Shown here: piece by piece, positions 1-64,000 of the stretch
How positions within the stretch are numbered: the first letter of the stretch is position 1
Layout of the letters: each line of letters starts with the position of its first letter
Source of the DNA: Anaerolineae bacterium
GTDB taxonomy: Bacteria > Chloroflexota > Anaerolineae > Aggregatilineales > J027
Reading direction: 5' to 3'
DNA length: 64,000 nt
Assembly (NCBI GenBank): GCA_008933735.1
Contig: WBUL01000014.1
Location: forward strand, 1 to 64,000
Translations under genes and position numbers: made by a program
The notes under the pieces: model-generated
Databases searched by the model: none
What the model was told of the DNA's origin: nothing
Seen by the model: the letters and a program-made list of their open reading frames with translations, nothing else

Positions 1-348
1 AAACAAGGCACGTTTGAGGAGCAGCCGCTGCTTTTCCCTGATTTTTTCAGGGGACTGTCTGGCTTCTCTGGTCAGCAGCGACACCCCGATCCCCGCCAGC
101 ATGACAAAAGTCGCGGCTGCCCGCCCCCAGAGCGGTGCCAGCAGCGATGCGGTAAATCCGTCCCCAACAGAATCTCGCGCCAGAGTAACCCAGAAATTGA
201 TGATCATCATGCCAAAAATGGCAGCAGCACGCGCCACATCGTAACCGACAATACGGCTTGACAGGCGTTCGGTCACTCGTGCCGCTGCTTTATCTGAGAG
301 GGTACTATGTTCGATGATTGCTAATTCTTCGTTTGCCAATTCATGCAC
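1..348 (-). CDS. DUF418/HGSNAT-like membrane protein, N-terminal part (runs off window)
   Basis: Reverse-strand reading from GTG at 348: VHELANEELAIIEHSTLSDKAAARVTERLSSRIVGYDVARAAAIFGMMIINFWVTLARDSVGDGFTASLLAPLWGRAAATFVMLAGIGVSLL; open to the window edge. The plus-strand ORF 14..244 is its antisense. Confidence 0.65.
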   Translation of the reverse strand, partial: MHELANEELAIIEHSTLSDKAAARVTERLSSRIVGYDVARAAAIFGMMIINFWVTLARDSVGDGFTASLLAPLWGRAAATFVMLAGIGVSLLTREARQSPEKIREKQRLLLKRALF

Positions 349-353
349 CTTCC

Positions 354-830
354 TTACTGGGTCAATAATTCGCGTCCACTGGCTTGCCAGGCACTCATCC
401 CGCCGGGGACGTCCCACAGTTGTGTATAGCCTAGCTCAACAAGTTGGCGGCTGGCTTGTTCACTCATATTGCCGGAGCGGCAGTACAGGATAATAGAAGC
501 ATTTTTGTCTGGCAAAGCAGTCGTTAGCGCATCCAGGTCATTAAAGGGAATATGGGCATCCGTGCCCTGAACTTCTCCGTCATACGGAATATGAACGTTG
601 ATGATCGTGTATTGATCCGGCTGGGTATCCAAAATGCTGGCAAATTCCTCAATGGTAAGGGTCTGATAAACACCCTGCGTATTTAGCGACTCGGTGGTGT
701 GTACCATACCCGGCATATTCGTGTTATCCATGCGAGGGGTCTCGTCCGTCTCCGAGAAGGACAGACTGATAAGAATTACGCCAACCATAACAACCAAAAA
801 TAGCAGCAATCCGGCATAGCGTGCTTTCAT
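354..830 (-). CDS. Rhodanese-like domain protein with N-terminal membrane anchor
   Basis: Hydrophobic N-terminus MKARYAGLLLFLVVMVGVIL, then rhodanese-type IILYCRSGNMSEQASRQLVELGYTQLWDVPGGMSAW with active-site Cys. Confidence 0.85.
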   Translation of the reverse strand: MKARYAGLLLFLVVMVGVILISLSFSETDETPRMDNTNMPGMVHTTESLNTQGVYQTLTIEEFASILDTQPDQYTIINVHIPYDGEVQGTDAHIPFNDLDALTTALPDKNASIILYCRSGNMSEQASRQLVELGYTQLWDVPGGMSAWQASGRELLTQ

Positions 831-941
831 GAGGGGGAATAATACCTCCGATAAAGTACCATGGGATTTTAACATCCTAACAGAAAATGATCGTCTTGCC
901 ATGCGCCAAAAAGCGCATTTGATCTTCCAGATTACACAGAA

Positions 942-986
942 CTACTGCTGCTTCTGACCACCGGATAGATCGGCTGGTCGATGATG
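942..986 (-). pseudogene. ABC ATPase signature-motif fragment
   Basis: Reverse-strand frame reads HHRPADLSGGQKQQ then TAG; this is the LSGGQ signature context without the rest of the ATPase. Confidence 0.6.
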
Positions 987-996
987 GGCCCGCTGT

Positions 997-1329
997 CTAA
1001 GTTCCAACATATCCAATTGTATCGCCGATCTCGACATTGCCACCGCCATATAAAACACCTGTTGCTTCCCGGACACCCGGTATCTGACGAACTTTTTCAA
1101 GAGTGGTGTCTGGCACAATCGAAGAACTCATATGCAGATTTTCGACACCACCCTGCATAAGCCACAATGAAGCGGGTTGCTTGCGAATATACAACACTGC
1201 ATGTTCTTCCGATCCTGCGAAAATGCCACTGATAACCAGTATCAACAGTATCGCTAAAGCCACACCCCCCGCGCTGATCGTCAACCGGGTTTTGTCATAA
1301 GTCAAATTGCTCCACGCAAGTTTCAGCAT
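997..1329 (-). pseudogene. Truncated FtsX/MacB-type ABC permease (N-terminal fragment)
   Basis: MLKLAWSNLTYDKTRLTISAGGVALAILLILVISGIFAGSEEHAVLYI is a typical permease start, but the ORF stops at 110 aa, just before the LSGGQ fragment. Confidence 0.7.
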
Positions 1330-1345
1330 TTCTTATGCCTTCTTA

Positions 1346-2430
1346 TCAGGAGGTGAAGACCTCGTTCGGGTCAAGTGCGATGATACGCCGGATGGGTAAT
1401 ACCGCCGCGATGAGTGCCATTATCAGGGCAGCCAGACCCGTCATTCCGATGATTTCGAGACGAAGGATAACGGTGAACTGTGGCATTAAGTCCATGATGA
1501 GCCTGCCTGCCAGGTATGCCAGCCCGACACCCAGCAGGAAACCTGACACAGTACGATACAGGGTTTCCAGCAGTGCCAGTTTTTGCAGCCAACTGCCGCT
1601 TGCTCCCACCGCCTTGAGCACGGCATATTCCCCTAGATGATCTGTCACCGCAATATACACGGTCAGTCCCATCACGGTTGTGCCAATAACAAAGCTAATG
1701 GCAATCACCCGTTTTAGCGGTGTGTCCAGCATCGCCGCGAGAACTTTACGATCTGCTTTCGCCATCTCCTCCGCGGTCAGGGCTTCTACTCCATCAATCT
1801 CGGCTTCGATGGTTTCTGCGATGCTGGTCATGTCTGCACCTTCGGGCAAACGCAGCAGATAAAAGCTGGCAATCCCCGGTAGTTGCAGGATGTCTTCGGC
1901 TGCTTTCTGAGAGACGAAAATATAGGGGCTCACCCAGGAAGAAGTCTCACGGGTTAAGCCCACCACGCGAAAATCGCGGTTGAGTATCCGGGTCGTGTCA
2001 CCCACGGTCAGGTTATTCCGGTGTGCCAGCCAGATGTCCAGCAAGATTTCATCATCACTTTCAACGCCGCGCCCCTCGGTGATATTCCAGGGACCGCCGA
2101 CACTTGTAACAGGGTCATAGCCTACCAGCAGCACAGGGGTCTTCATATCTGTATCCATGAAGATAATGCTGCTCACCAGAATGTGGGCTGTCTCGGCGGC
2201 ATTGGAAACGGCTGCAATCTCCCCATGTTCAGATGCTGGAATCGAAGAATTTGACGACAGCATACTCCGCACACCTGTCTGGACGAGGATCAGGTCAACA
2301 TCCATCCGCTGTACATAAGTGGTCAGGGTGGTATACATGCCTTCGCGCAAACCAAAAAGGAGCAGGATGAGCGCCAGAGTTGCGGCAATACCCAGTACAT
2401 TGAGAACGGTTTTGCTTGTCTCGTATAACA
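1346..2430 (-). CDS. FtsX-family ABC transporter permease, 5' end possibly damaged
   Basis: ORF 1346..2350 plus in-frame upstream LTRRNLLYETSKTVLNVLGIAATLALILLLFG (TM1) lacking an in-frame ATG/GTG/TTG before an upstream TGA. Confidence 0.65.
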
Positions 2431-2626
2431 GGTTGCGTCTTGTCAGGGTACATTCATCTCAAATACTTTTTCATCTATGCCGTTACTCATGAGGGTACAA
2501 CCTATTGGACAGCCAGACATGCGCTATTTTACGCGGTTTCAATACGCAAAAAATCGGTCAGGAAAGCCCTATCCTCCCAACCGATTGATTCTGCTTCATG
2601 CCGGATTTCAGATGCGGAGAGTTCCG

Positions 2627-2884
2627 TCAAACATCACTTTTCTGGGTTGCGCTTTTTAAATCCTGCACAATCTCGGTAAATTCCTCACGCGATATTTCCC
2701 CGCGTGCATAACGTTCGCTAGCAATATCCTGAGCGGAACGAGTTCCTGTCGGGTGTCCGGGACCGGCAGTGACAAACAATCCCCGCAGCACCCAGGTCGC
2801 CAGCAGTGCCAACCCACCCCAGAAGATGAACATCCACAGCAGCATCAGCCAGCCACCACTCCATACATCATGTCCATAGAACAT
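2627..2884 (-). CDS. SHOCT-domain small membrane protein
   Basis: One TM segment followed by SERYARGEISREEFTEIVQDLKSA (SHOCT motif). Confidence 0.8.
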   Translation of the reverse strand: MFYGHDVWSGGWLMLLWMFIFWGGLALLATWVLRGLFVTAGPGHPTGTRSAQDIASERYARGEISREEFTEIVQDLKSATQKSDV

Positions 2885-3042
2885 CTTTATATCTCCCTGT
2901 GTCTACGATTATTCCTTATGATATAGAGAGTTATTGAAGCCTCTATATCGCTTCCATTAAGATTCGATGAAGTTCTCCGTATACAAGCCCAAAAAGATAA
3001 AGGGCTATACGCCTCTTATCTACTCGTGGAAGCTCAATCAGC

Positions 3043-5490
3043 TTATTCAGTGACATTCACAATCATCATCATGCCGCCGTCGCTGCCGTCAGCATTGGTG
3101 GTGTGGTGGGGTATATGACAGTGCAGCATCCACCTGCCGGGTTCAGTGGCGATGAACTCAATATCAAAGCGCTGTCCTGGTGCAACATTTATCGTATCCA
3201 TACTCAACTGCTGGTCTTCGGGAATGGGAAAGCCGTCAACTGCGACAACCTTGAAAGGAACTCCATGCAGATGGATTGGGTGGGTAAATTGTCCAATACC
3301 ATACAAGCGGATACGCACCCGTTCTCCCTGCTTGACTTCAAGTGTGTCGGTTGCCGGAAAAGCCTTACCGTTAAAGGTAAAAAAGTTGGGTTCCATACCC
3401 GCCATTGGCATCGCAGCGTAGGTCATGCCATTCTCTACCCGCCATTCCGAAAGCATAATGGATACATCGACATCAGGTTGTGTAGTGTTTTCGGCAGGAT
3501 CAATAATGAATGGGGCATAGAGGCCCAGTGCAATCTGAGTATCACTATTGAAGTGTGGGTGGTACATGAAAGTTCCGGCAGGTTTGGCAACGAATTCATA
3601 GACAAAAGTCTCCCCAGGCTGGATAGGATCTTGTGTTACACCCGGTACACCATCCATCGCGTTGGGAACCTGAATGCCATGCCAGTGGATTGTTGTCGGT
3701 TCGGGGAGCTCATTGTTGAGGATGATACAAACAGGATCACCTTCAGTTACCCGGATCATGGGACCTGGAACTGTGCCATTATATGTCCATGCCGTCACCT
3801 GTACATTATTGGTGAGATGCCAGATCACAGGCCGAGCTGTTAGTTCAAAGACCTTCACCCCATCTTCCTCATGGAATTCCAGTGGCTGCCCACCGCGAGT
3901 TTCCGTTGCCAATGGAACACCTTCGCTGCTGATAGGCTCCATGCCATGTCCGCCACTGCCCGTACCTTCCATCTGGTGTCCTTGATCGGCTGCCGCGCCT
4001 TCCATTTCGGACATCATCATAGACGTCATATCCTGCAAGTCTTCCATCATGGACATCATCTCACCGGACATCTCCATCTCCATTATCATATCCATCATGC
4101 TCATCATCGCTTGCATCATGTTCTGCTGATCTTCACCGGAGGTCATCATGTCCATCATGCCCTGCATCTGCTGCATCATAGACATCATTTCGTCGGACAT
4201 TTCCATGCCCATCATCATATCCATCATCCCCTGCATCTGGGTCATCATTTCGCCGTCCCCTGGCATGTGACCCATACTGCTATGACCGGATGGAGCAGGA
4301 GTAGCGGTGGTGTCCTCGGCGGCGGGATGATGGGCATCATGGTCATCCGAGGCGGTATCCGGGCTGCTGTCGGATGAAAGTGCTAAAGCGATTTCTGTTG
4401 AGGGTGGTGCAGCAGGCGCTAATGGCGAGAAACTGATGCCATTCGGAGCCTCACCTGTTGGCACGGTGGCAATGACCTCCTGTTCGGCAATATTTACCAC
4501 AGAGATGGTGTTTTCGTATAGATTAGTGACATAAGCAAATTGACCGGACGGATCGACGACAACGCCATGCGCCCCATTGCCAGTTTCTACCGTCCCAACG
4601 AGGGAAAAAGATGCCACATCGACGATGGAAAGGGTTGTACCTGGATTATCGGGCGTTCCCTGATTTGCTACCAGGACATAGCGGTTATCAGGGGTAACGT
4701 AGACCTGCACGGGCCCGATCCCAACCTCGACTTTGCTCACGAGCGTCTGAGAAATCGTATCGACTTTCCCGAGAGCATTTTCAGCATTCAAGGAAACATA
4801 GACGAACGCGCCATCCGGTGAAAAGCCCACCTGAATAGGCTTTTCACCAACAGCAATGTCGGTGATTTTGATGTTAGTAGCGGTGTCGATCACACTCAAA
4901 GTCCCATCATTCACATTTGCCACATAGACCCGCTGCCCATCCGGGCTGGAGCGCAAGCCATGTGGATAGGTTCCCACAGGGATAGTTGCTAGCACCTCCA
5001 ACGACCCGGCATCAATCACGGTTAAACTGTTGTCTTCGCTGTTGGTCACATAGACCGTCTGGCTGTCCGGGGTAAGAATGACATGTGCAGGGTGATTTCC
5101 TGTTGGGACGGTTCCCATCACGATAAATGTGAGGGCATCAATTTTCACGGCTAGCGAGTCATGTCCACTGACGGCCCAGACACTTTTGCCATCCGGGGCA
5201 ACCTGAATATTATGGGGACCTTCGATTCCCGTCAAAGTGGTGATAACGGTGTTAGTGCCCGCATCCATCACGCTAAGGCTGTTACCCGCTTCGTTAGCGA
5301 CCCAGACCATGCCTTGCAGCACCGCCGGGCCATGATGTGCCGCGTGATCTGGAGTTGGTGTTGGATCAGATTGGAAAGGCGGCTGCCCCCTGTAAAAGGG
5401 TTCCGCCACCACCTGTGTGACGCCGTAGGCGGCCAGTGTGATAAAAACAACTGTCAGGCAGAGCAGAACTTTTATCATAGGTTTCTCCAT
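3043..5490 (-). CDS. YVTN beta-propeller / Met-rich linker / multicopper oxidase fusion
   Basis: Repeated YVTNSEDNSLTVIDAGSLEVLATIPVGTYPHG-type units; long MMDMMMGMEMSDEMMSMM linker; C-terminal Cu motifs HWHG, HPHF, HPIHLHG, HCHIPHH. Confidence 0.92.
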   Translation of the reverse strand: MEKPMIKVLLCLTVVFITLAAYGVTQVVAEPFYRGQPPFQSDPTPTPDHAAHHGPAVLQGMVWVANEAGNSLSVMDAGTNTVITTLTGIEGPHNIQVAPDGKSVWAVSGHDSLAVKIDALTFIVMGTVPTGNHPAHVILTPDSQTVYVTNSEDNSLTVIDAGSLEVLATIPVGTYPHGLRSSPDGQRVYVANVNDGTLSVIDTATNIKITDIAVGEKPIQVGFSPDGAFVYVSLNAENALGKVDTISQTLVSKVEVGIGPVQVYVTPDNRYVLVANQGTPDNPGTTLSIVDVASFSLVGTVETGNGAHGVVVDPSGQFAYVTNLYENTISVVNIAEQEVIATVPTGEAPNGISFSPLAPAAPPSTEIALALSSDSSPDTASDDHDAHHPAAEDTTATPAPSGHSSMGHMPGDGEMMTQMQGMMDMMMGMEMSDEMMSMMQQMQGMMDMMTSGEDQQNMMQAMMSMMDMIMEMEMSGEMMSMMEDLQDMTSMMMSEMEGAAADQGHQMEGTGSGGHGMEPISSEGVPLATETRGGQPLEFHEEDGVKVFELTARPVIWHLTNNVQVTAWTYNGTVPGPMIRVTEGDPVCIILNNELPEPTTIHWHGIQVPNAMDGVPGVTQDPIQPGETFVYEFVAKPAGTFMYHPHFNSDTQIALGLYAPFIIDPAENTTQPDVDVSIMLSEWRVENGMTYAAMPMAGMEPNFFTFNGKAFPATDTLEVKQGERVRIRLYGIGQFTHPIHLHGVPFKVVAVDGFPIPEDQQLSMDTINVAPGQRFDIEFIATEPGRWMLHCHIPHHTTNADGSDGGMMMIVNVTE

Positions 5491-5683
5491 CAGTATCGAT
5501 TACTCTGAAATTTATCTGAAAAATCGGCTCCTCCTCAATGCGCGATTCTGCGTATTCCCCAACAGCGATTTCACGCATAGGGACTGTTTTCTTGTCCGAT
5601 ACACTTGGAAGTAATGGTGGACAGGGGAGAAGACATGACGAAGTTCATCCGCCCTTTTACATCCTTCCAAAGGAGCATTCAAT

Positions 5684-6138
5684 ATGAACAGAAGACGCAA
5701 AGTGCGGCACGGAGTGAAATCTCGGCAGGTAAAATTAAACCATAAATATTTCTGGTTTGGCAGATTCGCTGCGGTCATTGTGGCTGCGCTGGGTATTGTT
5801 TTATTTACCCGCGACGATAGTACTCCCGACGACTTTGTGCCGCAGGTGATTGGTGCACCGCGCGTTGCAGTCGCGCAGGACACCTTTGATTACGGCGATA
5901 TAAGACTGGGCACAACGATTGAAACGGTATTCAAGGTGCAGAACGTTGGTGACAAAAGCCTGACAATTTTGGATGCCCCTCAGGTGGAAGTCTAGGAGGG
6001 GTGCTGACCGAAATCAAGCTGCTCTTCATGATGCATGAAGGGATGGATGGAAAGCATCGGTTTCGCATTCGGCTGCGGACAAATGATCCGATTGAGCCTG
6101 TCAAAGCGCTGACCAGTGTATCAAACCGGGTTCCATAA
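5684..6138 (+). pseudogene. DUF1573-type protein, interrupted by stops and a frameshift
   Basis: PRVAVAQDTFDYGDIRLGTTIETVFKVQNVGDKSLTILDAPQVEV then TAG-EGC-TGA; the C-terminal half EIKLLFMMHEGMDGKHRFRIRLRTNDPIEPVKALTSVSNRVP continues in another frame to TAA at 6138. Confidence 0.75.
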
Positions 6139-6222
6139 CTGCGACGCGGCTAACAGATCGGCCTGCTGACGTTCCTGACCCTCTTGGGGGGCTTTTACTA
6201 ATCCAGCATCGAGGTGTGGTTA

Positions 6223-7878
6223 TCAGGGAATTGGGCAGCGGATAGTAACCTTTGTTCCCTTCCCCGGCGCTGACTGAACATGAAGGTGTGCGCCAACAAG
6301 TGAAGCTCGTTCATACATGCCCATAATGCCGAAATGCCTTTGCCCACCTTCGGTCAGCTCGATGGCATGGCGGGGCGCCACAAAACCTCGCCCGTTATCC
6401 CGCACCGATACCATAATTTGATGATCATCAAACTGAACCGTGAGCCATATTTGGGTCGCCTCACTATGTCGCCAGGCGTTGCTCAGGGCTTCCTGAGCGA
6501 TGCGATAGATTGCAATCTCGTTCTCCGGTGTCAGGCGCTGCGGGGACCCTGCTCTTTCAAACTCAACGCGCATCTGTTTGTCAGGGTCGAGATCGCGGGC
6601 CAGCATTTGCAGGGCCGGTGTTAATCCAAGCTCCTCAAGGTAGACCGGACGCAGGGCGCGTACCACACGGCGCAAATCATCGAGAGTCTGCGTAATCATA
6701 GAACGTGTTTCCGAAACAAGCTCGGCGGCTTCGGGCTGATCATTCAGGTAAGGAGCGATCATCTGCACCCGGTGATTGAGGGCAACCAGAGATTGCGATG
6801 TCTGATCATGGAGTTCGCGGGCGAGGCGGAGCCGTTCGTCTTCTTGAGCACTCGTGATGGCACTGATGTAGTTGTGCATCCCGGTCTGCGCTTTCTGCAT
6901 CCGCTGAACCATGTGTCTTAGGGTGGCTTGCAATCGCTGGATTTCCTCAATGCCTCCCACGGGTTGGTCAATGGCGGAGAAGTCGCCCCAGTCCAGGTTG
7001 GTTGCTTGATTTTCCAGCCGCTGCAATGGATAGACAATCCGCTGGATGCCAAACCACACGGCTATGAAAGCCAGCAGCAAACTCGGAACCAGCACCAGTG
7101 GAGCAGCTTGTGTGTAGCGCAGCAGCGGGCTGAATGTTTGCACCCATTGTTCTTCCTGCACCAGCGACCACTCGTTTATAGAAAGAGGAACGGTGGTTGC
7201 AATAACTTCCTCGCCCTTCTCGTTCCTGCGAAGCTCAAACGTGCCCCCGGTAGGCAGCGCTTCCCCACCCTGAAAATAAGAAACCACCTTGCCTACCTCC
7301 GAAGGGTCGCTGTGGTAGAGGATCCGCCCATCACCACCTATCAGATAGGTGGTATGTGCCGCTGAAGCGTGTAAGCTGGATAGAATATCGGGCACGCCAA
7401 GCGCCTGCAACGATACAATGCCCACGACCGTGATTTCATTTCCATCCGGGTCCGTAACCCAGATGGCTAGGCGAGTGTCATTTTGAAAGTTGGTTATCAA
7501 CGGGACAATGCCACTGTCTGCCTCATTCACCTTGAGGATTTGCCACAGGGCATTCCAATCTGTATCTTGTGAAGACGCATTCAACACATGACCCTCTTTT
7601 GTATAGCGAATTATACCGCCATCAAAGTAGGTATTAATCCAGTCAGGGATATTGCTGACAGACAATTCTCTGAGAGTCGACCAGCGCAAGTCAATTTGCT
7701 GATTAACGCTGGCTGCTGCTCCCCGAACAAGTTGTGTGTTATGGCTGGCGAGCATCTCGCGCATCGCAGATTGGTGAAGCGCCACACTGCCCAGCGCGAC
7801 GATCATTAGAAGTATGAGAAGCGGCAGCACAAGAAAGGCGACTAGCTGGAGAGGGAGGCTAGTTAGGTAAAGTTTCAT
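6223..7878 (-). CDS. Sensor histidine kinase (HisKA_3/NarX type with extracytoplasmic sensor and HAMP-like region)
   Basis: LARELHDQTSQSLVALNHRVQ H-box, HATPase IYRIAQEALSNAWRHSEA...DNGRGF; two TM segments. Likely start MKLYLTSL inside the 560 aa ORF. Confidence 0.9.
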   Translation of the reverse strand: MKLYLTSLPLQLVAFLVLPLLILLMIVALGSVALHQSAMREMLASHNTQLVRGAAASVNQQIDLRWSTLRELSVSNIPDWINTYFDGGIIRYTKEGHVLNASSQDTDWNALWQILKVNEADSGIVPLITNFQNDTRLAIWVTDPDGNEITVVGIVSLQALGVPDILSSLHASAAHTTYLIGGDGRILYHSDPSEVGKVVSYFQGGEALPTGGTFELRRNEKGEEVIATTVPLSINEWSLVQEEQWVQTFSPLLRYTQAAPLVLVPSLLLAFIAVWFGIQRIVYPLQRLENQATNLDWGDFSAIDQPVGGIEEIQRLQATLRHMVQRMQKAQTGMHNYISAITSAQEDERLRLARELHDQTSQSLVALNHRVQMIAPYLNDQPEAAELVSETRSMITQTLDDLRRVVRALRPVYLEELGLTPALQMLARDLDPDKQMRVEFERAGSPQRLTPENEIAIYRIAQEALSNAWRHSEATQIWLTVQFDDHQIMVSVRDNGRGFVAPRHAIELTEGGQRHFGIMGMYERASLVGAHLHVQSAPGKGTKVTIRCPIP

Positions 7879-8530
7879 CGATGTCTGGTAATTGCACCAG
7901 GCCAAGTCGCGCCGCTTTCACGACAGCTTCGGTGCGACTGGCAACTGCCAGTTTTTCAAAAATATGGCGGAAGTGCCCCTGAACGGTGCGGTCGCTGATG
8001 TTCAAGAGAACACCGATGGCTTTGTTGGTCAACCCTCGTGCGGCTGCTCGCAAGACTTCCAGCTCCCGCTCACTAAGCGGTTCGTAGGGTAGCGGTGGTT
8101 TATGAGAGGCAACGACCGCCCGCATCAGTTTGGGGACGATCTCCGGATCCATTACCGATTTCCCCTCATGAACCGCCTGTACGGCATCAACGATTTCTTC
8201 CATATCGGCAGTTTTGAGGACAAAGCCATTTACGCCAGCTTCGAGTGCAGCCATGATGAAAGGGTCATCGTCGAAAGCCGTCAGGATCAGTAAGCCAATT
8301 GGCAACCCCTGCGCCCGCACCCGTCGAGCGACCTCAATCCCGCTAAAATCTGGCATCTGGATATCAAGTACAGCCACATCGGGACGATATTCCTTGATAA
8401 TATCTAGCGCTTGTTCGCCATTTTCCGCCTCAGCGATGACTTCAATTCCGGCCTTGACAAGGATCTGCTGGATGCCATGCCGAACAACCAAATGATCGTC
8501 GGCTAAAATCACACGAATGGGTCCATCCAT
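7859..8530 (-). CDS. LuxR/NarL-family response regulator
   Basis: IRVILADDHLVVRHGIQQIL receiver and LSERELEVLRAAARGLTNKAIGVLLNISDRTVQGHFRHIFEKL HTH; overlaps the kinase start. Confidence 0.93.
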   Translation of the reverse strand: MDGPIRVILADDHLVVRHGIQQILVKAGIEVIAEAENGEQALDIIKEYRPDVAVLDIQMPDFSGIEVARRVRAQGLPIGLLILTAFDDDPFIMAALEAGVNGFVLKTADMEEIVDAVQAVHEGKSVMDPEIVPKLMRAVVASHKPPLPYEPLSERELEVLRAAARGLTNKAIGVLLNISDRTVQGHFRHIFEKLAVASRTEAVVKAARLGLVQLPDIDETLPN

Positions 8531-8703
8531 AAAAAGCTTCCTCAATAGGGTTCTATATTAGAATAGCACGTAATCGGTTTACCCGACTGCGCTATTTGGC
8601 GGGGTGTCCCCAGGCCGAATAGCGGCCTCAAGGTAGTCAAAACGCGCGACAACGGATGCGAAAAAATGCGGATTAAAATCACAAGGACTGCAAATTAAAC
8701 TGA

Positions 8704-9090
8704 ATGATAGGACAAGATGGAGAAACTGCTGTGGCGCATGAGATTGCATTATCACTCCCAAGTAACGAGGCTGCGAACCGGATGACGAAGCTCCTTCACA
8801 CTGCCGGATTCCGGGTCATCCAATCTTTTGATTTACGAGTTGCCCGGTCACTGCTCCATGACTGTGCCTGTCCGCATCACGGCACAACATCCTGCAACTG
8901 CGAGTATATCGTGCTGCTGGTATATCGTGGCAACAACCCACCGCTGACTCTGGTTATTCATGGATATGATGATTTCAGTTGGTGTCTGATTGCTGACAGT
9001 TCGAGTCAACCACTTGATCCACAATTTCCAGAGGTTGTCATCCAGATATTATCACCAGAGCGTCGTGTTCTGGCATTTGAGGCGAATTAA
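8704..9090 (+). CDS. Hypothetical protein with Cys/His cluster
   Basis: 128 aa ORF with ATG start; contains HDCACPHHGTTSCNCEYIVLLVYRG; no family assigned with confidence. Confidence 0.6.
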   Translation: MIGQDGETAVAHEIALSLPSNEAANRMTKLLHTAGFRVIQSFDLRVARSLLHDCACPHHGTTSCNCEYIVLLVYRGNNPPLTLVIHGYDDFSWCLIADSSSQPLDPQFPEVVIQILSPERRVLAFEAN

Positions 9091-9241
9091 TCGATGGCGA
9101 AGCCAATAAAAACGGAGGCAGGGCAAATCAAATATCAGAGGGACCAACAAAAATTTAACACAAACTTAATACAGCCTCAAAAAACACTTCAAATTCATAG
9201 TGCATGATGGAAGCATCGACTAATGAAGGGAAGGTAATACC

Positions 9242-9757
9242 ATGACACGTAATCAAAAGTTGTTTGGGATCGTCGCTGTCTTAATCGTTGTACTGGCATT
9301 GGGTGCTGTATCCACTTATGCTCAAGGGCCTTATCATGATGACATGCCTTTTGGAATGCACGGCAGCATGATGGGTAATGGGCATCATGGAATGATGCGA
9401 GGCGGTGGAATGATGGTGGGCAATAACACCATGTTTGCGCTGGCCGCCGAAACGCTCGGTTTAGAGCCTGAAGCCCTCTGGAATGAGCTGCGCTCCGGCA
9501 AGAACCTGTTGGATATCGCGCAGGAACAAGGTGTAGAAACCACTGATTTGCAGGCCGCGCTGCTATCTGGAATGCAAGAACACATGGCATATATGGTCGA
9601 AAATGGCTATCTCTCCCAGGAGGATGCAGACGAAATGCTGGCCTACATGACCGAAAATATAACGGAACACCTCAGCTACATGTTCGGCGGGGGTAGGATG
9701 AACTGGGACAGCACCTCACATCCTTGCTGGGAACACTTCCAATCTGATGAGGATTAG
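9242..9757 (+). CDS. Secreted Met/His-rich small protein (DUF2680-like)
   Basis: Signal peptide MTRNQKLFGIVAVLIVVLALGAVSTYAQ, then MHGSMMGNGHHGMMRGGGMMVG and a helical ALGLEPEALWNELRSGKNLLDIAQEQG region. Confidence 0.8.
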   Translation: MTRNQKLFGIVAVLIVVLALGAVSTYAQGPYHDDMPFGMHGSMMGNGHHGMMRGGGMMVGNNTMFALAAETLGLEPEALWNELRSGKNLLDIAQEQGVETTDLQAALLSGMQEHMAYMVENGYLSQEDADEMLAYMTENITEHLSYMFGGGRMNWDSTSHPCWEHFQSDED

Positions 9758-9782
9758 ATTCCTGGCCCGTAGAAAATTATCG

Positions 9783-9817
9783 GGGCGTGCCAACCACACG
9801 CCCTGTTTTATTTATTA
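9783..9817 (+). terminator. Rho-independent-type terminator
   Basis: GGGCGTG-CCAACCA-CACGCCC stem-loop followed by TGTTTTATTTATT, just after the 9242..9757 gene. Confidence 0.7.
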
Positions 9818-9828
9818 GGTAGAATGCC

Positions 9829-10170
9829 TTGCTGTTGGGTGCCTATCGCCCTTGTTGCGGTAATCACACAGCATATCCCGACTGTAATCATGGCATGGCG
9901 GTTCTGGGTTTATTGGAATTGATGGCGTCCCAGGGCGCATCCGAAGCAGAGCTTTATCAGGCAGCATTCGCCTTTAATAGCTATGCCTTTAGGGAAGATT
10001 ATGTGATGCTGGCAGCATATTTCTCGCAAGACGATGTGCTCTGGTCAGATGTTGATCCGCGCAGTGTGTTGAGCGTTGATTACTCAAGCGGACGGTCAGC
10101 CCAGAAAATTGCTGCCCGCGTTGGGACTATTCCTGGTATGCCTGGTCAAAGTGGGAGTTGCGGCACATAA
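9829..10170 (+). pseudogene. Probable N-terminally truncated Cys-containing protein
   Basis: LLGAYRPCCGNHTAYPDCNHGMAVLGLLELMASQGASEAELYQAAFAFNSYAF... ending GQSGSCGT; in-frame TAG shortly upstream and no ATG start. Confidence 0.45.
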
Positions 10171-10210
10171 GTCCAGGATCCTCTGTTTTTGCTTCCAGTT
10201 CATTAGTCGC

Positions 10211-10828
10211 ATGAGCGATGTGAGACTAACCGACGAACACTGGACAAAAATTCGGGATTTCTTGAGACAAGACCCGAATGCCGATGTGGGAAACGAGGCA
10301 GAATGCCGTCGTTTCGTGGAAGCCGTGAAATGGCGAAGTCGCAGCGGGGCCCAGTGGCGCTTGCTGCCCGCTGGTGCGAAAATGGCGTGTGGGAACGAAT
10401 GCTTGAACATTTCGCTGACGATCCCGATATGGAAAATGGCATGGTGGACAGCACGGTGGTGCGTGCTCATGCCAGTGCCGCTGGGGCCACAAAAAAACGG
10501 CGGGGCAGCGCCACGACATCATCAAGGCGCATGATCTGACCGTTGACCTGGCATTTGAGCACCTGATCGCCGATCGCAGCTATGGCGCGAAGGATTTTAT
10601 TTTGTTGATGAACTGCACGCCAGGGGCATTGAAGTGGTCATTCCACCCAACAAAAATGCCAAAGCGCCGCGCCAATACGATGCATGGCGCTATCGGGAAC
10701 GGCATCTGATGGAGTGTTTTATTGGCAAAATCAAGTATTTTCGGCGTATCTTTTCTCGCTTCGACAAGCTGGCAAAGCGCTATCTCGGTTTCCTGCACTT
10801 TGTCAGCTCACTCATCTGGTTACGCTGA
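10211..10828 (+). mobile_element. Decayed IS5-family transposase
   Basis: MSDVRLTDEHWTKIRDFL...SGAQWRLLPA, then other frames RWCENGVWERMLEHFADDPDMENGMVDSTVVRAH and RGIEVVIPPNKNAKAPRQYDAWRYRERHLMECFIGKIKYFRRIFSRFDKLAKRYLGFLHFVSSLIWLR; frameshifts and internal gaps. Confidence 0.85.
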
Positions 10829-10832
10829 AATG

Positions 10833-11090
10833 TCAATACAACCTAGCAAGCACCCGGACTAATTCCAGGGCACTTTGTTTGGCTTCCAGGGTAGGCAGGC
10901 GGTTGGTCTCCAGCAGCAGGGCATGGTCAATGTCATCCGGGTCAATTTCATCCTCAAAAAAGTAGAGTAAGGGCACCTGTAAAACGCTGGCAAAAACCGG
11001 CACCTCGGTCGCATACACGCGCCGCTTCCCGATTGCATAGTTGTGGGCATCCTGAGTTAAAAGCCTACGCGGATGCGCTAAATGTAACCC
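10833..11090 (-). pseudogene. XRE-type regulator C-terminal fragment
   Basis: LTQDAHNYAIGKRRVYATEVPVFASVLQVPLLYFFEDEIDPDDIDHALLLETNRLPTLEAKQSALELVRVLARLY; HTH part mostly missing. Confidence 0.6.
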
Positions 11091-11092
11091 TC

Positions 11093-12202
11093 TTAATCGA
11101 ATTCATGCAGTGCACTTGCCGTCGATTTCGAGGTCTCTCTGACTTCTTCAGCGGTGACCTCGCGCCCTAACTCATGCGAACGGTAGATGCCTTCTGAAAT
11201 CAACATGGTATTGAGGGCAATCTCGGCAGTTGGCAGCAGGTCTACCTGACCCTGCAAAGCAGCGACCCAATGCTGTTGGGAACTGTCGTAGGCATAGGCA
11301 CGGTCATCCAGCCGATGGGTGCGAATCTGAAATGCCTCCAAATCCACTTTGGCATCAATTTCCAGGTCTCCTTCATTGTGAAAGAACCCGAACGGATTGA
11401 GACGGATGCCCCCTGCCGAGCCAACGATAGATGATCCCTCGAACTTATCAAGATGGATTGCCCAGGATTCAATCACATCGAGGGTGAGATTGTTATCAAA
11501 CCGGATGTATCCGATACCGAGTTCTTCGACATTGTAACCGCTCTTTCGACGGCGTTCTTCATTCATAGATGTTTCCTGATAGATGTTGCCCGTGATCGTC
11601 CTGACCACCGGATTGCCCAGAAGGTAGAGAACCTGGGCAATGTGATAGACCCCCATGTCGTACAGAGCACCGCCGCTGGCAAATTCCTTCTGAACAAAGA
11701 ACTCACTGCCATAGCCATCCACGTAAGGGCGACCCCGCCGCCGAAATCCGGTGGAGCGGGCATGATACAGCCTGCCGAGCCGACCCATATCAATGAGAGC
11801 TTTGGCAGCTTTGGTCTCATTGGTAAAGAGGGAGAACAACTGTATGCTCAGCTTTCGTCCGGTGCGCCGGGCGGCGGCAAGCATCTGTTCGGCATCAATG
11901 TAAGAACCAGCCATTGGTTTTTCGCAGTAGACATGCTTGCCAGCTTCCAGGGCAGCGACTGTAACCGGCATATGCAGGTTGTTGTGGAGAGCGACATTGA
12001 CTGCATCCAGATCATCCCGGCGCAGGAGTTCACGAAAATCGGTATAGGTATGCGGGATTCTGTACGAGGCAGCCACCCGCTGGAGTTCTGCCTCGTTGAT
12101 GTCTGCGGCTGCGACGATTTCGACATCGCTGAGCTTCTGGTAGTTTTCAAGATGACGTTTGCCGATCTGGCCAACGCCGATAATGCCAATCCGTAGTGAC
12201 AT
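11093..12202 (-). CDS. Gfo/Idh/MocA-family oxidoreductase
   Basis: [20 protein letters not shown] Rossmann start and [11 protein letters not shown] motif. Confidence 0.95.
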
Positions 12203-12204
12203 GT

Positions 12205-13038
12205 CTATGACCCCTTCAGAATCCGCTCAATGAGTGATCGGGTCTTCTGGACTGCTCCATATTCATCGCCGTCCCGAGGAACGCTTTCGATGCCCCAGAC
12301 ACCGTCATACCCGGCATCCACCAGCAGCTTGATGGCTTTTGGCAGATCAACGGTGGGGTCGTTGCCCTGTTCGTCAAACTCAAAGGTTTTGACGTGAACC
12401 GAACGCGCATAGCGAGCGCACATCTCCCAACCCCTGTCTTGCATACCTTCTGCCCAGTTGTTGGTGTCGAACAACAGCCCAATTCCGTCAACAGCTTGAA
12501 AAATTCTGACGATGTTGTCGGGGACATTGTTTGCGCCCCAGTGATTTTCCATCAGGAGTTCCAGACCCGCGTCCTGTGTCCGTTTGAGGAGGTCCCGATA
12601 CCCTTCCACGATGAGATCAAACATCTCCTCAGACATCTCGGATGTGCCGCCTGTGTCGATGCGAATCTGGCTGGCACCCAATTGCTGAGCCACCGCGATC
12701 CATCGGTAGGCTGAGGCACGATTGGCGTGGCGGGCTTCGGGGGTGGGTTCGTAGATATGTGCCCCATCGACTGCCAGACACGCGAGGGGAAGCCCGGATT
12801 CCTCAATCGCCGTCTTAACATTATTGGCATAGGCAAGATTCTCCGGGGAAAAGGAGGCGTTTCTGTCGCCCCGTTTCTTGAGGGCAAGGTCTTCCTGTGT
12901 TAAGCTCGCCAGATGACCATTCCAGGGGTCTAGCTGAGCCATGCCCATGTCCTTGCTATCTTGGATGTACTTGAACATGTCCTGCTGACCTGACGCCAGC
13001 AGACGATGGAAACTATAAGAGGCAATACTAAACTTCAT
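12205..13038 (-). CDS. Sugar phosphate isomerase/epimerase (xylose isomerase-like TIM barrel)
   Basis: [59 protein letters not shown]. Confidence 0.9.
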
Positions 13039-13081
13039 CTCGGGATTCCTTTCAGTGTGTTCATTTCACTCGGTAGAGCCT

Positions 13082-14602
13082 TCACAGGGCTACCGGCAAT
13101 TTACCAGTCGGCATAAACTCTCCCAGCAGTGCATCCACGATGGCTTCCAGGGAAGGTGTGCTGTCCCCGCAACTGCACATGACGGTCGAGGCGGAGAGCT
13201 GCTGAATATCATATGGGTTACGCAGACATAATAAAACAGTCTTCGGATGTTCTCCAAGTAACTGCTTCGCTGCTTGCTGCTGTGCGGGCAGCAGATGAGC
13301 GTTTCGAGTAGCGACCACCAGTATATCGCATTCCCGAACCAATTGATGAGCACGTTCCAGGTTGTCTGGATTTTGTGGATCCAATATTACACTCTGTAAG
13401 GTGGGCAGCTTGCGGCGGAGTACATCGGACAGCAGGTTCAACCCGGTGGCATCCATTGCCTGCGAAACCAGATTGGGCGAGAACTCGATCAGCCCTACCT
13501 TAGAATCACCCAGCGGGAGAAGGCTTCCGGCTTTGTGCAGGACAATACTGGCACGGGCAGCCTTTTGACCGACGGCCAGATGAGCAGGCTGGCGTATCAG
13601 CGCCGGATTGGTTGTTACCTCCACTGCGTAGGTTTCTTTGAGAGCAGTCACCCGTTGAACTGCTGCCTCAACCTGCGCTTCTGGGAGTTCTCCTGACCGG
13701 ACAGCCGCCACCAATGCCTCGAATGCTTCTTTCTGGCGTTTTTCGGTATGGGAAAACAAGATCACGTCGGCTCCCGCCTGAGCCGCACGGACGCCCGATT
13801 CGGCCGCCGAGTAGTACTTGGTGATCGCACTCATTTCCAGACAGTCAGTGCAGATAACACCCTCGAATGCCATTTCTTCGCGGAGCAGTCCGGTGATGAT
13901 CCGGCGCGACAGGGTGGCAGGATACTGTGGATCGAGTTCCGGGAACTTCACATGGGTAATCATCACTGAGGCAATACCACTGTTGATAACCGTCTGGAAA
14001 GGTACCAGATCGCCGGCACGTAGATCAGCCAGCGTATCTTCGATGATCGCCAGGTCTTCATGGGTATCGACAGGTGTGTTGCCTAATCCTGGAAAATGCT
14101 TGGCAGAAGCAATAACACCAGCCCTGGCGAATCCCCGTGCCTGAGCAGCCGCCAGCCTGCCAACAAGGTTTTTATCGCTGCCGAGGGATCGCGTGCCCAC
14201 GCTGGGGTTGTCGATGTTACGTGTCATATCCACTACCGGAGCCAGGTTCCAGTTGATGCCCACTGCCCGAAGTTCCTTCCCCATCATTTCTGCCACTTCT
14301 TCCGCCAGGGCTTCGGAACCTGCCGCGCCCAGTGCCATCGCGCCAGGGCTTTCGGTGAAACCCCGCCGCAGGCGAGAGACTGCGCCGCCTTCCTGGTCGA
14401 TAGAAATAAACAGGGGGTATGGAGAAGCCTGGCGAAGCGAGTGGGTGAGTTCTGCCAGTTGTTCCGGGGTGCCAACATTGCGGGCAAACAGAATAATGCC
14501 GCCCAGATGCCCCCGCGCCAGCCACTCTAAGAGGTAGGCCGGAGCTTGCAGCCCCTCGAACCCGACCATCAGCATTTGACCGATTTTTTCTTCCAGCTTC
14601 AT
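13082..14602 (-). CDS. nagZ: Glycoside hydrolase family 3 (beta-N-acetylhexosaminidase, NagZ-like)
   Basis: MKLEEKIGQMLMVGFEG, SIDQEGGAVSRLRRGFTESPGA, ASAKHFPGLGNTPVDTHEDLA. Confidence 0.88.
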   Translation of the reverse strand: MKLEEKIGQMLMVGFEGLQAPAYLLEWLARGHLGGIILFARNVGTPEQLAELTHSLRQASPYPLFISIDQEGGAVSRLRRGFTESPGAMALGAAGSEALAEEVAEMMGKELRAVGINWNLAPVVDMTRNIDNPSVGTRSLGSDKNLVGRLAAAQARGFARAGVIASAKHFPGLGNTPVDTHEDLAIIEDTLADLRAGDLVPFQTVINSGIASVMITHVKFPELDPQYPATLSRRIITGLLREEMAFEGVICTDCLEMSAITKYYSAAESGVRAAQAGADVILFSHTEKRQKEAFEALVAAVRSGELPEAQVEAAVQRVTALKETYAVEVTTNPALIRQPAHLAVGQKAARASIVLHKAGSLLPLGDSKVGLIEFSPNLVSQAMDATGLNLLSDVLRRKLPTLQSVILDPQNPDNLERAHQLVRECDILVVATRNAHLLPAQQQAAKQLLGEHPKTVLLCLRNPYDIQQLSASTVMCSCGDSTPSLEAIVDALLGEFMPTGKLPVAL

Positions 14603-14650
14603 GGCACGTACTTTCCTGTTCTGCAAATCTATTTGCATTTTACACCGAAT

Positions 14651-14672
14651 TGGACTATACTGGTATAGTCCA
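14651..14672. promoter_or_regulatory. Perfect inverted repeat, candidate GntR (NagR/DasR-like) operator
   Basis: TGGACTATAC-TG-GTATAGTCCA, 10 bp arms, about 48 nt upstream of the NagZ start. Confidence 0.6.
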
Positions 14673-14713
14673 GTGAAAGAAGTACCTTCTTTGGGCAAAA
14701 CCCTGGAAGGTGA

Positions 14714-14743
14714 TTGACAAAGTTCTGAAACAAATCATATAAT
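14714..14743 (+). promoter_or_regulatory. Sigma70-type promoter of the lacI gene
   Basis: TTGACA (14714-14719), 18 nt, TATAAT (14738-14743). Confidence 0.7.
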
Positions 14744-14748
14744 ATATA

Positions 14749-14762
14749 TGGGAACGCTCCCA
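14749..14762. promoter_or_regulatory. LacI-family operator copy 1
   Basis: TGGGAACGCTCCCA; identical copy at 15848. Confidence 0.8.
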
Positions 14763-14801
14763 GAATTGTTCCCAGAAATATTATCCAAGGGGCGTCGAAA
14801 C

Positions 14802-15830
14802 GTGCCTAAGGATCTGAGTTTAGAAGATATTGCACGATTAAGCGGTGTTTCCAGATCAACCGTATCGCGGGTTATTAACGATCAGCCGTATGTCAGCCAG
14901 AAAAACCGCGAGAAAGTTTTACGTATTATCCGGGAACACAACTTCCAACCCAACCTGGCCGCGCGGGCACTGGCTTCCCAGCGATCTAGAGTTATTGGTG
15001 TCTTAATACCCCACGATGTCAGTGACTTGTTTGCCGACCCCTTCTTCCCTATTTTGCTCAAAGGCATCACGCTGGCGAGCAACGAACTCGGTTATGGGGT
15101 CACTCTATGGCTGTCCACGGTTCGCAACCATCACCGTAGTTTCTATGACTCTGTCTTCAATGAGAGTCTGATCGACGGTCTGATTATTGCCTCTGCCACT
15201 TTCGATGAGACTTTCCTGAAATGGCTGTCTAATTTCAGAAAACCCTCGGTATTTGTGGGAGCCGCACCGTCTTCAATGCCCAATGTCAGCTTTGTGGATG
15301 TTGACAACCGGAACGGGGGCTTCATGGCGACCCGCCATTTGCTGGATATAGGCTGTCACCGTATTGGGATGATTGAGGGACGCCAGAAGCAAAGTTCGAG
15401 CGATCAGCGGCGCGAAGGTTACATCGAAGCCCTGGAAAAAGCCGATATTCCTATCGACCCGGAATTGATTATCCCTCACGGCAACTATACCGAGAGCGGC
15501 GGGTATGAAGCGATGAAGCGGCTGCTCGTCCGCGATGTGGACGGTGTCTTTGCCGCCAGTGACATCATGGCATTGGGCGCGATGCGAGCCATCCGTGAGG
15601 CCGGTCTCCGCGTGCCGCAGGATATTGCCGTGATCGGTTTTGATGGCGTGCCCTATGGAGCAATATCCAACCCACCCTTGTCCACAATCAGCCAACCCAT
15701 TGACTTACTGGGCGAAGAAACGGCGCGAACTCTGGTCTATGTTCTGGACAATGATGTTCCGCACGCTTTGTACAAAATCTTGCCTGTGGCGTTGGTTGTG
15801 CGGGAATCAACCTCAAGAATGGTTGATTAG
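14802..15830 (+). CDS. LacI-family transcriptional regulator
   Basis: DLSLEDIARLSGVSRSTVSRVINDQPYVSQKNREKVLRII HTH. GTG start at 14802 preferred because ATG 14748 lies at the operator. Confidence 0.92.
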   Translation: MPKDLSLEDIARLSGVSRSTVSRVINDQPYVSQKNREKVLRIIREHNFQPNLAARALASQRSRVIGVLIPHDVSDLFADPFFPILLKGITLASNELGYGVTLWLSTVRNHHRSFYDSVFNESLIDGLIIASATFDETFLKWLSNFRKPSVFVGAAPSSMPNVSFVDVDNRNGGFMATRHLLDIGCHRIGMIEGRQKQSSSDQRREGYIEALEKADIPIDPELIIPHGNYTESGGYEAMKRLLVRDVDGVFAASDIMALGAMRAIREAGLRVPQDIAVIGFDGVPYGAISNPPLSTISQPIDLLGEETARTLVYVLDNDVPHALYKILPVALVVRESTSRMVD

Positions 15831-15847
15831 CTTTTTTTGGGGCGATT

Positions 15848-15861
15848 TGGGAACGCTCCCA
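15848..15861. promoter_or_regulatory. LacI-family operator copy 2, upstream of sugar ABC operon
   Basis: TGGGAACGCTCCCA, identical to copy 1. Confidence 0.8.
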
Positions 15862-15948
15862 GACCGCATAGAAGGAGGTAAGCGAAGCGCAGATAGATAA
15901 CACAAAACGCAGTTCAACATCAGTGATTAAAACTAAGGAAGGAATAAA

Positions 15949-17331
15949 ATGATTAAGCATTTTAGACTCTTGATCGTTCTTACGCTTCTCGTCGGCGTTC
16001 TGGTGGTAACTGCCAGCCCGGTTGCCAAGGCACAGGATAGGGTGAAGATCATCTGGTTCTGCTGCCTGGGCTCAGGTGACAATCCGCAGCAGCAGGAAAC
16101 CCAACTAAGAGTTGTTGATGAATTCAATGCCAGCCAGGACGAGATCGAGCTAGAAATTCAGATCACCGTCTTTGCTGATGCCGACGACGCTTTCAGCACC
16201 CTGGTTGGTGCTGGCAATGCCCCCGATGTTGTGGGCCCTGTTGGCTTCGGTGGCTCCAACCGGTTTGCCGGGCAGTGGCTTGACCTCGAACCCTATATCG
16301 AGGCCTCTGGTATGGATCTGGCGACTATCCCCGAAAATCTGGTTGAATCCTATCGCACTCTGGGCGAAGGGCTGACCGGTATTCCGTTTGCCATCTTCCC
16401 CGGTGTGCTGTTCTACAATGTTGACCTGTTTGATGAGGCGGGTTTGAACTATCCTCCGAGCGTGGCTGGCGATCCCTATATCATGCCGGATGGCACCGAA
16501 GTCCCCTGGGATTACAACACGGTGACCGAAATCGCCAAGATTCTGACCGTCGATGCCAACGGCAATGATGCCACCAGCCCTGACTTTGATCCCACCCAGA
16601 TCGTCCAATGGGGTTGGGTCGACCAGTATGGTACCCTGCGCTCTGAATTCCATACCTTTGGGGCGAACTATGTTGTGGATGAAAACGGTCAGGTTCATAT
16701 CTGGGATAACTGGCGTGCACGGGCTCAATGGATGTGGGATGGGGTTTGGACACATCACTTCATCCCGACGAACAGCGAGCTGAACAGTGACCTTCTGGCT
16801 GGCAATGCCTTCAATTCTGGTCGCGTGGGGATGGCACGCACGATGGCCTGGTATACCTGCTGTATGAATGATCTGACAGCAACGGACACCAGCTTCGACA
16901 TCGCGGTGCAGCCTGCTTACGAGGGCACCATCTATGCCCCCATCGACCTGGATACTTTCCGCATCCACAAAGACAGTAAGCACCCCGAAGAAGCCTTCAA
17001 AGTCCTGCAATACCTGCTGGGTGAAGCCGCTGGCGACCTGCTGAACGTCTATGGCGCCTTCCCGGTCCGCACCGAACTGCAAGAAGGCTGGCTCCAGGCG
17101 AAGGCTGAACAGTATCCCAGCGTGACCCACTGGGAGGTGATCCCCAACAGTGCTGCGCTGGCACCCAACCCGCACCATGAAGAGTGGTATCCTAACTACA
17201 ATGAGGGTCAAGACCGCTTCGATGAATTCAGAGTCCTGTTGTTTAGCGATGACGGCGGCAGTATGGACGTGAATGCAGAATTGGATCGGCTTGAGTCGGA
17301 TCTTCAGGCAATTGTTGACGCAGGTGGATAG
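15949..17331 (+). CDS. ABC transporter sugar-binding lipoprotein/protein
   Basis: Signal peptide; extracellular solute-binding family 1 features (LVGAGNAPDVVGP, GLTGIPFAIFPGVLFYNVDLFDEAGL). Confidence 0.92.
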   Translation: MIKHFRLLIVLTLLVGVLVVTASPVAKAQDRVKIIWFCCLGSGDNPQQQETQLRVVDEFNASQDEIELEIQITVFADADDAFSTLVGAGNAPDVVGPVGFGGSNRFAGQWLDLEPYIEASGMDLATIPENLVESYRTLGEGLTGIPFAIFPGVLFYNVDLFDEAGLNYPPSVAGDPYIMPDGTEVPWDYNTVTEIAKILTVDANGNDATSPDFDPTQIVQWGWVDQYGTLRSEFHTFGANYVVDENGQVHIWDNWRARAQWMWDGVWTHHFIPTNSELNSDLLAGNAFNSGRVGMARTMAWYTCCMNDLTATDTSFDIAVQPAYEGTIYAPIDLDTFRIHKDSKHPEEAFKVLQYLLGEAAGDLLNVYGAFPVRTELQEGWLQAKAEQYPSVTHWEVIPNSAALAPNPHHEEWYPNYNEGQDRFDEFRVLLFSDDGGSMDVNAELDRLESDLQAIVDAGG

Positions 17332-17352
17332 CAGCCACCTGGCATAGCAACT

Positions 17353-17380
17353 GGGCAGTCGTTCTCTAGCGCGACTGCCC
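17353..17380 (+). other. Intercistronic hairpin 1
   Basis: GGGCAGTCG ... CGACTGCCC, 9 bp perfect arms. Confidence 0.7.
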
Positions 17381-17399
17381 AACACAGAAGTACGATTGA

Positions 17400-17444
17400 C
17401 GACCCGCCTTTCTTCACCAACAGCCTTACTCATAAGGCGGGTCG
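17400..17444 (+). other. Intercistronic hairpin 2
   Basis: CGACCCGCCTT ... AAGGCGGGTCG, 11 bp perfect arms. Confidence 0.75.
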
Positions 17445-17474
17445 TTTCAATCTTGTTGAAGGGCTAATCTTATC

Positions 17475-18422
17475 ATGACAGAGCAAATAGCTTCTTCCCA
17501 ATTCAGGGCAACTGACATGAAACAAAGCAAAACCCGGTCGCTTTTACAGCAGCAGCGAACGTGGGGCTGGATTTTTCTTTCGCCGTGGATCGCAGGTTTT
17601 TTCTTGTTTACATTGTTCCCGTTGATGGTATCTCTCTACCTCAGCTTTACAGATTTCGACATTGGAGGGAAGCCCCACTGGAATGGGTTGGATAACTGGA
17701 GGAGACTGTTCAACGATCCAGCAACGAGCCATTCGCTGTGGATCACTCTGCGCTTCGGTATGATTATGCTTCCGGTGTCCATCATCTTTCCCTTGCTGCT
17801 GGCTGCCCTGCTGAATTCAAAATATTTGGCAGGGAAAAGAGTGCTGCGCGTCTTGTTCTACATGCCTTATATGGTGCCAGCCATTTCTGGCGTCTATATC
17901 TGGCAGAGCTTCCTCAATGGACAAACAGGCTTGCTGAACCGCATCCTGGTCTGGGCTGGCATGAGCGACCCCCCTGACTGGCTTTTCAACGCGACCTGGA
18001 TATCTCCCGCCCTTGTGGTGGTGGGGCTGTGGGGTGTGGGCAACGCCATGCTGACTATGCTGGCTGGAATGCAGGGTGTCCCCACCGAAATGTACGAAGC
18101 CGCTCGTGTCGATGGAGCGGGGATACTCACACGATTCTTACGCATCACCCTCCCCATGATTTCGCCGGTTATCCTTTATAATCTGGTGCTGACAATTATC
18201 GGACTGATGCAGTATTTCGTTCTGCCTTACGCGCTTTCTTCCCAGACAAGGGTTAATCCAGAACTCCAGTTCATCAACCTGCATTTGTACCAAACAGGTT
18301 TCCTGTATGGACATATGGGTTATGCTTCAGCCATCGCCTGGTTTCTCTTTGCAATCGCTTTGCTGCTGACTATTTTCGTATTGTACACATCGCGCCGTTG
18401 GGTTTATTACGCAGGAGGATGA
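17475..18422 (+). CDS. Sugar ABC transporter permease (MalF type)
   Basis: EAARVDGAGILTRFLRITLPMISPVI EAA loop. Confidence 0.95.
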   Translation: MTEQIASSQFRATDMKQSKTRSLLQQQRTWGWIFLSPWIAGFFLFTLFPLMVSLYLSFTDFDIGGKPHWNGLDNWRRLFNDPATSHSLWITLRFGMIMLPVSIIFPLLLAALLNSKYLAGKRVLRVLFYMPYMVPAISGVYIWQSFLNGQTGLLNRILVWAGMSDPPDWLFNATWISPALVVVGLWGVGNAMLTMLAGMQGVPTEMYEAARVDGAGILTRFLRITLPMISPVILYNLVLTIIGLMQYFVLPYALSSQTRVNPELQFINLHLYQTGFLYGHMGYASAIAWFLFAIALLLTIFVLYTSRRWVYYAGG

Positions 18423-18426
18423 TCTC

Positions 18427-19500
18427 GTGGCCGCAAATTCACCCCAAATGCAAATTTCCTATTATCAGGCTCGTCAGCTCCGCCGCTTTGGGCTGACGGC
18501 GCTGGTGACGCTCTTTACACTCCTTCTGCTCAGCGTCTATCTCATGCCGTTTGCTAATATGATGACAGTCTCTCTACGAGATGTTCTGGCGGTCTCCAAA
18601 TTAAAAGAAGTTCCCCTTTTGCCCGAAGTGCCAAGCGTTTATAACTATGAAGGCAAAGACTACCCCGTCTTTCAGGTGACTATCGATTCCGAACCAAAAG
18701 AGCTTGCCCTCGTCAAACCAGGACGTCAGGTCAGCCAGTTTATTGATCCTGAAAACCCCGATGCGGGCTTCATTGAGTGGGAAGGCAACTGGCGCCAGTT
18801 GGTACAGGTTCAGAAGCTCGCCCCGCGTTGGGAAAACTTTGAAGAAGCCTGGACTCAGGTGCGGTTTCCGCTGCTTTTCCGAAATACACTCATCATCGCA
18901 GTGGTGGGGGTGATCGGTACGCTGCTGTCATGTATTTGTGTCGCTTACGCCTTCGCACGTTTCCCGATCCCTGGCAAGAATATCCTATTTGTCATCCTCA
19001 TCAGCACGATCATCCTGCCCAATCAGGTCACCCTGATCCCGACTTACATCTTTTTCTCCGAGATCAACTGGACCGGAACCTGGCTGCCTTTGATGATCCC
19101 TCATTTCTTTGCCAATGCCTATAACGTTTTTCTGCTGCGTCAATACTTCCTGACCCTGCCGAAAGAGCTGGAGGATGCAGCTATGGTTGATGGTGCAGGG
19201 CCTCTCCGTGTCCTGCTTCAGGTGATTATTCCGCAGTCCTGGCCCGCCATTGTTGCCGTTGCCATTTTCCATTTTGTCTTTGCCTGGAACGACTTTTTCG
19301 CCCCCTTGATCTATCTGCTGGGCAAACGCGACTTGCAGCCAATCTCGGTGGGTGTGCAGGTTTTCAATGCCCGTTACGGTTCACGCCCTGATTTGATACA
19401 AGCCACCTCGCTTATGGCACTGGTGCTGCCGGTTATCATCTTCTTCCTGGCGCAACGGTTCTTTATGCGCGGCGTGGTAATCACGGGTGTTGAGAAGTAG
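18427..19500 (+). CDS. Sugar ABC transporter permease (MalG type)
   Basis: ELEDAAMVDGAGPLRVLLQVIIPQSWPA EAA loop, MRGVVITGVEK C-terminus. Confidence 0.95.
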   Translation: MAANSPQMQISYYQARQLRRFGLTALVTLFTLLLLSVYLMPFANMMTVSLRDVLAVSKLKEVPLLPEVPSVYNYEGKDYPVFQVTIDSEPKELALVKPGRQVSQFIDPENPDAGFIEWEGNWRQLVQVQKLAPRWENFEEAWTQVRFPLLFRNTLIIAVVGVIGTLLSCICVAYAFARFPIPGKNILFVILISTIILPNQVTLIPTYIFFSEINWTGTWLPLMIPHFFANAYNVFLLRQYFLTLPKELEDAAMVDGAGPLRVLLQVIIPQSWPAIVAVAIFHFVFAWNDFFAPLIYLLGKRDLQPISVGVQVFNARYGSRPDLIQATSLMALVLPVIIFFLAQRFFMRGVVITGVEK

Positions 19501-19511
19501 GGTCATGGCAA

Positions 19512-20744
19512 ATGAGCGAACCTTTTCTCCTGGGGGTCAACTATTGGCCCCGGCGTAAAGCGATGTACTGGTGGTCTGATTTTGATGCCGCCGAAGTTAA
19601 AGATGAATTCACGATCATCGCCGACATTGGCATGAACGTGGTTCGGCTGTTTCTCCTGTGGGATGATTGGCAGCCAACACCGGATACCGTCTCGAAGTCC
19701 TGTCTGGATAACCTTGGGAAAGTCTGTGACATTGCGGCTGACCTCAAGCTGGGGCTGGATGTCACCTTTTTCACCGGACACATGAGCGGACCGAACTGGG
19801 CACCCGGCTGGATGCTGGATGCCCAGGCTGCTCCTCCCTCACCGCATCTGCGACAGTTGGTGAGCGGGGGTAAAGTAGTGCCGGGTGCATACCGGAATCA
19901 ATTCACCGATCCCGTAACACTGGATGCCGAACGACTGCTCTTGAAGACGGTGGTCAGCACCCTGAAAGATCATCCCGCTATCTGGATGTGGAATCTGGGC
20001 AACGAACCCGACTTGTTCGCCTGGCCCCCCAATGCTGAGACAGGGCGAAGCTGGGTGCGAGAGATGGTGACTCTCATCAAGGATGTTGACCCGGTGCATC
20101 CGGTAACCTGCGGATTGCACGCTGCCAGTCTCAGCGAAGATAACGGGCTGCGCGTCAACCAGGTCTTTGCCGAAACGGACGTGGCGGTCATGCATTCGTA
20201 TCCGATGTATACGCCGGTTGCCCGCCATCCCCTCGACCCGGATTATGTACCATTCACATGTGCGCTCGTCTCGGCACTGTGCGGCAAGCCAACCCTGATG
20301 GAGGAATGGGGAGGCTGCACGGCTGCTCCCGGAGAGCCCTCTCAGAACTGGAATTGGACAGCCTACGGCAAGCCCAGAGAGCAGTTCATGGCCTCAGAAG
20401 AAGACCTGGCTGCCTATGTTGAAGCCGTGCTGCCCAAGCTGGTCGAAGTCGGCGCGACAGGTGCTTTCATGTGGTGCTATGCCGACTACGTGGAAGCGCT
20501 GTGGGATAAGCCTCCATGTGAAGAAGCCCGGCACGAGCGGTTCTTTGGTCTGGTACGCCCTGACGGTTCCCTGAAGCCTCATGCCGATGTGATTCGCAGG
20601 TTCGCGGCAGCCAAACCGACGGTTCAAAAGGCAGCCCGCAGGGTAAGCCTTGGGATCGAACCGGATGACTACTACCTCTCCCCCTGGGATCATCTCAATC
20701 GTTTATATAAAGCCTATATAGCGCAATACGAGAATGAAACTTAG
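19512..20744 (+). CDS. GH5-like glycoside hydrolase
   Basis: LGVNYWPRRKAMYWWSDFD, AIWMWNLGNEPDLF (acid/base NE), PTLMEEWGG (nucleophile E). Confidence 0.85.
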   Translation: MSEPFLLGVNYWPRRKAMYWWSDFDAAEVKDEFTIIADIGMNVVRLFLLWDDWQPTPDTVSKSCLDNLGKVCDIAADLKLGLDVTFFTGHMSGPNWAPGWMLDAQAAPPSPHLRQLVSGGKVVPGAYRNQFTDPVTLDAERLLLKTVVSTLKDHPAIWMWNLGNEPDLFAWPPNAETGRSWVREMVTLIKDVDPVHPVTCGLHAASLSEDNGLRVNQVFAETDVAVMHSYPMYTPVARHPLDPDYVPFTCALVSALCGKPTLMEEWGGCTAAPGEPSQNWNWTAYGKPREQFMASEEDLAAYVEAVLPKLVEVGATGAFMWCYADYVEALWDKPPCEEARHERFFGLVRPDGSLKPHADVIRRFAAAKPTVQKAARRVSLGIEPDDYYLSPWDHLNRLYKAYIAQYENET

Positions 20745-20955
20745 ATTCTTGCATTATCTGTTCGGGCTGGTTGTGGATGATGCCGTCATAAGCCCTAATC
20801 AAATGAACGATTTCATCAAGCTCCTAAACCGGATGCCGCCCGGCCCGATGAGGGGATGCTGACTTTGATGGTCGTTAATGTGGGTGCGGAAGACAGACAA
20901 CTGCCCAGACCCTCACCCTGTCAGGTGTATCCGTCACGTTAAAGAGACAGGTTTG

Positions 20956-21756
20956 ATGAATCCTATATCGTTCATGAGCGCGAATTACGTAGGTCGCCAG
21001 GTCAGTTACAACATTACCGAAGGCTGGATGCAGGGCGAAAATGCCGCCATCGCGCACTTCAAGCCCGTCGAAACCTATGCTGAACGGCTAGATGAGGTTC
21101 TGCGTGATGTTCGCGGACTGGGCTTTGAGGCAATCGACATCTGGCTTGCCCATCTGGGTCCCGGTTGGGCGACGGAGAGACATATCGAGGTGGCTCGTGA
21201 CCGGCTGAAGCAGCATCGTTTAAATCCGGTAAGTCTGGCAGGATGGTTCGGGGCGACCGCCGAAGAATTTGAGCGTTCCTGCAAGCTCGCCGCCGCCCTG
21301 AACATTACCATCCTCGGCGGAATCACTTCCCTGTTGGAAACAGATCGACCAACCCTGGTCAGGCTGCTCAAGGAGTACAACCTCAGGCTCGCACTGGAAA
21401 ATCATGCCGAGAAAACCCCTGAAGCACTGCTGGCCCGCATCGGCGACGGCGGAGAGGGAACGATTGGTGCTGCGCTCGATACCGGATGGTTTGCCACCCA
21501 GGGTTATGACCCCGTAGATGCTGTGCGAAAACTCGGTCAATACATTTTCCATGTGCATCTGAATGATGTGATGGAGACCGGGACGCACCATACCTGCCGG
21601 TACGGAGCCGGTATCGTTCCGGTTGAAGGCTGTGTTCGTGCCTTGCAGAAGATCGGCTACGAAGGCGTGATTACCATCGAACACGAGCCGGAGCAGTTTG
21701 ACCCCACGGAAGATATTCGGGCAAGTTTCGCCATGCTGCGGGAATGGCTGTCATGA
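20956..21756 (+). CDS. Sugar phosphate isomerase/epimerase
   Basis: LRLALENHAEKTP, IGAALDTGWFATQGYDP, IFHVHLNDV, YEGVITIEHEPEQ. Confidence 0.88.
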   Translation: MNPISFMSANYVGRQVSYNITEGWMQGENAAIAHFKPVETYAERLDEVLRDVRGLGFEAIDIWLAHLGPGWATERHIEVARDRLKQHRLNPVSLAGWFGATAEEFERSCKLAAALNITILGGITSLLETDRPTLVRLLKEYNLRLALENHAEKTPEALLARIGDGGEGTIGAALDTGWFATQGYDPVDAVRKLGQYIFHVHLNDVMETGTHHTCRYGAGIVPVEGCVRALQKIGYEGVITIEHEPEQFDPTEDIRASFAMLREWLS

Positions 21757-22982
21757 ATTGCTTTGCCTTTCTCGTGAAGCCCGGCAGCATCCGGACACTG
21801 TGTTCGATCTGGCTGAGTTGGGTAGTCATCATGCTGGGGTTTCAAATGTTGGTGGAGGCACGGTTTCAGCCTTATCGCCCTGATTATGCCCTGCGCTGGA
21901 CGCCCGCAGAAACTGCCAAGAACAGCCAGAAGGGTAAGGCCTATCTTGTGGAGCCGTTCATGAATCGGCAGGTGTCATGGGATTCGGAGTTTTATCTGTC
22001 GATAGCAACGGTTGGCTATGATGATCCCGAGATCCGAAACGTGAACACACCTGAAGGCAGGTTCTCCATGAACTATGCTTTTTTCCCCTTCTACCCAGCA
22101 GTCATGCGCGTTATCCGGCAGCCCTTACGATTGCTCGATCTGAATCCTATTGCCACCACGACGCTGGCGGGGGTCCTGGTTTCGCTGGTCAGCACGCTGT
22201 TTGGGATGTTCGCGTTGTACGACCTGACCCGCGACGAGTTGGGAGAATCGGGTGGAATTCGGACGGCTTTCTACCTGCTGATTTTTCCCTCGTCTTTTTT
22301 CCTGGCACAGGTTTATACCGAAGCGCTGTTTGTGGCTCTGGCCTTTGGCTGTCTGGCATTGATCCATCACCGCCGATTGTTCTGGGCTGGACTGCTGGCG
22401 GGGCTGGCAACCTGGACGCGGGCTACTGGAATGGTACTGGTTGTCCCCCTGGGAATAGCCTGGCTTCGGACGATTGATCTCCAATCCCTCAATAGGCAGA
22501 TCATCTACCGGGGACTACCAATTCTCTTTCCGGTGACTGCCTATTTGATCTGGTCGCATTTCCTGGGAAATCAGTTTTCGCTGGTCGAAGACTCCTGGTT
22601 CGGGCGCGGTCTATTCGACTTCGAGCGTTTTGGGGATGGGACAAGGCAGGCATGGGAAGACATCAAAAGCGGAGAAGTCCTGGCGCGGCGGGTCTATTTT
22701 TTACTGGAATTGAGCGCGGTACTGCTGGCATTTGGGGCCTGCCTGTTAACGCTGCGGTCTTATCCTGGGGTGGCATTATTTGGGATGATGGCGCTGGTCA
22801 TTCCGCTGACCAGCGGCGCCCCGCAAAGCCTGATCCGTTATGTGCTGGTCATCCCATCGCTGTTCATCTTCCTGAGCCGTCTGGGACGAAGTGCTGCGTT
22901 TGATCGCGCCTGGACAACAGGCAGTATCCTGTTGTTAAGTATGCAGACGGCATTGTTTACGTTCGACATGTGGGTTGCTTAA
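21744..22982 (+). CDS. Mannosyltransferase-like (PIG-V-related) membrane glycosyltransferase
   Basis: Multi-TM; WDSEFYLSIATVGYD, FFPFYPAVMRVI, FPSSFFLAQVYTEALFVALAF, GLATWTRATGMVLV. Confidence 0.75.
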   Translation: MAVMNCFAFLVKPGSIRTLCSIWLSWVVIMLGFQMLVEARFQPYRPDYALRWTPAETAKNSQKGKAYLVEPFMNRQVSWDSEFYLSIATVGYDDPEIRNVNTPEGRFSMNYAFFPFYPAVMRVIRQPLRLLDLNPIATTTLAGVLVSLVSTLFGMFALYDLTRDELGESGGIRTAFYLLIFPSSFFLAQVYTEALFVALAFGCLALIHHRRLFWAGLLAGLATWTRATGMVLVVPLGIAWLRTIDLQSLNRQIIYRGLPILFPVTAYLIWSHFLGNQFSLVEDSWFGRGLFDFERFGDGTRQAWEDIKSGEVLARRVYFLLELSAVLLAFGACLLTLRSYPGVALFGMMALVIPLTSGAPQSLIRYVLVIPSLFIFLSRLGRSAAFDRAWTTGSILLLSMQTALFTFDMWVA

Positions 22983-22991
22983 GGAGCAATC

Positions 22992-24320
22992 ATGCCTTTT
23001 CCAAAAGAATTTGTGTGGGGAGCCGCCACTGCCAGTTACCAGATTGAAGGGGCTGCGCGGGAAGATGGACGCGGTGAATGTATCTGGACACGCTTTTCGC
23101 ATACGCCAGGAAAGATTCTGAATGGTGATACAGGCGATGTCGCCTGCGATCATTATCATCGTTATCGGGATGACGTGAAGCTGATGCAAGCCCTTGGCTT
23201 GGGAGCTTACCGATTCTCAACCTCCTGGGCACGGGTGATCCCGGCAGGCGTTGGCGCGAGCAACCCGCTCGGATTAGACTTTTATGATAATCTGGTGGAT
23301 GCACTGCTTGAGGCAGGTATTCGCCCCTTTCTGACCCTCTATCACTGGGATCTGCCCCAGGCATTGCAGGATCGAGGCGGCTGGGCAAACCCCGATATTG
23401 TCCATTGGTTCGCGGATTATGCCGACCTGATGACCCGCCGTCTGGGAGACCGTGTGAAAGATTGGACGACCTTCAACGAACCCTGGGTGGTTGCTTTTAC
23501 CGGCCATTACGAGGGACGCCACGCGCCCGGTATACAACACCTGCCGACGGCATTGATGGCTGCTCATCATGTGCTGCTCTCGCACGGGGCCGCTGTTCCG
23601 GTCATCCGGCAGAATGTCCCGGATGCCAGCGTCGGTATTACCCTCGATCTGCACTATCGCCAGCCTGCCAGCGACAAGCCAGAAGATGTGGAGGCATTCC
23701 GCCGTGTGGATTCTTATACCTTTCGCTGGTACTTAGACCCGATCTTCAAAGGCGCATACCCTGACAACCTGCTTGACTGGCTGCACCAAAACGCGCCGGG
23801 TGTTGGCGAAATTCAGGCCGCCGCCGTCCCGATTGATTTTCTGGGTGTCAATTACTACATGCGCTGGCTGATCGTGCATGACCCGAAGGCCAAACCACTT
23901 CAGGGCAGAGGCTACCCCACGCCCGGTTCTGAACTGACCACGATGGGCTGGGAAGTCTACCCGGATGGACTTCGGCAGGTGCTGATGCGCCTCCATCAGG
24001 AGTACCAACCGCCGTCGCTCTACATCACCGAAAACGGATCCGCGTTTGAAGACCCCGAACCTGTCAACGGCGTAGTTGAAGACCCCCGGCGCACGGCATA
24101 CCTGAAAGCCCATCTGAAGGCCGTCGAAGCCGCGATTGACGCCGGGGTTCCGGTCAAAGGGTATTTCACCTGGAGCTTGATGGACAACTTTGAATGGGCT
24201 TTTGGCTACTCGCAGCGTTTCGGCATCATCCACGTGAGTTATCAGACCCAGGAACGCACCTGGAAGCGGACGGCTCATGAATACAAGCGCATCATACAAG
24301 CGAATGCGGTGAGGGATTGA
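22992..24320 (+). CDS. GH1 beta-glucosidase
   Basis: FVWGAATASYQIEGAAREDGRGECIWTRF, TFNEPWV, LYITENGSAFED. Confidence 0.96.
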   Translation: MPFPKEFVWGAATASYQIEGAAREDGRGECIWTRFSHTPGKILNGDTGDVACDHYHRYRDDVKLMQALGLGAYRFSTSWARVIPAGVGASNPLGLDFYDNLVDALLEAGIRPFLTLYHWDLPQALQDRGGWANPDIVHWFADYADLMTRRLGDRVKDWTTFNEPWVVAFTGHYEGRHAPGIQHLPTALMAAHHVLLSHGAAVPVIRQNVPDASVGITLDLHYRQPASDKPEDVEAFRRVDSYTFRWYLDPIFKGAYPDNLLDWLHQNAPGVGEIQAAAVPIDFLGVNYYMRWLIVHDPKAKPLQGRGYPTPGSELTTMGWEVYPDGLRQVLMRLHQEYQPPSLYITENGSAFEDPEPVNGVVEDPRRTAYLKAHLKAVEAAIDAGVPVKGYFTWSLMDNFEWAFGYSQRFGIIHVSYQTQERTWKRTAHEYKRIIQANAVRD

Positions 24321-24321
24321 C

Positions 24322-24416
24322 ATGAAATACGGATATTCGATGATCCCAACCGTGAATACATCATCACCCAACCGGATACCCCGCTTCGCTGGATCAACTA
24401 TACTGCAAGCGGGTAA
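24322..24416 (+). pseudogene. N-terminal remnant of GH94 (cellobiose phosphorylase-like)
   Basis: MKYGY, then a frame change to [26 protein letters not shown]. Confidence 0.65.
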
Positions 24417-24459
24417 AGAATGCGGTTTTACAGAGCAGAAAAACAGCTAAAATAGTGGG

Positions 24460-24865
24460 ATGACAATCCAATGCCCAGACGATGGAAGCGATGCTGGAAG
24501 CGGAAATGAGTGCTACGAAGCCAAAGGACGGAATTCAGGCAACAGCCGCAACGGTCACGCCAAGAAGAAAATTCGCACGTCTGTGGGAGCCGAAGCGGAG
24601 CTGGAAGACAAGATTATCACGATGTATGCCAAAGGCATGAGTACCCGCGACATCACCGACGCCTTACAGGAGATGTATGGTATGGAGGTGTCCGCGCAAA
24701 CCCTCACCACCAAGATCATGCCGCTGGAGGCGATTTACCCGATCATCTACCTGGATGCGCTGTATTTCAACCTCAAAAAGGAGCATAAAGTCGAGAGCCA
24801 GGCGGTGTATATCGTGCTGGGCATCACGCTGGACGGGCAAAGGATGTGTTAGGTGCAATAAATCG
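24460..24865 (+). mobile_element. IS256/Mutator-family transposase fragment
   Basis: EAELEDKIITMYAKGMSTRDITDALQEMYGMEVS...IMPLEAIYPIIYLDALYFNLKKEHKVESQAVYIVLGITLDG; truncated at the 3' side. Confidence 0.88.
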
Positions 24866-24874
24866 GTGTTCAAA

Positions 24875-25100
24875 TAAAGCCCACCTAATGAGCCTCGGTC
24901 TGGAATGACATTTTTAAAGAGTGGCAAAGCAAATTGAGCATATTTTTCTGGCTGGTTCGTGATGATTATCATCGGCATTGCTAAAGGTTTTAGCCAATCT
25001 ATCACATGCCGAATAAGAGGTTTACCATCTAACAAGATAAAACTTTTATCTGCTCCCATACGGCGAGATTGACCACCTGCCAAAATAGCTGCACTAACTG
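24875..25100 (-). pseudogene. mobA: MobA (molybdenum cofactor guanylyltransferase) N-terminal fragment
   Basis: ILAGGQSRRMGADKSFILLDGKPLIRHVIDWLKPLAMPMIIITNQPEKYAQFALPLFKNVIPDRGSLGGLY, then switches to antisense of the IS256 gene. Confidence 0.85.
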
Positions 25101-25104
25101 ACAG

Positions 25105-26091
25105 CTAGCCCCCAATATAATGCATTTCAATTTTTTCTTGGGTGGGCTGAGCTGTCCTTAGCTCCGAATAACGATCCGTCCGCTGCTGCCAGTGTTTTGC
25201 CAAATGTGCCTTAAGTTTGTCATCGCTGATACCACTGCGAAGCAGACCACGCAGATTTAGCCCTACTTTTGCAAAGAGGCAGGTGTAAAGCTGACCATTG
25301 GCTGAAAGTCGCAGGCGAGTACAGTTCCCGCAAAATGGCTGCGTAACAGAGGCTATCACCCCAATTTCACCTGATCCGTCCCGATAACGGTAGCGGGTTG
25401 CTACCTCACCCAGATAGCTGGCTTCAACAGGCTCAAGAGGCAGTACCGCATCAATACGCGCAAGAATTTCATGGGCTGGGACAACCGATTCCATACGCCA
25501 GTTGTTTAATGTGCCAGCATCCATATATTCAATAAACCTTAGAATATGACCGCGTTCTTTGAAATAATGTGCCAAATTCACCAGTGTATGGTCATTCACA
25601 CCACGCTGAACGACCACATTAATTTTTAACGGTGCAAAACCTGCCTGTTCTGCGGCAGCAATCCCCGCCAACACCTGCTCGACATTCGCCAAGCCGCCAT
25701 TCATGTGACGGAAAACCGCATTATCAAGCGAGTCAAGACTGATTGTAAGCCGATGTAAGCCCGCTGCTTTAAGTGCCTGAGCCTTGCGAGGCAGCAGATA
25801 ACCGTTGGTGATCATCGCCAAATCATGCAGTCCCTCTATCTGTACCAGCTTTTCAACCAGATTTTCAATGCCTGCCCGCAAGAGTGGTTCACCACCCGTC
25901 AAGCGAATTTTCTGAATCCCTAACTCAACCAAAATTTGCGCCAGGCGAGTGATTTCTTCAAATGTAAGCAGATCATCTTTTGACAAAAAAACCTGATGGT
26001 GAGCAGGCATACAGTAGGTGCAGCGGAAATTACACCGATCTGTGATGGAAATTCGCAAGTCTTGTAATGGTCTGCCCAACTGATCGCGCAT
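25105..26091 (-). CDS. moaA: GTP 3',8-cyclase MoaA
   Basis: RISITDRCNFRCTYCMP radical-SAM motif, second Cys cluster CGNCTRLRLSANGQLYTCLF. Confidence 0.96.
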   Translation of the reverse strand: MRDQLGRPLQDLRISITDRCNFRCTYCMPAHHQVFLSKDDLLTFEEITRLAQILVELGIQKIRLTGGEPLLRAGIENLVEKLVQIEGLHDLAMITNGYLLPRKAQALKAAGLHRLTISLDSLDNAVFRHMNGGLANVEQVLAGIAAAEQAGFAPLKINVVVQRGVNDHTLVNLAHYFKERGHILRFIEYMDAGTLNNWRMESVVPAHEILARIDAVLPLEPVEASYLGEVATRYRYRDGSGEIGVIASVTQPFCGNCTRLRLSANGQLYTCLFAKVGLNLRGLLRSGISDDKLKAHLAKHWQQRTDRYSELRTAQPTQEKIEMHYIGG

Positions 26092-26699
26092 TATGCCATC
26101 TCAGCCTGTAAGGGATAAACCCCTTCATTCACACGGTAGTAGCTGTGTCCCGCACAAGCGCGGCACAACGTTAAACCTTCATGGACAACCTCGCGCTCAT
26201 TAAGGATTTCTTCGCCACAAACATTGCAGTTGACCCGTATTCCGGGACGACTTATGAGCGCCTGCATAGACACTGTTAGTGTCACGGTTTGAACATCGAA
26301 CAAATCCTCAAGCGGCATCACCTGATAAGCCTCTAGCTGGCGGTGCCAACGACTGCGAGCTTCTGGTACATAGACTGCCGCTTGCTGGCGCGAATCCAAC
26401 GAGGGGCGAATACGCACGACCTGCTCTGTCTGTGTATCTACAAAAGTCGCTGCCACCTTGCCGAAATCCATCAACCGCAGCGTCCGATGCCCCAACGTAC
26501 AGCCTGTCGCAGCCGAAATCCCATCAGCGAAGCAGCCATCCGTTTCGACGAAGGTATGCAGCCGCTTGTCCTTCTGCTGATAGGGCACATGCAGCAGATC
26601 AGCCGCATACATGCCCATCCGTACCCCCAACACCTGGCGCGGGCAAAGATGGTCATGCTGGGCAATCGAGATTTGTAAAAGCCGTTCAAGCTCGGACAT
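26091..26699 (-). CDS. FmdE-family protein
   Basis: HDHLCPRQVLGVRMGMYAADLL, ETDGCFADGISAATGCTLGHRTLRL, C-terminal zinc ribbon CNVCGEEI...CRAC. Confidence 0.88.
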   Translation of the reverse strand: MSELERLLQISIAQHDHLCPRQVLGVRMGMYAADLLHVPYQQKDKRLHTFVETDGCFADGISAATGCTLGHRTLRLMDFGKVAATFVDTQTEQVVRIRPSLDSRQQAAVYVPEARSRWHRQLEAYQVMPLEDLFDVQTVTLTVSMQALISRPGIRVNCNVCGEEILNEREVVHEGLTLCRACAGHSYYRVNEGVYPLQAEMA

Positions 26700-26700
26700 C

Positions 26701-26850
26701 TTACTTTTCTCCCTCGCCTTTTAGACTTTGCCGAAATTCATGAATACCTTGTCCGAATTCTTTTCCAAGACGACTGATGCGCCCCACGCCAAAAAGTAAA
26801 ATGATGACCGTCAAAATCAAAATCAGTTCGGGTGTACCGAGGGCAGGCAT
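26701..26850 (-). CDS. tatA: TatA-type Sec-independent translocase subunit (49 aa)
   Basis: Reverse strand MPALGTPELILILTVIILLFGVGRISRLGKEFGQGIHEFRQSLKGEGEK; short TM plus amphipathic helix; absent from the supplied ORF track. Confidence 0.88.
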   Translation of the reverse strand: MPALGTPELILILTVIILLFGVGRISRLGKEFGQGIHEFRQSLKGEGEK

Positions 26851-26912
26851 GACTTAATCTCCTAACGTCAAGAGGTGGTGCTGATGACCAGCACCACCTC
26901 ACTCACATCCAT

Positions 26913-29900
26913 TTAGACCTTTTCGAGCTTAACCTGTGTGTCATAAAACACCGCACTGCCACCCACTGGATCAACCAGGGTGGTATTTTGGAGGTAGGGA
27001 TCAATCCGCATGGCTGCATTACCATGAATACCCTTCACGCGGCGTTCATCCCCTTTAATGGTCTTGCCATTAATTTCAAAGTCCACGCCACCATACGACC
27101 AGTGACCAAAGCCCAGCGCAAAGGCAATGACACCGGGACGAATACCCTGAGTGGTCTTGACCTTGCCAATCATGGCTTTGGTTCTGCCATTCAGCAAATC
27201 CCATTCACCATCAGGATTGGTGGGGGAAATGATGCGAACTTCGTCACCATCTTCTAAATCGCGGGCTTTCGCATCCTCTTTGTGCATGAGGACAAAGTTT
27301 TCAGGCAGAACTGCCAGCAGCCAGTAATTGGAAGCGGTGCGGCTCTTGGTCTGGGCAATTTCGCGGTAGGTGATGAGGCGCAGGTCAAAGCCATCCGCTT
27401 CATCGGCCAGTGGATTCCCTTGCACATCAAAGGGACCCGGCAAATACCTGGCATAGCCTGCCAGATGTTCGCCTGTCATCGCACTCTTGGTGTCATAGGT
27501 CTTTTCCTGGTAGAGATTGACCATCGTGCCAAAGGGATTACCCGCCAGTTCCAGATCAAGCGAGAAGTAGTTTTCGCTGGCTTCGGGTAGTTCACCCTGC
27601 TTGTACCCTTTAGAAAAGGCCTGGAAGCGTCCGCCGCGATTAAGGACATACACCACTTTCTTCCATAGGTCCCCGGTGATGGCTTCCCAGCGCTGGGCAT
27701 CAAAAACGCTGGCAGGTAGATGTTGGCGGGCTGCCATGAAGATTTCCATTTCCACATCGTCAGCATCTGGCACGGCATCTGAGCCATCTTCCTTTTCACC
27801 AAAAGCCAGATTTGCCATCATCTTGAGGTACAGGTCATCAGGGTGATTAAAGTCGCCATAATCCCCAAATCCACCTGTACCGAAACCGGGCAGTTCCATC
27901 TTTTCCGCCACTGCCAGCAGCACCGCTTCCAGCGACATCGGCGTTGGTTGACCAAACACGGTTACTTCTGGCACTAAAGGCGCAATCGCAGGGTTGCGTA
28001 CAGGTTGAATTTTCTGCGGCACACTCGGATGGCTGCCATGAAATTCCCAACGTTCAAGGTACATAGTGTCAGGGAAGATGTAATCCGCATACATGCTGGT
28101 TTCCCCAATGAAGGGATCAATGGCGATAAACAGCGGCAGTTTTTGCGGGTCTGCCAGGATGGGAATATTGGTGTTCCCGGCGGGCAGGGAGTAGACTGGC
28201 GACCCCATATAGAGCATCAATGCCTTGATGGGGTAGGGATAAGCATCCCCAATGGAGGGAACAATTTCCTGATAGATGTCGCTGGAGAGGGGATACCAGT
28301 TGCGTTTGGCAGGGTATCCATCCCGTGCAAACAGCGTGCTTTTTTCGTATTTTTCGTTATGGCGAATAATACTTGTCCCGAAGGGAGCCATCTTGCCATT
28401 GGCTTTACTGATGTCGTAGGGCTGTCCTTTCTTGCTGCCATTCGCTGAATAAGTCGAGGCTTTAATCAACCCACCTGCATGATCATAGTTGCCAATGAGC
28501 GCATTGAGGGTATACCAGGCGTAAACATTATAGAAACCGTTGGTGTGTTGGCTCACACCGCGATGAATATCGGCAACCGCCCGTTTGCCATGACTGGTAA
28601 ATTCAGCAGCGATTTCCTCAAGGTCGTGGGCATTCACACCACAGATTTCCGCCCATTCTTCCAAAGTATGTTCGTGGGCAGAATCGGCGATGATTTGCAG
28701 CCCTGACTTGACCGTGAAATCCCCCAGTTTAACGTTGTCTACCAACAAGTCACCGCGTACAGCCGCTTCAGGGTCAGTCGCATACGGATCAACCGCTACA
28801 GGTTCACCATCAACCAGAGCAACGAAGTAATCAAATTCATAGGTCTTTTCGGGATCAGTCGAGAGGGGTCGTTCCTCTTTTTCCTTCAAGCCAATCTCAC
28901 TGGCACGTAGGAATTTGCCTGGCTTGCCATCTTCATCCAGCTTGACCAGCCAGGTCGCTTCTGTCCAGGTCGGTTCAGCAATCGCTGTGGCCGCCGCTTT
29001 GTTGGCAGCCGAGAGGTAGAGACTGTCATAACGCCCGTTATCAATCACCCAACCGATCAGGGCTAACGCCAATGCCCCCTCTGTCCCTGGTTTGGCAGGC
29101 ACCCACTTCCAGGCTTTGGCAGCCGTCTTGGATAAACGTGGATCAACCACAGCATATTTCATGCCATTGTAAACAGCGTTGGTGGTAATGCGTGGAGTAC
29201 GCAGGGGCGGACCATAATTCCCCTCAAACGGAGATGCGCCCACAAAAATGACAAACTCGCTGTTGCCAACATCACCCTGCCAGTAGAACTTGACACCCCC
29301 CGTCCACTTGCCATCAGTGAACTGCTCTGACATCGCTTTGCCAGTAAAATACAGGCTGCCCTGACAGACGGTGGTGTGTCCATGCGCGTTAGTAGTGCCA
29401 TAGGCTCCCAAAAAGCGGCTGATGATGTCTTTACGGGCATCTTTTAAGCGTCCCCACGCAAAGACAAATTGGTTATTCTTGGGTCCTAAATCGGGATAAT
29501 CAGGATCAATCATCTTATCAAGGTGATCGGCAAAGGTCGTCTTGAATTCTTCGATTAGAGCCAGCTTTGCCTCTGCATCCTTTTCATCCTGTATTTTCTT
29601 GACGGCATCTGCCATTTGTTTGGCAATACCAGCATCAGTCAGCGCATAAGACTCACGCAAGCCAGGAACGGGACCCTCTCCAAACAGATCGCCACCTTCC
29701 ACGATTTCGGTGATTGCCTGCTCAAAGGAGATGGTTTCCCATTTGTTTTCGCCGCGTTTCGTGCCAGGCTTACGTTTGAGGACGCTCACCAAACGATAGG
29801 GATCATAAACACTTTGTAGGCCTGCCTGCCCTTTGGGGCAAATTGCGCCTTCAACGGTGCCAACCTCAGCCGCAGGCGTATCATAGGCAAGATGAGGGTA

Positions 29901-30203
29901 CATATTCATGGGATGAAAGGGGCTGCCATCAATTTTGGCAGCCACGCCATTCAGCAGTTTCACCTTGATGCCACAGCCGGTATTGCACTGCAAGCAGGAG
30001 GTGAAAATATGGTTATGGGGGTCTGCCAGTGGATAGACGAATTCGCCTTCAGCCAAGGCTTCTCGCGCCTGGATAAGTCGGCTAAAGATAGGCAGACTGC
30101 CTAGAAACGCGGCGGCTCCACCCACAATGGCACTCGCTTTGAGAAAGTCGCGCCGTGAGAGATCGCAGCTATCAGGTTGAGTTACTTCAAGTTTATCGCT
30201 CAT
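26913..30203 (-). CDS. Molybdopterin oxidoreductase catalytic subunit (TtrA/SrdA/PsrA-like), TAT substrate
   Basis: TAT motif [31 protein letters not shown] 4Fe-4S motif, [18 protein letters not shown]. Confidence 0.9.
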
Positions 30204-31350
30204 GAGATAAGTCCTGTACTTTCTTGAAAAACGGCAGGCGGTCAAGCCCAATCAGGAATGCCAGCGTCGCCAGCCCCATAATTCCAACTGTGACTGACCA
30301 CTCCATTAGGCTGGGGAAGTATTCAAACGACAGATGCGGACCGCTAAAAGCAGTGGCTAAACCTTCCAGTTCGGGAATGGTCAAGGCTGGAAAGACAATA
30401 TTGGCTCGTGCTGCGGCGAAACCGACCAATACCAGCAGCCCCATGACACCTGCCCACAATCTCTGTCGGGAGAGATTTGGGATTGCCAGCACGATGACAG
30501 GAAGCACTGTGCCGAGAATGATCTGAATAATCCAGAACGCCCACCAATACTGACCAAACAACACTTCGTTGATAGCATCCACGTTTTGGGGCACCCCACT
30601 GTAGAGGGACATGGAGAAGTCTGCCCACAAGATATAGGTTTTCACAATCAGCATGACGATGACCGTGATACCCAACACCCGCAACTGCTGTCCTAGACGG
30701 GGATCATCCTCTGGCCCAAAGAAAGCGAGGATCACCAGCAGCAGGGCAAAACCTGTCGCGGCAGAGAAAATCGGAAATTGGGCAGGTAATAACCCAACAT
30801 GCCATACCAAACGACTGGCATTGACCCCCAACAGCGCACCCACACCGCCACTAACAAAAATCGCCATGATAAAACCAACAACCATCAGTAATTTGAGCGC
30901 GAGCGGTGGTTTTTCCGGTGAACGGAAAACCATCCACAAGGTTAACAAAATCACCATACCAAAGATGGTGTAACCCCACACCATTTGGGCAAGGAGTGAG
31001 CTGAAGTTGGGGTTGAGGTAAACTTTCCAGATGCGTTCCATATGCCCCAGGTCAAATCCGATGGACATCAGGGCAGCGGGCAGTGTAACCATTGCACCCC
31101 ACAACGCATATTTACCAACCCCTTTGAAAAGCGGAATTTCAAACAAATAATCCAAGGTCGCCACCATATATGAACCACTGGCTACCCCAGCGAAGAATAA
31201 ATACATCGCCACCCACAGCCCCCAGGTTACAAAGGAGCCATAATTAACCTCACGTTCCCCAATAAAAAGTCGGCTGTAAAATCCATACAAGCCGAGAACC
31301 ACTGCGAGAACGCTTAAACCATAAATCGCTTTTTTGGTCATGATCAGCAT
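30193..31350 (-). CDS. nrfD: NrfD/PsrC-like membrane subunit
   Basis: Multi-[36 protein letters not shown]. Confidence 0.9.
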
Positions 31351-31355
31351 CCTTT

Positions 31356-32270
31356 CTAAACCAGGTAGTACACACGCGGTTCTGTGCCAAGTTCTTCCTT
31401 CAGCCGAATCACATTGGGTTTGGCACTCATCTCGGCAACCAGACTATGGGGATCGTTGGCATCGCCAAACAGGGTGGCACGACCAATACAGGTGGTGACA
31501 CAGGCAGGCAGCTCACCAACACGGACGCGGTGTAAGCAAAAATGACATTTACGGGCATTGCCAATCGGTGAGGAATGACCTTTACGTGAACGGGCTTCGC
31601 CATATTCAAAGTTTGAGGCGCGTTCATAGGCTTCTGCGGTGTCCATACCTACGATGAGATTGTCAGCAACAGGTAAATCTTCGGTGTAGGTCAGACCAAA
31701 ATCCGAGGTACGCGCACCGTAGGGGCAGGCCGCAATACAGGCACGGCAGCCGATACACTGATCGTAATCCACAACCACCACACCTTCGGCATTAGTGTAG
31801 GTTGCTTCTACGGGACAGACTGGTGTACAGGGTGGATTCTCGCACTGCATACAGGGGCGGGGTGTGAAGCGGCGGGTCACATTGGGATACTCGCCAAATT
31901 CTTCTTCCAGCACTGGGCGGTAAACAACACCTGGGGGCAGTTTGTTTTCTGCAACACAGGCAATCGTACAGGCATGACAGCCTACGCATTTTCGCAGGTC
32001 AATGACCATGATCCAGCGGCGATCTTCGACTGGCTTTTGCAAAGCACGCAGCAGCTCAATCCGCATCCGTTCCAGAACATCCATCTGAGTCGGATCGTTA
32101 TTGACTGCTTGCAGTGCCGCTATCTGGGCTTCATAGCTGGCTAAAGCTGTTTCTGGATGGGCTTCTAATTCATCCAATGCTGCCAACGCCACTGCCGCAC
32201 CCGTCAAGCCCGCAGCCCCACGTAAAAAATTACGCCGGGTCACCTCTTTTACTTCGGCTGAAGTGTTCAT
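31356..32270 (-). CDS. 4Fe-4S electron-transfer subunit (PsrB/TtrB-like) with TAT signal
   Basis: [61 protein letters not shown]. Confidence 0.93.
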
Positions 32271-32363
32271 AGACAGTTCCTTTTTTAACCGTCATTAAAA
32301 AAAATGATTTATCTCACTATAGTCCGTTGAGAACATGGCTTATAGCGGGAAAAGTCCGCATTT

Positions 32364-32384
32364 TGTGGGGAATATGTGGGGAAT
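32364..32384. repeat. 11-bp-spaced direct repeat upstream of respiratory operon
   Basis: TGTGGGGAAT-A-TGTGGGGAAT. Confidence 0.6.
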
Positions 32385-32396
32385 TTCCTGACAGGT

Positions 32397-33053
32397 TCAG
32401 GCTTCTGAGAAGAGGTTGTGTGCCAACACAAACTGCACCAGGGCTGCCCGTGAGCGCAGCCCTAGTTTTTCCATACCGCGGGCGCGGTAGGTTTCAATGG
32501 TTTTTTGGCTCAGGTTAAGTTGTTCGGCGATTTTGGCACTGGTCAGTCCGCGAGCGACTTTGATCAGGACATCGCGTTCGCGTTCACTCAAGAGGTCCCA
32601 AGGATGTTCATTGTTATCGGAAGTTGGCGGAATAATGTCGCTGAGCAGCGCTTTTGTCATGGCAGGATGAACATACACTTCACCCCGCATGACGGCACGG
32701 ATAGCAGATAGCAGCTCACTATCGGCAGCTTTCTTGAGGACATAACCTGATGCCCCATCGCGTAAAGTTTGGCGCAGATAGCTCTCGTCATCGTGCATAG
32801 TTAAAATCAGAATCCGCGCAGCCGGGGCAGCTTTTCGCAGCAGAGGCAACGCTTCCATTCCACCTAAGCCTGCCATTGTCAGGTCAAGGATGATCAGGTT
32901 AGGAGTCAGCTTTTCTGCTAACCTGATCACTTCCAATCCATCACTGGCTTCACCAATCACTTGCATGTCAGGTTGGGTATCTAAAAGCAGACGCAGCCCA
33001 GCTCGCAATACAGTATGGTCATCCGCCAGAATAATCGTGATAGACTGCTCCAT
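32397..33053 (-). CDS. LuxR/NarL-family response regulator
   Basis: ITIILADDHTVLRAGLRLLL and LSERERDVLIKVARGLTSAKIAEQLNLSQKTIETYRARGMEKLGL. Confidence 0.94.
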   Translation of the reverse strand: MEQSITIILADDHTVLRAGLRLLLDTQPDMQVIGEASDGLEVIRLAEKLTPNLIILDLTMAGLGGMEALPLLRKAAPAARILILTMHDDESYLRQTLRDGASGYVLKKAADSELLSAIRAVMRGEVYVHPAMTKALLSDIIPPTSDNNEHPWDLLSERERDVLIKVARGLTSAKIAEQLNLSQKTIETYRARGMEKLGLRSRAALVQFVLAHNLFSEA

Positions 33054-34471
33054 TACTCCTCCAACGGAATTTCAATAAATAAACTAGTGCCCATTTCAGG
33101 TGCTGATTCGATTTCCAAGTTGCCTGCCAGAAGTTCAACCCGTTCCCGAATACCGTACAGTCCCAGGTGTCCATTACTTTGGTCAATAGCTTGCAGATCA
33201 AAACCTCTGCCATCATCATCAATAATGGCAATAACCTTATTCTCGCGTCGTTCGACGCAAACGCTGGCGGTTTCAGCCTTGGCATGACGTGAAATGTTGG
33301 TCAGAGCTTCCTGCGTAATTCTATAAAGGGCTGTTTCAATATCCGTTGGCAGGCGTTGTTCTAACCCGTTGATTGCCAGATCAATATTAAAGTTGTAGCG
33401 GCGGCGGCAGTCCGCGATATGCCGTTGTAAGGCTTCGGGCAGCCCCAGATCATCCAAAACACTGGGACGCAGTTGAAATGCCAAGGTATGGACTTCATCT
33501 AAGGTTTTGGCTGCAATACTTCGCAGTTCTTCAGCATGGGTGCGAATCTCCGGGTACTCACAGCTATCGCTGAGCGTCCTCAGACCAATCAATAATGAGG
33601 TGAGCGTCTGACTGGTACTGTCATGGAGTTCACGAGCAATCCGTTTGCGTTCTTCTTCCTGCGCGGCGATAACGCCACTCACATACTTGACACGCAGTTG
33701 GTCGCGCTCAGTACGTTCCTTTGCCGCCAGCTCAAGCTGCTCGGTCATAGCATTAAAGGCATCACTTAGGTCGCCAATTTCATCATTTGCCCAGCGAGTC
33801 ACCCGTTGAGTAAAATCACTTTGTCCGACTGCCTGTGCCGCTTGAACTAATTGTAAGATTGGGCGAGTTAGCACCCAGGTTAGTGCTGTTGCTGCCGTAA
33901 CTCCAATCGCTGAAACCAGCAAGGTTGTGAGCAGTAGTTGCCCCGTAATACTGTTGACAGTGCGCCTAACACTTACATCCGAGATACCTATCCGTGCTGT
34001 GCCTGCTTGCCCACCAAAAATAGGGACTGCTGTATCCCATACTTTTCCTTCATCAGTATTCAACAAGCGTGTATGGTGATCTGCACTGGCTAAGACGGTA
34101 TTGGCTTCCAACAATTGAGGGGGAAATCCATCGCCAAAGGTATGATCTAAGATTTCTCCATCTGGGCTGACTACAAACAGGTAACGCACGTTGGCATTGT
34201 TCGTTTGGGTATCATACAGCAGCTCATGTAAAGCGTAAGCATCATTGATAAGAATGAGATCAGTAGAACGTGCTGCCAAGTCATGACCTACTGAAATGGA
34301 CTGATCCTCAAGCTGGGCATACATATTTTGGGCGAGGATAGAACGTACCTGAACGGTGACAGTTGCTCCCAACAACACCACCAACCCCAATACAATGCCC
34401 ATGATTTTGATACGAATATTGACTGCACTAATGATAATCCACAGGCGATTGAGGGTGTATCGAACTGTCAT
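33053..34471 (-). CDS. Sensor histidine kinase (HisKA_3 type, HAMP)
   Basis: IARELHDSTSQTLTSLLIGLR; HATPase YRITQEALTNISRHAKAETASV...IDDDGRGFDL. Confidence 0.93.
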   Translation of the reverse strand: MTVRYTLNRLWIIISAVNIRIKIMGIVLGLVVLLGATVTVQVRSILAQNMYAQLEDQSISVGHDLAARSTDLILINDAYALHELLYDTQTNNANVRYLFVVSPDGEILDHTFGDGFPPQLLEANTVLASADHHTRLLNTDEGKVWDTAVPIFGGQAGTARIGISDVSVRRTVNSITGQLLLTTLLVSAIGVTAATALTWVLTRPILQLVQAAQAVGQSDFTQRVTRWANDEIGDLSDAFNAMTEQLELAAKERTERDQLRVKYVSGVIAAQEEERKRIARELHDSTSQTLTSLLIGLRTLSDSCEYPEIRTHAEELRSIAAKTLDEVHTLAFQLRPSVLDDLGLPEALQRHIADCRRRYNFNIDLAINGLEQRLPTDIETALYRITQEALTNISRHAKAETASVCVERRENKVIAIIDDDGRGFDLQAIDQSNGHLGLYGIRERVELLAGNLEIESAPEMGTSLFIEIPLEE

Positions 34472-35379
34472 GGGGTTAAAACTCCAACACCGTGAACAAT
34501 GGCGCGGATGGGATCATAGGCGCCATCCTCAATGGGCACGAATTTTTCAATGCCGAGTGCCGCTAAAGTCTGCTGACCTTCTAAAGTGCTATCCATTTCA
34601 AACAAAATACTTTGTAACGTTGCCCGTAATTGAGGGCGAGTATTCGGGCTAATGACCACTGGGGGAATAGCAAAAGCAGATGATATGGCAATGACTTTCA
34701 CGCGCTCCGTTAGTGCAGGATCACGCTGAAGCGCAAATTCATACACAAGGCTGTCTACCGATGCTCCGTCCGCTAATCCTGCTGCCACTGCACGAATGGC
34801 GTTGTCATGGTTATAAGTGAAAAAAGTACGTGCAAAGAAGGTTTCTGGTGTGCTGCCCAACTCCTGTACTTGATATGTGGGATAAACACGCCCGCTAAAA
34901 GAAGTTGGGTCTGTGAAAGCAAACACTTGTCCCCGCAAATCTGCCATACTTTCAGCAGGGCTATCTATAGGGACTATCAGTAAAGCATGATAAACCGCTT
35001 CTGAATTGACTAGTGGTGCAGCAAGGAGTTCCATGCCAAATTCGTCATGCCCACTAATATATGCGCTGGTACAGACAAAAGCCAAATCCACCTCACCTGC
35101 TTTTAGTAGTTGATTGGTTTCTGCATAAGTCCGCCGTTGAACCAGCTCGACAGGGCGGTTTAATCGTTGGCTCAAATAATCGACTAAGGGTTGGTAACTT
35201 TCGACTGTCCCTTTAGGCGAAATAACGGCTGCGACTGAAATCCGCAAGGGAACAATTTCACTGTCGGCGTAAACGGGCAGGGGTTGGAGGTTGGAGAGAT
35301 TAATAACATTCTTTTCAGTCGTCTGGGTACACCCCACAACGAGAGTTAGCACTAAAACCAATAGGAGTATTTTTTTCAT
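34468..35379 (-). CDS. PhnD-like phosphate/phosphonate-type binding lipoprotein
   Basis: MKKILLLVLVLTLVVGCTQ lipobox; LRISVAAVISPKGTVESYQPLVDYLSQRLNRPVELVQRRTYAETNQLLKAGEVDLAFVCTSAYI. Confidence 0.88.
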   Translation of the reverse strand: MKKILLLVLVLTLVVGCTQTTEKNVINLSNLQPLPVYADSEIVPLRISVAAVISPKGTVESYQPLVDYLSQRLNRPVELVQRRTYAETNQLLKAGEVDLAFVCTSAYISGHDEFGMELLAAPLVNSEAVYHALLIVPIDSPAESMADLRGQVFAFTDPTSFSGRVYPTYQVQELGSTPETFFARTFFTYNHDNAIRAVAAGLADGASVDSLVYEFALQRDPALTERVKVIAISSAFAIPPVVISPNTRPQLRATLQSILFEMDSTLEGQQTLAALGIEKFVPIEDGAYDPIRAIVHGVGVLTP

Positions 35380-35526
35380 CTCTGTCACATATACTTGATT
35401 TCTAGAATTTGCTCGGATGATGCCTGTAAGGCTAATTTCTAAAAATCCAGCTTCATCTGTATAATGATAATATACTTCAGAATCATAATCATTATCTTCT
35501 TTGTCTTTATCCTTGCTTTGTCCCAT
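35380..35526 (-). pseudogene. Rhs-tip remnant: N-terminal piece resembling an ART-HYD1 toxin domain
   Basis: YYHYTDEAGFLEISLTGIIRANSRNQVYVTE in the frame that runs directly into the PhnD-like lipoprotein start. Confidence 0.5.
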
Positions 35527-36120
35527 GTATCAGAAGCAGTGTCTGTCAGGGCATCGACAAAGGCCGTGGTATTTTGCCAAACCGCGGCTTGATTGGCCGC
35601 ATCATCAGCGGCCGCTTGCAGGGTATCGCTTGCCCAGTTGTAGAAGTCGGCGTATTGACCTGTGTCATAAGTATAGTTGGCAGCCGCCCCCACCAGATCA
35701 TATACGGCAGGGTTACTTGCCAGAAATAATACGGCGGGGATTAATGGGGAGAGGTAAATCCAGGCAATGGCCTGAGCATACAACCATTTGACTGCTGCTC
35801 CGAGAGCAGCCAACGGCCCTGCACTTTGCCGTGAGGGTTGGTAAGTGCTTACTGCCGTGAGCATCAACCCCAGTGGGTCATAATTCGTGATAGGGTTATT
35901 CGCTGCGTAGATGTAGCGGTTGAGCTCGATGGGATTTTGGTAGTGGTAGGCGTAGGTATCCCGCGATAGGAAGCGGCCATCAGCGGGGTTATAATACCGC
36001 GCCCGCAGGCTGTACAGCCCGGTGACCTCATCATACTGCCGGCCTGTGTACAGGTAATTATTGGGCGTTGTGCCTGTTTGCGCGTAGAGTTCCCCAAAAG
36101 CGGTGTAATCGTAGGTGTCG
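35439..36120 (-). pseudogene. Rhs-repeat core C-terminus and unique tip, N-terminus missing
   Basis: Reverse strand DTYDYTAFGELYAQTGTTPNNYLYTGRQYDEVTGLYSLRARYYNPADGRFLSRDTYAYHYQNPIELNRYIYAANNPITNYDPLG, followed by the ORF 35439..35867 tip. Confidence 0.88.
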
Positions 36121-36126
36121 GTCAGC

Positions 36127-36222
36127 GTGCCAATCTTTGCCAGCGCTTTACAGATGCCCTTGCTCTACTTTTTTGAGGATGAAATTAACCCGGATGACAT
36201 TGATCATGCCCTGCTGCTGGAG
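36127..36222 (+). pseudogene. XRE regulator fragment, near copy of the 10.9 kb fragment
   Basis: VPIFASALQMPLLYFFEDEINPDDIDHALLLE; nucleotide-level similarity to the reverse strand of 10909..11006. Confidence 0.75.
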
Positions 36223-36258
36223 TGTACAGATGCTGGGTTAACTCTGGTAAATTTACAA

Positions 36259-36597
36259 CTAAGAATCGGCGATAAAGATAGCAATATCATCCAATGTATC
36301 ACTTGCCGAACCTGAAAGTTTATCATCATCAAGAAGCGATATGAGAAGAGGTTTAACTAAAGGCCAATCGATAGTACGGTGAATTCTTGCGATATGCCCT
36401 AAACACAAAATTGCGACAGCTTTAATCTGAATATCGCCTGTTTTCAAAAATTCCAAACATTTTCCCTGAACCCAACGCCAATCAGTATCGTAAAGAGCAA
36501 CTCAGACTAAAGTTTCCCTGATTTGTTCAGATGTTCCGTCCTGGAAAATTCCTTCTGCCTCTTCTCGTTCCATAGGACTTAGCTGCTGATAATACAT
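36259..36597 (-). pseudogene. HEAT-repeat, immunity-like protein with one internal TGA
   Basis: MYYQQLSPMEREEAEGIFQDGTSEQIRETLV*VALYDTDWRWVQGKCLEFLKTGDIQIKAVAILCLGHIARIHRTIDWPLVKPLLISLLDDDKLSGSASDTLDDIAIFIADS. Confidence 0.75.
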
Positions 36598-36612
36598 AAA
36601 CTGCCCTGATTG

Positions 36613-37401
36613 CTAGAGGTGGTAAAAGCAGATAAGCGCCAAAAGGGAAGCATAAATCTTCAAGTCAAAGCCATGATTAGTTTGTGCGTGAGGCCGTTGG
36701 AGACCCATTTTTTCAAGAAGACTGTTGACGGTTTCAATCGACTTGCGATGCCAGCACAGGTAGGCTTGTTCCAAAAAGGTATTGGGGGGTAGGTTAGCAC
36801 GATGTTGCGGCACAAGACGAACCCCCGTGTCAGCCAACATGGTCTGTTCATCAGCGGCACTGATGTAAGCTTTATCCCCAGGAGGAATGCCCCATTAGGG
36901 AGTAGGGAAGCCTGTTCGTGAACGGGCGTAAGGTCATGGAAGGCGGCGGGCAGGAGTTCAAACGTGACCGGAATGCCTTCTTGGGTGCAGATGAGATGCA
37001 GTTTCCAAAGTATTTTTCTCGTTTGGCAGCACAGTAACCGCAACAGGCTTTGCCACGCACTTTCCGACAGCGCGCACCCGTTTACACACAGGTATGGGCA
37101 GACTATCGATGATGTAAATCGTACCGCCAGTCAACATCTCCCCCAAACTGACGACCACCGCCCGCAACCATTCCCGCAAGCGGTGGAACCGTCGGTTAAA
37201 GCGGGACGTGCTGATATACCCTAAGCCTTGCATCACATATAAAGTACGCTCGTGATGGTTTTGAAAATAGTGGGCTGCCACCACTCCCACCAGCAGTATT
37301 TCGCTATCTGGCACGCCTGCTAGCCGATGACTTTGATGACCGGCGGCTTTCAGGACTTCATCAATCACAGCAAATGTCGTTACAATTAAGGTGTCGTCCA
37401 T
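36613..37401 (-). mobile_element. IS982-family transposase, frameshifted
   Basis: MDDTLIVTTFAVIDEVLK...RFNRRFHRLREWL...IDSLPIPVCKRVRA, then other frames KLHLICTQEGIPVTFELLPAAFHDLTPVHE and MLADTGVRLVPQHRANLPPNTFLEQ...ETVNSLLEKM. Confidence 0.85.
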
Positions 37402-37709
37402 CGGCTTACAGTTTGTTTTGCAACGCCTGTTTTAGCCTTGAAACTCATGAACGGCAACTAGCCATCAAGGTATAAAAGGTGATTTTCTTCAGTGTAGCGT
37501 AACAATCGGCAGATGCAATTTAGTTCCAAAATGCACAAACTGATGTGTCACATCGGCTTCTCCACGCCGCTTTTCCCCTCGCAACCAGCCATCTGACCAG
37601 TCCACCTGGGCTATCCACTCAAGCGACAAAGTTTACCCACCTGCCAGATGATCTCTGCCCTACGACGACCTATCCTTTTAGCTGTGAAGACAGAAAAGGA
37701 AGAAAGTAT

Positions 37710-38459
37710 ATGGCAGAGTCCTTCATCACCGTCAGTAATCTGGTCAAGACCTATCAGACACCCGCAGGCCCGCTCAATATTCTGCGGGGCATCAATCTTG
37801 ACATCTGTAAAGGCGACTTTGTCGCCCTGATCGGCCCATCAGGAAGTGGCAAAACCACTTTTCTGAACATGCTCACCGCGATTGATACACCAACCAGTGG
37901 GGAAATTACCATTGGCGGGGTCAACATCACGCAGGCAAAACCACGCAAACTGACCAAATGGCGTGCCCGCAATGTTGGGATCGTCTTTCAGTTTTTTCAA
38001 CTCTTGCCGACGATTTCAGTTGCTGACAACGTGATCGCGCCGATGGATTTCGCCAACGTCTGGAAGTCCGGCGAGCGTCGAGGTCGGGCGCTAAAGCTGC
38101 TGGGTTATTTCGGCATTCAAGATCAGGCCTATAAAACCCCTGACATGCTCTCCGGTGGGCAGCAGCAGCGGGTCGCGCTGGCACGAGCTCTGGCGAATAA
38201 TCCGGCTCTGGTGATTGGCGACGAGCCCACTGGCAACCTTGACCGCATGAGCGCCCGCAACGTTTTTGATGCGTTCCGCCGCCTCAGTGAACGGGGCACG
38301 ACGGTCATTATCGTGACACATGACCGAGAACTGGTCAGAGATGTCCCTAAAGTCTTCGAGATCAATGATGGGCTGATCGGGCAGACCACTTTGGAAGCCG
38401 CCGCCCGCCGCCGCACACAGGAATTGCAGGCTTTACGCCAGATGCAGGTCTTCAGCTAA
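37710..38459 (+). CDS. MacB/LolD-type ABC ATPase
   Basis: GPSGSGKTTFLNML Walker A, GIVFQFFQLLPTI Q-loop, LSGGQQQRVALARALANNPALVIGDEPTGNLD. Confidence 0.95.
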   Translation: MAESFITVSNLVKTYQTPAGPLNILRGINLDICKGDFVALIGPSGSGKTTFLNMLTAIDTPTSGEITIGGVNITQAKPRKLTKWRARNVGIVFQFFQLLPTISVADNVIAPMDFANVWKSGERRGRALKLLGYFGIQDQAYKTPDMLSGGQQQRVALARALANNPALVIGDEPTGNLDRMSARNVFDAFRRLSERGTTVIIVTHDRELVRDVPKVFEINDGLIGQTTLEAAARRRTQELQALRQMQVFS

Positions 38460-38473
38460 GAGGGAGATTGAAC

Positions 38474-40915
38474 ATGTTAAAAACACGCACACGCAAAATC
38501 TGGGGAGATATTCTCTCACGCAAAGGACGGACTGCGCTCGTGTCGATGAGCATTTTCATCGGTGTACTGGGCGTAGTAACTCTGTTCTCGATGGGCGATA
38601 TCCTGGTGAGCCGCCTTGAACACGACATACAAAAAGACAAACTCTCGATGGTAAAAATGGGATTGACCACCAGCGAAAGCGAGGTTGTGCTTCCCAGCGG
38701 CGATGAGTTCCTGCAACTGGTGAGCGCACAGCCCGGTGTGGAAACAGCGGATGGACAGATCACCAGCCAGCTTTACTTCAAAGAACCCGGTTCAGATGAT
38801 TTTGACCAGGGTTCCTTGATCGCCTACTTCACACCGATGAACGAATTGCAGCTTGAACCACTGCAACTGGTTGAGGGTGACTATCCGGCAGCGGGTTCCA
38901 AACAGCTTACCGTCGAACGCCGGATGGCGGATACCTATGATCTGAAAGTGGGCGATGCGCTGGCGCTGCGTATGGTCAGCCAGGCGGGTGAGGGCATAGG
39001 TATCCCTGAGGAAACCTGGACGATTTCCGGCATCGTCTTCCAGCCCTACACTGTCGTTGACAATGTGAAAATGAGCAGCACGGTTTTCACGACCTTTGAA
39101 GATGCCCAGTATATATCGGGTGTCCAGGGTTTTACCAATCTCCAGATTCGCTACACCGATTATGAGACCGCGCAGGCAGAATCAAGTCATCTGACAAACG
39201 TCATCTCGACGGAAACCCCGTATATTCCCTATATCAGCTTTGTGTTTGATCCGGACGAAAATGAACAGATCAGCGAGGCTGCGAATATCAGCAGCGTACT
39301 GGGAATTCTCGGTATCGTAGCGCTGGTAGTATCCGGTTTCCTGGTGGTGAATGTGGTGAACTCGATTGTGATCGAGCAAAAACGGCAGATCGGGGTGATG
39401 AAATCACTGGGCGCGACTGGCTGGGACAATGTTGTAATCTATGCGGGAATCGCCCTGGGTTATGGGTTGTTGGGTGTCGTGCCCGGCGTACTGTTAGGGA
39501 TTCCAGCAGGATACTTCGCCGCAAAAGGCATGGCAGGCAACATGAACACGATTGTCGATAAATTCGACTTCTCAGCCACCTCCATCATGATGGGCGTCGT
39601 GATCGGTCTGGCAGTGCCTGTACTGGCAGCGCTGATTCCGGTGTTCAACGGGTCGCGGGTCAAAATTCTGGATGCTATGACCGACCTCGGTATCGACTCC
39701 AGCTATGGCAAAGGCTTTTTTGCCCGCCTGGTCGGACGCCTGCCGCTGCCTGTTACCATACGCCAGGGTTTGAGCAACGTTTCACAGAAAAAAGGACGGC
39801 TGGCGTTCACCATGATCACACTGGCGATTGCTGCGGGGGCCTTCATGGGAATATTTGCGCTGTTTTCCAGCGTTGACCGTGTCCTGGACAACACCTTCGA
39901 TACGTACAATGTAGAAATCCTTGTTCAGCCTGACCAGCAGCAGGACTTCGCAACTGTCCGTCGGTTGATTGAGGATCACATTGAGGGCATTCAATTCGTC
40001 CAGCCGCACAATGGCCTGCAAGTTGAAATCGAAGGCTACGAGTCCGCCGAAGGTGGTGCTGATTACGGTGTGAGCGTAGAGGGTTATGACCCTGACACGC
40101 CGCTGTCGCCCTTCCTCATTGACCTGAAGGACGGCGTGCAGCTTTCGGAAAGCAGCGACCCTAATGCCATCATCATTACATTGGGCATCGCGGACTCACT
40201 TGGAAAAGGTGTCGGGGATACCATGGTCATTACGGGCGCAGGCAGTAAGCGCGAAGTCACCATCGTCGGGGTCTCGACCTTCCCCTTTGACGGCACCTGG
40301 ATGCGCTGGGATACCGTCGCGGAATTTGCAGGGTATACCCTCAACGGTCAGCCTGCCGCACGCAATCTGCTCATCAAATTGGATGAGGATGATCCCACCG
40401 CCGCAGAAACCGCTGATGTGATTGAGGACATCAATGAACTGCTGCTGGCAAACGGAATCACCGCCACTTACAGCAACTTCCCGGAATTCATCGAACAAAT
40501 CACCACCCTGGTGCGCGGTTTTCAGATTATCTTCAATGTCACCGCCGGGTTAATTGCTCTGGTGGGTGCGCTGGGTCTGCTGACGGCCATTTCGATGAGT
40601 GTCTTCGAGCGTCAGAAGGAAATCGGTGTCATGCGCTCTATCGGTGCGGGTTCAATTTCTGTCGCGCTGCAATTTCTCACCGAAGGCTTGATTGTTGGCA
40701 TCCTGGCATGGGTGGTGGGTCTGCCTATCAGTTATGGCCTTAGCCAGTTAATCACCGCTGCGCTGGAACTGGGTGACGCCTTCAAACTCACTTATCCAGC
40801 ATCCGCGCCAATTGCGGGGGTGATCGGTATGCTGGCGATCACCGCGCTGGCAAGCCTGTATCCGTCAATTTCCGCTTCGCGCAAGACCGTTTCTGACATC
40901 TTACGGTATCAATAA
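38474..40915 (+). CDS. FtsX-like ABC permease (two FtsX domains)
   Basis: 815 aa ORF; VVNSIVIEQKRQIGVMKSLGA and SMSVFERQKEIGVMRSIGAG. Confidence 0.92.
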   Translation: MLKTRTRKIWGDILSRKGRTALVSMSIFIGVLGVVTLFSMGDILVSRLEHDIQKDKLSMVKMGLTTSESEVVLPSGDEFLQLVSAQPGVETADGQITSQLYFKEPGSDDFDQGSLIAYFTPMNELQLEPLQLVEGDYPAAGSKQLTVERRMADTYDLKVGDALALRMVSQAGEGIGIPEETWTISGIVFQPYTVVDNVKMSSTVFTTFEDAQYISGVQGFTNLQIRYTDYETAQAESSHLTNVISTETPYIPYISFVFDPDENEQISEAANISSVLGILGIVALVVSGFLVVNVVNSIVIEQKRQIGVMKSLGATGWDNVVIYAGIALGYGLLGVVPGVLLGIPAGYFAAKGMAGNMNTIVDKFDFSATSIMMGVVIGLAVPVLAALIPVFNGSRVKILDAMTDLGIDSSYGKGFFARLVGRLPLPVTIRQGLSNVSQKKGRLAFTMITLAIAAGAFMGIFALFSSVDRVLDNTFDTYNVEILVQPDQQQDFATVRRLIEDHIEGIQFVQPHNGLQVEIEGYESAEGGADYGVSVEGYDPDTPLSPFLIDLKDGVQLSESSDPNAIIITLGIADSLGKGVGDTMVITGAGSKREVTIVGVSTFPFDGTWMRWDTVAEFAGYTLNGQPAARNLLIKLDEDDPTAAETADVIEDINELLLANGITATYSNFPEFIEQITTLVRGFQIIFNVTAGLIALVGALGLLTAISMSVFERQKEIGVMRSIGAGSISVALQFLTEGLIVGILAWVVGLPISYGLSQLITAALELGDAFKLTYPASAPIAGVIGMLAITALASLYPSISASRKTVSDILRYQ

Positions 40916-40940
40916 ACGATGACCACAGGGGCGAGAGACC

Positions 40941-41633
40941 ATGAATCACAATGAAAACCAGGCGCTGATCAACCCGGAACAGGTTCGCAAGCTATATAAA
41001 ACGAAAGCCGGGACGCTGGAAGTCCTCAAAGGTGTGGATTTCCGCGTCGGGGAAGGCGAGTTTGTCGCCATCGTTGGCCCTTCGGGCAGTGGCAAAAGCA
41101 CACTCATCAATATGATTACCGGCATCGACCGTCCCACCGAAGGCGAGGTTCACGTCGCCAACTTTTTCCAGCTTCTGCCTACTCTGACCGTGCTGGAAAA
41201 CGTGATGATGCCGATGAACTACACGGGAACATATACGGGTAAGCGTAAACAGAGGGGCATGGAACTGCTCGAACGGGTGGATTTGCCGGATGTCGCGCAA
41301 AAATACCCCAGCCAGATTTCCGGTGGGCAGCAGCAGCGGGCCGCGATTGCGCGTGCGCTGGCGAATAATCCACGATTGATCGTGGGTGATGAACCGACCG
41401 GCAATCTGGATTCGTTATCAGCCGGGTTGGTCTTTGCGCTGTTTGAGGAGTTGGTTTCGCAGGGAACGACCATTGTCATGGTCACGCATGATCGTGACCT
41501 GGCAGGACAGGTACCGCATGTCGTCGAAGTGCGCGACGGGCGTATTTTAAGGGAAGTCGATTCGCGCCTGGTCGCCAGCAGTCAAGCACCGTTTTCAGGT
41601 TACAATAGGAGAGATCGGCATGAAGATCACTGA
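40941..41633 (+). CDS. ABC ATPase with internal deletion around the Q-loop
   Basis: Walker A GPSGSGKSTLINMI, ISGGQQQRAAIARALA, Walker B LIVGDEPTGNLD, but GEVHVANFFQLLPTL replaces the usual ~24 aa longer segment. Confidence 0.85.
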   Translation: MNHNENQALINPEQVRKLYKTKAGTLEVLKGVDFRVGEGEFVAIVGPSGSGKSTLINMITGIDRPTEGEVHVANFFQLLPTLTVLENVMMPMNYTGTYTGKRKQRGMELLERVDLPDVAQKYPSQISGGQQQRAAIARALANNPRLIVGDEPTGNLDSLSAGLVFALFEELVSQGTTIVMVTHDRDLAGQVPHVVEVRDGRILREVDSRLVASSQAPFSGYNRRDRHEDH

Positions 41634-41952
41634 AAGTACACAGGACAACATCAGGATTTTCAGACCCCAGGGGCGGGTAGACAGTGAGGGCGCTGTCGAT
41701 CTGGAAATCACCTTGCAGGAAGCGTTTGAAGCGGGCAGCCATCATATGATTCTGGATCTGTCACAGGTTACCTATATCAACAGTGCGGGGCTGCGAATCC
41801 TGGCAGCAAGACTGACCCAGAACCAGGGCAGCGGCGGTGATTTGCTTGTGGCGTCACCCTCCCAGAAAATCCGACGTGTTTTCCAGATCATCGGGTTTGA
41901 TCGCTTCTTTCGTCTGTTTGACAGCGTTGAATCAGCAGTGCAGGCGTTCTAA
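41620..41952 (+). CDS. STAS-domain anti-sigma factor antagonist-like protein
   Basis: HHMILDLSQVTYINSAGLRILAARL. Confidence 0.92.
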   Translation: MKITESTQDNIRIFRPQGRVDSEGAVDLEITLQEAFEAGSHHMILDLSQVTYINSAGLRILAARLTQNQGSGGDLLVASPSQKIRRVFQIIGFDRFFRLFDSVESAVQAF

Positions 41953-41953
41953 A

Positions 41954-42958
41954 GTGGATGTTCCCGGCAATATTCTCGCAATCGACGATAACCCTGCTAA
42001 CTTGCAGATGTTGGTGTCGATTCTGAACGAACGCGGGCATAAAGTCCGCGCCGTGACCAGCGGCCATATGGGGCTAATGGCGGCGCGGACAGCCCCGCCC
42101 GAATTGATTCTGATGGACATCAATATGCCAGATGTCAACGGCTACGAGGTCTGTCGCATTCTCAAGACCGATGAACAACTGCGCCAAATTCCCGTGATAT
42201 TTATCAGCGCCCTGGATGAAACCCTGGATAAAGTCGAGGCGTTTCATTCGGGTGGTATTGATTACATCACCAAGCCTTTTGATACTGAAGAAGTGATCGT
42301 TCGTGTAGAAAATCATCTGAATCTCTACCGCCTTTATCTCCAGTCGCAGGAGCTGGCAAAAATGGAAGAGCGCCAGCGCATCGCCCGTGATTTGCACGAT
42401 GCGGTCAACCAGACTCTTTTTTCTGCGAGCGTGATGGCGGAAACCCTTCTAATAACCTGCCCGGATGAATCCACCAGAAATGGACTGCGCCGCATTCACC
42501 AACTGACTCAGGGCGCATTGGCGGAGATGCGAACCCTGCTCATCGAGCTGCGTCCTGAAGCATTGGTGAAAACCGCACTGGGGGATTTGCTGCATCATTT
42601 GGCCGACATGATGACGGCCCGCTCAAAAGCCGACGTTCATGTGCAGATTGACCAGTCCATCTCGCTTGATCCTGATGTGAAGACGGTGTTTTATCGGGTC
42701 GCACAGGAGGCGCTGAACAACATCCTTAAACACGCCCGCGCCACCCGTGTTGGGATTGAATTGGGCGATCAAAACGGGGAAGTCGTGCTGCGGGTGTGGG
42801 ACAATGGCAGCGGCTTTAACCCCAATCAGTCTCTGTCAGATCACTTCGGCATCGGGATTATGGTCGAACGCGCCGGATTGATCGGTGCCTCGTTTACGAT
42901 CCACAGTGCAGAGAATCAGGGAACCGATGTGATATTGGCTTACAAAATAGAGGATTAA
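41954..42958 (+). CDS. Response regulator receiver fused to HisKA_3 histidine kinase
   Basis: GTG start; NILAIDDNPANLQMLVSIL ... PPELILMDINMPDVNGYEVCRIL, then IARDLHDAVNQTLFSASVMAETL, YRVAQEALNNILKHARAT. Confidence 0.9.
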   Translation: MDVPGNILAIDDNPANLQMLVSILNERGHKVRAVTSGHMGLMAARTAPPELILMDINMPDVNGYEVCRILKTDEQLRQIPVIFISALDETLDKVEAFHSGGIDYITKPFDTEEVIVRVENHLNLYRLYLQSQELAKMEERQRIARDLHDAVNQTLFSASVMAETLLITCPDESTRNGLRRIHQLTQGALAEMRTLLIELRPEALVKTALGDLLHHLADMMTARSKADVHVQIDQSISLDPDVKTVFYRVAQEALNNILKHARATRVGIELGDQNGEVVLRVWDNGSGFNPNQSLSDHFGIGIMVERAGLIGASFTIHSAENQGTDVILAYKIED

Positions 42959-42972
42959 AACAGGAGGCAAAC

Positions 42973-43611
42973 ATGGCGGTCATACGGGTGATGGTGGCAG
43001 ACGATCATGAGGTTGTGCGAGAAGGGATCAGCGGTTTTTTGAATGCAATTGATGACCTTGAACTGGTGGGTGAAGCACGTGATGGACAGGAAGCGGTCAG
43101 CCTGTGCGGGCAGGTGCAGCCGGATGTCATCCTGATGGATATTGTCATGCCGAACATGGATGGCATCGAAGCGACACAGCAGATAACGGAAAAGTATCCG
43201 CATGTCAAAGTCATCATTCTCACCAGCTTTAACGATGAAGATAACGTACAGCACGGTTTGCAGGCGGGGGCGATCAGCTACCTGCTCAAAAATGCTTCCA
43301 TCCATGAAATGTCCAGTGCCATTCGTGCGGCCTATGCTGGAAAGTCGGTGCTTGCCCCGGAAGCCGCCCAGACCCTGATCCGGTCCCGTATTCGCCCCGC
43401 GGAGCCGAATTACAACCTGAAGGAGCGCGAATTAGAGGTGCTGGCCTTGATGGTCAAGGGTTTAAATAATCCCCAGATTGCGGCCCGGCTTTACCTCAAC
43501 CGTTCGACGGTGAAATTTCACGTCAGCACCATTCTGTCCAAGCTGGGTGTTGAAAGTCGTACAGAGGCGGTAGCGCTGGCTGTCAAACATGGATTGGTTT
43601 CCGATGAGTAA
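42973..43611 (+). CDS. LuxR/NarL-family response regulator
   Basis: IRVMVADDHEVVREGISGFL; LKERELEVLALMVKGLNNPQIAARLYLNRSTVKFHVSTILSKLGV. Confidence 0.95.
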   Translation: MAVIRVMVADDHEVVREGISGFLNAIDDLELVGEARDGQEAVSLCGQVQPDVILMDIVMPNMDGIEATQQITEKYPHVKVIILTSFNDEDNVQHGLQAGAISYLLKNASIHEMSSAIRAAYAGKSVLAPEAAQTLIRSRIRPAEPNYNLKERELEVLALMVKGLNNPQIAARLYLNRSTVKFHVSTILSKLGVESRTEAVALAVKHGLVSDE

Positions 43612-43719
43612 AATACTGGCCACCTGGCCAGCCACCTGACGGGTGAAAATCGGGCAGCTTTCACTTAAAGTTATTGCATCATGCAGGGGGACGTTTCGGA
43701 AAGGTATTTCACCTGTTTC

Positions 43720-44100
43720 ATGACTGCTCCAATTGCCGACATCTTGATTGTCGATGACATGCCCAACAATCTGAAAATTCTGATGGCGATGCTTAAGGAA
43801 GCCGGGTACAAAGTGCGCTCGGTGTTGAGTGGTGAGATGGCACTGACTGCCGCCCGTACCGCCGCCCCGGATTTGATTCTGCTGGACATCAATATGCCCA
43901 TGATGAATGGCTACGAGGTTTGTGAAGCCTTAAAAGCCGATGCTGGTTTGCAGCATATTCCCGTCATTTTTATCACGGCCCTGGGAGAAGAGATGGACAA
44001 AAACCGCGTGGAGCAGGTGGGCGCGGTGGATTCTATTCTCAAACCATTTCGTCTCGAAGAGGTTCTGGAAAAAATCGAGTATTATTTAGGAATCACATAG
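43720..44100 (+). CDS. Stand-alone receiver-domain protein
   Basis: ADILIVDDMPNNLKILMAML ... PDLILLDINMPMMNGYEVCEAL. Confidence 0.92.
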   Translation: MTAPIADILIVDDMPNNLKILMAMLKEAGYKVRSVLSGEMALTAARTAAPDLILLDINMPMMNGYEVCEALKADAGLQHIPVIFITALGEEMDKNRVEQVGAVDSILKPFRLEEVLEKIEYYLGIT

Positions 44101-44121
44101 TCGTTTTCATGGCGGTAACAA

Positions 44122-46176
44122 ATGAATTTTCAATCCTTAAAACGTATTTTTCGCCCGGCAAATATTCCTCCCCCTGATTTTGACCCCCTTGAGATTGAAA
44201 GCGAATTAGAGCGCAAGAGAAATATCCTGAATGTGCTGTCCTCCGCACTGGTGGTGTTGGGAGTTGTAATCACGTATATTACCGTAGTCAATGGCTACCA
44301 AGACAACCACACGGTTGAATTTTTGCTTACCCAGACCCTGCCCCCGGTGAATTTATTCCTGGTTGGGCTGGTAACGTGGGGGGTGAACAGAAGCTACAGC
44401 GCAAAACTGGCTGGGTATGTTTTTACCATCGGATATGGGCTTACCGTTTATATCGATTGGATTATGGTGACCACAGTTGGGGAGGCCACTAATGCGCCTA
44501 CACCAGCCTTTTTGGGCGGATTGACGATCCTGCTGGCGGGTGTTCTCATCAGCGGACGCGCCGCTCTGGTGACGGCAGCTTTGCTGATGCTGGGTAAGGC
44601 GATTGTCGTGAGGTTGGGGTCAGACTTGTTTTTGGCTCCAGTGGTGTTCTGGTGTTTGATTGCGCTGGTGTCGTGGCAGTATGAAAAAACACTGCGTCAG
44701 ACCTTTGCCCGTCTGCGTGCCGCCCGCGATCATCTGGAAGACCTGGTGGCAGTTCGCACGCGCGAGCTTGAAAGAGCCAAAGAGGAAGCTGAAGCCGCCA
44801 ACGTTGCCAAAAGCGCATTTCTGGCAAACATGAGCCACGAACTGCGAACGCCAATGAATGCCATTCTGGGGTTTGCCCAACTGATGGAACGCAGCCCGGA
44901 TATATCGCCTGCCCAACAGGAAAATCTGGGGATTATCAGCCGCAGCGGGGAGCACCTGCTGCAACTCATCAATGACGTGCTGGAAATGTCCAAAATCGAA
45001 GCGGGGCGTACCACGCTGAATGTCTCCGGCTTTGACTTGTATCTTTTGCTGGACAGCCTGGAAGATATGTTGTATGCGCGGGCGGAAAGCAAGGGACTGT
45101 TATTGAGTATGGAATATGCTTTTGATGTGCCGCGTTACATTCGCACCGATGAGAGCAAGCTGCGGCAGGTTTTACTGAATTTGCTCAGCAATGCGATCAA
45201 ATTCACCGAAGAAGGCGGGGTCACCCTCAACATTGAATGTGATCCCCCCCTTGATCAGTCTTATCGCCTGCGGTTCAAGGTCGCGGATACCGGACATGGT
45301 GTAGCGCCTGCCGAAATGCACAAATTATTTGAAGCTTTTTCGCAGACGACCAGCGGCGAAACCTTGCAGGAAGGGACGGGGCTGGGGCTGGCTATCAGCC
45401 GCCAGTTTGTGCAGTTGATGGGTGGGACGATTCAGGTGGAGAGTGAGGTAGGCAAGGGTTCCATTTTCACTTTTGATGTCGTAGCGACGCTGGCGGATGA
45501 TCAGGATATGAATACCATCCAGTATGTCCGTTGCGTTACTGGACTGGCGCCGGGCCAACCTGCCTACCGCATCCTGATAGCTGAAGATAAATGGGAAAAT
45601 CGGACGCTGCTGCGGCGTTTGCTGGAACCCGTTGGTTTTGAACTGCGCGAAGCGAAGCATGGCAAAGAAGCGGTGGAAATCGCTGAAAAATGGCAGCCGC
45701 ATCTCATTTTCATGGATATGCGAATGCCTGTGATGGATGGGCATGAGGCCACCCGGAAAATCAAATCCACCTTAAAAGGGCAGGCGATAGCAATCATCGC
45801 CCTGACCGCCAGCGTCTTTGAACATGAGCGGATGTCGGTTCTGGAAGACGGCTGCGATGATTTTGTTCGCAAACCCTTTCGTGAAACCACCATTTTTGAA
45901 AAATTGGCCCAGCATCTTGGCGTGAAATTTATCTATGAAGAGAAGCAGAATCCATCCGCTGTCCGTACCCCATATGCAGTCACACTGGACAGCCTGAAAG
46001 CATCATCGCCAGACTGGATTTCGAGATTACACCACGCGGCGAGTATGGCAGACAGCGAAGAATCGCTGAGTATTATTGCGGAAATTCGTCAGAGTGATGG
46101 TGGTCTGGCCGCCAGCCTGCAAATGCTCGTCAACGAATTTCGCTTTGATAAGATTATCGCCCTCACCCATCCCTGA
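44122..46176 (+). CDS. Membrane hybrid histidine kinase with C-terminal receiver
   Basis: NMSHELRTPMNAILGFAQLM, GLGLAISRQFVQLMGG, receiver YRILIAEDKWENRTLLRRLL...LIFMDMRMPVMDGHEATRKI. Confidence 0.95.
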   Translation: MNFQSLKRIFRPANIPPPDFDPLEIESELERKRNILNVLSSALVVLGVVITYITVVNGYQDNHTVEFLLTQTLPPVNLFLVGLVTWGVNRSYSAKLAGYVFTIGYGLTVYIDWIMVTTVGEATNAPTPAFLGGLTILLAGVLISGRAALVTAALLMLGKAIVVRLGSDLFLAPVVFWCLIALVSWQYEKTLRQTFARLRAARDHLEDLVAVRTRELERAKEEAEAANVAKSAFLANMSHELRTPMNAILGFAQLMERSPDISPAQQENLGIISRSGEHLLQLINDVLEMSKIEAGRTTLNVSGFDLYLLLDSLEDMLYARAESKGLLLSMEYAFDVPRYIRTDESKLRQVLLNLLSNAIKFTEEGGVTLNIECDPPLDQSYRLRFKVADTGHGVAPAEMHKLFEAFSQTTSGETLQEGTGLGLAISRQFVQLMGGTIQVESEVGKGSIFTFDVVATLADDQDMNTIQYVRCVTGLAPGQPAYRILIAEDKWENRTLLRRLLEPVGFELREAKHGKEAVEIAEKWQPHLIFMDMRMPVMDGHEATRKIKSTLKGQAIAIIALTASVFEHERMSVLEDGCDDFVRKPFRETTIFEKLAQHLGVKFIYEEKQNPSAVRTPYAVTLDSLKASSPDWISRLHHAASMADSEESLSIIAEIRQSDGGLAASLQMLVNEFRFDKIIALTHP

Positions 46177-46214
46177 ATGGCCTGAGGAGAGGACCTGTTT
46201 TCAGGTAAATCGTG

Positions 46215-46242
46215 TGTCTGGGATAAAAGTAAATCCCAGACA
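46215..46242. other. Hairpin-forming inverted repeat after hybrid kinase gene
   Basis: TGTCTGGGA-TAAAAGTAAA-TCCCAGACA; no T-tract follows. Confidence 0.55.
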
Positions 46243-46609
46243 GCCAGTGCGCCGTTTGCCGAACACCGTGAAATCGCGCAAGCCTGCTGGAAACATGCTC
46301 CCATAACGGCGCGGCGTGCCAGCCGCAGGGCGAATCAGAGGCATTGAACAGCCTGACTGCTCAGAGCAATCATCCAACAGCAGGATCAACAGCTTAGCGA
46401 CAGGTTCGGGGGTGCGACTGCTCCTGCCAGTTACGGCGTGCATCTTCGTGCCCCGTGAGGCGAGCCGTGTTGGGCAAGAGTACCCACCGCCCGGCACAAC
46501 TGCGGTGAACAGCCAATCCCACGCTTGACCTGCTCCAGCAGCTTCACCATCATCCCTACTTGCCCTTCCTGCGGGCGGAACTCACCGACCTGGCGCATTT
46601 TGCTGACCG

Positions 46610-46722
46610 ACAGGCGGCTCGAACAGCAGGGTTCATTAAAGTGTTTTACAATCGCCAGCGGTTACATTCGTCGTTGGGCTACCGCAGCCCATTAGCATTT
46701 GAAACCGACCATTTATCCTGAA
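46610..46722 (+). mobile_element. IS3-family transposase C-terminal remnant
   Basis: ADRQAARTAGFIKVFYNRQRLHSSLGYRSPLAFETDHLS then TGA. Confidence 0.75.
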
Positions 46723-46770
46723 GTGTCTCTTATCCACCCTCCACCAAAACGGGTCAAGACCAGGCAAGCG

Positions 46771-48159
46771 CTAATCCAATCTATAGGCTTGTTTGGCGAG
46801 CCGATACGCCAGATCGACGACCATCTCATCGGCATCGCTCCGATCAATGATGTGGCGCTGCACCAGACCTGCTAACCAGTCCGCGCAGGCTTGCCGCCAC
46901 ATCTGATGGCGGGCAGGGATCGAAGGAAAGGCACGGGTATCATCGTTGAACCCGACGGTGTTATAGATGCCTGCTGTCTCCACCACCAGGTCGAAGAAGC
47001 GGCGCATTCCGTTGAGGCTGTCGAAGAACCACCAGGGTGGTCCCAACTTCAGGGCAGGGTAATGACCTGCCAGTGGGGCGAGTTCGCGGCTGTAGGTGCT
47101 TTCGTCGAGGCTGAACAAAATCAGGGTGAGGTCGGCATGGTTGCCCACTTGATCGAGCAAGGGTTTGAGGCTGCGCGTAAATTCCGCACTGACAGGAATA
47201 TCGGCCCCTTTATCGCGTCCAAACCATTCAAAAATGCGCGGATTATGATCGCGGTAAGCGCCAATATGAATCTGCATCACCAAGCCGTCCTCCAGGCTCA
47301 TGCGTGCAAATTCAATGAGCATATGCCCCGTAAAGCGTTGAGCGTCCTCCCTCGTGGCATTTCTCTGCAAAGCCCGCTGGAAGATGGCATCGGCTTCTGT
47401 CGCCGAAAGCCATTCGGTATAGGCAGTCAGGGCGGCATGGTCGGTGCTTGTTGCCCCCAAGGACTTGAAATATGCCCGGCGGTTCTGGAGAGCCCGCAAA
47501 TAGGTGGAAAAATCCCGAATGTCTGAGCCTGTGACTTCATTTAGCTGCTGAATACTCTCATGCCAGTCAGGGCGATCTATATTGACCACTACATCGGGAC
47601 GAAAGGTTGGGATAACCCGACCGCGCCATCCCGATTTTTGAATGGTTCGGTGATAGGACAGGGAATCGGTAGCGGCGTCAGTTGTCGCAAGGACTTCGAT
47701 GTTGAATTGTTCAAACAGTTGTCGTGGACGGATTTCCGCCAGTTTTGCTGCGATTTGGTCATAGATCGCAGTGGCATTCTGTCCGTTCAGTTTTTCGGAG
47801 ATGCCAAAAACATCGCGCAGTTCGTCCCTGATCCAAATACCGGTGGGCGTTCCCCGAAAGAGATAGAAATGCTCGGCAAAAATCTGCCAGATTTTGCGGT
47901 GATCCGTTTCCACTGTAGCACCGTCTCGGCGTGGGATGCCGAGTGATTCCAGCGGGATGCCTTGTGAAAAAAGCATCCGAAAAATGTAGTGATCGGGGAT
48001 GACCAGGAGATCAACCGGTGTCCCTAGCGGATAATCTGGTTCGGCGAACAGGCGCGGGTCAACGTGTCCATGTGGGCAAATCAGGGGGAGATGGGCAACT
48101 TGTTGATAGAGTTCTGTGGCTAGAGAAGCGGTTTCGGGTGAAAAGTAAGCTGGTGCCAT
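46771..48159 (-). CDS. uxaC: Glucuronate isomerase
   Basis: LPLICPHGHVDPRLFA, IWQIFAEHFYLFRGTPTGIWI, RHQMWRQACADWLAGLVQRHIID. Confidence 0.94.
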   Translation of the reverse strand: MAPAYFSPETASLATELYQQVAHLPLICPHGHVDPRLFAEPDYPLGTPVDLLVIPDHYIFRMLFSQGIPLESLGIPRRDGATVETDHRKIWQIFAEHFYLFRGTPTGIWIRDELRDVFGISEKLNGQNATAIYDQIAAKLAEIRPRQLFEQFNIEVLATTDAATDSLSYHRTIQKSGWRGRVIPTFRPDVVVNIDRPDWHESIQQLNEVTGSDIRDFSTYLRALQNRRAYFKSLGATSTDHAALTAYTEWLSATEADAIFQRALQRNATREDAQRFTGHMLIEFARMSLEDGLVMQIHIGAYRDHNPRIFEWFGRDKGADIPVSAEFTRSLKPLLDQVGNHADLTLILFSLDESTYSRELAPLAGHYPALKLGPPWWFFDSLNGMRRFFDLVVETAGIYNTVGFNDDTRAFPSIPARHQMWRQACADWLAGLVQRHIIDRSDADEMVVDLAYRLAKQAYRLD

Positions 48160-48475
48160 TCTTAGCGTTTTCGACTAAAGAAAAAAGTTCTTCTAGCGTG
48201 ACTATCGTAGCGTAATTCCATCGCCTGCACAATATTCGCTAGCGCCTCACTGTTTCGGCTGCTCATGTTTCATCATTCTCGTTTGTGGGACCTTTAAAAT
48301 TCGACCTTCGTAAGGGCGAATCACCCACCAGCTACCTCGGATGCCATCCGACTTATCCTGATCCCTTTGGCTGCGCCGGGGGCGGCAGGGTGCACGCGGA
48401 TGGGCGCGTCCTTCTTCAACACAACTACCAGCACTACCATTCCGGCTTTACTGCCTCTAAAGCTCATAACAGGCT

Positions 48476-51400
48476 CTAGGTTTCCCTGGCAATGGATTCC
48501 GCAACGGCTTCTAACGCCAGAGCAGCCCCTTTATCCAGATGGCCTTGCAGCGCATCTGGCGCTGTTGTCTGCCTCAGCACCGGCATGAGGTTCTCGCAAT
48601 TCTGGCGCAGTTCTTGGTTATTGGCGGGATGATTGGACACAAACCCGATTATCTCTGCCGCGAGCTCGGATCGTTCTCGACGGGCAAAGATCTGCGCGTA
48701 GCTCACAAAGATCTCCAATATGAGGGGTATCATGCCAAGCGCACGTGCCATCGACAGGCTGCGTGCAAGGGTCTGGATGGCGGCGTCATCTTGCTTCATC
48801 TGAACCTGCAAGGAACCAATGTTATTGAGGGTATGTACGACACCCGACGTATCGCCGATGGATTCGCCGATTGCCAGACTTTTCCAGTAGTAATCCTGTG
48901 CGGTGTCAAATTGATTGTTCAGGTACGCGACAAATCCGAGATTGTTTAGCGTCGCGGCAAGCCCGCGTTTATCGCCCATTTCCTCTCGCAGGGCACGACT
49001 GCGTTCAAAGAACGCAAGTGAAGGATCAAACTTGCCCTGCATGGCGGTAACTGCCCCCAGATTGTTAAGGGTGCTCGACAATCCCCAGCGATCCTCCAGG
49101 GTTTCCTGAATCACAGCACTGCGTTCGTAGAACTCCTGCGCTCTGGCAACATCCCCTTTTGCCTGGTAAACATTGCCCAGATTGGAAAGACTCGCAGCGA
49201 TACCCGCTTGATCTTCCAATTTCTCCCGCAGCGCCAGGCTTTGCTGATAGTAATTTTCGGCCAGGTCGTACTGTCCTTGTTCCCATGCCACGAGTCCAAG
49301 GTAATTCTTGCTGCTGGCAATGCCAGCTTCATCGCCAATCGACTCTGCAAGCGTCTTTGCCTGCTGTGCAGCCCCTTCAGCTTCAGCGTACTGCCCCTGT
49401 TTCCAGCGTGCCCGTGCCACCCAATTCAACAACCCCACACGACGTGGATCCGTATCAGCGATCTGCGCCATACCACGTTCCAAAAGCCGATAGGCAGTGG
49501 TATATTCGGCGGTAATATTGATCTGGCGGCGTGCGACCAGGTTCAGGTAGTGGAGGTGTTTGTCCACATCCCCTGCGGCGCACCAGTGCTCCAGCAGGAC
49601 TTCGTTGTATTCCCAGTTGTCGGGATAGAGACTCTCTATTGCCCTGGCAACCCGACGATGCATCTGGGCAGATGTGTCCGCTGGTAGTTCGGCAATGAGT
49701 GTTTCCCGAATCTTATGATGGGCAAATTGCCAGTTGTCGTCCAGAACGTCGAACACCGCCGCTGCTTCGCAAGCCTGCAACCATTCACCCAAGTCGGTCT
49801 CTGGCTCACAAACACGCAGCACATCCTGGTTAATTTGCCGCCCCACGACCGCCGCCAGTTGGAGTAAGGGCTGGTATTGGGCTGGTACCGCCGCAATGCG
49901 CCGCCGCAGCAGCTCCTGCATTCCGCCCGTCAAGATTTCTTTTGGCAGGGTAAGGTCGCCCACATCAATCAGACTGCCCGCCTCTTCCGCCAACATACGC
50001 GCGGCTTCTACCATGAAAAAAGTATTGCCTTCTGTCTCCCGTGCAAGGAGCTGCACCAGTTCGGCGTTTTTGCCCTGCTTGCCGAGCATCGCAGAAGCGA
50101 GCTCGGCAATTTCCCCGGCCCCTAGCCGCTCCAGAACGATGGCGACGGCGGTTGGTAATTCCTCCGGCAGGGTTGGCTTCTCATCACTCCGGTAACTTCC
50201 CATTATCATGATAGGATAGTTAGCGATTTCCTCTTCAAACCGTTTTAGGGGCAGTATCCCTTCGTTTGTCCACTGCAAATCTTCAAGGATCAGCAGAAGC
50301 GGTTTTGTCTGGCGTCTCAGAATCTCCACCAGTACCAGCAGCAACCGATCCTGTGCCGCTTGCCCCGGCAGTTCCGGAGCATCGGGAATCTCGCGCCCCA
50401 GCAGCGTCGCAATCGTCGGCACGATTTCTTTGATTACCCCTGCTTCCAGATCGCTGATTTCGATATTCAGCACAAGCTGCGGAACAACATCGCGCCACAC
50501 CTGATACGGCAGGCCTGCGCCTTCGACTGCCTTCCCCCGCAGTACTTCTACATCAGATACCTTGCTATAGACGCGCAGCTCGTCCAGCAGGCGCGACTTC
50601 CCCACGCCGCTTTCCCCCCCGACTAAACAGATGCTTCCTTTGCCCGCTTTCGCCTGATTGATAAATCCGCTCAACTGGCTGAGTTCAGCACGCCGCCCAA
50701 CAAACTTTGCTGCCTTCAGGTAGCTCTCTCGAACCGCCATGCTCTCGCGTGGAACGGGCAAATCAAAGGTCTTATACAACTCTCGCAAGGTCGCGCGTGC
50801 ATCGCCTGGACGGTGGTTGGGAGATTTGTCGAGCAGGCGAAGGATTAAGTTGGTCAGGGGACTATAGCCCTTTGTTGATTCACTGGTGTTGTTAGCGACG
50901 ATGTTCACCACGCGCTCTGGCATCAAGGTTGTTGGTTCATCGTCGGCCGCAACATCAGTGCCCATCTTCAGGCGCACAGAGTAGTCTTCAAGCGGTGTGG
51001 CATCTGGGTCTGAGCTTAGAATGTCTTCCAACAGTTCATACTGAGTTTCCCAGCGGAAGGGATGCCGACCCGCAAAAACTTGATACGCCATTACACCAAA
51101 GGAGTACAAATCCGATTCAACCGTCGGCGGATCGCCCTGGAGCAGCTCTGGTGCCATATAAGACAGGGTGCCCACGATGCGATCTGCTCCGGTGCGGTCG
51201 TGTGCTGCCAATGCCACACCAAAGTCCAGGACTTTGACGACACCGTCAACAACAAGCACATTTCCAGGCTTCAAATCACGATGCAGGATACCATGCTGGT
51301 GCAGATATCCCAGCGCCTCCAGAACCTGCCCCAGAAGATTGATCCTGCCACTCACCGACAGATTGCTTGCAGCTTTGTCCAGCGTCTGGGCATTTTCGAG

Positions 51401-51700
51401 CAGTTGCATGGTCAGGTAGGGCTGGTCTTTGTCGAAGCTGTAGTCCAGCACGCTTACGATATGAGGATGACGCAAGCGTGCAAGAATCTGGAATTCCTGT
51501 GCCAGCGCAATATGGGGATCATGGCTGCTTTCATCCGAGTCTGGCGTCGGGGAATATACACCCGCACGCACCTTCTTGATCGCAACAGGTGTTTGTGTGA
51601 GGCGGTCATACGCTCGATACACCTCGCCCATTCCGCCCCGACCAAGGATTTCCTGTAATTCATAGCGATTTGCGATCGTGACTGAATCTGACCCTGCCAT
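48476..51700 (-). CDS. Ser/Thr protein kinase - AAA ATPase - TPR regulator
   Basis: YELQEILGRGGMGEVYRAYDRL, HRDLKPGNVLV; LVGGESGVGKSRLLDELR; TPR units LEDQAGIAASLSNLGNVYQAKGDVARAQEFYE. MAGSDSV start preferred over the upstream extension. Confidence 0.93.
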   Translation of the reverse strand: MAGSDSVTIANRYELQEILGRGGMGEVYRAYDRLTQTPVAIKKVRAGVYSPTPDSDESSHDPHIALAQEFQILARLRHPHIVSVLDYSFDKDQPYLTMQLLENAQTLDKAASNLSVSGRINLLGQVLEALGYLHQHGILHRDLKPGNVLVVDGVVKVLDFGVALAAHDRTGADRIVGTLSYMAPELLQGDPPTVESDLYSFGVMAYQVFAGRHPFRWETQYELLEDILSSDPDATPLEDYSVRLKMGTDVAADDEPTTLMPERVVNIVANNTSESTKGYSPLTNLILRLLDKSPNHRPGDARATLRELYKTFDLPVPRESMAVRESYLKAAKFVGRRAELSQLSGFINQAKAGKGSICLVGGESGVGKSRLLDELRVYSKVSDVEVLRGKAVEGAGLPYQVWRDVVPQLVLNIEISDLEAGVIKEIVPTIATLLGREIPDAPELPGQAAQDRLLLVLVEILRRQTKPLLLILEDLQWTNEGILPLKRFEEEIANYPIMIMGSYRSDEKPTLPEELPTAVAIVLERLGAGEIAELASAMLGKQGKNAELVQLLARETEGNTFFMVEAARMLAEEAGSLIDVGDLTLPKEILTGGMQELLRRRIAAVPAQYQPLLQLAAVVGRQINQDVLRVCEPETDLGEWLQACEAAAVFDVLDDNWQFAHHKIRETLIAELPADTSAQMHRRVARAIESLYPDNWEYNEVLLEHWCAAGDVDKHLHYLNLVARRQINITAEYTTAYRLLERGMAQIADTDPRRVGLLNWVARARWKQGQYAEAEGAAQQAKTLAESIGDEAGIASSKNYLGLVAWEQGQYDLAENYYQQSLALREKLEDQAGIAASLSNLGNVYQAKGDVARAQEFYERSAVIQETLEDRWGLSSTLNNLGAVTAMQGKFDPSLAFFERSRALREEMGDKRGLAATLNNLGFVAYLNNQFDTAQDYYWKSLAIGESIGDTSGVVHTLNNIGSLQVQMKQDDAAIQTLARSLSMARALGMIPLILEIFVSYAQIFARRERSELAAEIIGFVSNHPANNQELRQNCENLMPVLRQTTAPDALQGHLDKGAALALEAVAESIARET

Positions 51701-51750
51701 GCTGCAACTCCTGTGTTCGCTAGCGCCTGTGATGCACTTGGGTGTGGTGA

Positions 51751-51866
51751 TTTTCCCCTCACCCGGCTCCCCTACGGCGAGCCGTCCCGCTCCCACGCAC
51801 GCAAGGAGAGGGACAAAAAGCGCCTCTGCTCCCCGCTTGTGTGAGCTTGGGGGATGAGGGGTAAAA
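51751..51866. repeat. Intergenic CCCCTCACCC...GGATGAGGGG repeat-like element
   Basis: TTTTCCCCTCACCCGGCTCCCC ... GGGGGATGAGGGGTAAAA with complementary ends and an inner ACGGCGAGCCGT palindrome. Confidence 0.5.
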
Positions 51867-52016
51867 AGTGCATAACACGCTTTATGGATTCCAGTATATG
51901 TGAAATCGGGCATCTGGGACAATGCCTTCGTCAGCGGGGCTGTCCACACCTACCCGGAAACAACACTGACCCTCTACAGAGGGTCAGCGCGAGAACTTAC
52001 CTATCAACCTGCAAGA

Positions 52017-55000
52017 CTAGTGTTTTGTCGAATCATAGAGGGGCCCCTCACCGATTGGCACGGCGCCGCTGCCTAGATCGTGAGCAACACCCACTTCAAC
52101 CACGCCGGTGCAGGCACCGTCCGTTCCATCATAGGCCTGGAAGCGGATGTAGTACACGCGACCATTGCCCTTGGCAGCGCGTTCGGCACGCACCAGAGCC
52201 GTGCTGGTACCAATGCCGCTCGCATCAGGGCTGGTATTGCCATGACCATGGCCTTTGACGGGTTCGTCTTGCCTGATTGAAGTAATGGTAATGGTCACTG
52301 TGCCACCATCCGGATCGGTCACATTGACGATCGTCACCGGCTGCATACTGTGATCCGGCGGCCACAAGACAGGTATCAGGGGGGCAGCCAATGCACAGGT
52401 GGGTTTATCATTCACCGCGTTGACGGTTATATTGACTGTCGCTGTGACGCTGTTGACCATGCCGTCATTCGCCACATACATGAAGCTGTCCGCGCCGTAG
52501 AAATCCGGGTTGGGGGTGTAGGTGAGGTTTGGCGCAACACCGCTCAGAGTACCCTTCATGGGCTGGGCGACAACGATAAAGCTCAATACATCCCCGTCAA
52601 GGTCCGAACCGCTCAAGGTTACAGGCACTGCCACATCTTCATTCGTAACGATACTAAGGGCATTAGCAACCGGCACATCATTCACAGGATTGACTGTGAT
52701 GTTTATGGTTGCCGCAAGGCTGTTCACAATGCCGTCATTAACTATGAAGGTAAAGGCATCCGGGCCAAAGAAGTTCGCGTTGGGGGTGTAGGTAAGATTC
52801 GGCGCAGTCCCGCTCAAGACACCATAGGCTGGCTGGCTTTGCACGGTGAAGGTCAGGACGGCCCCTTCCGCATCCGATCCTGAAAGGGTAATCGCAAGAG
52901 CGGTATCTTCGTCCATCGCCAGCGACTGAGCGTTCGCCACCGGGAAGGCGTTCACCGTAATCGAAACCGTTGCAACCGCACTGCTCGCGCCGTTCGTATC
53001 AGTGACGATGTAGGTGAAGGTGTCGGTGCCCCAGACATCCACATTGGCAGTGTAGATCAGATTGGGGGCTACGCCGCTAAGCGAACCGCCGAAGGGTGTG
53101 CTGATGACCTCGTAGGAAAGGGCATCTCCATCCACATCGGTGCCAACGAGGGTCACAGGCAAGGATTCGCCAGCATTGACACTTCCTGTGATGTTCTCTG
53201 CCACCGGCGGATCGTTGACAGCCAGGATAGTGATGCTTACATCTTTAGAGACGGTGACCGTCCCATCACTTATGGATATGGTGAAACTGTCCGTACCATT
53301 GAAATCCGGGTCAGGTGTGTAGTTAACACCGGTCGCTGTCTGCACTACACTGCCGTTTGGCGGATCAGACACGTTGACAGTCACGGGATCGCCATCTACA
53401 TCATCGATATCAAACGTGATATCGACCGGGGTATCTTCATCCGTAACGACCGGGTTGATGGTAATGCTCGGAGCATCGTTGACCGCTTCGACAATAATAA
53501 TGATTGTGGCGACATTGGATGAGGCACTACCGTCGGAGGCAACATACGTGAAGCTTTCGGTGCCGTTGTAGTTCAGATTGGGGGTATAGGTGAACCCGCC
53601 ATCAGCCGCGAGGACAAATTGACCATTCGCTGGTGGGGTCACCAGCGTGGCCGTGAGGGTGTCACCCTCACTGTCGCTGTCATTTGCTAACAGTCCCTGA
53701 ACTGCCGGAACGGTCAGAACAGTATCTTCATTGACTGTGTACTCATCGTCGGCCGCGATGGGCGGTGTATTCTGCGGCACATCACAATAGAGGGGCAGGA
53801 CAGCACCTTCCAAAGAGACATTGCCCAGTGTAGTTGGATCACGCAAAGGCGGGTAGACCACGCCATTGACCTCAGGGAAAATACACGCATCGTCAAACTT
53901 GCCGAACTGTGCCAGCATCAGCGAAACCGCAGGTGCGGCAAAGGATGTTCCTGCAACATAGAATTTGGTGCCGAGTTGGTAGCCCGCACCACGCGCCATA
54001 ATATTGCCATCATGTGAGAAAAACCAGATCTGGTCGGGATTGTTACCCAGTGAGGCACTCACCGCAATCGTTTCGGGCCACCGCGCTGGGGCGAGCGGCT
54101 CGCCGGGGTAGGCTGCGCCAAGCACCGACGCCCAGGGGCGGTAGTTGCCGCTGGAAACGACTGCAACGGTGTTGTAGGGGCTGCTGGGATTCGCGCTTTC
54201 GATCAGATACCCGCGCAGCAAATCCCGGAGAGGCGAGGTATCGGTGGTGTCGTTCAGATAACCGATTATGATTTCGGGAATATCTTCGGTAGAAACGCCG
54301 GTCAATGCCAGATAATCGCCAAGATCGATCACAATCGAATCTGTGGCGCAGGTTGAAGCAATAGGCCGCGCCACCACCGAACGGGTCACACCGTCGGGCC
54401 CCTTGACCTGCCAGCGTATATCCGCGCCGTTGAACACCACCTCAAAGGCATTGGCGTGTCGCCCCGGCAGGAAGTGCGAGTTCTGCCCACGATTGGCGGG
54501 ACTCGGAATGAATTTGTTGGGTCCATTCGTGGAGATATATACCGTGCGAGCATTCGCGTTCCGGTAGCCAAAACGCGCTACATAGTTACCATTCCCGGCT
54601 TCGTAAACACATTCCAGGATGGGTTCCACAGCCTGTGTAGCGGCGGGCAGGGGGGCGCTGCACGGCGTACCGTACTTAGATGCGACGGCTGTACGCAAGA
54701 CACCGTCGGGGCCTCGAAGTTTCCAGGTGATACTCTTGTGGCCGAAAAGGACTTCAACAAAGCCTGTGTGACGCCCAACTTCAAATACTTCGGGTTGTTC
54801 GGGGTAGCTGGCTCCTATAAAAACATTGTTGTAACCGATTGCAGGGATAGTCACCGAGCGTGTGTTGTCGCTCTCAAACCCAAAACGTGCATACCGCTTG
54901 CCATTGGGAGCATGGTATACACATTCAAAAAAAGGCACGACCGGCGCGTTGGTCACTTCTGCTGAACCCTGGTTGGAGGCGTTCACGGCGGCGATAAAGG

Positions 55001-55712
55001 AGTCGAAGTTGAAACCCGTTACAGGGTCGGAACACGGGATAAACGCCAGACTCATGTTGATGGTCGTATTGGTTACACCCTGCGACCGCAGGAGCTGTAC
55101 CCGGCTGTCGATTGCATTGGCGATATTAGCGACCCGGTAGTTGATGCTTGGAGACGAGATGTCAATCGTTTCGATGCGGATGCCGGACATATTCATCGTG
55201 GCGGCAAGCTGGGTAAGCACCTCTTGAACCTCAAGCAAGTGTAGACCTTCATCCACGATGATCACCGCCGACTGCGCTTCACCGTACCCGACACCGGTTG
55301 GGAGATTAATGCTGTTGAGGAGGTCGCTAAGCCAGCTCGGATTCGCAAGGTTGTTCAGGATTTCATTGGCGACGACATTGGGGTCGGCGTAGTTCTGACC
55401 CGAAAAGTTAAAACCTTGTCCAGACAAATTGAAGCCTTGTCCCGATAGGTTAAAGCCCTGTCCCGACAGGTTGAAACCCTGTCCCGACAGGTTAAAACCC
55501 TGTCCAGAAAAATTGAAGCCTTGCCCAGAGAAATTGAAGCCCTGTCCAGAGAAATTGAAGCCTTGCCCACCGATCAGTTGGGCGGTAACGGCACATTCTG
55601 GTTGCAGAGCAAGCTGTGTACTGGAGGTTGCAGATATTTGTGATTTGCCTGGAATGAGGAGGAGTAACACACTCAATAACACAACAAGGACGTGCCCGCG
55701 ATGCTTCTTCAT
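52017..55712 (-). CDS. Secreted surface protein: heptapeptide repeats, S8-like (subtilase) region, five tandem-95/cadherin-like repeats
   Basis: Signal peptide; (GQGFN[FL]S)x8; VIIVDEG, VVSSGN, AGTSFAAPAVSLMLAQF; repeats such as SGVAPNLTYTPNPDFYGADSFMYVANDG. Confidence 0.85.
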   Translation of the reverse strand: MKKHRGHVLVVLLSVLLLLIPGKSQISATSSTQLALQPECAVTAQLIGGQGFNFSGQGFNFSGQGFNFSGQGFNLSGQGFNLSGQGFNLSGQGFNLSGQGFNFSGQNYADPNVVANEILNNLANPSWLSDLLNSINLPTGVGYGEAQSAVIIVDEGLHLLEVQEVLTQLAATMNMSGIRIETIDISSPSINYRVANIANAIDSRVQLLRSQGVTNTTINMSLAFIPCSDPVTGFNFDSFIAAVNASNQGSAEVTNAPVVPFFECVYHAPNGKRYARFGFESDNTRSVTIPAIGYNNVFIGASYPEQPEVFEVGRHTGFVEVLFGHKSITWKLRGPDGVLRTAVASKYGTPCSAPLPAATQAVEPILECVYEAGNGNYVARFGYRNANARTVYISTNGPNKFIPSPANRGQNSHFLPGRHANAFEVVFNGADIRWQVKGPDGVTRSVVARPIASTCATDSIVIDLGDYLALTGVSTEDIPEIIIGYLNDTTDTSPLRDLLRGYLIESANPSSPYNTVAVVSSGNYRPWASVLGAAYPGEPLAPARWPETIAVSASLGNNPDQIWFFSHDGNIMARGAGYQLGTKFYVAGTSFAAPAVSLMLAQFGKFDDACIFPEVNGVVYPPLRDPTTLGNVSLEGAVLPLYCDVPQNTPPIAADDEYTVNEDTVLTVPAVQGLLANDSDSEGDTLTATLVTPPANGQFVLAADGGFTYTPNLNYNGTESFTYVASDGSASSNVATIIIIVEAVNDAPSITINPVVTDEDTPVDITFDIDDVDGDPVTVNVSDPPNGSVVQTATGVNYTPDPDFNGTDSFTISISDGTVTVSKDVSITILAVNDPPVAENITGSVNAGESLPVTLVGTDVDGDALSYEVISTPFGGSLSGVAPNLIYTANVDVWGTDTFTYIVTDTNGASSAVATVSITVNAFPVANAQSLAMDEDTALAITLSGSDAEGAVLTFTVQSQPAYGVLSGTAPNLTYTPNANFFGPDAFTFIVNDGIVNSLAATINITVNPVNDVPVANALSIVTNEDVAVPVTLSGSDLDGDVLSFIVVAQPMKGTLSGVAPNLTYTPNPDFYGADSFMYVANDGMVNSVTATVNITVNAVNDKPTCALAAPLIPVLWPPDHSMQPVTIVNVTDPDGGTVTITITSIRQDEPVKGHGHGNTSPDASGIGTSTALVRAERAAKGNGRVYYIRFQAYDGTDGACTGVVEVGVAHDLGSGAVPIGEGPLYDSTKH
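55401..55568 (-). repeat. 21-nt coding tandem repeat, 8 copies
   Basis: Encodes eight consecutive GQGFNFS/GQGFNLS heptapeptides. Confidence 0.9.
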
Positions 55713-56123
55713 TTTTGCCCCCTAGCCTTGTTAGCTATACCATTCGACAAAACTCGTACCATCTTGTATTACGCCAATTATACACTTATCAAGTAGCTTA
55801 CCTTATATTACTTAAACCTGCAAGCATCTTACCGTTCGGAGTTCGTTTGAATCTGCACGGAGGGGGAAATCCGTTAGAATACCGCGCAGTCGCAAACAGT
55901 TTGTCGGACCATTGGACAGGCCACGTGCGGCGCCCATCCTATCCAGGGTGGATCTGCTATTTGCGCCATGATTGTCTTCAAAAACGATCTGTTTTAATCA
56001 AGGAAAGGGTTCTACTGGGATCACCTGCCGTCAATAGAACCCCCATCCCTCCAAACTCAAGGCTGAGGAGCTGACTATTCCCCACTTCCTATTGACGGAC
56101 TCAAGATTCTGCTTTATACTATA

Positions 56124-56139
56124 TGTGAAATTTGTCACA
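56124..56139. promoter_or_regulatory. Rex-like or CRP/FNR-like palindrome
   Basis: TGTGA-AATTTG-TCACA; extended ATGTGAAATTTGTCACAA. Confidence 0.6.
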
Positions 56140-56205
56140 ATTGCCTTTTAAAGGCCCCGCACCGATCGGCAGACTCGAAAGGGGTTCTGCTAACGTGTGG
56201 CTAGT

Positions 56206-56240
56206 GCGGCGCTGGTTGCAGCCTTGCCTGCAACAGCCGC
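56206..56240 (+). other. Leader hairpin immediately before the hyf operon
   Basis: GCGGC..GTTGCAG-CCTTGC-CTGCAAC.GCCGC, ending 12 nt before the GTG start. Confidence 0.5.
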
Positions 56241-56252
56241 TAAGGGTTTGGC

Positions 56253-56870
56253 GTGAATCACTTTGTGATTGCTGATCCGAGCCAGTGTATTGGTTGTTAT
56301 GCCTGTGTGGCAGGTTGCGTCGAGAGCCATCGCCAGGCAGGCTTACAAGCTTATCCTCGTTTGTATATCATCCATACTCCACCACACGGGACCATGCCCA
56401 TTCAGTGCCGCCATTGTGAAGAACCGGCCTGCGCGGCGGTTTGTCCGGTCAAAGCCATCTCGTACCAACGCGATTCTATTTATCTGAACGAAAGCCTGTG
56501 CATCGGTTGTAAGATGTGTGCGGTGGCCTGCCCGTTTGGGGCGATTGTTCCGGGCGGCACACCGACCCCGAAATTTGATTTCAATGTCGGACAATATACC
56601 TACCTCAATACACCCTATCAGGCGGATCCAATGTATCTGCGTGAAATTGGGTTACAGGAGCGCTTGTCTCTCTTAAATTGGGACATCGGTCAAAAAACAG
56701 TCGCGGTCAAATGTGACCTGTGTTACTTCCGCGAGGAAGGGCCAGCCTGCGTGATCGCCTGCCCACACAAAGCCCTCAGTCTGGTGGACGAACAGACCGA
56801 ACAGCCGCCAGAATTTATCGAACAGGCAAAGACATTCGCTCAACTGGAAGCGGGGGAGGCCAGGGACTAG
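56253..56870 (+). CDS. hyfA: HycB/HyfA/HydN-like 4Fe-4S ferredoxin
   Basis: CIGCYACVAGCVESH, CRHCEEPACAAVCPVKAI, CIGCKMCAVACPFGAI. Confidence 0.9.
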   Translation: MNHFVIADPSQCIGCYACVAGCVESHRQAGLQAYPRLYIIHTPPHGTMPIQCRHCEEPACAAVCPVKAISYQRDSIYLNESLCIGCKMCAVACPFGAIVPGGTPTPKFDFNVGQYTYLNTPYQADPMYLREIGLQERLSLLNWDIGQKTVAVKCDLCYFREEGPACVIACPHKALSLVDEQTEQPPEFIEQAKTFAQLEAGEARD

Positions 56871-56900
56871 GATTTAAAAGCGCGTACACTGTAGAGGAAA

Positions 56901-58922
56901 ATGATGGACGCGGTTCAGCTTCTGCTACTTTCCGTGCTGTTATTTGGAGTCAGCGCAGTCGCTTCGCTGCTGCTTAGCAGGCTGAGCCTGGCTGCCCGCG
57001 TTACCTCCGGATTGATTGGCGCAACGGCCTCTGGCATCGGGCTTGTCGCGGTTGCGCGGGCCAGCATTGAGGATCCGACCAATCTGGAAACTTCTGCTCC
57101 ACCGCCCTTTGGACATTTTACCTTGCAGATGGACAACCTCTCGGCACTGATGGTTGGCATAATCTGTACACTAGGATTAGCCGTCAGTATCTATTCCATC
57201 TCGTATCTCGCACATTACCCCACCCGCAACCCAGGAGTCCTGGGATTTTTCACCAACCTCTTCATGGCGTTAATGCTGCTGGTTGTGACGGTCGCCAATG
57301 CCTTTTACTTCCTGATCTTCTGGGAAATGATGACGCTGGCTTCTTACTTCCTGGTCATTTTTGAAAGCGAGAAGAAGGAGTCCATCCAGGCAGGGTATCT
57401 CTATATGCTGGTGGCGCACGCCGGGACAGCCCTGATTATGCTGTCTTTTTTTATCTTTTATACGAAGGCTGGCAGTTTCGATTTCGCAGATTTTCGCCAA
57501 GCCCGGCTATCATCAACCGCTCGGGATCTGGTATTTTTGCTGGCCTTCTTCGGATTTGGCGCCAAGGCGGGCATTGTACCGCTGCACATCTGGCTGCCTA
57601 GAGCGCACCCCGCCGCACCCTCACCGGTTTCGGCACTGCTCTCCGGCGTGATGATTAAAACCGCAGTCTACGGCATTCTGCGAATCTGCGTGGATATGCT
57701 GGGTGCATCGGTCTTGTGGTGGGGGCTGGTGGTACTCTGCGCTGGCGCCCTTTCGGCGGTGCTGGGAGTTTTCTTTGCGCTGGCTGAACACGACCTCAAA
57801 CGAATCCTGGCCTATTCCAGCGTCGAGAATGTGGGAATCATTCTCATGGGAGTCGGAACCGGGATGATTGGTCTGGCGACCGATCTGCCGATGGTGGCGC
57901 TGCTCGGCTTTTTGGCAGCGCTGTACCATCTCCTGAACCATTCTTTTTTCAAAGGGCTGCTGTTCCTGTGTGCGGGGTCACTGGACTATCGCCTTCATAC
58001 CCGCAACCTGAATGAGATGGGAGGGTTGGGCAGATTAATGCCCTGGACTGGCTTGACCTTCCTCGTCGGGGCACTGGCAATTTCGGCAATTCCGCCTCTC
58101 AACGGGTTCGTCAGCGAATGGCTGACCTATCAGTCCTTCTTTGCGGGGAACCGGGCAGAAGAATTCATTGTCCGGGCTGTATTACCCCTGTCGGCAGCGA
58201 TCCTGGCGCTGGTAGGGGCGCTGGCCCTTATGGTTGCCGTCAAGATGTACGGGGGCGCTTTTACCGGTCCCGCCCGTAGTGACCGTGCCAGGCAGGTGGA
58301 CGAAGTGCCGGGCCCCATGCTCACGGGGATGATGATTTTAGCGATTGGTTGCATCGCGTTGGGATTGGGCGCTTCACTTGTTGTTCCCTACCTGGCGAAT
58401 GTAGTCACCGATGTGCTGAATGTTCCATCTGCTGAGGTTGCGACTGAACTCTGGGTGTATCCGGGCAATATGGGGACGGCGGTTCTCTCTACTCCACTTA
58501 TTGCGATTCTTTTGTTGGGGCTGCTGGTCGTTCCAATCGTGCTGGTCACCGTTTATGGCGGTTACCGGGCAGGCAGGCGGGTTGTGGATGACCCCTGGGC
58601 CTGCGGTTACGGATATTCCAGCCAGATGTCCAGTTCAGCCAGCAGTTTTGACAAGCCAATCGCTGTGATCTTTAGCTGGATTTATCTGCTCCGGTCTGTC
58701 ACCCGGAAGCCACTGGGGGCGATTGTGACCTGGGCCAAACGCTCCAAAGAGTCCTTGTCTCGTGCAGAACCTTTCGTGGAAAACGCCATCAGGCCGCCTT
58801 CCACGCGGGTGGTGGATTATTTGGGAAATCACATTCAGGCACTTCAAATGGGGGATATTCGAACCTATTGTCTCTACATCGTTCTTACCTTGATTATCCT
58901 GCTGATCGTGGTTTTCCATTAG
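56901..58922 (+). CDS. hyfB: Hydrogenase-4 component B-like proton-pumping subunit
   Basis: Multi-TM NuoL/M/N family; GAKAGIVPLHIWLPRAHPAAPSPVSALLSGVMIKTAVYGILR. Confidence 0.92.
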   Translation: MMDAVQLLLLSVLLFGVSAVASLLLSRLSLAARVTSGLIGATASGIGLVAVARASIEDPTNLETSAPPPFGHFTLQMDNLSALMVGIICTLGLAVSIYSISYLAHYPTRNPGVLGFFTNLFMALMLLVVTVANAFYFLIFWEMMTLASYFLVIFESEKKESIQAGYLYMLVAHAGTALIMLSFFIFYTKAGSFDFADFRQARLSSTARDLVFLLAFFGFGAKAGIVPLHIWLPRAHPAAPSPVSALLSGVMIKTAVYGILRICVDMLGASVLWWGLVVLCAGALSAVLGVFFALAEHDLKRILAYSSVENVGIILMGVGTGMIGLATDLPMVALLGFLAALYHLLNHSFFKGLLFLCAGSLDYRLHTRNLNEMGGLGRLMPWTGLTFLVGALAISAIPPLNGFVSEWLTYQSFFAGNRAEEFIVRAVLPLSAAILALVGALALMVAVKMYGGAFTGPARSDRARQVDEVPGPMLTGMMILAIGCIALGLGASLVVPYLANVVTDVLNVPSAEVATELWVYPGNMGTAVLSTPLIAILLLGLLVVPIVLVTVYGGYRAGRRVVDDPWACGYGYSSQMSSSASSFDKPIAVIFSWIYLLRSVTRKPLGAIVTWAKRSKESLSRAEPFVENAIRPPSTRVVDYLGNHIQALQMGDIRTYCLYIVLTLIILLIVVFH

Positions 58923-58932
58923 GGAAAATGTC

Positions 58933-59889
58933 ATGACGACCTATATCGGTGTGATCCTCATCGGGTTTTTACAGGCGTTCGCGGTTTTGGCGCTCGCGCC
59001 GCTGTTTTCAGGATTCTCCCGCGTGTTGAGAGCCAAAATGCACAATCGTCGTGGGCCCAGCATCTTCCAGAACTATCACGATCTGGTAAAGCTCATGAAA
59101 CGGCAGGAGGTCGTCTCAAGCCAGGCCGGATGGGTTTTCCTTATTACGCCGTTTGTCAGCGTGTCCACGATGTTATTGGTGGCAGCTATTATCCCGATTT
59201 TCACGACGCAATCTCTCTTCGGATGGATTGGCGATCTGATCCTGGTCGTTTATTTGTTTGCGCTCTCACGCTTTTTCTTCGCCCTGTCCGGCCTTGAGAC
59301 GGGCAATACTTTTGGCGGGCTGGGGGCCAAACGTGAATTGGTCATTTCCGTCCTAGTGGAGCCCGTCATCTTGCTGGTCTTGTTCGTCATGGCTCTGCTG
59401 GCCGACTCCACCAACCTGGGTGTAATCAGTACCAAAATCGCCGATGGGCAAATCCTTTATTACACCTCGGTCTGGCTGGGTATGCTCGCGTTCGCGTTTG
59501 CGATCTTCGTTGAAATGGGCAAACTGCCTTTCGACATGGCAGAAGCTGAACAAGAACTCCAGGAGGGCCCGCTGGCTGAGTTTTCCGGGCCAGCGCTGGC
59601 ACTCATGAAATGGGGAATTTACTTAAAACAGCTCATCCTCGTTTCTTTGTTCCTGGCGGTTTTCCTGCCCTTTGGCAGCGCCACCATGACCTCCACCGAA
59701 CTTCCATCGCTGTTGAGGATTCTGCTGGGGGCGGTGGTTTATGTGCTTAAGGTCGGTCTGTTCTACTTTGTTGTGGCGGTGCTGGAAAACGCCATGGCAA
59801 GAGTGCGTTACCTGAAGGCTGCGGTTGCGACCTGGACTGCTTTAGGGGCAGCAATCCTGTCCTTTGTGTTTTATCTGGCGAATGTGTAA
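58933..59889 (+). CDS. hyfC: Hydrogenase-4 component C-like (NuoH family)
   Basis: RAKMHNRRGPSIFQNYHDLVKLMKR; VEMGKLPFDMAEAEQELQEGPLAEFSG. Confidence 0.94.
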   Translation: MTTYIGVILIGFLQAFAVLALAPLFSGFSRVLRAKMHNRRGPSIFQNYHDLVKLMKRQEVVSSQAGWVFLITPFVSVSTMLLVAAIIPIFTTQSLFGWIGDLILVVYLFALSRFFFALSGLETGNTFGGLGAKRELVISVLVEPVILLVLFVMALLADSTNLGVISTKIADGQILYYTSVWLGMLAFAFAIFVEMGKLPFDMAEAEQELQEGPLAEFSGPALALMKWGIYLKQLILVSLFLAVFLPFGSATMTSTELPSLLRILLGAVVYVLKVGLFYFVVAVLENAMARVRYLKAAVATWTALGAAILSFVFYLANV

Positions 59890-59906
59890 TTGAGAAGGAA
59901 CGAAGA

Positions 59907-61355
59907 GTGGTCGCGTTAGTCCTCGCCAGTTTCCTGCTTCCTTTTTTGGGTGGCGGATTGTCGCTGGTGCTCCCGTCCAACTGGGTCAAAAGATCCAGCC
60001 AGCTTATCGCGGGCCTGGCCTTTGTATGCACCCTGTTCGTTTTGATCGACCAGGCAGCGGATCGGCAAAGCAGCACCACGGAAGACTTACTTGTTTTTTC
60101 GGAAGAACGGATCGTGGTGTTTGGTGTCATCATCGATAAGCTCAGCGCCCTGATCGGGTTAGCCGTCAGCTTAGTCGGGTTTTTGATCGTCGTTTATTCA
60201 GCAGGCTACCTCAGTGCAGAAAATCGTGAGCACCCCGAACCTGACCTCAAACGTCGATATTATTGCTTTTTGTTGATGTTCATCGGTTCAATGAATGGTC
60301 TGGTGTACTCGTCCACCTTGATCGGTTTATTGTGGTTTTTTGAATTGACGGGTGTTTGCTCCTGGGCGTTGATCGGTTACTACGATGATCTCAAGGCACG
60401 TAAGGCCGCCCTGAAAGCCATCATCACGACACAGGTCGCTTCGCTCGGACTGTATGTATCAACGGCAGTCCTGTTTAGCAAGAGTGACACGTTTCAGCTT
60501 TCGGCACTCGCCGATCTGGATGATGACGCTAAGATCGTCATTTTTATCGGAATACTGATCGCCGCCTGGGGTAAATCGGCACAACTGCCTTTTCACTTCT
60601 GGCTGCCAGACGCCATGACCGCACCTACTCCAATCAGTGCTTACCTGCACGCCGCCTCGATGGTTAAAGTGGGGGTGTATATCTTCGCCCGCTGCCTCAT
60701 CTCTGCGGGGAGTGTGCCCACCGTGATCGGAACCGTTGGCGCACTTATGGCAGTCATGACGATGATCTACGGGTTCCTGATGTATTTCCCTCAAAAAGAC
60801 CTGAAGCGGCTGCTGGCTTATTCGACCATCACTCAGCTCTCGTATATCTTCCTGGCACTATCGGTCTCAGTCTTTGGTTCGAGCCTGGCTTTCAACGGTG
60901 CTGTTGCCCACATCTTTAACCATGCCTTTGCCAAGAGTCTGTTCTTCCTGGTAGCAGGTGCGCTCAGCTATGCGGCGGGCACGAAGATGCTGCCTTCGCT
61001 GAAAGGGGTCATGAGCAAAATGCCGCTGGTGGGTGGCAGTTTTTTGGTTGCCACGCTGGCGGTGACTGGCGTCCCCCCCTTCAACGGTTTCTTCAGCAAA
61101 TTCAGCATTCTGGCAGGCGGTTTTGAAGCAGCCGAGTCCGATCCCTGGTTAATCGTGCTGATGCTGATGGCGGTGGTCGAGACCATCGGAAGTTTTGCCT
61201 GGCTCTTCTGGGTGTTCGGTTCAGCGGTGCCTGGGGAACCCTCAAGCGAGGTGGCTGCTTCAACACCCCTCGCGCCACAAATCCAGTTTGTGCTGGTGGT
61301 GCTGGTCTGCCTGACGCTTGTCTCAGGTTATTGGGCGATGGTATGGCTGGGATGA
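59907..61355 (+). CDS. hyfD: Hydrogenase-4 component D-like (NuoL family)
   Basis: AWGKSAQLPFHFWLPDAMTAPTPISAYLHAASMVKVGVYIFAR. Confidence 0.92.
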   Translation: MVALVLASFLLPFLGGGLSLVLPSNWVKRSSQLIAGLAFVCTLFVLIDQAADRQSSTTEDLLVFSEERIVVFGVIIDKLSALIGLAVSLVGFLIVVYSAGYLSAENREHPEPDLKRRYYCFLLMFIGSMNGLVYSSTLIGLLWFFELTGVCSWALIGYYDDLKARKAALKAIITTQVASLGLYVSTAVLFSKSDTFQLSALADLDDDAKIVIFIGILIAAWGKSAQLPFHFWLPDAMTAPTPISAYLHAASMVKVGVYIFARCLISAGSVPTVIGTVGALMAVMTMIYGFLMYFPQKDLKRLLAYSTITQLSYIFLALSVSVFGSSLAFNGAVAHIFNHAFAKSLFFLVAGALSYAAGTKMLPSLKGVMSKMPLVGGSFLVATLAVTGVPPFNGFFSKFSILAGGFEAAESDPWLIVLMLMAVVETIGSFAWLFWVFGSAVPGEPSSEVAASTPLAPQIQFVLVVLVCLTLVSGYWAMVWLG

Positions 61356-61374
61356 AATAGAAGAGGAGACACGG

Positions 61375-62025
61375 ATGCCGAGCGAAACGCTCGTAAACAG
61401 CTTGTCTGGATTATTAATTCTGACCTCTTTGCTGGTTATCGAGGCCAAGCGCCCACGCTGGTCGGCCTTTTTGTACAGCCTTCAGTCTGTGGTGCTGGTC
61501 AGCATCTTCCTGGCGCTCGCCTACACGACTGAAGCCGAGCAGCTTTACCTGTGGGCGGCCAGTGCTTTTGCCACCAAAGTTGTGCTGGTTCCCTGGATAC
61601 TTTATAGAGCGCTGTCGCGGGTCGGTGATCCTGAAAAACCGCGTAATGTCATGGGCACCAGGCTCTCTCTCTTCCTGGCGGCGGCGGCGGTAACCGTTTC
61701 TTTCATGGTGGTGGACCAGATCCAACTTGAAGCGGCGGAGTCGTATAAACCAGCTCTGGCGATCTCACTGGCCCATTTTTTCTTTGGTCAGTTGTGCATC
61801 CTGACACAGCGCAATCTCTTTAAACAGGTTCTCGGCTTTTGCCTGATGGAAAACGGCTCCCATCTGACCCTGGCACTGCTGGCTTACAACGCGCCGGAGC
61901 TGGTTGAAATTGGCATTGCTACTGACGCGGTATTCGGGGTGGTCATCATGGTGGTGCTTGGAAATCAGATCTATAAGCGCCTTCATACCCTGGACACATC
62001 TGACCTGACCACCCTGAAAGGATGA
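61375..62025 (+). CDS. hyfE: Hydrogenase-4 component E-like (NuoK-related)
   Basis: FFFGQLCILTQRNLFKQVLGFCLMENGSHLTLALLAYNAPELVEIG. Confidence 0.9.
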   Translation: MPSETLVNSLSGLLILTSLLVIEAKRPRWSAFLYSLQSVVLVSIFLALAYTTEAEQLYLWAASAFATKVVLVPWILYRALSRVGDPEKPRNVMGTRLSLFLAAAAVTVSFMVVDQIQLEAAESYKPALAISLAHFFFGQLCILTQRNLFKQVLGFCLMENGSHLTLALLAYNAPELVEIGIATDAVFGVVIMVVLGNQIYKRLHTLDTSDLTTLKG

Positions 62026-62032
62026 GTGCCAA

Positions 62033-63550
62033 ATGACTGAAACAACCAAACTGACCTGGCTCCTGCTCATCCCTCTGCTCTTTTCCCTGGCAGCCTTCGC
62101 GGCCCGCTGGCTGAACGGCACCAGACGCCGGGTGGTGGAGATCTCTCACCTGTTGAGTATCAGCCTGGTACTGGTGATGTCCCTGGTGACTGTCAATAAG
62201 GTGGTCAGTTCAGGGCAGATATTTGGCCTGGGCCGTTGGCTGCATGTGGACAGCCTCAGCGCGATCTTCCTGCTGATTATTGGCGCGGTCGGCTTTCTGG
62301 TGGGAATCTATTCCATCGGTTACACCCGGCATGACCTCAGGATGGGAGAACTCGACGACAACCAGCTCAGCACATACTACAGCCTCTTTAGCCTGTTCTT
62401 ATTTTCTATGCTGCTGGTGGTAACGGCCAATAATATCATCATGATGTGGGTCGCGGTGGAAGCGACTACCTTAGGTTCCGCCTTCCTGGTTGGAATTTAT
62501 GGACGGCAGGCGTCGCTTGAAGCTGCCTGGAAATACGTCATTATCTGCACGGTCGGGGTGGCCTTCGGCCTGTATGGGACGATCCTCGTGTATTCCGATG
62601 CGTTTAATGTGATGCAGGTTCCCGGTGACGCCGTGCTGTGGACAGAGATCATGAAAAACGCGCAGGCGCTTGATCCTTCCCTGATTAAGATGGCATTCAT
62701 CTTTGTGCTGGTCGGTTTTGGAACCAAAGCAGGTCTGTTCCCCATGCACACCTGGCTGCCCGACGCACATAGTGAAGCACCCAGCCCGATCAGTGCCCTG
62801 CTCTCCGGGGTGCTGCTTAACTGTGCCCTGCTGGTCGTGTTTCGCTTCGCGGCCATTACCAATCTCGTTCTTGGTCAGGATTTTGTCCAGAATCTTTTCC
62901 TTGTCTTTGGCACGCTGTCCATTGCGGCCGCAGCTTTCTTTATGTATGTCCAGCGTGACATCAAGCGTTTGCTGGCTTACTCCAGTATGGAAAATATTGG
63001 CCTCATCGTGCTCGCTTTCGGGCTGGGTGGCTCGGTCGGAATCTTTGCCGGACTCTTGCAGGCCATCAACCACAGCCTGGTCAAGGCACTCATGTTTTGC
63101 ACCACAGGCAACATCCTGATTAAGTACCGGTCCCGCAGTCTGGATCAGGTGAAAGGGCTGGTACAGGCGATACCTTTCACAAGCGTCCTGCTGATCATTG
63201 GCGCGTTTGCCCTCGTGGGCCTCCCTCCTTTTAATATCTTTGTGAGCAAGTTTTTTATTGTCACAGCTGGTCTGGGAACCGGTCATGTGTGGTTGATGAT
63301 TTTGTGCCTGCTCCTGCTGATCATTGTTTTTGCCGCTTTCTTCCGGGTGATCGCCTCCACCCTCTTTGGTGAAAAACCGGATGGCATAGTCAAAGGTGAA
63401 TCCAATTCTTTAACCCTGATACCCGGTGCGGTCTTCATCCTGCTCATCGTTACCCTTGGGTTATATCTCCCATCGGAACTGACGACGCTGCTGGATGGCG
63501 CAAGTGACATGCTGTTGAACGGAGATCCCAGCCAGGCGGTGGGACGGTGA
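62033..63550 (+). CDS. hyfF: Hydrogenase-4 component F-like (NuoL/M family)
   Basis: GFGTKAGLFPMHTWLPDAHSEAPSPISALLSGVLLNCALLVVFR. Confidence 0.94.
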   Translation: MTETTKLTWLLLIPLLFSLAAFAARWLNGTRRRVVEISHLLSISLVLVMSLVTVNKVVSSGQIFGLGRWLHVDSLSAIFLLIIGAVGFLVGIYSIGYTRHDLRMGELDDNQLSTYYSLFSLFLFSMLLVVTANNIIMMWVAVEATTLGSAFLVGIYGRQASLEAAWKYVIICTVGVAFGLYGTILVYSDAFNVMQVPGDAVLWTEIMKNAQALDPSLIKMAFIFVLVGFGTKAGLFPMHTWLPDAHSEAPSPISALLSGVLLNCALLVVFRFAAITNLVLGQDFVQNLFLVFGTLSIAAAAFFMYVQRDIKRLLAYSSMENIGLIVLAFGLGGSVGIFAGLLQAINHSLVKALMFCTTGNILIKYRSRSLDQVKGLVQAIPFTSVLLIIGAFALVGLPPFNIFVSKFFIVTAGLGTGHVWLMILCLLLLIIVFAAFFRVIASTLFGEKPDGIVKGESNSLTLIPGAVFILLIVTLGLYLPSELTTLLDGASDMLLNGDPSQAVGR

Positions 63551-63596
63551 ATAAGGACACCCATAGAAAAATACTGAACAAGACGCGGGGTTCAAT

Positions 63597-64000
63597 ATGG
63601 TGATCGGGAACGAAACGAAACCTAAGATAGGTCAGAGTTATGTCGAAGCAGTGCGGGCTCGCTTTGGCAATTCAATTCTGGATGAAACCTGGCAGGCGCC
63701 CGATCAGGTGACCCTGACTGTCTCCCTAAACTGCCTTCCGGATGTGGTGGAAATGCTTTATTACGAGCAGGGTGGCTGGCTCGCTTCAGTGGCGGTCAAC
63801 GATGAACGCCCGTTAAACGGCCAGTTTGCAATCTACTACATCCTGTCAGTTGAAGGAAACGGCGATGAAGCACCGCCCGCTGAGAAGGCCTACGTGGTCG
63901 TGCACGCCCAGATTCCACCCCACCAGCCCGAATTTCCGGCGGTCACGCCGAAAGTCCCCGCTGCGATCTGGTATGAGCGGGAAGCCCGCGATATGTTTGG
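63597..64000 (+). CDS. hyfG: Hydrogenase large subunit N-terminus / NuoC-like domain (runs off window)
   Basis: VVVHAQIPPHQPEFPAVTPKVPAAIWYEREARDMFG (30-kDa/NuoC motif). Confidence 0.88.
   Translation, partial: MVIGNETKPKIGQSYVEAVRARFGNSILDETWQAPDQVTLTVSLNCLPDVVEMLYYEQGGWLASVAVNDERPLNGQFAIYYILSVEGNGDEAPPAEKAYVVVHAQIPPHQPEFPAVTPKVPAAIWYEREARDMF

Follow-up and report, generated by a model that had tools for sequence, protein, structure and literature searches.

The multicopper oxidase CueO has three domains and carries a Met-rich insert near its T1 site, and the Csp copper storage proteins are four-helix bundles lined with Cys. Among the two-domain multicopper oxidases, the type B enzymes are known as homotrimers in the published classification (PMC13151041). 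Type-B CjMCO oxidizes phenols, acting as a laccase, and the full-length enzyme binds two extra Cu, which have been attributed to its His-rich N-terminal region (PMC13151041). Work with model sites shows that tris-Met binding stabilizes Cu(I) and that weak sites are amplified by many Met (PMC11840665). Here we describe a protein that joins a β-propeller of the YVTN/YncE type, a Met-rich domain, and a type-B-like oxidase in a single chain. It is encoded within a 64,000-nucleotide stretch of DNA from an Anaerolineae bacterium (the window).

Organization of the fused protein

A first-pass annotation, made from the sequence of the window, placed a propeller, a Met-rich stretch, and a multicopper oxidase in one polypeptide. 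The domain-architecture search and the structure prediction carried out here confirm this order of parts (Table 1). Pfam recovers a YNCE propeller at residues 118-355 (E 1e-21) together with the pair Cu-oxidase_3 (559-667, 2.5e-41) and Cu-oxidase_2 (697-799, 1e-31), and NCBIfam reports a YVTN repeat (E 1.4e-46). The AlphaFold2 (AF2) model, for which ten sequences were used, runs from the strands of a seven-bladed propeller through four helices in the Met region to two beta domains; block mean pLDDT is mostly 85-96 in the propeller and about 50-93 in the two-domain beta region. The best Foldseek matches are 1l0q (YVTN) and the two-domain oxidases 3g5w, 3gdc, and 2zwn. Within its own genome assembly (4.0 Mb, 81.5% complete), the fused ORF is the only match to Cu-oxidase_3.

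Table 1. Features of the fused protein and its neighbors in the window (residue numbers refer to the fused protein)
Feature	Position	Strand	Basis
Whole fused protein, 815 aa	3043..5490	(-)	ORF with ATG start, without internal stop
N-terminal export signal / membrane anchor helix, residues 5-21	5428..5478	(-)	sequence; AF2 helix 5-21
Seven-bladed YVTN/YncE-type beta-propeller, 58-360	4411..5319	(-)	Pfam, NCBIfam, AF2, Foldseek
Flexible Pro/Ser/Asp/His-rich spacer, 361-403	4282..4410	(-)	pLDDT below 50 from 373 on; alignment
Met-rich domain, 404-512, 41 Met; helices about 410-427, 433-449, 455-470, 476-502	3955..4281	(-)	composition, AF2
First ~43-aa Met-rich hairpin unit, 415-457	4120..4248	(-)	repeat analysis
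Second ~43-aa Met-rich hairpin unit, 458-500	3991..4119	(-)	repeat analysis
Cupredoxin domain 1, about 545-685; HWH 602-604, HPH 644-646; T1 position without Cys	3436..3858	(-)	Pfam, alignment
Cupredoxin domain 2, about 686-815; HPIHLH 737-742, HCHIPHH 790-796, T1 Cys 791	3046..3435	(-)	alignment
Small SHOCT-domain protein, directly downstream of fusion	2627..2884	(-)	Pfam
DUF1573-like gene fragment	5684..5995	(+)	by resemblance; frame broken after ~5990
HisKA_3 histidine kinase, upstream, same strand as fusion	6223..7905	(-)	Pfam
LuxR-type response regulator partner	7859..8545	(-)	Pfam

A LuxR-type regulator and a HisKA_3 kinase accompany the loci of most relatives, the window included. The DUF1573-like gene beside the fusion (5684-6230, +) is either a pseudogene or an assembly error; intact DUF1573 genes are present near some relatives. 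On the minus strand, two MacB/FtsX-type permease ORFs lie in tandem at 997-2350, the second of only 110 aa and apparently truncated, and by eye similar permease starts occur near two other loci (L068 and L069). The gene at 354-902 (-) codes for a Rhodanese-domain protein that has a membrane helix at its N terminus and a short stretch containing Met. On the plus strand, a 128-aa Cys-containing protein (8704-9090; CxCPxHGTxxCxC, no Pfam family) has homologues near the oxidase loci L024 (4970-5479) and, by eye, L027 (7269-7622). It is followed by an exported small protein with a Met/His/Gly-rich N-terminal part and no Pfam or NCBIfam match (9242-9757) and by a transposase-like fragment recognized by eye (10076-10534). 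Farther along the window are an exported 1231-aa protein with exact GQGFNFS repeats at its start (52017-55712, -) and, by eye, molybdenum cofactor and oxidoreductase genes and a membrane hydrogenase-/formate-hydrogenlyase-like cluster (24664-32270, - and 56253-63550, +). Rfam and tRNA scans of the window found nothing.

The oxidase half

The oxidase half contains two cupredoxin domains by Pfam, AF2, and alignment. All four of its Cu-ligand motifs (HWH, HPH, HPIHLH, and HCH..H) can be aligned in 35 relatives, as the first-pass description of a two-domain-style oxidase with a complete set of motifs had held. The T1 Cys is confined to domain 2, where it forms part of HCH, and domain 1 reads Y-H-P/S-H. 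Since the T1 Cys is present only in domain 2, the aligned motifs mark this half as type-B-like. The loop that leads from the T1 His to the axial position (HCH-x3-H-TTND..GG[LM]) is longer than in the other aligned two-domain relatives, and at the axial position after it the fused protein has Met 807 where close relatives have Leu. Membership in the CueO or PcoA families can be rejected: the CueO model scores 104.5 against a cut-off of 525, and copper_res_A scores 171.5 against 478.95. In other Chloroflexota (L096, L101-L104) the same oxidase core is seen by eye with an N-terminal plastocyanin-like domain in place of the Met-rich or propeller parts, a further modular fusion.

The Met-rich domain

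The extreme Met content first noticed over about 80 residues is real. The densest 80 residues (from 415) contain 37 Met, a number with a chance of ~1.6e-37 at a background of 2.5% Met. Over residues 404-512, 41 of 109 positions are Met, with no Cys, 2 His, 20 Asp/Glu, and 0 Lys/Arg. Spacings of 3, 4, and 7 residues between Met are favored, as in helices; per helix, a Met face is modestly indicated (shuffle p 0.013 to 0.105). When the domain is modeled alone with four homologues, four helices are predicted (block mean pLDDT about 75-85, pTM 0.55). The original term "linker" fits in that a Met-rich stretch does lie between propeller and oxidase. It does not fit the predicted structure, in which the segment reads as a helical domain with flexible ends rather than a plain linker.

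Foldseek gave no significant fold match for the Met-domain model, and Pfam yielded no family for the window's copy; weak matches of relatives' Met domains to helical Pfam families were taken as composition. ATG codons read as CAT on the other strand, and this alone accounts for a His-rich ORF there (3871-4377, +). Identity with a Csp copper storage protein can be dismissed, because 404-512 is free of the Cys that line the Csp bundle. In sequence, the protein shares one feature with the Met-rich cuprous oxidases, a functional class: a Met-rich segment attached to a multicopper oxidase.

The segment is also internally repetitive, as had been reported, although to a moderate degree: the period is 43 aa with 23 of 40 residues identical, a self-identity reached in 7 of 5000 composition-preserving shuffles. 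At the DNA level the two units are 70% identical, and no long tandem array was detected; thus the repeat is not recent, and a recent minisatellite or tandem repeat is ruled out. This bears on the idea that the segment might be a spacer of low complexity that repeat slippage has lengthened and that has no copper function. Such an origin would suit the short repeats, the strongly varying length of the segment, and its near absence from some fused homologues. We nevertheless regard it as improbable, given that the region is not a recent DNA array, that the sequence of the unit and its predicted helices and turns are kept among five homologues, and that short Met motifs precede the oxidase across the clade.

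In nearly all close unfused oxidases the core is preceded by a short N-terminal tail that resembles M-x-G-M-x-M, and in one unfused oxidase (L045) a Met-rich extension runs to several hundred residues. For these reasons the Met-rich segment is assigned to the oxidase side, where it was expanded; in one lineage it is enlarged into ~43-aa units predicted as helical hairpins. Among relatives, the densest 80 residues contain from 6-7 Met, in the fused proteins L023 and L028, up to 38, in L025. A long Met domain is therefore not needed for the fusion.

The propeller half

Both marks of a YVTN/YncE propeller, YVTN repeats and a seven-bladed fold, are found in the N-terminal half by Pfam, NCBIfam, AF2, and Foldseek. 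Each blade contributes one His, Gln, or Asn (H93, H136, H177, Q220, Q262, H308, and N350), located just before the inner strand, within the two positions that follow a conserved Pro (replaced by Ala in blade 6). Conservation was scored over 26 propellers. In the 23 close propellers H93 is kept in 91% and the other six residues are invariant; H136, H177, and H308 hold also in distant propellers of Burkholderia, Rhizobiaceae, and Methylocystis.

Nitrous oxide reductase, which combines a propeller with a cupredoxin, offers an analogy by which this half might be a copper enzyme or electron-transfer module that exchanges electrons with the oxidase. The ring that contains conserved His is compatible with such a role, as is an NCBIfam match to L-NosZ (clade III nitrous oxide reductase) at E 8e-33. 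Even so, we consider it very improbable: the L-NosZ score of 113.7 bits lies far below the cut-off of 700, so identity as L-NosZ is rejected and the match is explicable by general YVTN similarity, and the C-terminal half is itself a multicopper oxidase whose motif set is complete. A search with the L-NosZ family gave no match in the class and none in the controls either. The "electron-donor handling" that had been suggested for the protein finds no specific support.

Distribution of fused and split forms

Fused proteins are present in six distinct Anaerolineae/Chloroflexota genomes: that of the window and those represented by L023 (= G009), L028 (= G006), L025, L026, and L030. Strong matches occur in 19 of the 299 genomes of a class sample, nearly all as separate genes, and in a phylum sample of 399 genomes the fusion is seen only in the window's own genome. 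Thus, the fusion is real but narrow in distribution. In several split relatives the two genes adjoin, and propeller/oxidase pairs lie close together in L027, G119, G224, G294, and G086; an "open frame" of 964 aa in G086 was rejected as a further fusion because the loci show two ORFs. Partial forms also exist. L004/L065 has the Met domain and oxidase without the propeller, and for L004 this looks like secondary propeller loss, as part of the spacer is kept. L029/L068 has the propeller and Met domain without the oxidase. (The L008 sequence is cut by a contig end.) The oxidase-core tree contains 4 label changes, of which starred branches force 2, and does not settle the number of fusion origins. 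A search for fused relatives on plasmids gave no record that matched 80% of the query at a single location, and no relative was found on viral contigs. Because most relatives encode propeller and oxidase separately and two fused homologues have so few Met, the earlier description of a "self-contained" enzyme is too strong.

Copper genes and the proposed function

In 5 of the 17 Chloroflexota genomes examined, CopA-type ATPases are encoded near the loci (L025, L065, L069/L070, L073, and L074/L075), for which the chance is about 2e-5 if an assumed rate of 2% is expected per locus. Further Chloroflexota loci have DUF305, HMA, PCYCGC, cupredoxin, or DUF326 genes nearby, and L070 has an ORF assigned as CsoR-like by reading its sequence. 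Propeller homologues at 53% identity are found on plasmids of Deinococcus, next to a copper P-type ATPase, CueP, a four-helix copper-binding protein, and DUF305, and of Cryobacterium, next to a heavy-metal P-type ATPase, a multicopper oxidase, CcdA, and DUF3105. In Rhizobiaceae the propeller, oxidase, cytochromes c, and copper proteins are close together. The first 16 kb of the window, which starts at a contig end, showed no copper genes; the same genome has two CopA matches over the cut-off, both on other contigs, and DUF305 is absent from this 81.5% complete assembly. Copper handling, as the first-pass annotation proposed, is well supported by the genes beside relatives of both halves (CopA, CueP, CsoR-like, HMA, DUF305, and DUF326).

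Since these relatives lie beside copper-export genes, the most likely function of the fused protein is copper detoxification, by an enzyme that brings its own copper trap. It is probably an extracytoplasmic Cu(I) oxidase for copper tolerance, in which the Met domain would recruit Cu(I) and the propeller would be a copper-locus partner. The copper setting is strongly indicated, and the mechanism is plausible. In the sequence of steps that we infer, the Met-rich helical domain would collect the Cu(I) that exporters such as CopA release outside the membrane and would keep a high local supply near T1. The exported type-B-like oxidase, expected to be a homotrimer, would then use O2 to oxidize Cu(I) to the less harmful Cu(II). 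The propeller, encoded in most relatives by a separate and often neighboring gene, probably uses the conserved ring with its His residues either to bind copper or to dock the oxidase. More specifically, the propeller could be a previously undescribed extracytoplasmic protein for copper binding or copper delivery, with its His/Gln/Asn ring at the blade starts, that passes copper to the partner oxidase and is fused to it in some Anaerolineae via a new Met-only helical Cu(I) reservoir to give a one-chain device for capture, storage, and oxidation; this extended version is tentative.

Against the Cu(I) oxidase reading stand the lack of copper genes in those first 16 kb and the placement of both CopA matches on other contigs. 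The Met number among fused homologues also ranges widely, from 6 to 38 in 80 aa. Moreover, as CjMCO oxidizes phenols, the substrate cannot be read from the sequence. The protein could instead be a laccase-type oxidase of phenols or of Fe/Mn, its Met stretch loading copper cofactors or acting as an oxidant sink and its propeller serving as an envelope anchor or protein-binding scaffold. This is unlikely, although a characterized type-B enzyme is a laccase (PMC13151041), YVTN propellers occur in archaeal surface-layer proteins (1l0q), and L023 and L028 have few Met. It is opposed by the copper-efflux genes that, in several phyla, accompany relatives of each half, and the Met-only, Cys-free, acidic composition points to copper.

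The fusion is direct evidence that propeller and oxidase work together, and it identifies a partner enzyme for an uncharacterized propeller family that several phyla have in their copper loci. Its Met region is an extreme natural candidate for a Met-only, Cys-free Cu(I) domain. Close relatives differ in how long this region is, and such variation would allow a direct test of the unsettled part that Met-rich segments play in multicopper oxidases.

Comparison with known systems

By both sequence and fold, the type-C oxidases 3g5w and 2zwn are among the solved oxidases closest to the fused protein, but their domain 1 carries HCH and their domain 2 carries HDH, whereas its Cys lies in domain 2. 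The type-B enzymes SLAC and CjMCO share with it two cupredoxin domains, four ligand motifs, and a T1 Cys in domain 2 only. In CjMCO, however, the N-terminal metal-binding region is His-rich; the segment before the oxidase core of the fused protein is Met-rich, has many more residues, and is attached to a propeller. The comparison with the Met-rich insert of CueO made in the first-pass annotation is fair as an analogy, since in both cases a multicopper oxidase bears a Met-rich segment and the setting is one of copper efflux. It does not extend to the architecture, because CueO has three domains and an insert near T1, whereas the segment described here is much larger and lies N-terminal to a two-domain, type-B-like core. 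Csp resembles the Met domain as a concept, four helices with sulfur ligands, but uses Cys, and there is no significant fold match. The propeller has the seven-bladed fold and repeat sequence in common with 1l0q, YncE (3vgz), and TIGR03866, yet its TIGR03866 score (220.7) is below the cut-off (287.3), and 1l0q has none of the His/Gln ring in the aligned stretches.

The propeller/Met-rich/oxidase architecture might have proved common and already characterized. In the open literature, outside of which many subscription papers lie, we found no published description of it, nor any account of copper resistance in which a propeller and an oxidase form a pair. The fusion is an arrangement of known parts that is itself new, as are the size and helical repeat form of its Met-only domain and the occurrence of the propeller, with its conserved ring, as a recurrent partner in copper loci.
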